Shown here piece after piece: positions 1-33,027 of a stretch of 33,027 bases of DNA (positions within the stretch are counted from its first letter, which is position 1; every line of letters starts with the position of its first letter). The notes below the pieces were generated by a model. It searched no databases, was not told the origin of the DNA, and was given only the letters and a program-made list of their open reading frames with translations. The position numbers and the translations under genes were made by a program. The DNA comes from a virus, in IMG/VR virus record IMGVR_UViG_3300021598_000772, positions 1-33,027 of that record; one strand, 5' to 3'.

Positions 1-12
1 AATAAAAACGTA

Positions 13-21
13 ATATTTATT
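13..21 (+). promoter_or_regulatory. Candidate phage late promoter, motif ATATTTATT
   Basis: The 9-mer ATATTTATT ends 13 bases before the ATG at 35. The same motif in the same orientation precedes nine other virion-type units in this window. A TATAAATA (T4 late-promoter consensus) overlaps just downstream at 22-29, so the exact element here is ambiguous. It would serve the close-packed genes 35-3642. Promoter function is inferred. Confidence 0.5.
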
Positions 22-34
22 TATAAATAATAAT

Positions 35-355
35 ATGGGAACAACTTATTTAACAGGTACGTATTCTGTAATCCATACAAACACTACTGCAAATTTTGAT
101 AACTATGTATATAGTGCGGTGTATTTTAATACCACTGGTTCTTACACAATAAATGGTGTGTCAGTATCAGGTGTGGCAGGTAGTACATTAGATGGCATTA
201 TTAATGGTGCTACAACTACTTTAAATTCAGGGTTTTTACTTTTAGGTAATTTAAAAGCACAAGGTGTTATACCTACAGGATTAATAACTGCGACTGGTGG
301 AACAGAACAATACCAATTTGTAAACATAAAAACAGGTTTACCGACTAACGGATAA
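35..355 (+). CDS. Small Gly/Thr/Ser-rich virion-like protein, function unknown
   Basis: This 106-residue protein has no family I recognise. It is rich in Thr, Ser, Gly, Asn and aromatic residues, with alternating polar and hydrophobic residues that suggest beta structure. It has few charged residues, no signal peptide and no membrane segment. Such composition is common in phage fibre, decoration or neck components, but that role is only inferred. A candidate late promoter ends 13 bases upstream, and the next gene starts 18 bases after its stop, so the two are probably co-transcribed. There is no Shine-Dalgarno sequence; the leader is A/T only. The gene lies fully inside the window. Confidence 0.75.
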   Translation: MGTTYLTGTYSVIHTNTTANFDNYVYSAVYFNTTGSYTINGVSVSGVAGSTLDGIINGATTTLNSGFLLLGNLKAQGVIPTGLITATGGTEQYQFVNIKTGLPTNG

Positions 356-373
356 AAATTAAATAGAAAATAT

Positions 374-2236
374 ATGAAAAATTATGTAAATCCTAAAACA
401 TTAAAAGGTCAAGATAAATTAAATAGAATGCTAGATCTTATGGGTAAAATGAATACTTTAAACGAAAGTAAATCATTTTCTGAATTAGAACTAATCAAAA
501 GAGGTCCTAATGGTATAGTATATGGTATAATTAGAGAAAATCACGATTACTTCATTAAGACATCAGAAAAAAAATCAGGAAAGTTCTTAGCTGAAGATTT
601 TAATTATATTGGAGGACTTCAAAATAAATTTGATGAAAGATACCACTCTTATTCGGAAGCCTTGAAACGTTTAAATATCAAATTCGATATGTTAAATGAA
701 TCTTACGGTATTAAAAATAATACAAACATTTTTGAATCTGATGGTAGAGCAGTTGCTGGAGGTGCAGGATTTGGATTTGTATTAGAGAAAGAAGAAGAGA
801 TTATTTCTGATGAAGAAAAAAAAGTATTAAAGGTTGACGCACCTAAACCTAAATCTAGTGAATCACCTGATGCGGGTCAAGCACCTGTAGAGGATGAAGT
901 ATCCGATGAACCAGATGTTGATATGGGTGGAGATATTGCAGATATGGATTTTGGTGATGAGGAATCAGATACAGAAGAATCGGATGTGGAAGAAGACGGA
1001 GATGACACAACTAAAAAAATACAAAAAATGACTGGTAAAATCGGTCAGATGTTAAGAGATAAAGAAGAAGTTGATCCTGAATTAGAAAAATATGTAATAA
1101 ATTCTATTATTTCAGCATTACATTTAGATGAAATGGATGAAAGTGATAAAGAAGATATTATTGCAAAAATAGAAGGTGATGAAGAAGAAGGTGATGAAGA
1201 ACCTGTTGGTGATACTGAAGAACCTGTTGGTGATGATAGTTCGGAAGAACCTGTTGGTGATACTGAAGAACCTGTTGGTGATACTGGTTCAGAAGAACTT
1301 TCGGAAGAAGTTTCTAAATCAGAAAAACCATTAGAGATTACACCTGATATGATAGCGATGTTATTAAAAGATGGTAAATGTGAATGTTCTGGACATAAAT
1401 TAGTATATAAAGAAAAAGGTACTAAAAAAGATACTAATGAAAGTAGAGTATTTAGTAAAAAAAGATTAATGGAATCTTTTTTAATAAATGAAACTAAAAA
1501 ATCACTTAAAAAAGTTTTAAGAGAAGAAAGAAGTATATGTGAAGATTGTATGGGATTTGGTTGTCCTAGTTGTGCAAATGATTTAGGAAACGATCCATTT
1601 ATGATGGATGAAGAAAAGTTTACAGACGGTAGAAAAAAAATAGATAGAGCAAAACCTTATGGTAAAATTACACGTGCTGATTTTGAGGCTTTAAGGAGAG
1701 ATAAAAAAAATGAAGGTAGAAGAGATAGAAGAAGAAGTTTGATAGATGAGGATGAAATGTCTATGATGGACGCAGTACAAACAGGACAAGGTTACTTACC
1801 TACAGGTGATTTAGATAGAGATTTTGATGGTATTCCTAATAGACTAGATATGGATAACAATTCGGATGGTAGATTAGATTATTCTAATAATAATGGTAGA
1901 TACGGTAACAAAAGAGATAACGATGATTTTATAGAATTAGATATTGACTTTTTAAGAAATAATTCTCCAGTTAAACAACCAGGAATCGGTACTCCAGTTA
2001 CTAAACCACCTAGAGAAAAGAAACCTTGGGAAACTATTAAAAGACCGCAAGTTGATCCTAGACCTAAGGCTAACTCACCAGTTAAAGAACCTGGAATTGA
2101 TAAACCAATCACTAAACCACCTAGAGAAAAAAACCCTTGGGAAACTATTAAAAGACCAAAAGTTGATCCAAGACCTAAGGCGTTAGATGATGACAATAAT
2201 AAACCTTCATTTAGAAGGAGAGGAATGTTTAGATAA
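374..2236 (+). CDS. Large acidic multi-motif phage protein, possible internal head protein
   Basis: This 620-residue protein has no family I can name. Residues 1-130 look globular. Residues 138-315 are strongly acidic and low-complexity, with four EEPVGD copies at 275-303. Cysteines at 336/338 (CEC) and 389-400 (CEDC...CPSC) could bind metal. Residues 479-503 hold Asp/Asn-rich stretches (DRDFDG, DMDNNSDGR) resembling calcium-binding loops. Residues 530-603 are two copies of a 37-residue Pro-rich repeat. Several (L/I)xE motifs followed by S or T (LNES at 29-32 and 108-111, LMES about 365, INET about 371) resemble gp21 cleavage sites. Its stop overlaps the next start (TAATG), so translation is probably coupled. 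Packaging into the head and cleavage are inferences. Confidence 0.8.
   Translation: MKNYVNPKTLKGQDKLNRMLDLMGKMNTLNESKSFSELELIKRGPNGIVYGIIRENHDYFIKTSEKKSGKFLAEDFNYIGGLQNKFDERYHSYSEALKRLNIKFDMLNESYGIKNNTNIFESDGRAVAGGAGFGFVLEKEEEIISDEEKKVLKVDAPKPKSSESPDAGQAPVEDEVSDEPDVDMGGDIADMDFGDEESDTEESDVEEDGDDTTKKIQKMTGKIGQMLRDKEEVDPELEKYVINSIISALHLDEMDESDKEDIIAKIEGDEEEGDEEPVGDTEEPVGDDSSEEPVGDTEEPVGDTGSEELSEEVSKSEKPLEITPDMIAMLLKDGKCECSGHKLVYKEKGTKKDTNESRVFSKKRLMESFLINETKKSLKKVLREERSICEDCMGFGCPSCANDLGNDPFMMDEEKFTDGRKKIDRAKPYGKITRADFEALRRDKKNEGRRDRRRSLIDEDEMSMMDAVQTGQGYLPTGDLDRDFDGIPNRLDMDNNSDGRLDYSNNNGRYGNKRDNDDFIELDIDFLRNNSPVKQPGIGTPVTKPPREKKPWETIKRPQVDPRPKANSPVKEPGIDKPITKPPREKNPWETIKRPKVDPRPKALDDDNNKPSFRRRGMFR
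1196..1282 (+). repeat. Four in-frame copies of an acidic hexapeptide-coding repeat
   Basis: The repeat GAAGAACCTGTTGGTGAT, encoding EEPVGD, occurs four times within about 90 bases at codons 275-303 of the 620-residue protein. The codons are nearly identical between copies, which points to recent expansion by slippage or unequal recombination. Copy number may vary between related phages. Confidence 0.8.
1961..2182 (+). repeat. Two tandem copies of a 111-base (37-codon) repeat
   Basis: Codons 530-566 and 567-603 encode two near-identical 37-residue units, each starting NSPVK and ending VDPRPKA, with KPPREK and PWETIKRP in the middle. The copies differ at a handful of residues (Q/E, GT/DK, V/I, K/N, Q/K). 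The unit is rich in Pro and basic residues, in contrast to the acidic middle of the same protein. Confidence 0.9.
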
Positions 2237-2634
2237 TGAATTTAGTATATATAAATAAAATTGGGCAAAACTGGAAAGGGAACTATATTTATGAGTTCCT
2301 TTTTTCAGATACGTTAGAGGATATTGATGGTGATGGTTGGGATTCATACCCTTCATCAGGAAATCCTGAACCACCTGAAAATAAATTTATAAAAAAATCT
2401 GGTTCATTGACTACAACACTTAAATTAGATTTGGTTCAAGAATCTGATTCTTTCGCAATGTGGGATGCCGTAGATGGTATAATCGCATTAGGGTGGGAAA
2501 ATATGGAAGGTTATGACGAATACCCTGAAAAAAGATTATTTTTCACATTTGGTGAAAAAATTAATTCAGTAGAAGACAAACTATATGAAAAAGATTTAGT
2601 CATAAAATATGAAAAAGAAATAATAAACATATAA
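2236..2634 (+). CDS. Hypothetical phage protein, 132 residues
   Basis: No family recognised. The protein is acidic and rich in aromatic residues (several Trp and Tyr). It contains a DIDGDGWDS stretch near residue 30 that resembles a calcium-binding loop, followed by a Pro-rich segment, and ends in a Lys/Glu-rich tail. There is no membrane segment. Its ATG overlaps the stop of the upstream 620-residue gene by one base (TAATG), and the next gene follows after 10 bases, so it sits inside a tight cluster. A soluble structural or accessory role is likely but unproven. Confidence 0.8.
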   Translation: MNLVYINKIGQNWKGNYIYEFLFSDTLEDIDGDGWDSYPSSGNPEPPENKFIKKSGSLTTTLKLDLVQESDSFAMWDAVDGIIALGWENMEGYDEYPEKRLFFTFGEKINSVEDKLYEKDLVIKYEKEIINI

Positions 2635-2644
2635 ATTATTTGTT

Positions 2645-2926
2645 ATGAAAAATAAAATTAGACTTTACGAATCTGAAATTAAAAGAGCAGTTAGACGTAA
2701 ATTAATGGAAAGATACATTGATGAAGTAGAACAAATGACAGTTTATGATCAAGACGAATTTAATAGTTCTTTTAATAAATTAGAAAAAGGTTCTTATGGA
2801 GTAAAAGATGATCAAGGTAAGATACGTTCTGTAACAGTGAATGAAGATGATGAGGACTTAGATGATTCACGAATGGTAGGTAGAAATAGAAAAGGGATTA
2901 AACCTTTTAAAGGTAAAAGAAAATGA
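2645..2926 (+). CDS. Small protein with capsid-targeting-like N-terminus
   Basis: This 93-residue charged protein is not a family I know. The N-terminus is basic and ends in RLYES at about residues 6-10, then runs KRAVRRKLMER. This is the same pattern (basic residues, then hydrophobic-x-E followed by S/N/V) seen at the start of several otherwise unrelated genes here. The C-terminus is basic (GRNRKGIKPFKGKRK), compatible with nucleic-acid contact. Its stop overlaps the next start as ATGA. Inference: an internal prohead protein whose leader is cleaved by the gp21-like protease. Confidence 0.75.
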   Translation: MKNKIRLYESEIKRAVRRKLMERYIDEVEQMTVYDQDEFNSSFNKLEKGSYGVKDDQGKIRSVTVNEDDEDLDDSRMVGRNRKGIKPFKGKRK

Positions 2927-3642
2927 AAAAAATAGATATATTAAACGAAGTATTCACTGAAAAACAAAGACGATGGGCTTGTTATCAAATGAATGCACCT
3001 AAATCGGAAAGAGAATTATCTAAAACTAAGGCTACTGAAATGTGTAAAGACGTTAAACATTCTAAAAAAAAGGATGAAAATGTTAAACCAAAGATGAAAA
3101 AAAAAGATTTAGTTGAGTATATTAATAAAAAAATGATTAATATTGTAAAAGAAAATTCTGGTGAGATTTTTATAGTTACTGAAATACCTGCATTAGAAAA
3201 AAAAGAAATATTTAGATTTTTTGAACAATTAAGACAAAGTGGTGTTATCAACATGTTCGGTTCATCCCCAATATTAAATTGGACTAAGGAAGACTTACAT
3301 AGATGGTTATATGGTATGGGTAAAGATGTTGAATCTTTAGAATCTGAAATAGAAGAATTAGAATATGAAATAGAAGAATTAGAATATGATAATGAAGAAG
3401 GTGAAAATGATATTGAGATGTTACAATCTGAATTAAAAAACATTAGACATTTATTAGAAACCATTAACTATTTATTAGAAAATAAAAATAAAATTAGAGA
3501 TATTTTAATAAGGGCAGCTTTAACTAGATTAGAAAATAGAGGTGATAAAGACCCTGAAATAACAAAAGTTCAAAGAGTTTTTGAACAGTTGTCAAAAGAA
3601 TGTTTTAAAATGTGGACAACGGCATTATACGGAAATAGATAA
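2923..3642 (+). CDS. Coiled-coil phage protein with capsid-targeting-like N-terminus
   Basis: This 239-residue protein starts with the basic leader MKKIDILNEV, with a possible cleavage after ILNE. Residues 12-55 carry the stretch EKQRRWACYQMNAP...EMCKDVKHSKK with two Cys; I have the impression that similar segments occur in other phage proteins but cannot name a family. Residues about 145-175 are a regular acidic heptad-like run (EIEELEYEIEELEY) predicting a coiled coil. The start overlaps the upstream stop (ATGA), so translation is probably coupled. The biochemical role is unknown; core or internal head protein is the working inference. Confidence 0.75.
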   Translation: MKKIDILNEVFTEKQRRWACYQMNAPKSERELSKTKATEMCKDVKHSKKKDENVKPKMKKKDLVEYINKKMINIVKENSGEIFIVTEIPALEKKEIFRFFEQLRQSGVINMFGSSPILNWTKEDLHRWLYGMGKDVESLESEIEELEYEIEELEYDNEEGENDIEMLQSELKNIRHLLETINYLLENKNKIRDILIRAALTRLENRGDKDPEITKVQRVFEQLSKECFKMWTTALYGNR

Positions 3643-3656
3643 AATAAATATATACT

Positions 3657-4865
3657 ATGAGAAGAAGAAACATAATTAGTGAAGTTACTAAAAGAGTACT
3701 TTCCGAAAAAGTTAGAATTAGAAGAATAACTGAAGCAATAGAATATGATCCTGAACATCCAGAAAGAATGAATCCTGGGTTAGAAGGTAAACTTAGAAGT
3801 GGTGAACATATTTTCGGTAAAAGTAAATCGTTACCTGTTGGATCCGACATTCAAAATTATTCTGAAAAATTAGCTGGACAAAGGTTTAAAGAAATAATCA
3901 ACAAAGTTAAAAGATATCATGGTGTTAGAAATATTACACCAAATATGATGCAAATGATGTTTCAAATAATGGGTGAAATAAGTCAAATAGAAACTAGACA
4001 TAAAGAGGCGTTAGAAAGATTAGCAGTCGATATAGTATCAGAAGAATTTGATTTACCTGAACAAATGTTAGAGGCTACTTTAAGTCCTCCAGGATCACCA
4101 TTAAGTCATAAAGAAGATGATGAAGAAGAAGATGGTGATGACACTGAATCACCCCAACCTAATATTCCTAAACAACCTAAAAGTGCTAAAAGGATGGAAG
4201 AATTGGAGTTAGAAGTAGATAAAAGGAGAGTAATAAATGCATTAATGCAGGGGGCAGCTAAAAAAGGACACTATATATTTCATATGGTAGCAGATGAATT
4301 AGACGCAATTGATCCAAGATTAATGGGATTATATGGTAAATTAATGTCATTAGCAGATTTCCAATATTGGGTAATTCCTGATACTATGATGACTGGACAA
4401 GTTGGTGGTGTAGAGAAGATAGACTGGAGAAAGGCTGAGAAACCTAAAAATAAAGATGAAGAAGAAGATATGGAAGATGCCAACATAGAAGAAGGTGATG
4501 AAATACCAGTAGTTGTTGCAAAAGCTTGGATATTCCCTCTTTTAGTTCATGAATTAATTAAAGGAGCTTTAGAGTTGGCAGCAATCAATTGGGCAGATGG
4601 TCATTTAGATTTTGATGAACATAAAGAAGTTATCGAAAAGGCTGATACGGATGAAGGTGAAATATGGGGAATGAGATTAGGTCCTGGTATGTGGGAAAAA
4701 TTCTTAGATTGTATTGGTACAGAGAATTATGATATAAAACAATGGTTATTTAAAGAATTAAGTAAATTACCAGCAAAACAATTTCATGATTTTATGAAAG
4801 AAATTTTAAGTGGAAGTCAAAAATGTGGTGAGGTAGTAGATACATTAAAAAAATTACATAACTGA
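3657..4865 (+). CDS. Phage protein with capsid-targeting-like N-terminus, likely missing its C-terminus by frameshift
   Basis: As read, 402 residues. The N-terminus is basic with repeated candidate cleavage motifs (NIISE at 4-8, RVLSE about 13-17, RRITE about 21-25). Residues 138-185 are an acidic, Pro-rich linker, and the rest is alpha-helical in character, with Trp and acidic patches. The reading frame ends just after an A7 run at 4847-4853. One base fewer would continue into ITEESDEDVDYSKMSKREIE and a further 20 or so residues in the +1 frame. The gene starts 14 bases after its neighbour. No enzymatic motif is visible. Confidence 0.8.
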   Translation: MRRRNIISEVTKRVLSEKVRIRRITEAIEYDPEHPERMNPGLEGKLRSGEHIFGKSKSLPVGSDIQNYSEKLAGQRFKEIINKVKRYHGVRNITPNMMQMMFQIMGEISQIETRHKEALERLAVDIVSEEFDLPEQMLEATLSPPGSPLSHKEDDEEEDGDDTESPQPNIPKQPKSAKRMEELELEVDKRRVINALMQGAAKKGHYIFHMVADELDAIDPRLMGLYGKLMSLADFQYWVIPDTMMTGQVGGVEKIDWRKAEKPKNKDEEEDMEDANIEEGDEIPVVVAKAWIFPLLVHELIKGALELAAINWADGHLDFDEHKEVIEKADTDEGEIWGMRLGPGMWEKFLDCIGTENYDIKQWLFKELSKLPAKQFHDFMKEILSGSQKCGEVVDTLKKLHN

Positions 4866-4986
4866 AGAATCTGATGAGGACGTTGACTATTCTAAAATGT
4901 CTAAAAGAGAAATAGAAACTTTAATTAATCAAGCGTTAGATGCAGGTGATTTTGATTTAGTGGAAAAATTACATAAATATATGTAA
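4852..4986 (+). pseudogene. Probable out-of-frame C-terminus of the preceding gene
   Basis: In the +1 frame relative to the preceding gene, an open stretch begins in the A7 run and encodes about 44 residues, ending EKLHKYM before TAA. It includes SKREIETLINQALDAGDFDL, a helical segment that looks like a genuine protein tail rather than random translation. An internal ATG at 4897 could make it a separate 29-residue gene, but the continuous frame back to the A run favours a single split gene. Causes could be a sequencing error in the homopolymer, a real mutation, or slippage during transcription or translation. Confidence 0.6.
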
Positions 4987-5004
4987 AATTTTAATAAAAA
5001 AGTT

Positions 5005-5037
5005 AATCCCATATTAATAATATGGGATTTTTTTTTA
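5005..5037 (+). terminator. Rho-independent terminator
   Basis: A perfect 11-base-pair stem (AATCCCATATT / AATATGGGATT) with a 3-base loop is followed by a run of T. It lies 19 bases after the TAA at 4984-4986, which supports the frameshifted tail being the true gene end. It closes the first + strand transcription unit. Confidence 0.9.
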
Positions 5038-5044
5038 TCTAATA

Positions 5045-5053
5045 ATATTTATT
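5045..5053 (+). promoter_or_regulatory. Candidate phage late promoter, motif ATATTTATT
   Basis: The motif lies between the upstream terminator and the ATG at 5059, only 5 bases from the start codon. If it acts as a -10 element, the transcript would be nearly leaderless. Its position directly behind a terminator makes a promoter here likely. Confidence 0.55.
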
Positions 5054-5058
5054 ACTAT

Positions 5059-6075
5059 ATGAGAAATATTATAAAAAAAATATTAAGAGAAAGTACTGAA
5101 ACACCTAAAAGAGTTTTTAGGTATATAGATAGTATTGTAGAACATTTTGAATGGGACATAGATTCAATAATGGAAGATTTGGAACAAAATTTAAATCTGT
5201 CAAAGGTTGACGCATATACTTTGTTATTTGAATATTATATCAGTAAGGGTGATGACCCAACAAAAGACATTGATTTTCAGGATATAACTTACTATGTATA
5301 TACAGAAGATTTACTTAAAATATTAAATAATAGTGGTTGGTTAGATAAATATCTAAAAAATAAAGACTCATTTCCAAGAGATTTTAGAGACATTGAGGAG
5401 ATTGGTGATGGTGAAAGATTTATTCTTAAACTTGATGATTGGGAGGAGTTTAAATGTTTATTTGATGATGATAATTTGGCGCAAAGAGTTTTAAATTCTG
5501 ATTGGGCAGAACTATATGGTTGGTTTGATGTTGATTTCTCAGATGATATTGTAGATATATTAAATAAAGACACAATAAAACATATTCAAGAATATGTAAA
5601 AGAAAAAGGTTTAATAGGTAAGGAACTAGAAAATAGTGATGGTGAGGTGTTAACAGAAGAAATGGTTAATGATGAGGGTATTTTACTAGAACTGATAGGT
5701 GAAGATGAATTATTTTATGATTTAAAAGATCTTTTAGAAGATGCATATAGAGTCTCATACGATTCTGCTGCCGAAGATGAAATTTTTAAAATATTAGAAG
5801 GTCATATAACTTCTTTTTTTGGTAACAAACCTGAATGGGTAGATGGAAACAAATTACATATAGATGTTACTACAATTTTTTACGACTTTTTAGTTAGGTA
5901 TTTAACCAATAAGGGTGAAATGCCTAGTTTTTCACAAAGTTACTTCTTGGATGTAATTTGTGAAACTTTAGAAGAAGAAGACGGAAAATTAATTACGCCC
6001 GATATGGGTTACTTTTATCCTGATAGTGATTTAGTTGCAGAACATTTAAGTGACTACATAAAATCTAATATATGA
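5059..6075 (+). CDS. Acidic phage protein with capsid-targeting-like N-terminus
   Basis: This 338-residue protein is not recognised. It begins MRNIIKKILRES, a basic amphipathic leader with a gp21-like site after ILRE. The remainder is highly acidic, rich in Asp, Glu, Leu and aromatic residues, and predicted mostly helical, with no membrane segment or catalytic motif that I can see. It is preceded by a terminator and a candidate late promoter, so it begins a new transcription unit. Its stop overlaps the ATG of a 17-codon peptide (ATGA). Inference: internal head protein delivered to the prohead by its leader. Confidence 0.8.
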   Translation: MRNIIKKILRESTETPKRVFRYIDSIVEHFEWDIDSIMEDLEQNLNLSKVDAYTLLFEYYISKGDDPTKDIDFQDITYYVYTEDLLKILNNSGWLDKYLKNKDSFPRDFRDIEEIGDGERFILKLDDWEEFKCLFDDDNLAQRVLNSDWAELYGWFDVDFSDDIVDILNKDTIKHIQEYVKEKGLIGKELENSDGEVLTEEMVNDEGILLELIGEDELFYDLKDLLEDAYRVSYDSAAEDEIFKILEGHITSFFGNKPEWVDGNKLHIDVTTIFYDFLVRYLTNKGEMPSFSQSYFLDVICETLEEEDGKLITPDMGYFYPDSDLVAEHLSDYIKSNI

Positions 6076-6206
6076 AAATAATTATAACCGAAAATCAATA
6101 TAAAAGATTATTATCTGAAGAATAAATAGGGACAGGTAACAATGTTACATACACATTTGGTCCAAACTACGATGAATGGGAAAATGGTAATCTGATTGCT
6201 TTTTAA
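6072..6206 (+). pseudogene. 17-codon capsid-targeting-like peptide plus in-frame remnant after a stop
   Basis: ATG at 6072 overlaps the previous stop (ATGA) and encodes MKIIITENQYKRLLSEE, then TAA at 6123-6125. The same frame then stays open for 26 more codons (GTGNNVTYTFGPNYDEWENG and a few further residues) to a second stop at 6204-6206. The first part is a minimal version of the leader motif seen on neighbouring proteins (IITEN and LLSE sites). The second part looks like real protein. The simplest reading is a decayed gene with a nonsense codon and possibly a deleted middle. A functional short peptide or stop readthrough are alternatives. Confidence 0.6.
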
Positions 6207-6215
6207 TCTATAACC

Positions 6216-6224
6216 ATATTTATA
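6216..6224 (+). promoter_or_regulatory. Candidate phage late promoter, motif ATATTTATA
   Basis: The motif ends 11 bases before the terminase ATG at 6236. An overlapping TATAAATA also matches the T4 late consensus. It lies in the short gap after the leader-peptide remnant. Confidence 0.5.
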
Positions 6225-6235
6225 AATAAAATGTT

Positions 6236-8029
6236 ATGGAAAGAGCGGAACAATTAAAAGTATATGCTCGTAGTTTAGGTGACCCAATTTATGCAATAGA
6301 AACTTTTTTAAAAACATTCGATTTAACTCAAAGTGGCAACGTTCCATTTAAATTATTTTATAAACAAAAAGAAATAATTAAATCGTATGAAAAGTATAAT
6401 CGTAATTTGGTAACTAAACCTCGACAGGCAGGTGTATCCACTACCACTGCCGCATATATCGCAGTTAAAACTGCATTTGGTGATCCAGATAACCCACATA
6501 AAGTATTGATATTAGCCAACAAACAAACATTGGCACAAGAATTCCTTAAAAAAGTTAAAGACTTTTTAGATCAAATACCTTATTGGGTGTGGGGATTAGA
6601 TGAAGATACAGATTATTTAGAAATAAATTCAAAAGGACATTTAAAGTTAAAATCAAATGGTTGTGAAATTAGAGCACTTGCAACTTCTAAAGATGCGTTA
6701 AGGGGTTTTACTCCGACATTTTTAGTTATGGACGAGGCGGCGTTTATCGATAATGGTTCTGAAGTTTTTGGTGCGGCGTTGGCTTCATTAGGTACGGGTG
6801 GTAAAATATCCCTTATATCTACACCAAACGGTATGGATCCATTGTATTATAAAACATATGATGGTGCTAAGAAAAAAGACAATAATTTCAATATAGTTGA
6901 GATGAAATGGTATCAAGATGTTAGATATAATAGAAACTTATATTGGAAAAGAGGTGAAGAAGAAACTATTAAATGTAATACTTTAGATAGAACTAAATTG
7001 AGGTGGGAATATATGGATAAAATATATGAAACTGATGAATCTACTATAGAGTATTATGAAATAATGATTAAAGATGGTTGGAAACCATTATCCCCTTGGT
7101 ATGAAGAAATGGCGGCAGATATGGGGGATGCTAAAAAAATCGCACAAGAACTTGATGTTTCATTTATTGGTTCAGGGGGTAACGTAGTAGATGATGAATA
7201 TATCTCATATCACGAAGAAAATTATGTTAAAGATCCTGAATTTTCTGCAGAAGTGGAAAAATCTATGTGGATATGGAAAAAACCAGAAGTTGGTCACAAA
7301 TATATTATGGGTGTCGATGTAAGTAGAGGTGATGGTAAAGATAGTTCTACAATAGTAATTTTAGATTTTGAAAATTTAGAACAGGTGGCAGAATTCCAAC
7401 ATAAATTACCTCCCGATATGTTAGCAGAAATAGTCTATAAGTATGGTAATATGTATAATGCTTACACTATAGTAGATATAACTGGTGGTATGGGTGTTGC
7501 AACAGTTTTAAAGTTGTTGGAGATGGATTACAAACATTTACATTATGATGATCCAAAAAGTAGGAAACTTAGTGAAAAATATGCCAAAATGAAATATAAG
7601 GAAGGTGAAAAAGTTCCTGGTTTTAATGTAGGTAATACTAGATTACAAATGGTTTCTGAATTAGAAGAACATATTAGAGAAAATAAAACTTTAATTAGAT
7701 CACAAAGAATGATATCGGAGTTAAGAACTTTTGTATATAAAAATGGTAGACCCGATCATATGGAAGGTTATCATGACGATATTATTATGGCTTTCGCTAT
7801 GTGTATTTTTGTGGTACAAACATCATTCAAAAAATTAGAACAAGTTGAAAAACAAACAAAGGCTATGTTAGAGAGTTGGGTTAATATTTCTAATGATAAT
7901 CCCTCAAAACCATTAATGGATAATACTTATGTTAACCCTTTTTATAGTAACACACCAACATATCACCCAAAACAAAATAATGAGACAAATGATAATGGTG
8001 AATATAACTGGTTATTCGGTATTAAATAA
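6236..8029 (+). CDS. 17: Large terminase subunit, T4 gp17-like (packaging ATPase and nuclease)
   Basis: This 597-residue protein is the packaging motor that binds the portal, pumps DNA into the prohead and cuts concatemers. The ATPase half has Walker A at residues 61-69 (KPRQAGVST), Walker B at 162-170 (FLVMDEAAF, with the DE pair) and the coupling motif STPNG at 195-199. The nuclease half shows the RNase H-like acidic residues: D361 in MGVDVSRGDG, D414 in IVDITGG, and HDD at 513-515. Length is close to T4 gp17. The portal gene follows after 49 bases. Unlike T4, the sheath and tube genes 18 and 19 are not between 17 and 20. No intein or frameshift is seen. Confidence 0.97.
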   Translation: MERAEQLKVYARSLGDPIYAIETFLKTFDLTQSGNVPFKLFYKQKEIIKSYEKYNRNLVTKPRQAGVSTTTAAYIAVKTAFGDPDNPHKVLILANKQTLAQEFLKKVKDFLDQIPYWVWGLDEDTDYLEINSKGHLKLKSNGCEIRALATSKDALRGFTPTFLVMDEAAFIDNGSEVFGAALASLGTGGKISLISTPNGMDPLYYKTYDGAKKKDNNFNIVEMKWYQDVRYNRNLYWKRGEEETIKCNTLDRTKLRWEYMDKIYETDESTIEYYEIMIKDGWKPLSPWYEEMAADMGDAKKIAQELDVSFIGSGGNVVDDEYISYHEENYVKDPEFSAEVEKSMWIWKKPEVGHKYIMGVDVSRGDGKDSSTIVILDFENLEQVAEFQHKLPPDMLAEIVYKYGNMYNAYTIVDITGGMGVATVLKLLEMDYKHLHYDDPKSRKLSEKYAKMKYKEGEKVPGFNVGNTRLQMVSELEEHIRENKTLIRSQRMISELRTFVYKNGRPDHMEGYHDDIIMAFAMCIFVVQTSFKKLEQVEKQTKAMLESWVNISNDNPSKPLMDNTYVNPFYSNTPTYHPKQNNETNDNGEYNWLFGIK

Positions 8030-8045
8030 CATTTAATTTTTTAAG

Positions 8046-8054
8046 ATATTTATT
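8046..8054 (+). promoter_or_regulatory. Candidate phage late promoter, motif ATATTTATT
   Basis: The motif lies in the terminase-portal gap, 24 bases before the portal ATG. The leader between motif and ATG is A-rich without a Shine-Dalgarno sequence. Confidence 0.5.
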
Positions 8055-8078
8055 ATAATAGTAATAAAATAAAATATA

Positions 8079-10007
8079 ATGGCAAAAAAGACAATATTCC
8101 AGCAATTGACAGATTTATTCGGTCCAGAAGTGAAAAGGGAACAAAATAAATCTAGATATTCAATTAACGATAAAGAGTTATTACGAACCAAATCAAAGGA
8201 AGAATACGAATTTGAGAAATTAAAAAAACAACAAGACGCCTACCTTTCAAATATGTGGCAAAAGGTTGATAATGAAATTTACCAGCATTCGATTTATTAT
8301 GAAACAACTAGATTAGCGTCGTACGCAGATTTTGAGGGTATGGAATTTTTTCCAGAAATTTCTGCAGCATTAGATATTATGATGGAAGAATCTACTACTT
8401 TAAATTCAGAAAATAAAATGATTACTATTTTTTCCGAAAGTAAAAGGGTTAGAAGGATATTAGAGGATTTATTTTTTAATCGATTAGATATACACACATC
8501 ATTACCTATGTGGACAAGAAATACATGTAAATATGGTGATAATTTTTTATTCCTAAATATTGATAGTGAAGATGGAATTTTAGGTGTTAAACAACTACCT
8601 AATATTGAAATATCTAGAAAAGAAAATGAAGGATTTGGTGAAAACTCTATGAACTCTGATACGGATAAGTATAATCCTGTAAAATTTATTTGGGGACAAA
8701 GGGATATAGAATTTAATGCGTGGCAAGTTGCACATTTTAGACTTTTGGGGGATGATAGAAGATTACCTTACGGCACATCAATGTTAGAAAAGGCTAGAAG
8801 GATATGGAAACAATTACTATTATCAGAAGACGCAATGTTAATATATAGAGTAACAAGGGCACCTGAAAGAAGGATATTTAAAATCTATGTCGGTAACATT
8901 GATGAACAAGATGTTCCTGCATATGTAAACAAAATCGCAAATAATTTTAAAAGAAGTCCTGTTATTGATCAAAAAACTGGACAAATAGATTCTAGATATA
9001 ATCAAATGGCACAGGATCAGGATTATTTTATACCTGTAAGGGATCCTAACGCACCTAGTCCAATAGATACACTACCTGGAGCAACTAATTTATCTGAAAT
9101 TGCAGATATACAATATTTACAAAAAAAGTTATTCACATCACTTAGGGTACCTAAACCTTTTTTAGGTTTTGAGGAGGCAAATGGTGAAGGTAAAAATTTA
9201 GCGTTACAAGATATTAGATTTGCTAGAACAATTAATAGGATACAACAATCAATGTTGCAAGAATTAAATAAAATTGCTATCATACATTTATATATTTTAG
9301 GTTTAGAGGATGAATTAGAGAATTTTACCCTTACACTTAACAACCCATCAACACAGGCAGAAATGCTTAAAGTAGAACAAACACAATTAAAAGTTACTTT
9401 ATATAAAGACGCAGTTGCAGATGCGGGTAACGGTTTTGGTGCAATGTCAATGACTAGAGCTAAAAAAGAAATTTTAGGTATGTCAGAAGAAGAAATTAGA
9501 AATGATTTAGAACAACAAAGATTAGAAAAGGCGGCAGCTGCGGAAATGGAACAAACGGCTGAAGTTATTAAAAAGACAGGTATCTTCGATAGAGTAGATA
9601 GATTATATGGTGATTTTGACGCATTAGTGTCAGGTGCTGGAGAAGCTGAAGCGGGTGGTGACACTGGAGGTGGTGACACTGGTGGTTTAGGTTCAGACAC
9701 TGGTGGTTTAGGCGGTGGTGACACTGGTGGTTTAGGCGGTGGTGCAGAATCTGGTGGTGCAGAATCTGGTGGTGCCGCACCAACAGAAGAGTCTACTAAT
9801 AAAAAAGATAATCTATTATTAGAAACTAAAAAAAGAAATTACGAAGAAAAAGTTAAAAGATATCAGGGTATATATTTGAAAAGATTGACTGAAAGTTTAG
9901 AAAAAAATGAGAACAATTATAATTTAGAATCATTTGAAAAAAGTGCTGATACCCTTAATTCTAAAATCAATGAGATTACAAATCAAATTGACAATATGAT
10001 TAATTAA
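8079..10007 (+). CDS. 20: Portal vertex protein, T4 gp20-like
   Basis: This 642-residue protein forms the dodecameric channel at the head vertex and nucleates prohead assembly. Identity rests on the T4 gene order (17, 20, core, 21, 22, 23) and on segments typical of gp20: an N-terminal YQHSIYYETTRLASYADFEG stretch near residue 68, IDTLPGATNLSEIADIQY near 328, and the RVPKPFLGFEE region near 360. It is longer than T4 gp20 (about 520 residues). The excess is a Gly/Asp/Thr/Ser repeat tract at about 523-567 (DTGG, GGL, AESGG units) followed by a charged helical tail with LLLET and RLTES motifs that resemble gp21 sites. The tail could be removed or bind scaffold; that is inference. Confidence 0.93.
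   Translation: MAKKTIFQQLTDLFGPEVKREQNKSRYSINDKELLRTKSKEEYEFEKLKKQQDAYLSNMWQKVDNEIYQHSIYYETTRLASYADFEGMEFFPEISAALDIMMEESTTLNSENKMITIFSESKRVRRILEDLFFNRLDIHTSLPMWTRNTCKYGDNFLFLNIDSEDGILGVKQLPNIEISRKENEGFGENSMNSDTDKYNPVKFIWGQRDIEFNAWQVAHFRLLGDDRRLPYGTSMLEKARRIWKQLLLSEDAMLIYRVTRAPERRIFKIYVGNIDEQDVPAYVNKIANNFKRSPVIDQKTGQIDSRYNQMAQDQDYFIPVRDPNAPSPIDTLPGATNLSEIADIQYLQKKLFTSLRVPKPFLGFEEANGEGKNLALQDIRFARTINRIQQSMLQELNKIAIIHLYILGLEDELENFTLTLNNPSTQAEMLKVEQTQLKVTLYKDAVADAGNGFGAMSMTRAKKEILGMSEEEIRNDLEQQRLEKAAAAEMEQTAEVIKKTGIFDRVDRLYGDFDALVSGAGEAEAGGDTGGGDTGGLGSDTGGLGGGDTGGLGGGAESGGAESGGAAPTEESTNKKDNLLLETKKRNYEEKVKRYQGIYLKRLTESLEKNENNYNLESFEKSADTLNSKINEITNQIDNMIN
9650..9780 (+). repeat. Short tandem repeats coding Gly/Asp/Thr-rich linker in the portal
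   Basis: Repeated GGTGGTGACACTGG- and GGTGCAGAATCTGG-type units encode DTGG, GGL and ESGGA motifs in the C-terminal part of the portal gene. The tract is more G-rich than its surroundings and likely arose by slippage. Confidence 0.8.
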
Positions 10008-10025
10008 TTTTTTTACATTTAATCT

Positions 10026-10034
10026 ATATTTATT
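10026..10034 (+). promoter_or_regulatory. Candidate phage late promoter, motif ATATTTATT
   Basis: The motif ends 12 bases before the ATG at 10047, in the 39-base gap after the portal gene. Confidence 0.5.
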
Positions 10035-10046
10035 AATAAAAATACT

Positions 10047-10808
10047 ATGGAAAATTTTGGGAATATAAAAGACACATTTAAAAAAATAATTTTAGAATCT
10101 GTGATCAAAAAAGATGAGGACGGCAAAAAATTATTTACTTCATTTATAAAAAATTTAAAAGAGAATAAAACACTTAAAAACCAATTCTTAATATATAAAA
10201 ATTTAGAGAGTAGAAAATTTGAGGATAGACTAGAGGCTAAAGAATATATACAAGAAAATATTAAATTACTTAAAGAATTAAATAGTGAAGATATTGAGAA
10301 AGGTAACTCAAAATTAATTAATCTTTTAAAAGGTAAAAAAATAGTAAAAGAAAATGATTCTTTTTATAAAGATATCACATATCTAAGTAGAGTTACTAAA
10401 ACACCTTCAAACATAGATAAAATAAATGAATCTATGAATAATTTAGTTAATCATATGTTAACTAAAGTTGATGAGGTTAGTAAAACAGATAATGTCGCAA
10501 TTTCACCAACAATTTTAACTAATTTGATGGTTAATAAATTTAATGAAAAATATAGTGAAATTAGTGAGTCAGATAAAAAGTTAATTAAATCTTTCTTAAA
10601 CGATGATAAAGAAAAAACTTTTAATAGTTTAATTAGAGAATGTATTGATTCTGTAGATAAAAAATTAAATGAAAGTAGTGATTTTGAAATCAAAGATAAA
10701 CTTTTAAAAGTAAAAGATAAATTATTAAATACAAAATTCGATAAAGATAATTTCTTAAATGATATAATTAAATTTAATAATCTTAAAGAAACAATAAATA
10801 ACGAATAA
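10047..10808 (+). CDS. Putative prohead core protein in the T4 gene 67/68 position
   Basis: This 253-residue, Lys-rich, strongly helical protein lies between portal and prohead protease, where T4 has the small core genes 67 and 68. I see no sequence motif proving homology, so the call is positional. The N-terminus carries KKIILES at about residues 12-18, the same leader pattern found on the unknown genes at 2645-6125, with a possible gp21-type cleavage after ILE. Its internal repeats of Lys/Asp/Leu suggest coiled coils. A candidate late promoter precedes it and a strong terminator follows 3 bases after the stop. Confidence 0.65.
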   Translation: MENFGNIKDTFKKIILESVIKKDEDGKKLFTSFIKNLKENKTLKNQFLIYKNLESRKFEDRLEAKEYIQENIKLLKELNSEDIEKGNSKLINLLKGKKIVKENDSFYKDITYLSRVTKTPSNIDKINESMNNLVNHMLTKVDEVSKTDNVAISPTILTNLMVNKFNEKYSEISESDKKLIKSFLNDDKEKTFNSLIRECIDSVDKKLNESSDFEIKDKLLKVKDKLLNTKFDKDNFLNDIIKFNNLKETINNE

Positions 10809-10811
10809 ATT

Positions 10812-10837
10812 AACCCTCTTAGTGAGGGTTTTTTTTT
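10812..10837 (+). terminator. Rho-independent terminator
   Basis: A 7-base-pair GC-containing stem (AACCCTC / GAGGGTT) with a 5-base loop is followed by a T run. It directly follows the core-like gene and separates it from a sigma70-like promoter just downstream. Confidence 0.9.
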
Positions 10838-10845
10838 AACATAAT

Positions 10846-10874
10846 TTGACAATTTAATTTTTTTTTAGTATACT
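10846..10874 (+). promoter_or_regulatory. Sigma70-like promoter TTGACA-N17-TATACT
   Basis: A perfect -35 hexamer TTGACA (10846-10851) and a one-mismatch -10 hexamer TATACT (10869-10874) are separated by exactly 17 bases. The same bases also nearly fit the Bacteroidota primary-sigma pattern: TTTG (10845-10848), 20 bases, then TATACTTTT against TAnnTTTG. It lies immediately after a terminator and before the small cassette 10915-11353, which lacks the candidate late motif. It would be read by host polymerase, perhaps early. Confidence 0.6.
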
Positions 10875-10914
10875 TTTACCAAATTTAAATAACAAAATAT
10901 GATTAGAAAGATTA

Positions 10915-11124
10915 ATGAAATTAGGAAAAGAGATAAAATTAGATTTATTAGAAAATTATAAAACTAAAATAGGGACAGTTAACAACAAAGAATCAAAAAG
11001 TTTATATTTAAACTTTACCGCTTGGGGGGAAATATTAGAAGATAATAAAGAACAAAATTATGACACTTTTTTAAGTGGTGTCAGAAAAAAAAATAAAACA
11101 AAACTTAAACAACAATCTCGATAA
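10915..11124 (+). CDS. N-terminal part of a small phage protein, probably split by a frameshift
   Basis: As read, 69 residues. The first 56 or so (through NFTAWGEILED and YDTFLSGV) look like a normal protein, but the last 10 residues after an A9 run (11085-11093) are Lys/Gln-only and look spurious. Removing one A joins this frame to the following one and gives a single protein of about 145 residues. The family is not recognised. It follows a sigma70-like promoter rather than a late motif. The start ATG has an A-rich context without Shine-Dalgarno; another ATG at 10899 is in a different frame that soon closes. Confidence 0.6.
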   Translation: MKLGKEIKLDLLENYKTKIGTVNNKESKSLYLNFTAWGEILEDNKEQNYDTFLSGVRKKNKTKLKQQSR

Positions 11125-11353
11125 AAATTTATTCTTTAATGATAGGTATATCGTAGATTTAGATATGAGAACTTCAGGATTCAACATAAATAAAAGGAGT
11201 TTTATGTCGTGTGAAATCACACTATTCCAGAAAAAGAATCTACCTATCAATCAAACAATAATACTTGAAAATTCAAAAAACATTATTTATGATGTAATAA
11301 ATAATTGTTTTGAAGGTAATAACGTTTTTAAATTTCATAAGTCTAAAAAATAA
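11084..11353 (+). CDS. C-terminal part of the same small phage protein, in the +1 frame
   Basis: This frame opens before the A9 run and encodes about 90 residues, beginning EKKIKQNLNNNLDKNLFFND, with the well-formed segments YIVDLDMRTSGF and RSFMSCEITLFQ. Read alone it would need a GTG start (11075 or 11078) inside the preceding frame or an ATG at 11165. Both are less natural than a fusion with the upstream frame through VRKK. Function unknown. A candidate late promoter for the protease gene starts 18 bases after its stop. Confidence 0.6.
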   Translation, partial: EKKIKQNLNNNLDKNLFFNDRYIVDLDMRTSGFNINKRSFMSCEITLFQKKNLPINQTIILENSKNIIYDVINNCFEGNNVFKFHKSKK

Positions 11354-11371
11354 TCTTTTTACTATAATGAT

Positions 11372-11380
11372 ATATTTATA
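11372..11380 (+). promoter_or_regulatory. Candidate phage late promoter, motif ATATTTATA
   Basis: The motif ends 19 bases before the protease ATG at 11400, in a 46-base gap. Confidence 0.5.
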
Positions 11381-11399
11381 TTAAAACTATATCATTATT

Positions 11400-12089
11400 A
11401 TGGAAATTTTAAAAAAAAACGATATCAAAAAAAAAGGTATCCTCATCGAATATGATGCAGGATACATTTCTCCAAAAGATAATAGACATTTTGTAAACGA
11501 AGTAAATAAATTAACTCAAGGTCAACCTATAATAGAAGAACCTTTAGTTGTTTACGCAGTTATGCAAAAATATGGGGTAGAAAATAGAAATGAAAGAGTT
11601 TACCCTGAAGCCATTTTACGAAGAGAGGCAGAAAATTATTTAAAATTAATCAAAGAAAAAAGAGCGTTAGGTGAGGCGGATCATCCAGAATCATCTATAG
11701 TTGCGATAAGTAGGATTTCTCACAATGTAGTTGATTTGTGGTGGGAAGGTAATGTCCTTATGGGTAAATTAGAAATAATTATGTCACCAGGATTTGTCAA
11801 TCAAGGTATTATTTCTTGTGAGGGTGATAAAGTTGCAAATTATATTAGAAAAGGTTTAAAGATTGGTGTTTCTTCCAGAGGTGTTGGGTCATTAGAAAAA
11901 GAAAATGGTAGAAATGTTGTACAAGACGATTTTGAATTAATTTGTTGGGATATCGTTACATCACCATCAACTCCGGGATCTTGGATATATAGTGAAGAAC
12001 CTTCTAAAGAACAACAAATGTCTGAGTCTACTAATAAGAAAAATTCTGATGATTTGAAAAATGGGTTAACTAATTTTTTAATGGATTAA
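11400..12089 (+). CDS. 21: Prohead core protease, T4 gp21-like serine protease
   Basis: This 229-residue protein has the herpesvirus-assemblin-like fold expected of gp21, which digests scaffold and trims capsid proteins before packaging. The catalytic His is H95 in GEADHPE, and the nucleophile is in GVSSRGVGS (S158 or S159). NRNERVYPEAIL near 62-73 is also typical of the family. The length fits T4 gp21. The C-terminus (EEPSKEQQMSESTNKK, 199-214) is polar and holds EEP and SES motifs that could be self-cleaved. Position between portal/core and scaffold matches T4 exactly. Many proteins in this window carry plausible (L/I)xE target sites. Confidence 0.95.
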   Translation: MEILKKNDIKKKGILIEYDAGYISPKDNRHFVNEVNKLTQGQPIIEEPLVVYAVMQKYGVENRNERVYPEAILRREAENYLKLIKEKRALGEADHPESSIVAISRISHNVVDLWWEGNVLMGKLEIIMSPGFVNQGIISCEGDKVANYIRKGLKIGVSSRGVGSLEKENGRNVVQDDFELICWDIVTSPSTPGSWIYSEEPSKEQQMSESTNKKNSDDLKNGLTNFLMD

Positions 12090-12120
12090 TAAAAAAAATT
12101 AAACTTTTTAAAAAACTAGC

Positions 12121-12129
12121 ATATTTATA
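12121..12129 (+). promoter_or_regulatory. Candidate phage late promoter, motif ATATTTATA
   Basis: The motif lies 59 bases before the scaffold ATG, the longest leader of the set. The leader contains a 16-base palindrome and an A-rich stretch. It would drive both scaffold and capsid genes. Confidence 0.5.
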
Positions 12130-12134
12130 ATTAA

Positions 12135-12150
12135 ATGCAAAATTTTGCAT
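12135..12150 (+). repeat. 16-base perfect palindrome in the scaffold-capsid leader
   Basis: ATGCAAAATTTTGCAT is self-complementary and lies 5 bases downstream of the candidate late promoter, so it is probably at or near the 5' end of the 22-23 transcript. It could be an operator or a small 5' hairpin stabilising the mRNA. It lacks a following T run, so it is not a terminator. Confidence 0.6.
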
Positions 12151-12188
12151 ACATAATAATTTAATAATAAAAAATTAAAAAAAGAAAA

Positions 12189-13496
12189 ATGGCTGAAAAA
12201 AAGAAATCTATCATCGAAGAGGCTTTGCTAGAAGCTAAGTCCTTAGAGGATGCCTTAAAAGCCAACACGAAAGAAATGCTTTCGGCACACTTGTCGAAAG
12301 AAATTGAGAGTATCGTTGAGTCGTCTTTAAAAGAAGAAGATGAAGAATTAGATGACGATGCTAATTTAAAAGGATCCGAAGATGAGAATGAGGTTGAGTT
12401 AGATCTTGACGATGAAGAAAGTACCGAAGAACCAGAAGAAGAGTTAGATCTTGATTCTTTAGAAAATTCAGAAGAACCAGTTGATTTAGATTTAGATGTT
12501 GATTTAGATTTAGATGCTAATGAGGAAGATGAAGATGAGGAAGAAGAAGATTTTAATCTTAATTTAGGTTTAGAACCTGGTGACGATGAGGAAGTGTTAG
12601 ACTTAACAGGTGCTTCAGACGAAGAGGTTATCCATGTGTTTAAAAACAAATTAGGGGATAACGATGAAGTTGAGGTGGTTAAAGATCCAAGTGGTGGTAT
12701 TCATTTAACAGATAACGAAACAGGAGTAGAGTATTACATTAAGGAATCTATGGGAGATAGATTTGGTTTTGAGGAAGAAGATGAAGAAGAAGAAAAAGAG
12801 TATTGCTCTGAATGTGGGTCAGGATCAATGTATGAAAATGATGAAACAATTTATGAAATTCATTTAGACGAAGATTCTCCAATGTATGAAATGTTTAAGG
12901 ATAAAACCGAAGAAAACTATGATGCAATGGGTGAAGGGGCTTACATTGATGAGGAAGATACACTTGATGAGGACAGATTGCAAAGACACAGAAGAAGTGG
13001 TGGAAAACAAAGATATCACGGAGCTAGATTTGCAGCAAGAGAATCTAAAAATGTTCGTAAACCTTTAATCACTAAAAAACCAAACACAGACACAGTTTCC
13101 GAGTCAAAAATAATTAAAGAATATAGAGAGCTTAAAGCTAAAAATGAAGAATATAAAAAGGCTCTTAATATATTCAAAGACAAACTTAATGAAGTTGCTT
13201 TATTTAATACCAACTTAGCGTATGTTAATAGATTGTTCACAGAACATTCTACAACAAAGAATGAAAAGATGGATATTTTAAAAAGATTTGATAATGCAGA
13301 AACTATTAAAGAATCTAAAAATATTTATAAAACGATAAAAACTGAGTTGGATAATAAAAAACCAATTAATGAGTCTGTTCAAAATAAAGTTAATAAAACA
13401 GTAAAATCTTATAATACTAATAATTTGAACGAATCAACTGCATATGTTGATCCACAAATTACGGCTATTAAAGATTTGATGAGAAGAATCTCATAA
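12189..13496 (+). CDS. 22: Prohead scaffold core protein, T4 gp22-like
   Basis: This 435-residue protein is the main internal scaffold of the prohead, later degraded by gp21. Position between protease and capsid genes fixes the call. The C-terminal part (about 305-390), with KIIKEYRELKAKNEEYKKAL and ALFNTNLAYVNRLFTEHST, matches the helical gp22 domain I expect. It is much longer than T4 gp22 (about 270): residues 45-260 are an added, extremely acidic low-complexity region with one CSEC pair (206-209). Candidate gp21 sites are abundant (IKES at 184-187 and 373-376, INES at 393-396, LNES at 413-416). The leader is A-rich without Shine-Dalgarno, consistent with strong expression in Bacteroidota. 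Confidence 0.92.
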   Translation: MAEKKKSIIEEALLEAKSLEDALKANTKEMLSAHLSKEIESIVESSLKEEDEELDDDANLKGSEDENEVELDLDDEESTEEPEEELDLDSLENSEEPVDLDLDVDLDLDANEEDEDEEEEDFNLNLGLEPGDDEEVLDLTGASDEEVIHVFKNKLGDNDEVEVVKDPSGGIHLTDNETGVEYYIKESMGDRFGFEEEDEEEEKEYCSECGSGSMYENDETIYEIHLDEDSPMYEMFKDKTEENYDAMGEGAYIDEEDTLDEDRLQRHRRSGGKQRYHGARFAARESKNVRKPLITKKPNTDTVSESKIIKEYRELKAKNEEYKKALNIFKDKLNEVALFNTNLAYVNRLFTEHSTTKNEKMDILKRFDNAETIKESKNIYKTIKTELDNKKPINESVQNKVNKTVKSYNTNNLNESTAYVDPQITAIKDLMRRIS

Positions 13497-13534
13497 TAAA
13501 TAATAATAAAATAACAAAACAAAAAAAATAAAAA

Positions 13535-15274
13535 ATGGGACATTTGTTAAATTCTGGTGAAGTCGGTAATATTGGACTTGAGCACCTAAAGCAAATTAGA
13601 TCTAAAACTATTACTAAATGGAATTCATTAGGATTCTTAGATGGTTTAAAAGGTCATATTAAAGAGAACATCGCACAGTTGTATGAAAACCAAGCGTCTG
13701 CTCTATTGAACGAATCAACTGATGCTGGTTCTTCTGGATCATTCGAAACAGTTGTTTTCCCAATTGTAAGAAGAGTATTCTCTAAATTATTGGCTAACGA
13801 CATCGTATCGGTACAAGCGATGAACATGCCAATCGGTAAATTATTCTATTTCGTACCTAAAACATCTAACGGTTCATTTGACTTAAATGGTAATGCAACT
13901 AACGGTTCTTTACCTGAATGTGTTGTATCTGGATGTGGTGTTACGGTAACTGAATTTAGAGCAAAAAATCTTTACGATTTATTTTACAATGATGGATTAT
14001 TTGACGCATCTAAAGGTAAAAAAACAGTTTATAATGGTGGTTTAAGACCAGTAGTTTTAAATTCTGATGGTGAAAAAGTTACTACTGCATTTGCTAGTCA
14101 ACCAAAAGCGGCTGATGGTTCATTTAGAAACCTTAAAGCGGCTATCACTGGTTTTTCTTCAACAAACGCTGGTAGATTAACTGGACCAGACGGAAATGAG
14201 ATGGATACTGAATCTTTCTTAGCGTCATTAACACTTACTTCTGATAACGCAATCTTAGATAAAGATGGTAAAACTATCATTAGTGCTGGTGGTGTAGTTC
14301 CTTTCAGATTAGTAAGTCAAAAATATGGTAGAGGTATCGTAGATTACACTAACATTTGTAGTCCTGATGGAGAACTTTTGGTAGAGTTAGATTTAACTCA
14401 CCCAGCATGTATCGATTGTGGTTCTTCTAACTTTGATGGTTATATTGGAGCTGCTAGTGGTACATCATTTACAGGTTTATCTGTATCTTGGTCTAGATAT
14501 GAAACATTAGAATTCGCTACAGAAATGGGTGAAGTATCTTTTGAATTAGATGAGGTAGTTGTATCGGTTACTGAAAGAAAACTAAGAGCTACTTGGTCTC
14601 CTGAATTAGCACAAGACGTTAGTGCATTCCATAACATTGATGCTGAGGCTGAACTTACGGCTTTATTGTCTGAGCAGGTTGCTGCTGAGATCGATAGAGA
14701 GATCTTAAGAGATTTAAGAAAAGGAGCGGCTTGGCAATTGAGATGGGATTACAACGGATGGAAAAGAGCTAATAACGGTGGTGGTTTCAACGCATACACT
14801 CAAAAAGAGTGGAATCAAACGTTGATTACTAAAGTTAACCAAATCTCTGCTCAAATCCATAAATCAACTTTGAGAGGTGGAGCAAACTTTATCGTTGTTT
14901 CTTCTGAAGTATCAGCAATTTTCGATGATTTAGAATACTTCCACGTATCAAACGCTTCTCCAGAGCAAGATCAATACAATATGGGTATTGAGAAAATTGG
15001 TTCATTAGGTGGTAGATATACTGTGTATAGAGATCCATACGCACCAGCTAACTCAATAATCATTGGACATAAAGGTAAGTCATTGTTAGATACAGGGTAC
15101 ATTTACGCACCTTACGTACCTCTTCAATTGACTCCAACATTACAAAATCCATTCAACTTCGCACCTACTAAGGGTATCATGACGAGATACGCTAAGAAAA
15201 TGGTGAACAACAGATTCTACGGAACTGTTACTGTTGACGGAGTTGTAACTTTTGATTTAAATGAATTAAGATAA
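13535..15274 (+). CDS. 23: Major capsid protein precursor, T4 gp23-like
   Basis: This 579-residue protein forms the head shell. Landmarks shared with T4 gp23 are the ENQ segment at 51-53, VQAMNMPIG at 93-101 (T4 VQPMNSPTG), and the C-terminal run TGYIYAPYVPLQ and KGIMTRYAKK. The predicted maturation cut follows LLNE at residues 57-60, close to the T4 cut after E65, leaving STDAGSSG as the new N-terminus. An insertion domain holds several Cys (CVVSGCG near 128-134, ACIDCGSS near 290). The base composition is more balanced than in its neighbours (many optimal-looking codons), as expected for the most abundant protein. It shares a 38-base A-rich spacer with the scaffold gene and ends at a terminator. 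Confidence 0.97.
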   Translation: MGHLLNSGEVGNIGLEHLKQIRSKTITKWNSLGFLDGLKGHIKENIAQLYENQASALLNESTDAGSSGSFETVVFPIVRRVFSKLLANDIVSVQAMNMPIGKLFYFVPKTSNGSFDLNGNATNGSLPECVVSGCGVTVTEFRAKNLYDLFYNDGLFDASKGKKTVYNGGLRPVVLNSDGEKVTTAFASQPKAADGSFRNLKAAITGFSSTNAGRLTGPDGNEMDTESFLASLTLTSDNAILDKDGKTIISAGGVVPFRLVSQKYGRGIVDYTNICSPDGELLVELDLTHPACIDCGSSNFDGYIGAASGTSFTGLSVSWSRYETLEFATEMGEVSFELDEVVVSVTERKLRATWSPELAQDVSAFHNIDAEAELTALLSEQVAAEIDREILRDLRKGAAWQLRWDYNGWKRANNGGGFNAYTQKEWNQTLITKVNQISAQIHKSTLRGGANFIVVSSEVSAIFDDLEYFHVSNASPEQDQYNMGIEKIGSLGGRYTVYRDPYAPANSIIIGHKGKSLLDTGYIYAPYVPLQLTPTLQNPFNFAPTKGIMTRYAKKMVNNRFYGTVTVDGVVTFDLNELR

Positions 15275-15300
15275 TCTTAATTTAAAATAAAGGTAAAAAG

Positions 15301-15326
15301 GGGTAGAAATTTTCTACCCTTTTTTA
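15301..15326 (+). terminator. Rho-independent terminator after the capsid gene
   Basis: A 9-base-pair stem (GGGTAGAAA / TTTCTACCC) with a one-base nominal loop (in practice 3-5 bases) is followed by T6 and more T. It closes the 22-23 transcription unit 26 bases after the stop codon. Confidence 0.88.
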
Positions 15327-15335
15327 TTTTTTATA

Positions 15336-15344
15336 ATATTTATT
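15336..15344 (+). promoter_or_regulatory. Candidate phage late promoter, motif ATATTTATT
   Basis: The motif lies between the capsid terminator and the ATG at 15360, with 15 bases to the start codon. A new promoter is needed here because of the terminator. Confidence 0.55.
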
Positions 15345-15359
15345 ATTATATTTGTATCT

Positions 15360-16196
15360 ATGAGAATTAAAAAGAAATACGTATTGTTAGAATCTAGGTT
15401 AATAGATGTCACATCAGAATTTACTCCACAAGAAAAAAGAATTTTAGAAATGTTATATAAAAAATATGGTGTAAGTACATCAGATTTTAATATGTGGAAT
15501 GTTGCAATAGAATTAATAGAGGACTTTAATTTAGACTACGAAACTGCATATTCTTTAGCGAGAACATTTAGTTGGTCCGCTAGAGAACTATTTTCAGAAT
15601 TCCAACCAATACGTAAAACTATGCCAGTTTATAAATTATTTTTTGAGAATATTTCTAATTTAATTGAAAGTTATTCCAAAAATAATGAAAATAATTTTAC
15701 TGTTAGATTAAAATTTAACGGTGATGTTGGTACAGAATCATTAGAAAATAGAGAGGTGTCATTAAATTCAGGTTATAGGGGTTTCTATATGTATATACCT
15801 CTAGAACAATATATAGAAACAGAATATAGGAGATATTACGTCACAGGTGAAGATCATGACTTCAGAACTTTATCTGTATCAATAAATTTTAACCCAATAG
15901 ATTTAAACGGTGAAATACGTGAATTAAGTTATTTTAGTTCAGATGAGAGTGAAGATGTAAATACAGAAGAATTTATGGTATCTGTAAAGTATAGAGACAT
16001 CACCCAATCTATATATGATGATTCAAGTCAAACAAAATTAATGTCATTTAAAGTACCTTACCCTAAACCTTTAACTAAAGAAAATATTTTAAATACATTC
16101 GATTCAATTATAAAAGATGTTTTAGAATATATGTCTAATACAACATTTGATTTACCTGAAGGGGCAAAACCAATAGATATAAATGATTTAATGTAA
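15360..16196 (+). CDS. Phage protein with capsid-targeting-like N-terminus
   Basis: This 278-residue protein is not recognised. It starts MRIKKKYVLLESRLIDVTSE, another basic leader with the (L/I)xE-S pattern (cut expected after LLE). Residues 20-85 look helical and the central and C-terminal parts more beta-rich, with acidic patches. No catalytic motif or membrane segment is visible. It follows the capsid gene, where T4 has the vertex gene 24, but I see no gp24 resemblance. It is the last + strand gene and its stop overlaps the stop of the convergent gene by 9 bases. Confidence 0.78.
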   Translation: MRIKKKYVLLESRLIDVTSEFTPQEKRILEMLYKKYGVSTSDFNMWNVAIELIEDFNLDYETAYSLARTFSWSARELFSEFQPIRKTMPVYKLFFENISNLIESYSKNNENNFTVRLKFNGDVGTESLENREVSLNSGYRGFYMYIPLEQYIETEYRRYYVTGEDHDFRTLSVSINFNPIDLNGEIRELSYFSSDESEDVNTEEFMVSVKYRDITQSIYDDSSQTKLMSFKVPYPKPLTKENILNTFDSIIKDVLEYMSNTTFDLPEGAKPIDINDLM

Positions 16197-17594
16197 GTTA
16201 TCTACCTGACTCACAATATTAAATTTAAGTGTGTTTGTATATGTTTTAACTAACTGATTAGATGTTAATTTAATATCTATAAAATATTCGTTAGGTATCA
16301 TCCAAGAAGTGTCTAATATAAAATAATTTTTTAAATAAGCTCTATTTACATCTGTCCAATCAATTACATTAACTTGTGTTGGACCTTCCTTAACCCATAA
16401 TCTGTATTGTAAACCATCAATAACACTTGTCTCATTAACAGTGTATGGTATTCTAGCGTTTACGAATACTTTTCTTTTATCACCTCTTTTAATTTTTTCA
16501 TCCCTCATTATACCACTTAAATTTACTAGATATTCTATCGGTAGTGATTCATTATCACCAAATCTATAATACTCAGTATCATCCTTAACCTCAAACTCTA
16601 ACGTAACATTAGGTCTAGAAATGTTATTTACTAATATGTTAGACCAAGTATCCGTAAAAAGTCCACATTGGGTATTTTGTATAGGTACAGAAAATTCTAC
16701 ATAATACACACCTTTATCTGATTGTTTTACAGTATTACCACTAAACGATTGGATCGTAGTCCCATTAGAGTCTTTAACTACTACGTTAGGTTTATTATCT
16801 AAATTTGTGGGTTCTCCACCTAAATTAGTATAGAAGTATAATCTATTATTCTTACCCTTATAAAAGTTTTTTCTATCGTCTTTTATTGTATTGTTACAAA
16901 TAGTTTCAACGAATGGTTCATAATATGTTTGAGTGTGCTTAGTAAAAAACCCAACATATTGTGAAGGTACAACTTCTTTAATCTCCAAATCTCTTTCAAA
17001 TGCTAAACCATAACCATAATTAGTAGACGCACCAGTTATTAAGTTATTAATTTCATTGGTAATATCCATTTCAATATTTTCATTACCTTTGTCAAAATGT
17101 TGTGTGGTGACAGTAATTGCCGAAGGAGAACCAGAATAAACACCTGGTTGTGACCAAGTATTTGTAGTAGTAGCATTTAACCAATTACTTGCGGATTGTA
17201 CAAAAGTTATATCTCCACCATAATCAGCATATCTTATTTGTTGGTAATCATATCCACAACCCTCATCCCAAAATTGATTCACTCTAAATAATACCAAATC
17301 AAATGATGATGTTCTTTGTTTACCATCTAAAAGTTTTTGTGCTTGTAAATCTCTATCAAAAAATGAAGTGTTTGTCATTTTTAATGTGTGGGTAACACCT
17401 GATAAATCACCTAATTCACCATTATTATATTTTTCTTGTAAATCAGATACGTCAAAATATAATAAATGTCTAGTGTAGTCAGGTTGAGTTTCTTTACCAC
17501 CATAATATAATTGTGCAATAGGATTTCTTCCTGTATTAATTTGAGTACCAAAAATAATTGTATTATTTTTATCTATATAAGTTCTGTATACCAT
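16188..17594 (-). CDS. Putative tail or baseplate structural protein
   Basis: This 468-residue protein has a composition typical of virion proteins: Asn, Thr, Tyr and Trp-rich, beta-type, no long helices. Residues 1-230 resemble carbohydrate-binding-like beta sandwiches with the pattern RHLLYFDVSDL near 42-52 and ISNEI-like strand patterns (MDITNEINNL near 177). I cannot assign a named family with confidence. The C-terminal half has repeated beta-strand segments like fibronectin-type domains. It is the last gene of the minus-strand tail cluster and has its own candidate late promoter 11 bases upstream. Roles as baseplate wedge or fibre attachment are guesses. Confidence 0.75.
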   Translation of the reverse strand: MVYRTYIDKNNTIIFGTQINTGRNPIAQLYYGGKETQPDYTRHLLYFDVSDLQEKYNNGELGDLSGVTHTLKMTNTSFFDRDLQAQKLLDGKQRTSSFDLVLFRVNQFWDEGCGYDYQQIRYADYGGDITFVQSASNWLNATTTNTWSQPGVYSGSPSAITVTTQHFDKGNENIEMDITNEINNLITGASTNYGYGLAFERDLEIKEVVPSQYVGFFTKHTQTYYEPFVETICNNTIKDDRKNFYKGKNNRLYFYTNLGGEPTNLDNKPNVVVKDSNGTTIQSFSGNTVKQSDKGVYYVEFSVPIQNTQCGLFTDTWSNILVNNISRPNVTLEFEVKDDTEYYRFGDNESLPIEYLVNLSGIMRDEKIKRGDKRKVFVNARIPYTVNETSVIDGLQYRLWVKEGPTQVNVIDWTDVNRAYLKNYFILDTSWMIPNEYFIDIKLTSNQLVKTYTNTLKFNIVSQVDNLH

Positions 17595-17605
17595 CTCTTT
17601 TTATA

Positions 17606-17614
17606 AATAAATAT
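17606..17614 (-). promoter_or_regulatory. Candidate phage late promoter, motif ATATTTATT (minus strand)
   Basis: On the minus strand the motif reads ATATTTATT and ends 11 bases before the ATG at 17594. It fits into the 21-base gap between two genes and keeps the same gene-oriented direction as on the + strand. Confidence 0.5.
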
Positions 17615-17615
17615 C

Positions 17616-18920
17616 TTAATTACTATTAATATTCTTATTTAAAATCTTATTTAAATCAAAACTTAATACATTTGTTGTTACAGTACTTGGATCAGCACTT
17701 AATCCGTGATATGGGTGAACATGTAACTCTACATATTTTTTAACTAACTGTAAAAATTCTACTAAAATGTCCCCATAAACTAATGGGTGTGCTTCATTAT
17801 TTATTTTTTGTTGTTCAACATCACTAATTAATTGTTTAGGATCAGTTAAATTAAAAGTATGTTCACCATCATGACTAATAAAATTAATTTTATTTGCCAC
17901 TACATTTATGACACTAGTTTTATCACTTTTATTTTTTTCTATTTTTACCTCTTTTATTTTTTTCTTAACCTCAATTGGGGTAGACGTAAAATTAGCAATA
18001 CCGTTATTACCTTTATAGATGTCTATAATATCATTAGATTTAGATTTTATTCTCCATCTTTCACCTTTATTTACATCAATAAATGTTTTAGATGCCTCTA
18101 AGGCAGAATCCCTAGACGTTGGTCCGATGAATGAATTGGTATTACTGAAAGTAATTATTTCTGATCCAGTTTTAGCATCATTTATGACAATACTAACTTC
18201 TGTTTTAGCAATATCACTTTTTCTATATGCGTCAGGTGTTAAATCACTGGATAATATAATACCAGAATTTGTTATAGTATTTAAAGTTACTGTAATAATT
18301 TTATCAGGTTGTTGTTCAACAAATGTAACTATTTCTTTGTCTACTAAATTTCTCTTTAATTCTTCACCTCCAAATTTTAATTGAATATATCCTAAAGTCT
18401 TATCATTAAATTTATTTTCTGAACCTTCTATTACTTTTCCTGCCCTTAACCAAATCTGTCTATCTTTTTGTATGATATCCGTATTATATCTACCTTGCAA
18501 TATAACATCTTCCTCTTCACCATATGCACCTATTTCTAAGTTAGGATCTTTTAATTTTGTATATCCATCAGGTAATATAGAAAGTGCAGAATTATACGGT
18601 TCTCCAACTAATTTAGTCGGTTGGGTAATTAATGGACCAATCCAAAACCTCTTATTTTTAAATGCTGCCGTTGGAGATGAATCATTATGTTCATATTGAA
18701 ACACAAAAACACATTCACCCGCCTTAGGTAAAGTCACTAAATATTTTGGTAATAATGGTACACAATCTATTAAGTTTTTATCACTTTCGGTATCGTCAAC
18801 TCCTGTAATCCTAACTTTAATTCTACCAGATTTGGTAGTATCTACATTAGATATCACCTCACCAACCCTTAATATTGGAACTACATTAGTATTGGTACTA
18901 TCAGTATAATAATTATTCAT
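17616..18920 (-). CDS. Baseplate hub/spike protein with gp5-like OB domain
   Basis: This 434-residue protein starts with a segment typical of the gp5/VgrG OB-fold: VGEVISNVDTTKSGRIKVRI (residues 18-37), followed by DCVPLLPKYLVTLPKAGECVFVF and KNKRFWIGPLI. Such proteins form the central spike or its adaptor at the baseplate hub. Near the C-terminus, residues about 390-402 (ELHVHPYHGLSADPS) form a His-rich motif of the kind found in phage spike-associated proteins. No lysozyme domain like that of T4 gp5 is visible. The start immediately overlaps the end of the upstream small gene, so translation is likely coupled. Confidence 0.75.
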   Translation of the reverse strand: MNNYYTDSTNTNVVPILRVGEVISNVDTTKSGRIKVRITGVDDTESDKNLIDCVPLLPKYLVTLPKAGECVFVFQYEHNDSSPTAAFKNKRFWIGPLITQPTKLVGEPYNSALSILPDGYTKLKDPNLEIGAYGEEEDVILQGRYNTDIIQKDRQIWLRAGKVIEGSENKFNDKTLGYIQLKFGGEELKRNLVDKEIVTFVEQQPDKIITVTLNTITNSGIILSSDLTPDAYRKSDIAKTEVSIVINDAKTGSEIITFSNTNSFIGPTSRDSALEASKTFIDVNKGERWRIKSKSNDIIDIYKGNNGIANFTSTPIEVKKKIKEVKIEKNKSDKTSVINVVANKINFISHDGEHTFNLTDPKQLISDVEQQKINNEAHPLVYGDILVEFLQLVKKYVELHVHPYHGLSADPSTVTTNVLSFDLNKILNKNINSN

Positions 18921-19111
18921 TAGTCTTCTCCTTTATATCTTTTTACTAAAATTTTATTACCGTAATAGTAATCTTTTTCCACTGATTCTAATTTTTCAGA
19001 TAATTTAATTATCCTATCTTTTAGTGCCGTTTGTTCGTGTAATAATTCCTCTAACTTCATCTTTATTGATGAATTACTCATATTACTCCAATCAATTATT
19101 TTATTTTCCAT
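18920..19111 (-). CDS. Small coiled-coil protein, function unknown
   Basis: A 63-residue protein starting at ATG (19111) as MENKIIDWSN. A longer TTG start at 19123 would overlap the upstream gene and is less likely. The body is a predicted coiled coil (KLEELLHEQTALKDRIIKLS and following LEKLES-type repeats) with a basic end. It sits between a membrane-anchored-looking protein and the hub protein, overlapping the latter by one base. Possibly a tail chaperone or assembly factor; that is a guess from size and location. Confidence 0.65.
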   Translation of the reverse strand: MENKIIDWSNMSNSSIKMKLEELLHEQTALKDRIIKLSEKLESVEKDYYYGNKILVKRYKGED

Positions 19112-19112
19112 A

Positions 19113-19562
19113 TTACCTAGCAATTCCTTCTACTTTAACTGCTTGTGTGGTTGCACCCTGTACCACTATTGGTCCACCAGCATTACCACCAGTTGCGGTT
19201 ACTGCAACACCCGGAGGGAAAGCTGCCTCAACCTTCATTTTAGTATGTATCGCATCAACAATTTCCTCAACACGAATAACTTCCATTTTTAAATCTATAT
19301 TCTCAGCACCACTAGGTAATGGTGTAATATTAATACCGATTTCTTTTTTTCTTTCAATAATTCTAGACGCGATATCAATTGCACTTAACCCTTCCCTAAA
19401 TTTCACACCGATTAAAATTTCTTCCTTAGTAATAGGTGGCAATCTTTTTGGTGTTTTAAATGCCTTTTTTAATAATAACGCAATAGTTACTAAAGCACCT
19501 GCAATCCCAATATTTTTATAAATGTCACCTTTATTACTATTACAACCTTCACTTCCTGCCAT
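19113..19562 (-). CDS. Virion-associated protein with one hydrophobic segment, unknown
   Basis: This 149-residue protein has one hydrophobic segment at about 18-31 (IGIAGALVTIALLL) flanked by Lys, which could span a membrane. A charged central part (EEILIGVKFREGLSAIDIAS) and a Gly/Ala/Val-rich C-terminus with TATGGNAGGP follow. There is no recognised family. It lies two bases from the 568-residue protein gene and one base from the small coiled-coil gene, inside the tail operon, so a tail-tip or membrane-contacting function is conceivable. Confidence 0.7.
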   Translation of the reverse strand: MAGSEGCNSNKGDIYKNIGIAGALVTIALLLKKAFKTPKRLPPITKEEILIGVKFREGLSAIDIASRIIERKKEIGINITPLPSGAENIDLKMEVIRVEEIVDAIHTKMKVEAAFPPGVAVTATGGNAGGPIVVQGATTQAVKVEGIAR

Positions 19563-19564
19563 AA

Positions 19565-21271
19565 TTAATCACAAAATCTTCCTTTGTTATTAAATAAATT
19601 TAAATTACTCAACGAATCTAAATTAACTTTATCTGTAAATCCTCTAGCCTTATCTACCACATTTTCCGCTTTACCAAATAAACCTTCAACTGCATTTATG
19701 GTGTCATTTACAAAAGGTGGTAATAAACTTCTTTTTGTTTTTAAATAATTTAAATTAATTTCTTTAATTTTTTTTCTTATTGCACATAATACAATTTCTT
19801 TTAGTGCCTTTAATATCATTGGTAATAAAAATTCATAAATAATTTTTCTTAGTAAATCACCAATAATCGCAGCAATAATACATTCAAATTCTTTAAGTAA
19901 TTCTTTTACCCTAACTTTTTTAACAGGTTGTTTATTAACTAAAAAATAAAACATATTTAGCATCAACAAATTTTTAGGTGATAAAACTATTTTTGTTAAT
20001 GCCACTTGCAATGCACTAATAAAATTTGCCAAAAATTCTCCATTCGCACTATTTTTATCTAAATTTTTTACACCTTCTGATGTTTCTTTAAATAAAGAAT
20101 CTATTGATCTATTATAAACTTGTATTTTTTCTTGTAAGGTAGATGACGATTTTATTGAGTCATCAATTTTTTTTAAAGTCTCAAAAGAAACACTACTCAC
20201 TTGTTTCCCACAACATTTTTTAAATTGTTTAACACCAGATTTTTTTTGTTTAACCAACTCTTTTATATTAACAATTTGAGCTGGTGTAAAAGTATAGAAA
20301 CTTTCATCAAATTCTACATCTGGATTGTCGATACCTTTATCTATGTAATCTTCTATCGCCTTTTCAGTTTCAACTACTTTATTAAGACATTCATCAGGTA
20401 AACTAACTTTATTAGTTAATGTACCATAAATCAAATCAATTACATTAGGAACTACTTTATCAGGATTAAATAATGGATTTTGACTATTAAAATAATCTAC
20501 TAAAAATGTGATTAATGTTTTATTTTGGTATGTTTTATTAACTATTCTAATATTGAATACTCTAGGTCTTGCCTCTATGTTTTGGTAATCGGTAGTACCA
20601 TCCGTCTCGACAAAAGAAGTCGGACTGTTTTCAAAATATCTTAGTTCCACAATCTCTTTACCAGAAATCGGATCTTTCCATACTAATGGGTTACCATTAT
20701 TTTGAATTACATTCCACAAAAAAACATTTATATCGTCTAATTGTGTTCCATCGTAAAATAATTTACCAGCATTAGAATTAGGATCGACAGAAAATAAACA
20801 AGTTAAATCTAGCTTATTAATTTCAATATTAATACCAATTCCTGGTGTACCAGTATTAGGTATAGGATTACCATTCCCATCATAAACAATTGTTGATGGG
20901 TCTGTTACGAATAACCAGTTCGGTATTTGTGGATCGACTTTACATGCGTAGCAACATTTAATTAAATCTATCATAGTAATAGATAGATCTTCAGATAATG
21001 GACGCAATTGTTCAACTAACCAGTTTATTAATTGCATCCTCATTTCATCTATATTTATACCTGAAATTGTTGCCAATATATCATTTAATAAATCAACAAC
21101 TCTTTGACTAAAATTTAGGTCAGGTATTTCTGGTATTGCAATAGGTAAAGATAAATTTGGTAAGTTATTACAGATAGTTTGGTTAAGTGATATTAATTCC
21201 ATTATCTGTCTTTTAACTCCCCCAATAAAATCTTTAGGTTCACAAACAACATTTTTTAATTTAACGCTCAT
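19565..21271 (-). CDS. Large putative baseplate/tail structural protein
   Basis: This 568-residue protein is not assigned to a named family. The N-terminal 110 residues are helical and hydrophobic with CCYAC at about 107-111. Residues 115-300 are beta-rich with Asn/Pro/Gly turns and Asp-rich loops. The C-terminal third has long hydrophobic helices (NLLMLNMFYFLV about 441-452 and ECIIAAIIGDLLRKIIYEFL about 469-488) and ends in a charged helix. Location between an unknown upstream gene and the gp5-like hub gene suggests a baseplate or hub-associated protein. The hydrophobic segments could also contact the host membrane. Confidence 0.7.
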   Translation of the reverse strand: MSVKLKNVVCEPKDFIGGVKRQIMELISLNQTICNNLPNLSLPIAIPEIPDLNFSQRVVDLLNDILATISGINIDEMRMQLINWLVEQLRPLSEDLSITMIDLIKCCYACKVDPQIPNWLFVTDPSTIVYDGNGNPIPNTGTPGIGINIEINKLDLTCLFSVDPNSNAGKLFYDGTQLDDINVFLWNVIQNNGNPLVWKDPISGKEIVELRYFENSPTSFVETDGTTDYQNIEARPRVFNIRIVNKTYQNKTLITFLVDYFNSQNPLFNPDKVVPNVIDLIYGTLTNKVSLPDECLNKVVETEKAIEDYIDKGIDNPDVEFDESFYTFTPAQIVNIKELVKQKKSGVKQFKKCCGKQVSSVSFETLKKIDDSIKSSSTLQEKIQVYNRSIDSLFKETSEGVKNLDKNSANGEFLANFISALQVALTKIVLSPKNLLMLNMFYFLVNKQPVKKVRVKELLKEFECIIAAIIGDLLRKIIYEFLLPMILKALKEIVLCAIRKKIKEINLNYLKTKRSLLPPFVNDTINAVEGLFGKAENVVDKARGFTDKVNLDSLSNLNLFNNKGRFCD

Positions 21272-21272
21272 A

Positions 21273-21656
21273 TTAATCTACATCATATTCAGTATTCTTA
21301 TTGTTCGCTTTCTCTTTAAATAGTTCCCTAAGAATATTTTTATCTTCTTCAGTAATACCGTTCCCACTCACATTAGTTTCATCCCCATCAGTTTTATTAC
21401 CTAATATTTGGGACTGTAGTTTTGCTAAAGCAATCTTTTTATCAATAGTAGTTTCTAAAATTTTGAGTGTTTCATTATTGACTTTACCTATTTGATACTC
21501 ATCATTTACATCTTCTATATTGACTCTCACTTTTCTCTCATTCATTTCCCTACGAGCACTATTCATAATTGTAGTACAATCGTTGTAAATTTCCTGCATT
21601 AACTCTTGTAAACTATTCTTATCTAAATTGATTTTAGTTTTTTTCGGTCTACTCAT
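21273..21656 (-). CDS. Small charged coiled-coil protein, first gene of the tail operon
   Basis: This 127-residue hydrophilic protein has a basic N-terminus (SRPKKTKINLDK), a helical middle (QELMQEIYNDCTTIMNSARR and LEKTTIDKKIALAKLQSQIL-type heptads around 67-87) and an acidic end. Size and central coiled coil would suit a small terminase subunit or a late-transcription co-factor next to the sigma gene, but no motif proves either. A candidate late promoter is 14 bases upstream, so it probably starts the baseplate operon, with the next gene beginning one base after its stop. Confidence 0.68.
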   Translation of the reverse strand: MSRPKKTKINLDKNSLQELMQEIYNDCTTIMNSARREMNERKVRVNIEDVNDEYQIGKVNNETLKILETTIDKKIALAKLQSQILGNKTDGDETNVSGNGITEEDKNILRELFKEKANNKNTEYDVD

Positions 21657-21670
21657 ATTAATTCTTTTAC

Positions 21671-21679
21671 TATAAATAT
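21671..21679 (-). promoter_or_regulatory. Candidate phage late promoter, motif ATATTTATA (minus strand)
   Basis: On the minus strand the motif reads ATATTTATA, 14 bases before the ATG at 21656, in the 37-base gap after the sigma-like gene. It would start the tail operon 21656 to 17616. Confidence 0.55.
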
Positions 21680-21693
21680 CTTATAATAAAATT

Positions 21694-22428
21694 TTATAAG
21701 GAATCATCGTCTATTTTATCGTTTTTCATAAAAATATATATTTTTTTAAATCTTCTCATACCAATTCTTATGTCTTTTGTCGATAAATCAGATATTTCCC
21801 TAATGTAAGATAAAATTAAATTTTTATTATATTTGTTACCACTCTCTACTTGTTCAAATATAGTTTCCCAATTATCTAAAATAGTTGTTAACGCTGAACC
21901 AACTTTAAGTTCTATTTCAGATAATTTATTATACTTCATTTCACCTTTAATGCTGGCAGAAATTTCATTAATAAAATCATCTAATTTAATTTTATCATCA
22001 TCGATAGTGTAAGTTAAATCTTCCATCGTTTCTACTGTTTTATAAACATCTTCATAAGAAACATCCGATTTTAATTTTTTATCATCTTTTATTAATTGTC
22101 CTAAAAGATAATGCTTACATATCGTACCAAAATAAGAATACGCCTTTTTATTCTTATCAGGTTTAAAATTATGCATTTTTGTAATTAAAAAAGATAGAGT
22201 ATCAGAATGTACATCCTCATACTCATATTCTTTTCTATATAACTTATAACGCCTTATGATGGATTCCACCATCTTATCTACTGGGCCTTTTAGATATTCA
22301 TTGTAAATTTTATTTCTTTCACTATACGATTCACTTGTTAAAAATTTAACTACTGCTTCTTCCTGTTCAGGACCAAAATATAAATTATTTGTTCTCTTCC
22401 GACCTCTTTTCTTAGGTTCTTCTGACAT
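21694..22428 (-). CDS. 55: Late-transcription sigma factor, T4 gp55-like
   Basis: This 244-residue protein directs RNA polymerase to late promoters. The sigma region-2-like core is at about 60-112: RRYKLYRKEYEYEDVHSDTL, then NFKPDKNKKAYSYFGTICKH, the AYSYF...I...Y pattern being typical of phage sigma factors that bind the polymerase clamp and melt the -10 element. The N-terminus is very basic (KKRGRKRTNN). No classical sigma region 4 is seen; a helical C-terminus (about 190-235) may be the clamp-binding part known in T4 gp55. It is followed directly by the promoter of the tail operon. Family call is good, the exact ortholog less certain. Confidence 0.78.
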   Translation of the reverse strand: MSEEPKKRGRKRTNNLYFGPEQEEAVVKFLTSESYSERNKIYNEYLKGPVDKMVESIIRRYKLYRKEYEYEDVHSDTLSFLITKMHNFKPDKNKKAYSYFGTICKHYLLGQLIKDDKKLKSDVSYEDVYKTVETMEDLTYTIDDDKIKLDDFINEISASIKGEMKYNKLSEIELKVGSALTTILDNWETIFEQVESGNKYNKNLILSYIREISDLSTKDIRIGMRRFKKIYIFMKNDKIDDDSL

Positions 22429-22436
22429 AAAATAAT

Positions 22437-23213
22437 TTATACTTCATATGTTATTTCTCTATCTTCAGTAAAAAAATATTCTTTTTTGGCTTTGTTAACC
22501 CAAAATTTACTTTCTAAAACATCAATACTATTTTTATATTCCACAAAAAGAGATCCTTCTCTATTGTTAGTGTGTTTATATCCTAATCTAGGGATTACCA
22601 TAACTGGAACTGAAAAATATGTCATTCTTAATAAGAATTCATATGTGAAAGTTAATTTTACGTTATTTTTTAACCCACCATATTCTTCATAAACTTCTTT
22701 TTTGACTACCATACCATCAAAATTAAAGTTCTGAACTCTTTGTAAAACATTATTATCTAAAAAACCACTTTCTTCAGTAAAATCTTTTGCCCACACACTT
22801 TCGTTAGTAAAAGAAATAAATCTACCGTTTTCATCAGTTTCATAAATTATTGGTAAAAACACACCAACTTCAGAATAATGTTTAATATATTCTTTAGCAC
22901 TCTTAATCCAAATAGGTGAAATCTCATCGTCATATTCTACAAACGTAAAATAGTCTGATGTAGACTGTTTAACCCCATAATTGACTTGCGATTGAAATCC
23001 ATAGTCCTTAGTTTCATTTTTTACAATTTTTACTAAATCTTTAATATCACCAAAATCATAATTGTTTAAATAATCATCAAGATCAGTATCTTCTGATACT
23101 ACAAATAAAACTTCATTCGGTTTTTCTTTTTGATTTTTGATACTTAAAATACATGAATCTAAATATGTTTTTTCTAATTTATGTACTGGTACTATTACTG
23201 AAATACTACTCAT
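22437..23213 (-). CDS. Family 2 glycosyltransferase
   Basis: This 258-residue protein has a GT-A fold signature: MSSISVIVPVHKLEKTYLDS at the start (nucleotide-sugar binding strand), VLFVVSEDTDLDDY near 35-48, and an acidic motif FTFVEYDDEISP at about 90-101 in the place of the usual DxD. It transfers a sugar from a nucleotide donor to an unknown acceptor. It lies 9 bases upstream of the sigma gene and downstream of another glycosyltransferase, as the final gene of the glycan locus. No membrane segment, so it is cytoplasmic. Confidence 0.88.
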   Translation of the reverse strand: MSSISVIVPVHKLEKTYLDSCILSIKNQKEKPNEVLFVVSEDTDLDDYLNNYDFGDIKDLVKIVKNETKDYGFQSQVNYGVKQSTSDYFTFVEYDDEISPIWIKSAKEYIKHYSEVGVFLPIIYETDENGRFISFTNESVWAKDFTEESGFLDNNVLQRVQNFNFDGMVVKKEVYEEYGGLKNNVKLTFTYEFLLRMTYFSVPVMVIPRLGYKHTNNREGSLFVEYKNSIDVLESKFWVNKAKKEYFFTEDREITYEV

Positions 23214-23257
23214 ATTTTTATATTTTTTTATTTTGTTATTATTTAATTTTCTATTTT

Positions 23258-24376
23258 TTATATAGTAGTTTGTTCTTTTACTTCAAATTGTTGAAGAGAA
23301 CTTTCTAATTCAACTAACCTACGTTTAAATATTTTATCGTAAACTTCTGTTACGGCATTATTAGATTCTTCTTCACTATATTTATTTACCCATTCACTCA
23401 TACCTGTCATAATATTTTGTGGTAATGCGTCTTCTAAGAATAATCCAACCATAGTTGCAATAATGTCAGGAATTGAGTTTAAATTTGCAGTCCAAATACC
23501 ATTATCATTTAAATTAAGATTACCATTTTCATCTACGTTACCCATCCATTCTGGTACCATTCTAGGTATCTTACCGATTACTGGTGTGTTTACTTTCATA
23601 GATTCTAATGGGAATGTACCAAAACTTGATAATTCATCTACCCATACACTTAAAAATGATTTTGATAGTTCATTTGCAAATGTCTTTCTAGGTAATCCAG
23701 ACAAATCTCTAAATGTTACAAATCTATAATGTGGGTATTTCTGATAGAAAATTTTAACTATTTTTAATAACTCTCTCTTATCTCTAGCCACCATAGATAC
23801 TGTAGGGATTTTAGGTTTCTTCTCATCTTCAAAGTAAGAAGGGATACCGATAGGAATGATATCAGTTGTCAAACCTCTAAATAATGTGTTAACATAATTA
23901 CTTAAATTTTGATTCGTAGTGATTACATCTCTAATTCCGAATTGTTCCCAACCTTCACCAATCTCCATCATTTCAAAAATATACTCATACGATTGTAAAA
24001 ATACTATTCTCTTACATGGGAAATTTACAGTCTGTTTCATAATACTAGCAAATGCTTCAGGAATAACTACAAAATCTGATGCACTTACCTGTAATTTTTG
24101 AGACTCGATAGAGACGTGAGGTAAATTAGCGTATTCTTCACCTAACCATTCAGCAATACCAATACCGTGTTCATCTTCTCTTAATTTATAGTCATTTTTA
24201 TCATGTAAAATTTGTGCGTTATAACCTAACTCTCTCAACTTTTTTACATGTTCGTAGATTGTGGCAACACCTGCCGTTGGGTTACCCTTTGTGTCGATAG
24301 TAAAAAAATAAATACCAAAATCCTTGTTATTAATTTTTTCAATAGATTCTTTGATTTTTTCTAATTGTTCACTCAT
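23258..24376 (-). CDS. GT-B type glycosyltransferase (family 4/1-like)
   Basis: This 372-residue protein has features of GT-B enzymes. Near the N-terminus TIDTKGNPTAGVATIYEHVKKLRELGYNA matches the donor/acceptor loop with helix typical of the group. FVVIPEAFA near 103 and IVFLQSYEYIF near 125 follow, and the C-terminal half has IPTVSMVARDKRE, SVWVDELSSFGTFPLESMKVNTPVIG (about 241-266), which fits the conserved ExxxxG...P pattern of GT4. The donor is unknown. A similar type of protein is common in T4-like phages with glycosylation loci. A 44-base gap separates it from the GT2 gene. Confidence 0.82.
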   Translation of the reverse strand: MSEQLEKIKESIEKINNKDFGIYFFTIDTKGNPTAGVATIYEHVKKLRELGYNAQILHDKNDYKLREDEHGIGIAEWLGEEYANLPHVSIESQKLQVSASDFVVIPEAFASIMKQTVNFPCKRIVFLQSYEYIFEMMEIGEGWEQFGIRDVITTNQNLSNYVNTLFRGLTTDIIPIGIPSYFEDEKKPKIPTVSMVARDKRELLKIVKIFYQKYPHYRFVTFRDLSGLPRKTFANELSKSFLSVWVDELSSFGTFPLESMKVNTPVIGKIPRMVPEWMGNVDENGNLNLNDNGIWTANLNSIPDIIATMVGLFLEDALPQNIMTGMSEWVNKYSEEESNNAVTEVYDKIFKRRLVELESSLQQFEVKEQTTI

Positions 24377-24397
24377 ACTTATTTATTTATTTTATTA

Positions 24398-24721
24398 TTA
24401 TAATTCTTTTATAATACCTTTCATTAGTAAAGTATTATAAGCAATTTTAAATGGGATAGAAGTTTTATTTAACGCCACTGATCCCATTTTATCATCAATT
24501 TCTTCATTATGGTTTAATATTGTCGCAATCATTTCTCTAAACATCTCATATTTAGTGATGTCTATTTGTATTGTAGATTCATCTATTTCCTCTATACCAG
24601 TTGCGTCTAATAAAGTATCCTGATTTATTTTAGATTCTATTTTTACTACATCAGATAATCTATCGATATCAAAGTATAGTTCTTTTCCTCCAATTTGTAG
24701 AAGTAAATTATCGTTTTCCAT
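24398..24721 (-). CDS. Hypothetical phage protein, 107 residues
   Basis: This acidic protein is not recognised. It has a short beta-type start (NLLLQIGGKELYFDIDRLSD), several Asp/Glu and Ile residues, and a helical C-terminus ending in GIIKEL. There are no cysteines, no membrane segment and no catalytic motif. It lies between a HAD-like gene and the GT-B gene, with gaps of about 45 and 20 bases, and is probably in the same transcript. A small accessory role is all that can be said. Confidence 0.72.
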   Translation of the reverse strand: MENDNLLLQIGGKELYFDIDRLSDVVKIESKINQDTLLDATGIEEIDESTIQIDITKYEMFREMIATILNHNEEIDDKMGSVALNKTSIPFKIAYNTLLMKGIIKEL

Positions 24722-24768
24722 ATTTATTTTTTTTACTAATTTATTGATTTTTTTTAGATAAGTAAATA

Positions 24769-25377
24769 TTAAAGGTCTTCAAATTCTATTGTTTGTGTAC
24801 CCAATATTTTTTCTAATAATTTTTTATCATCAACGATCTCTTTTAAATCAATAACAGTATAATCAGATTGACAATCCTTATTATAATGATTTATAATTTT
24901 TATCGATACTTTACCACTAGGTTTACTTTCTAATACCTCTGGATCTGCAGTTACCATTACGTCAACAAAATCCCACTTTTTAGAATTATCTCTAACAAAA
25001 ATAATATTATTAATTTTTGCAGATAATTTAGACAAGAAAAAAAGTGTTGCAGGTTTACTATTATTTAATTCTTTACTAATTAGAATGGGGGTGTGACCCA
25101 TATCCTCAATTAAATTGTGTAGTTGGTTTAGGTGTTCGACAGAATTTAATTTTGTCTCACCCGCGTGCCCAAATATTTCTAAAGAAGAATCTACATATAA
25201 GAATTTATTTAATTCTTCTGTTCCACCAGTAAAAACAAAATGTTCTAACAAATTTAAGGAACTGATGTCTCTTTCTGGCGTTTCCTCGTCTTCGGAGGGA
25301 TGATATCTATCATAAACCGACTCAAATTTAGTGATAAAATCTCTAATTACTCCATTAATACCTATCCCTATTTTCAT
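24769..25377 (-). CDS. HAD-like protein lacking the catalytic Asp pair
   Basis: About 202 residues from the ATG at 25377; a GTG one codon upstream is also possible. The start MKIGIGINGVIRDF aligns with HAD motif I (hhhDxDGVLRDF), but the two catalytic Asp are Gly and Asn here. PILISKE near 98 is in the place of motif II, KPAT near 109 may be motif III, and VTADPEVLESKP near 145 resembles motif IV. Losing both Asp should abolish phosphatase activity, so a binding or regulatory function is likely. It overlaps the upstream 55-residue gene by 23 bases. Family assignment is by pattern only. Confidence 0.68.
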   Translation of the reverse strand: MKIGIGINGVIRDFITKFESVYDRYHPSEDEETPERDISSLNLLEHFVFTGGTEELNKFLYVDSSLEIFGHAGETKLNSVEHLNQLHNLIEDMGHTPILISKELNNSKPATLFFLSKLSAKINNIIFVRDNSKKWDFVDVMVTADPEVLESKPSGKVSIKIINHYNKDCQSDYTVIDLKEIVDDKKLLEKILGTQTIEFEDL

Positions 25378-25522
25378 CACTTTCTACTTTATAAATTGTT
25401 AGTAACTGTTCGGGACTTAATTTTTTTTTAAATGAAAAAAATTCTATTGCAGATTCTAAACTTTCTTGGTTAGTTATGGTAATAACTTCCCCTTTTTTTG
25501 TTTTTAAAATATATTTACTCAT
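25355..25522 (-). CDS. Small hypothetical protein, 55 residues
   Basis: An ATG at 25522 on the minus strand opens 55 codons (MSKYILKTKKGEVITITNQE at the start, ending SDENRDRY), closing at 25355-25357. It begins 5 bases downstream of the phoH-like gene stop and its end overlaps the HAD-like start by 23 bases, so it fills an otherwise empty 150-base gap. Beta start, then a helix with SPEQLLTIYK. No family recognised. Its placement and coherent sequence make it a likely real gene despite its size. Confidence 0.7.
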   Translation of the reverse strand: MSKYILKTKKGEVITITNQESLESAIEFFSFKKKLSPEQLLTIYKVESDENRDRY

Positions 25523-25527
25523 TATAA

Positions 25528-26280
25528 TTAATTTTCTAATTCCTCAAAAATATCCTCAATCAATTTTATTATTGGGTTTCTAACCACGTCTTCAGGATTT
25601 CTTAATTCTACACAACCAAAACTTGGTTTGTCTTTAAATTTCTCTAAAACAACTTCTAAGGAACTATCTTTTTTATTCCTCAAATCCTTTTGTTTTACAT
25701 CTCCCATAATAACCATTTTAGAATTATCACCAATCCTTGTCATAAGAGTTCTGATATTTTCTAATGTAATGTTTTGTGCCTCATCTATTAATATTATTGA
25801 ATTGTCTATAGTCCTACCTCTAGCAAATGCGATAGGGACAATCTCTATCACCCCTAACTCTATTAATTTTTCCATCCTACTTTTACCGATAAGTTTTCTG
25901 ATATTATCTGTAAAAGATTCCATAATCGGAGCCATTTTTTCTTTTAAATCACCAGGTAAATGTCCGATCTCTTCATTTTTTAATGGGGTTATAGATTTTA
26001 CTAAAACTATTCTTTTGTATTTTTCCTCCATCGTAACCAATCTTATTGCTTCTGCGCATGATAAGAATGTTTTACCAGAACCAGGTAAACCACTACAAAT
26101 AGTTATTTCGTTATTTTTTATAGACTCCACCAATTTTTTTTGATTCTCAGTCTTACATTTAACATTAATAGTAATAGTTTTAAACACTTTCTCTTCCTCA
26201 ACATTGTTTCGGTTTAGAAATGCCTCCATTTCCAAAATTTCTTCTTCGGAAAGTTGTTTGTTTTTTCTTCTTCTTGTCAT
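25528..26280 (-). CDS. phoH: PhoH-like P-loop ATPase
   Basis: This 250-residue protein has Walker A at 64-71 (GLPGSGKT), Walker B at 163-170 (ILIDEAQN), RGRT at 154-157 and MGDVKQKD near 192-199, all hallmarks of the PhoH family. PhoH proteins are ATPases linked to RNA metabolism and are common in marine and T4-like phages, often called auxiliary genes, though their role in infection is unsettled. Length matches the phage version (about 250). The N-terminus is very basic (TRRRKNKQ). It sits between the GDP-fucose genes and the small unknown genes, so it may be co-expressed with the glycan locus. Confidence 0.95.
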   Translation of the reverse strand: MTRRRKNKQLSEEEILEMEAFLNRNNVEEEKVFKTITINVKCKTENQKKLVESIKNNEITICSGLPGSGKTFLSCAEAIRLVTMEEKYKRIVLVKSITPLKNEEIGHLPGDLKEKMAPIMESFTDNIRKLIGKSRMEKLIELGVIEIVPIAFARGRTIDNSIILIDEAQNITLENIRTLMTRIGDNSKMVIMGDVKQKDLRNKKDSSLEVVLEKFKDKPSFGCVELRNPEDVVRNPIIKLIEDIFEELEN

Positions 26281-26316
26281 ATTATAATTTTACTATTATT
26301 TTCTAAAAATTAAAGT

Positions 26317-27231
26317 TTATTTTCTAATATTAGAATAATTTAATTCAAACCATTCAATAGTATCTTTCAACCCCTCATAAAGTGGGGTAAATTTAAAATT
26401 AGGTAAATATTTTTTTATTTTACTATTGTCTGATGGTTTTCTAAACTGACCATCGGGTTTAGTTTTATCGAAAATTACCTTACCATTAAAATTCATCAAT
26501 TCAACTACCATATCAACTAATTCTTTAATAGATATTTCCTCAGATGTAGATAAGATTATAGGTTCATCTTCATTATAATTTTCTAAAACCCATTCAGTTA
26601 ATTCTGCAACATCTTTACTATTAATAAATTCTCTTAAAGGTTTACCTGATCCCCATATAGTAAAATCAGTTTTATATTCTCTAGCAATATAACATTTATG
26701 TATTAGTGAGGGTATTACATGCCCATTTTCTATATTGTAATTATCGTTAATACCATATATATTTGTAGGAATAACAGATTTATAATTTAACCCATATTGT
26801 TCTCTATACGATCTTATTTGAATGTCTGCCATTCTTTTTGCGTATGCATAAGGGTAATTTGAAAAGTGGGGTTCTCCTAAATGAATTTTATTTTCAGTTA
26901 GTGGGTAGTCTACATCGTTAGGGAATATACATGTTGATAAAAATGATACTAAATTTTTAACACCAAACATTCTAGCAGATTCTATTATATTAGTATTCAT
27001 CATAATATTATCGTAGAAAAATTCTCCTTTATATTTCATATTTCCCCCAACACCACCAACTTTACCTGCACAATGTATAATACCGTCAAAATTATTATTT
27101 CCGATTAGTGTGTTGACTTCTGAAGTAATTCTAATGTCAACATCTTTAGACGTTGGTTTAAAGTATTTATCCCCTTTAAATTCTGACCCAACTAAACCAC
27201 TACCTCCAGTGACTAAAATTTTTTTATTCAT
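26317..27231 (-). CDS. fcl: GDP-L-fucose synthase
   Basis: This 304-residue short-chain dehydrogenase converts GDP-4-keto-6-deoxy-D-mannose to GDP-L-fucose (epimerase and reductase). It shows the NADP-binding TGGSGLVG at 8-15, GKVGGVGGNM near 56-65, the SFLSTCIFP segment at 97-104 with the family's catalytic Cys region, the Y128xxxK132 pair (YAYAK), and PTNIYG near 155-160. It overlaps the gmd gene by 8 bases, so the two enzymes are translationally linked. Together they make the complete GDP-mannose to GDP-fucose pathway; GDP-mannose would come from the host. Confidence 0.94.
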   Translation of the reverse strand: MNKKILVTGGSGLVGSEFKGDKYFKPTSKDVDIRITSEVNTLIGNNNFDGIIHCAGKVGGVGGNMKYKGEFFYDNIMMNTNIIESARMFGVKNLVSFLSTCIFPNDVDYPLTENKIHLGEPHFSNYPYAYAKRMADIQIRSYREQYGLNYKSVIPTNIYGINDNYNIENGHVIPSLIHKCYIAREYKTDFTIWGSGKPLREFINSKDVAELTEWVLENYNEDEPIILSTSEEISIKELVDMVVELMNFNGKVIFDKTKPDGQFRKPSDNSKIKKYLPNFKFTPLYEGLKDTIEWFELNYSNIRK

Positions 27232-28225
27232 TTATATATTCTTTTTCAACACTATAATATTCCAACCAATAATTTATCATATCATCTAACATTGTTTTAA
27301 AGGTGTATTTTGGTTTCCACCCTAATTCTAACCTTATTTTAGATGAATCTCCTTTTAAATCATGTAACTCTTCAGGTCTAAAATGTTTATCATCTATAAC
27401 TACATATTTTTTAAAGTCTAAATCTAATTTATTAAATGTATATTCACATAAATCTTTAACAGAATATGAGACACCTGTTGAACACACATAATCGTCTGGT
27501 TTATCTGATTGTAACATTAACCACATTGCCTCAACATAGTCTTTTGCGTGACCCCAATCCCTAGTTGCATCAAGATTACCTAAATGTAAATTTTTTTGTA
27601 ACCCTAATTTAATTCTAACTGCAGCCTTAACAACTTTATTGGTAACAAAATTTGTACCTCTACGAGGTGACTCATGATTAAACAAAATACCGTTCCATAT
27701 TTTCATATCATATGAATTTCTATAGTTTCTACATATGTTATATGAGAACACTTTTGCGCACCCATATGGTGAAACAGGGTTCGTAGGTGTAGTTTCTCTC
27801 TGATAACCATCTACATCTATTGAATTACCAAACATTTCAGATGATGATGCCTGATATATTTTAGAGTGTGGTGAAACCATTCTAACCGATTCCAATAGAT
27901 TTAATGTCCCTAAACCTGTTGCGTTAGCAGTATAGATAGGTTGATCGAAAGAAATTCTCACGTGTGATTGTGCAGCTAAGTTATAAATTTCATCTGGTTG
28001 CACTTTTTGTAATACACTTATTAACGAAGCCATATCAGTTAAATCCGCATATTCTAATTTAATTTTATCTGTCGACCTTAAATGTTCAATTCTTGTAGAT
28101 TGTGTTTCCGAAACAGAATTTCTTTTTATTGTTCCCCATACCTCATATCCTTTTTCTAATAAAAATTCCGCTAAATATGAACCGTCTTGTCCGTTAATAC
28201 CTGTAATTAATGCTTTTTTTTTCAT
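27224..28225 (-). CDS. gmd: GDP-mannose 4,6-dehydratase
   Basis: This 333-residue enzyme performs the first step of GDP-fucose synthesis. It has the cofactor loop GINGQDGSYLAE at 9-20, IKRNSVS near 33-39, DLTD at 61-64, AAQSHV at 84-89, SSSEMFG at 127-133 (with the catalytic Ser/Glu), and the Y154xxxK158 pair in SPYGCAK, then NHESPRRG near 183-190. All match GMD over its full length. The gene downstream is fcl with an 8-base overlap. A near-match to the candidate late motif (AATATTTACT) is 40 bases upstream but is weak. Confidence 0.96.
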   Translation of the reverse strand: MKKKALITGINGQDGSYLAEFLLEKGYEVWGTIKRNSVSETQSTRIEHLRSTDKIKLEYADLTDMASLISVLQKVQPDEIYNLAAQSHVRISFDQPIYTANATGLGTLNLLESVRMVSPHSKIYQASSSEMFGNSIDVDGYQRETTPTNPVSPYGCAKVFSYNICRNYRNSYDMKIWNGILFNHESPRRGTNFVTNKVVKAAVRIKLGLQKNLHLGNLDATRDWGHAKDYVEAMWLMLQSDKPDDYVCSTGVSYSVKDLCEYTFNKLDLDFKKYVVIDDKHFRPEELHDLKGDSSKIRLELGWKPKYTFKTMLDDMINYWLEYYSVEKEYINE

Positions 28226-28272
28226 ATAATTTTATTTTTAATAATATATACGAATTTAATTTATAGTAAATA

Positions 28273-29184
28273 TTATTTTATAATCTTCAATAAAAATTCT
28301 TCTAATAAATTAATACCTAAATCATCAATATTTTTTATTATAGGTTGTCGTAACATTTCATTTAATAAAAAATTATTGGAGTCGATTTCTTTTATTGCCT
28401 CAATAAACAAATCGTCATCATTATAATTATGATAATTTAGAAATGAATTTTTATTAAAAACCTCATCTATTTTTTCATTACCATAATATATCGGTACAGT
28501 ATTAGACAAAAACGACTCAATAATTTTTTCATCAATTAATCCTTCAATATTATATGTCTGATGTTCCTTATAAAAATGATTTTGCATTGCAAAAGAAAAC
28601 TTAAAATTTTTTATAGAATTTATTTTATGTAGTGATCCGTAAGGTATAGGGAATGTTTCTTTAGTATCTACAGTTTGATATTCATTTAATTTGTTAAAAA
28701 TAACATTTCTTTTGTGGGGTGTATTATTAGTATGTAAAAAAATACAAAATTTATCTTTTTTATTTATTTCTCTATATTTAGTTAAATAATCAAAAGAGGG
28801 TATTATTTTAGTTACATTTATATGATGATATAACCATATGAGGAAAACAGGCATATAAAAATTTTTATCGATATTAGATTTATATGAGGAAATCATATAA
28901 TCACAATCACTTATAGATAAAAAATTTCTTTCATTACGTGGGTATATTTCTAAATTATTATAATGACCTGGCTCACTATTTACATATATTTTTAAACAGT
29001 TTTTATAATGTATGTGTGGGTTATCCATCCCTAAAGAATAGAATAATATGTCAGGATTTTGACTATCCATTACTACGTCAAAATTTTTTTTTAATAACCA
29101 TAAAAATATGTTATCATTAGATGAACCAGGTATAGACACATCATATGCCTCCCAGTTTAAAAAATGTACTTTTATTTTTTTCAT
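28273..29184 (-). CDS. GT10 fucosyltransferase-like protein (first copy)
   Basis: This 303-residue protein carries the GT10 alpha-1,3/4-fucosyltransferase pattern: KFSFAMQN at 195-202 and the donor-binding stretch GLIDEKIIESFLSNTVPIYY (215-234) followed by GNEKI. The family version is xFxxxxENS ... YxTEKxxxAxxxxxxPIYxG. The N-terminal half has PDILFYS near 44-50 and VNSEPGHYN at 68-76, fitting the acceptor domain. It would use the GDP-fucose made by the neighbouring gmd/fcl. A GLIDEK in place of GYxTEK makes it a divergent member. The acceptor is unknown. It lies 5 bases from the next glycosyltransferase. Confidence 0.82.
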   Translation of the reverse strand: MKKIKVHFLNWEAYDVSIPGSSNDNIFLWLLKKNFDVVMDSQNPDILFYSLGMDNPHIHYKNCLKIYVNSEPGHYNNLEIYPRNERNFLSISDCDYMISSYKSNIDKNFYMPVFLIWLYHHINVTKIIPSFDYLTKYREINKKDKFCIFLHTNNTPHKRNVIFNKLNEYQTVDTKETFPIPYGSLHKINSIKNFKFSFAMQNHFYKEHQTYNIEGLIDEKIIESFLSNTVPIYYGNEKIDEVFNKNSFLNYHNYNDDDLFIEAIKEIDSNNFLLNEMLRQPIIKNIDDLGINLLEEFLLKIIK

Positions 29185-29189
29185 TTTAA

Positions 29190-29744
29190 TTATTTTTTTT
29201 CAGTTAAATATTTTTTTATTACCATATAATCTTTTTCTAAATCAGGTGACAAAGCGGCAGAATGGTAACTAATACCTTCTGAATTAGTATATGTTGTAGA
29301 ATGCAACGCACTATTAGCTGACACAAACCATTTTTTAGGTATTATTGGGATTAATGAAAAATGACTATCCCAATTAGATTCTAAAAGGTTAACCTTTACG
29401 TAATTAAATTCATTTTCATATTTTTTTAAATAAATGTCCCAATCTTTAGATAATATTTTACAATCATCTGCTAAACACCACAATAAATTACCATTTGACA
29501 TTTCAGATAATTTATTAAAATAGAGATGTAAATTTTTATAAAATAACCTTTCAAAAAATACGACTTTAATATTGTTTTTATTTAATATAAAAGTATTTAA
29601 AAAATTTATAGTTTCACTATCATCATTATCTACACCTAATATAATTTCGTAATTTGCTTCATCACTAGCATTATCAATAATTGAATTTAATGTTATTTCT
29701 AATTCATTTATTTTAGATCTCGTTGGAAATATAATACTTATCAT
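29190..29744 (-). CDS. Small glycosyltransferase, GT2-like
   Basis: This 184-residue protein begins MISIIFPTRSKINELEITLN, a standard GT-A start, and has NYEIILGVDNDDSETI near 31-46 and NLLWCLADDCKILSKDW near 85-101, the ADD being the likely metal/donor motif. It is short for the family (usual 220-300) and lacks a clear C-terminal acceptor domain, so it may be a minimal or truncated enzyme. It overlaps the upstream exostosin-like gene by 4 bases (ATGA) and is 5 bases from the GT10 gene, so the cluster is tightly coupled. Confidence 0.75.
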   Translation of the reverse strand: MISIIFPTRSKINELEITLNSIIDNASDEANYEIILGVDNDDSETINFLNTFILNKNNIKVVFFERLFYKNLHLYFNKLSEMSNGNLLWCLADDCKILSKDWDIYLKKYENEFNYVKVNLLESNWDSHFSLIPIIPKKWFVSANSALHSTTYTNSEGISYHSAALSPDLEKDYMVIKKYLTEKK

Positions 29745-30601
29745 AATTTAATTTTTTTTAAAATGTAGTTTGACACACCTTCCGTTGAAATATTTTTATT
29801 AAAATAGTTCAAATTAAGAATATCAAATTCATTTAATTTTTCTATTTTTAAAAGGTTGTGGATTAAATTATCATTTAATTCTGACCAATTATCTAAAAAT
29901 ATTGCGGGTGAGTTTTCGTAAAACCAATTACCATAAATAGAATTTTTAGGATATGTAGTTATCACAATACAGTTATTTTCAAATGATTCAAAATATCTAA
30001 ATGATTCTGGGACTACTGCACCTAAAGGTACAATTGATATTTTGGAGTTTGACATTAATTCATAATATTCCTCTAATTTAAATCCTTTAGCAAACCCATC
30101 TGTAATATTTACAATAGATTTAAAATTATTTTTTACTTTATTTAATTGATTTATACACTCTACCCTATTAGGTGACCATTGGGCAGAATAAAAAATATCG
30201 TATTCTCTTTCCCTCAACAGTCGTTTTGGTTTTTCCATATTATCATAACACCAATCAGAGTTACCAAAATAACCCCCAAATCCACATGAAAAACCACATG
30301 GTACTGCAAATATTTTTTTATTGTCATGAAGATTACTATTACTGTATGTTCTGAATATTAAAAAAAATTCCTCAGTAAATGGTGGAATAATTCCTTTTTC
30401 ATCAGAAAGTAGAATTAAAATATTTTTTTTATTTTTTTTAATACAATTATATAATTGTTGTTTTTCTACTTCATCATTTGATCTAGAAATTATAAAATGA
30501 TAATTATCATCTAATTCATTTTTTAAATGATCTAAAACCCTTAAAAAGTAAGGTGCGTCAGCAACTTCTGGTTTTACCATTGGGGCTATAGTTATTTCCA
30601 T
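29741..30601 (-). CDS. Exostosin-like glycosyltransferase (first copy)
   Basis: This 286-residue protein has a C-terminal segment of the exostosin/GT47-like type: KISIVPLGAVVPESFRYFESFENNCI near 187-212, where P.G...ES.R..E....NCI matches the P.G...D..R..E....G.IPV pattern of the family. YENSPAIFLDNWSEL near 228-242 fits the following lP...W.el. The N-terminal half has AVPCGFSCGFGGYFG (118-132), a Gly/Cys-rich stretch of unknown role. Donor and acceptor are unknown. It starts 2 bases after the GT25-like gene, so it is in the same operon. Confidence 0.68.
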   Translation of the reverse strand: MEITIAPMVKPEVADAPYFLRVLDHLKNELDDNYHFIISRSNDEVEKQQLYNCIKKNKKNILILLSDEKGIIPPFTEEFFLIFRTYSNSNLHDNKKIFAVPCGFSCGFGGYFGNSDWCYDNMEKPKRLLREREYDIFYSAQWSPNRVECINQLNKVKNNFKSIVNITDGFAKGFKLEEYYELMSNSKISIVPLGAVVPESFRYFESFENNCIVITTYPKNSIYGNWFYENSPAIFLDNWSELNDNLIHNLLKIEKLNEFDILNLNYFNKNISTEGVSNYILKKIKL

Positions 30602-30602
30602 A

Positions 30603-31262
30603 TTATCCGTTTTGTATTAATCCTGGTTGTGTCCATGCAACTTTTATTCCCTCAACTTGAATAATTTCGTTTAATTTAAAGTCTATTGGTAAATTTATGA
30701 TATTAAATCTTGGTAATATTTTCTTAGTAGTATCTATATCTAAAATATATGCGTGAGTACATCTTGTTTTTTGATTTTCATTATAATAAACATATTTACC
30801 ATCAGTTGTATTATGCACATTAAAATTATGTGATGTGCCTACCATCAACATACCAATAGATTCATTTTTATTCATTTCTATAAACTCATCTACATTTTTT
30901 CCTAAAAATTCGTTAAAATTATCAGGTATTAAAGCATCATCCTCCAGTATTAAAACAGTTTTATAATTATTTTTTATTTGATCAATATAACACCATTTAT
31001 GTTTTAAGACTAAACTTAAACTACCCATACTTATTTTTTTTGAAAAGTTTTGGTATATTCCGTGAGGTTGTACTATGTCTACTGGTTCAAAAATTTCCCA
31101 ATTTAATAGTTCTTTTTCATAATCTATGTCGTTTGGGTGGTACGTCTGGACTAATTCGTAATCGATACCTTCTTTTTTTAAACTATTTTCTATCACTTCC
31201 CTTCTTTTATGGAAATCTACATGATTCAGTACATAAATTTTATCTAAATTTTTAATTTTCAT
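30603..31262 (-). CDS. Family 25 glycosyltransferase-like protein
   Basis: This 219-residue protein resembles LPS-type GT25 enzymes: KIYVLNHVDFHKRREVIENS at 8-27 (family pattern: hhhINL...R......), SMGSLSLVLKHK near 78-89 (family GxxGCxxSH-like region; Cys and Ser/His are changed), and VLILEDDALI at 103-112, where EDD is the donor metal site. GT25 members add Gal, Glc or related sugars to LPS or collagen-like acceptors. The C-terminal HAYILD-type strand also fits. It overlaps the next upstream GT10 gene by 11 bases. Confidence 0.82.
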   Translation of the reverse strand: MKIKNLDKIYVLNHVDFHKRREVIENSLKKEGIDYELVQTYHPNDIDYEKELLNWEIFEPVDIVQPHGIYQNFSKKISMGSLSLVLKHKWCYIDQIKNNYKTVLILEDDALIPDNFNEFLGKNVDEFIEMNKNESIGMLMVGTSHNFNVHNTTDGKYVYYNENQKTRCTHAYILDIDTTKKILPRFNIINLPIDFKLNEIIQVEGIKVAWTQPGLIQNG

Positions 31263-32160
31263 TTTCTATCAATTCTTTAATTATTTTTATAGGATTATAT
31301 ACGTTAATATAATTATATATCGCCCCATCAAAGTCATAATTTTTATTTTTTTGATTAATTATTTTTTTTATAGTATCAATTTCATTACCGTCATAATTTA
31401 AATACTCATAAGAATTAGGGTAAAATTCAGATATAGATTCATGCCCATTATAAATAGGTATAGTTCTACATATTATAGGATCAATAATTTTTTCTGTTAT
31501 ATTACCTCTTATACTAGAATTTTCTAAAGAAATAGTATACTCATAATCTTTTAATCCGTTAAGTTTATTACTCAAAAACCCTTTATATCTAACATCATTT
31601 ACCCCAATAGACCCCCAATCCTGACCATACATATCAAAATCCAAATCACTTGATAATAACTTTAATACTAAATTTTCTCTTTCCTTATATCTTGTAATAT
31701 TATGTATATTTTTTATAGAATGCGCCTCACTATGATAATTAACAATTATAGATAATTTTTTAGTTTTAATAAAATTTTGTTCTAATAGTTTTTTAGTAGT
31801 CTCATGTTGGTGTATTATCTCACCTTTATATTGACATTCATACAATCTATGTGTCCCTAAAAGTGGAGAAAAAACAATATTATCTTTTTTGTAAACATCT
31901 GGTTGGTAACTTATTACTTTATTACACCTATCAAATAAAGAAGAATCAAAATTAGGTGACCAATTAGGTTCTAATATTATACCATATAAATTTTTTTTAT
32001 CTATATTAGGTATGTTAGATTTATTTAAAACCACTAAATGTGTATAGTCATTACCATATGTAATAATGTCATTATACTTACCATCAATGTTCCAAATATC
32101 ATTAATAAAACTATAAATATTATAGTCACTATTCCAATATGCAATAAATTTAATTTTCAT
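31252..32160 (-). CDS. GT10 fucosyltransferase-like protein (second copy)
   Basis: This 302-residue protein shows a better GT10 match than the first copy: DMYGQDWG at about 176-183, KDYEYTISLENSS at 204-216 and GNITEKIIDPIICRTIPIYN (219-238), containing the TEK and PIY-G residues of the donor-binding motif. The N-terminal part (IILEPNWSPN, 61-70; KVISYQPDVY) resembles the acceptor half with the EP/ENS type turns. It would transfer fucose made by gmd/fcl. It overlaps both neighbours by 11 bases. Two different GT10 genes suggest two fucose linkages or two acceptors. Confidence 0.87.
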   Translation of the reverse strand: MKIKFIAYWNSDYNIYSFINDIWNIDGKYNDIITYGNDYTHLVVLNKSNIPNIDKKNLYGIILEPNWSPNFDSSLFDRCNKVISYQPDVYKKDNIVFSPLLGTHRLYECQYKGEIIHQHETTKKLLEQNFIKTKKLSIIVNYHSEAHSIKNIHNITRYKERENLVLKLLSSDLDFDMYGQDWGSIGVNDVRYKGFLSNKLNGLKDYEYTISLENSSIRGNITEKIIDPIICRTIPIYNGHESISEFYPNSYEYLNYDGNEIDTIKKIINQKNKNYDFDGAIYNYINVYNPIKIIKELIENEN

Positions 32161-32950
32161 TATAGATGTTATTTTTTATTTTATTTTCCCAATAAACAAA
32201 ATCTAATTTTTCAGTATTCCATTTACTATTTATAATCCTTTCATACTCATCATTTAAAAATTCTTCTGTGATTTCACTCCATTCATTTACAAAACAAATA
32301 GGTAAATCTTCGTAAAACCTATTATTTTTATTCCTTTTTTCAACTGGTATCGATCCAACATATAAAGTTTCCCAAGTCCTATGAGTATCGATACCATTAC
32401 CTTCAGGACATAAAACAAATTTATGGTTATGGATATTATGTAAATAATTATCAAAATTATGACCATTGATACCATTTTCTAATGTAACCCATTTTTTATC
32501 TTTAAAAATGTTATAAGGTTCTATTCTTTGGGAGGGGTTAGTATTTATATTATGACAAACATATAATGTGTTTTTATAATATTTTTTTTGTTCAGATATT
32601 TTAATTATCTTATCTAACTTTTTTAGATTAGTAAACCACATACTATTTTCTAAACCTATAGGTATGGATTCTATTTTATCATGAACCACATCAATATTTT
32701 GACCATACCATTTAATTAAATTATCAGGTATATTAATTTTATTTATATCGCAATCATTACTACTACCACTATCAAATCTTTTTGGTGTTTCAGTAACCGA
32801 TCCATCACTATTATGTGTAATTAAAATAAAATTATTTTTAGGTGGGTTAACAAAAAAATCAAATACTTCATGTGTATGACAATAAAAAATTTTTTCATTA
32901 TCACATAAAGAAATAAAATTTTCACCCTTTATATATTTTTTTATTGCCAT
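32150..32950 (-). CDS. Exostosin-like glycosyltransferase (second copy)
   Basis: This 266-residue protein has a clear exostosin-type C-terminal motif: HKFVLCPEGNGIDTHRTWET near 178-197, then LYVGSIPVEKRNKNNRFYED and LPICFVNEWSEI near 219-230. This is the P.G...D.HR.WE.L..G.IPV pattern. It shares this layout with the protein at 29741-30601 but is more conserved. The N-terminus (FFVNPPKNNFILITHNSDGS near 31-50) is typical of the same group. The start at 32950 overlaps the stop of a partial gene by 10 bases. Sugar specificity is unknown. Confidence 0.75.
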   Translation of the reverse strand: MAIKKYIKGENFISLCDNEKIFYCHTHEVFDFFVNPPKNNFILITHNSDGSVTETPKRFDSGSSNDCDINKINIPDNLIKWYGQNIDVVHDKIESIPIGLENSMWFTNLKKLDKIIKISEQKKYYKNTLYVCHNINTNPSQRIEPYNIFKDKKWVTLENGINGHNFDNYLHNIHNHKFVLCPEGNGIDTHRTWETLYVGSIPVEKRNKNNRFYEDLPICFVNEWSEITEEFLNDEYERIINSKWNTEKLDFVYWENKIKNNIYNEN

Positions 32951-33027
32951 GAATTATACCATAAATGTATACAAATAGTTTTTTCTGTATTATAAGAATA
33001 AATATAATCTTTTAAATCGTCAAACCT
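32941..33027 (-). CDS. C-terminal end of a further glycosyltransferase (partial)
   Basis: The window's right edge holds the last 28 codons of a minus-strand gene: residues run FDDLKDYIYSYNTEKT, then ICIHLWYNSWQ and TAA at 32941-32943. The IHLWYNSW ending is characteristic of GT32-type sugar transferases (compare AxHxWxxSW). Its stop overlaps the start of the next gene. The rest lies outside the window, so the glycan locus continues to the right. Confidence 0.65.
   Translation of the reverse strand, partial: RFDDLKDYIYSYNTEKTICIHLWYNSWQ

What the first reader, a model, noticed from the sequence alone, without database searches (positions are those of the whole stretch)
2645..15419. A shared N-terminal leader on many unrelated proteins: candidate capsid-targeting, protease-cleaved peptides
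Seven genes start with a short basic stretch that ends in (L/I)xE, or a near variant, followed by S, N or V: RLYES (2645), DILNEV (2923), NIISEV (3657), KILRES (5059), IITEN (6072), IILES (10047), VLLES (15360). The 620-residue protein at 374 has LNES at residue 29. Beyond the leader the proteins are unrelated. In T4, internal head proteins carry an N-terminal capsid-targeting sequence cut by gp21 after a hydrophobic-x-E. The capsid (LLNE|S) and scaffold (LNES, INES, IKES) here carry the same motif. This suggests a large set of head-loaded cargo proteins, perhaps injected with the DNA, encoded around the packaging genes. Six of the seven flank or lie within the head operon.
Basis: partly seen in the sequence, partly recalled or inferred. 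Interest (0 to 1): 0.8.

Follow-up and report, generated by a model that had tools for sequence, protein, structure and literature searches.

The report
Shared cleavable tags on phage proteins
This phage and its many relatives attach a few short, interchangeable N-terminal tags to dozens of otherwise unrelated proteins, each tag ending where the phage's own head protease probably cuts, which looks like a shipping label that loads proteins into the virus head and could be used to find proteins injected into bacteria.

Summary
In the window, 7 of 15 head-strand genes carry (L/I)xE(S/N/V) within 20 residues; shuffling gives 0.8. Only 1 of 21 genes on the other strand does.

One leader family, MKK(I/V)(I/V)RLTESDLxRIVKRVIxE, occurs on 91 unrelated protein bodies in IMG/VR. 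Residues not fixed by the search stay conserved up to Glu22, and conservation vanishes right after it. Other families also end in hydrophobic-x-E. Codon data show selection on the peptide, not the DNA.

The S77 (gp21-like) protease has T4's catalytic His/Ser/Asp. The capsid site LLNE|S aligns with T4 gp23 FLTE|A and gp24 LLRE|S. One body family carries either of two leaders in different phages. Some ORFs fuse two bodies around an internal leader.

Best reading: T4-like capsid-targeting propeptides, cut by the S77 protease. Cleavage, packaging and injection are inferred.

Corrections: 6072 is a decayed gene (leader, stop, C-terminal scrap). In 3657 the conserved site is RITE26|A, not NIISE|V. 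10047 sits where T4 has gp67/gp68 and is more likely core than cargo. 374 also has a conserved site.

This is a new variant of a known kind, at unusual scale.

The parts
374..466 (+). leader of the 620-aa acidic protein; predicted cut TLNE31|S32
   Evidence: hydrophobic-x-E kept at about the same alignment position in the related proteins of L010, G004, G005, G007
2645..2710 (+). type A 22-residue leader MKNKIRLYESEIKRAVRRKLME of the 93-aa protein (gene 2645-2926)
   Evidence: PSSM score 31.6 against threshold 12; in the leader component with 30 body clusters
2923..2949 (+). leader MKKIDILNE|V of the 239-aa protein (gene 2923-3642)
   Evidence: sequence; a second site FTE13|K follows; no ortholog keeps this N-terminus, so the weakest of the set
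3657..3734 (+). leader of the 402-aa protein (gene 3657-4865); predicted cut RITE26|A27
   Evidence: 25/25 orthologs with intact N-terminus have hydrophobic-x-E|(A/S/G/N) at this column although upstream length varies widely; AlphaFold confidence about 50 for residues 1-30, 80 and more after
5059..5091 (+). type B short leader MRNIIKKILRE|S of the 338-aa protein (gene 5059-6075)
   Evidence: same form as the short leaders that replace leader A on the RYMFFSNLEQ body family
6072..6206 (+). decayed leader gene: MKIIITENQYKRLLSEE, stop, then 26 codons of C-terminal remnant
   Evidence: blastp to L028, L002, L005, G002 proteins of 274-283 aa at the same locus
10047..10097 (+). leader MENFGNIKDTFKKIILE|S of the 253-aa protein (gene 10047-10808), probable prohead core protein
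   Evidence: 54 orthologs, position between portal and protease as T4 gp67/gp68; five further internal sites
15360..15392 (+). leader MRIKKKYVLLE|S of the 278-aa protein (gene 15360-16196)
   Evidence: E11 invariant in 8 orthologs; AlphaFold residues 1-10 pLDDT below 50, folded from about residue 13
11400..12089 (+). S77 (T4 gp21-like) prohead protease
   Evidence: PF03420 E 2.6e-24, PHROG 207 E 1e-41; H95, S158, D184 align with T4 gp21 H85, S140, D168
12189..13496 (+). scaffold protein (gp22 position) with six internal (L/I)xE(S/N/V) sites
13535..13714 (+). propeptide of the major capsid protein, predicted cut LLNE60|S61
   Evidence: aligned with T4 gp23 FLTE65|A and gp24 LLRE10|S; site kept in the orthologs

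Best explanation
The leaders work like the capsid-targeting propeptides of T4. A short basic, partly amphipathic N-terminal peptide would bring each protein into the prohead core. The phage's S77 prohead protease would then cut after the hydrophobic-x-E that ends the leader, leaving the mature protein in the DNA-filled head. Many of these proteins are then probably ejected with the DNA and act early against host defences or metabolism, as T4 IPI, IPIII and Alt do. Shown here: shared leaders on unrelated bodies, selection on the peptide, sharp end at the Glu, match to the capsid site, conserved protease triad. Inferred: head targeting, cleavage, ejection, function of the cargo.
For: Exact-pattern scan of IMG/VR: 151 matches, 146 with at most 30 open codons upstream; 91 body clusters; unforced positions 13-22 carry 1.1-3.4 bits, Glu22 in 86/91, then under 0.4 bit from residue 24. 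Leader discovery without prior: components of 33 and 15 body clusters at residues 1-38 against at most 2 for internal windows. Three other leader families also end mostly in hydrophobic-x-E. The same body family RYMFFSNLEQ carries leader A or leader B, 19 of 19 with the site. 3657 family: site fixed in 25/25, leader length varies. Capsid site aligned to T4, triad conserved 61/62. Codon test: identity 62/75/49% at positions 1/2/3. T4 positive control: the motif scan includes IPI, IPII, IPIII, Alt and gp24 among its hits. S77 protease in 12/15 large contigs picked by leader only; the 484-kb LR756508 has 18/61 leader genes near its capsid gene; a crAss001 stretch used as control has 0/45.
Against: No proteomics. 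P1' after leader A is often Q, E or N, whereas the capsid site has S, A or T. A-type leaders contain two candidate sites (LTE|S and VIxE|x) and it is not settled which is cut, or whether both are. Some leader-bearing proteins have enzymatic domains such as lysozyme, peptidoglycan binding, SET/DHH whose virion location is unknown. The simple two-hydrophobic test shows no excess in T4 and only a modest one in immuto (42 against 28.6). The control without the tag is one partial genome.
Confidence: 0.82

Rival explanations
1. The leader is an uncleaved docking tag for another phage structure or compartment (for example tail, replication compartment or membrane), and the terminal Glu is part of the binding motif.
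For: The A leader is conserved along its whole length, not only at the Glu. Leader genes lie all over large genomes. Some cargo is enzymatic.
Against: Several unrelated leader sequences share only the hydrophobic-x-E end. The end equals the capsid cleavage site. AlphaFold leaves the leader disordered outside the fold for 15360 and 3657.
Confidence: 0.09
2. The leaders are cleaved in the head, but the tagged proteins are mostly structural core or scaffold proteins consumed in head assembly (like T4 gp22, gp67, gp68), not cargo that reaches the host.
For: 10047, 12189 and 374 are in or next to the head operon and have several internal sites. 10047 sits at the gp67/gp68 position.
Against: Most leader proteins have diverse unrelated bodies (91 clusters) and many lie far from head genes; T4 cargo has the same profile.
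Confidence: 0.2
3. The similarity is a DNA or RNA element at gene starts (translation or late-promoter signal), or recent duplication of gene starts, with no role for the peptide.
For: Two adjacent genes in G007 have near-identical leader DNA.
Against: Third codon positions are the least conserved (49%), and identical amino acids use the same codon about as often as codon usage predicts (0.60 against 0.52). Leaders also occur inside and at the C-terminus of ORFs.
Confidence: 0.02
4. Chance: short motif in Glu-, Leu- and Ile-rich proteins.
For: The loose motif alone is common; the excess for the HHxE form over the whole window is small (9 against 6.6).
Against: Shuffled N-termini of head-strand genes, PSSM scan with 62 N-terminal against 0 shuffled hits, 91 bodies.
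Confidence: 0.01

Closest known systems
T4 capsid-targeting sequences of IPI, IPII, IPIII and Alt (and the gp24 propeptide), cut by gp21
   Same: Short N-terminal peptide (MKTYQEFIAE|A, MAKINELLRE|S) ending hydrophobic-x-E, on proteins with unrelated bodies, in a phage with an S77 protease and gp23-type capsid (PMC9026906). PMC9026906 already proposes the CTS as a general way for T4-like phages to load varied proteins.
   Different: Leader sequences differ; here several families, one 22 residues long with two candidate sites; about 24-34 candidates per large genome against the three IPs and Alt of T4; leaders also inside and at the end of fused ORFs.
phiKZ/SPN3US-type head propeptides
   Same: Homologous protease family cutting after Glu; many head and ejection proteins (PMC5694885).
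   Different: SPN3US cuts at A-x-E and several of its propeptides are over 100 residues; here the leaders are short, shared and end hydrophobic-x-E.
P1 DarB capsid targeting
   Same: N-terminal signal (first 30 residues) sufficient for head loading (PMC9024508).
Polyvalent proteins of phages and plasmids
   Same: Several domains in one transferred polypeptide (PMC5512222).
   Different: Those often rely on embedded peptidase domains; the fused ORFs here have an internal leader with the prohead-protease-like site instead.

Membership tests
T4-type capsid-targeting propeptide | short N-terminal peptide shared by proteins with unrelated bodies | tested here: met
T4-type capsid-targeting propeptide | ends in the cleavage motif of the phage's own prohead protease | tested here: met
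   motif matches the capsid site aligned to T4 gp23/gp24; specificity inferred from alignment, not assayed; P1' after leader A is looser
T4-type capsid-targeting propeptide | phage encodes a gp21/S77 protease with His-Ser-Asp triad | tested here: met
T4-type capsid-targeting propeptide | leader is sufficient for head localisation | not testable with these tools
   needs fusion experiments
T4-type capsid-targeting propeptide | leader is removed in the mature virion | not testable with these tools
   needs N-terminal proteomics
T4-type capsid-targeting propeptide | sequence similarity to the T4 CTS itself (MKTYQEF...) | tested here: not met
   compared by eye only, no alignment statistic: just the hydrophobic-x-E end is shared; type B leaders resemble gp24 MAKINELLRE. 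So it works like a CTS; common descent of the leader is not shown
S77 prohead protease family (for gene 11400) | Pfam PF03420 above cut-off and catalytic triad | tested here: met
   86.2 bits against cut-off 27; H95/S158/D184

The most novel reading that the evidence does not exclude
A large group of uncultured T4-like phages runs a modular address-tag system: several interchangeable leader families, all ending in the same protease site, load scores of rapidly exchanging proteins into the head, including fused polyproteins that the head protease separates. The leader then marks, without any annotation, a very large set of candidate injected anti-defence proteins.
Probability: 0.6. Interest if true: 0.85.

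Novelty: new variant of a known kind. Interest (0 to 1): 0.72.

Why it matters
T4 IPI inhibits a type IV restriction system and IPIII is needed on some strains (PMC9026906, PMC9391042), yet injected head proteins are hard to recognise because their bodies are fast-evolving and unrelated. A readable leader gives a direct sequence test for them across huge numbers of environmental phages, and a candidate tag set for packaging foreign proteins into new phage heads. No paper in the library searched mentions the type A leader sequence, though most subscription papers are not held there.

Tried and rejected
Pfam and PHROGs on the window's leader proteins: no convincing family. Fold searches of 15360 and 3657 against solved structures: nothing significant; one uncharacterised viral match for 3657. 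tblastn of 23- and 32-residue leader consensus against cultured phages: no hits, uninformative for such short queries. A two-hydrophobic regular expression as a genome-wide test is too loose to show excess in T4. Rejected: DNA-level element, chance, signal peptides (they form separate small groups).
Full report
What the window is. The window is the whole of one uncultured virus record of 33,027 bases. The + strand up to 16196 is a T4-like head region: large terminase (6236), portal (8079), S77 prohead protease (11400), scaffold (12189) and gp23-type capsid protein (13535). The protease identification is solid: PF03420 at 86 bits, PHROG head maturation protease, and H95, S158 and D184 aligned with T4 gp21 H85, S140 and D168, conserved in 61 of 62 sequences. 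The capsid's best cultured match, after an unannotated 484-kb uncultured phage genome, is Flavobacterium phage immuto, about 41% identical over 57%. The host of this phage was not tested.

The observation. All seven leaders exist at the stated places. Counting (L/I)xE(S/N/V) within 20 residues gives 7 of 15 + strand genes and 1 of 21 - strand genes; shuffled + strand N-termini give 0.8 on average and never 7. The bodies are not related to each other. Three details change. First, 6072 is not a working gene: a 17-aa leader is followed by a stop and by 26 codons that match the C-terminus of a 274-283-aa family occupying the same place in L002, L003, L005 and L028. Second, 3657 is probably cut at RITE26|A27: in 25 orthologs with an intact N-terminus the hydrophobic-x-E|(A/S/G/N) stays at a nearly fixed place next to the conserved body while the stretch before it ranges from a few residues to several dozen. 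Third, the leader of 2645 runs to Glu22.

Scale. The same scan was applied to 80 IMG/VR loci found by the capsid protein and to long contigs. Grouping proteins whose N-termini match but whose bodies do not gave groups of 33 and 15 body clusters; the same procedure on internal windows never exceeded 2. The largest group (type A) is MKK(I/V)(I/V)RLTESDLxRIVKRVIxE. The others are IxEEEKNRILNLHE...YLxEQ (type D), MKIIITESQY...LLxE (type C) and ...LFxYxRGxVISEQ. They fall into 91 body clusters. At positions the pattern did not fix, conservation is 1.1-3.4 bits up to Glu22 (86 of 91) and below 0.4 from residue 24. Types C and D behave alike, with 23 and 10 body clusters. In a 484-kb uncultured phage (LR756508) a further form, MKxxExxLRxIxKEE, is on 18 of 61 genes around the capsid gene, against 0.2 expected, with 17 separate bodies; a crAss001 stretch, used as a control presumed to lack an S77 protease (not checked), has 0 of 45. 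The 294-kb and 229-kb relatives have 34 and 24 leader-like genes against 6 and 3 expected.

Level of selection. Across pairs of type A leaders on unrelated bodies, nucleotide identity is 62, 75 and 49% at codon positions 1, 2 and 3, and identical residues use the same codon at 0.60 against 0.52 expected. The peptide, not the DNA, is conserved.

Why a protease. The capsid propeptide end LLNE60|S aligns exactly with T4 gp23 FLTE65|A and with T4 gp24 LLRE10|S, and the capsid orthologs keep hydrophobic-x-E followed by S, A or T. Unrelated leader families converge on the same hydrophobic-x-E end. One body family (RYMFFSNLEQM(K/R)RQ) carries the roughly 22-residue leader A in some phages and a short leader B in others, 19 of 19 with the site just ahead of the body. 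Leader B is the form on window gene 5059. Models of 15360 and 3657 leave the leader disordered or poorly predicted and begin a confident fold soon after the predicted cut. Of 15 long contigs checked that were found by the type A pattern, 12 encode an S77 protease; the other three are 107-130 kb and may be incomplete. In T4 the same motif scan has IPI, IPII, IPIII, Alt and gp24 among its hits, together with other proteins; these five are known to carry cleaved propeptides (PMC9026906, PMC5694885).

Fused ORFs. In L029, L038, L063 and L078 one ORF holds a first body, then an internal leader A, then a second body that differs between phages (L029 and L078 share theirs; L038 and L063 have others); in three of the four the first body begins with a type B leader. 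In L064 and L072 leader A is at the C-terminus with little or nothing after it. In L300 a type D leader is followed by a type A leader. These look like gene fusions that a head protease could still separate.

Mechanism. Inferred from T4, where the first 10 residues of IPIII suffice for packaging and processing depends on residues 8 and 10 (PMC9026906): the leader binds the prohead core, the S77 protease removes it, and the body stays in the head and may be ejected. T4 IPI and IPIII act against host defences (PMC9026906, PMC9391042), so such a role is plausible for many bodies but is untested. Most of 86 leader proteins match no Pfam family; single matches include lysozyme, peptidoglycan-binding, SET/DHH and OmpA-like domains.

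Limits. Nothing here shows cleavage, packaging or injection. The residue after the leader A Glu is often Q, E or N rather than S or A, and leader A also contains LTE|S, so the cut site is not settled. 10047 and 374 may be core proteins rather than cargo. Gene starts were taken as first ATG by a simple ORF finder, and body clusters rest on blastp, so distant relatives may be counted apart.

Verdict. The finding is real. It is best filed as working like the T4 capsid-targeting sequence, in new leader families, with fused ORFs and at much larger scale. Descent from the T4 leader itself is not shown.

Noticed in passing
L024:6695-8506 and L011:6522-8258: The S77 protease carries 376- and 349-aa inserts starting with Cys and ending HN(C/S)D immediately before the catalytic His: intein-like, at the active site.
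   Followed up: partly
window 10915-11353: A conserved 145-aa gene of relatives is split between two frames near a run of nine A: frameshift mutation or sequencing error.
   Followed up: yes
L029:6089-6919, L038:14570-16015, L063:12210-13901, L078:7109-8428: One ORF with a first body, an internal leader A and a second body that differs between phages; the second body in L038 is weakly OmpA-like.
   Followed up: partly
L064:5165-5905 and L072:8484-9176: Leader A at the C-terminus of the protein, with a stop soon after.
   Followed up: no
LR756508.1 145000-194999 (L248): A 484-kb uncultured phage has its own leader form MKxxExxLRxIxKEE on 18 of 61 genes near the capsid gene.
   Followed up: partly
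L095:16449-18692 (G007:216449-218695): A leader-bearing 748-aa protein with a significant SET and a weak DHH domain match: an unusual candidate head cargo.
   Followed up: no
window 22437-32950, - strand: Genes that look by eye like glycosyltransferases and sugar epimerases, around a PhoH-like ATPase (25528); none carry the leader except one chance-level motif at 23258.
   Followed up: no
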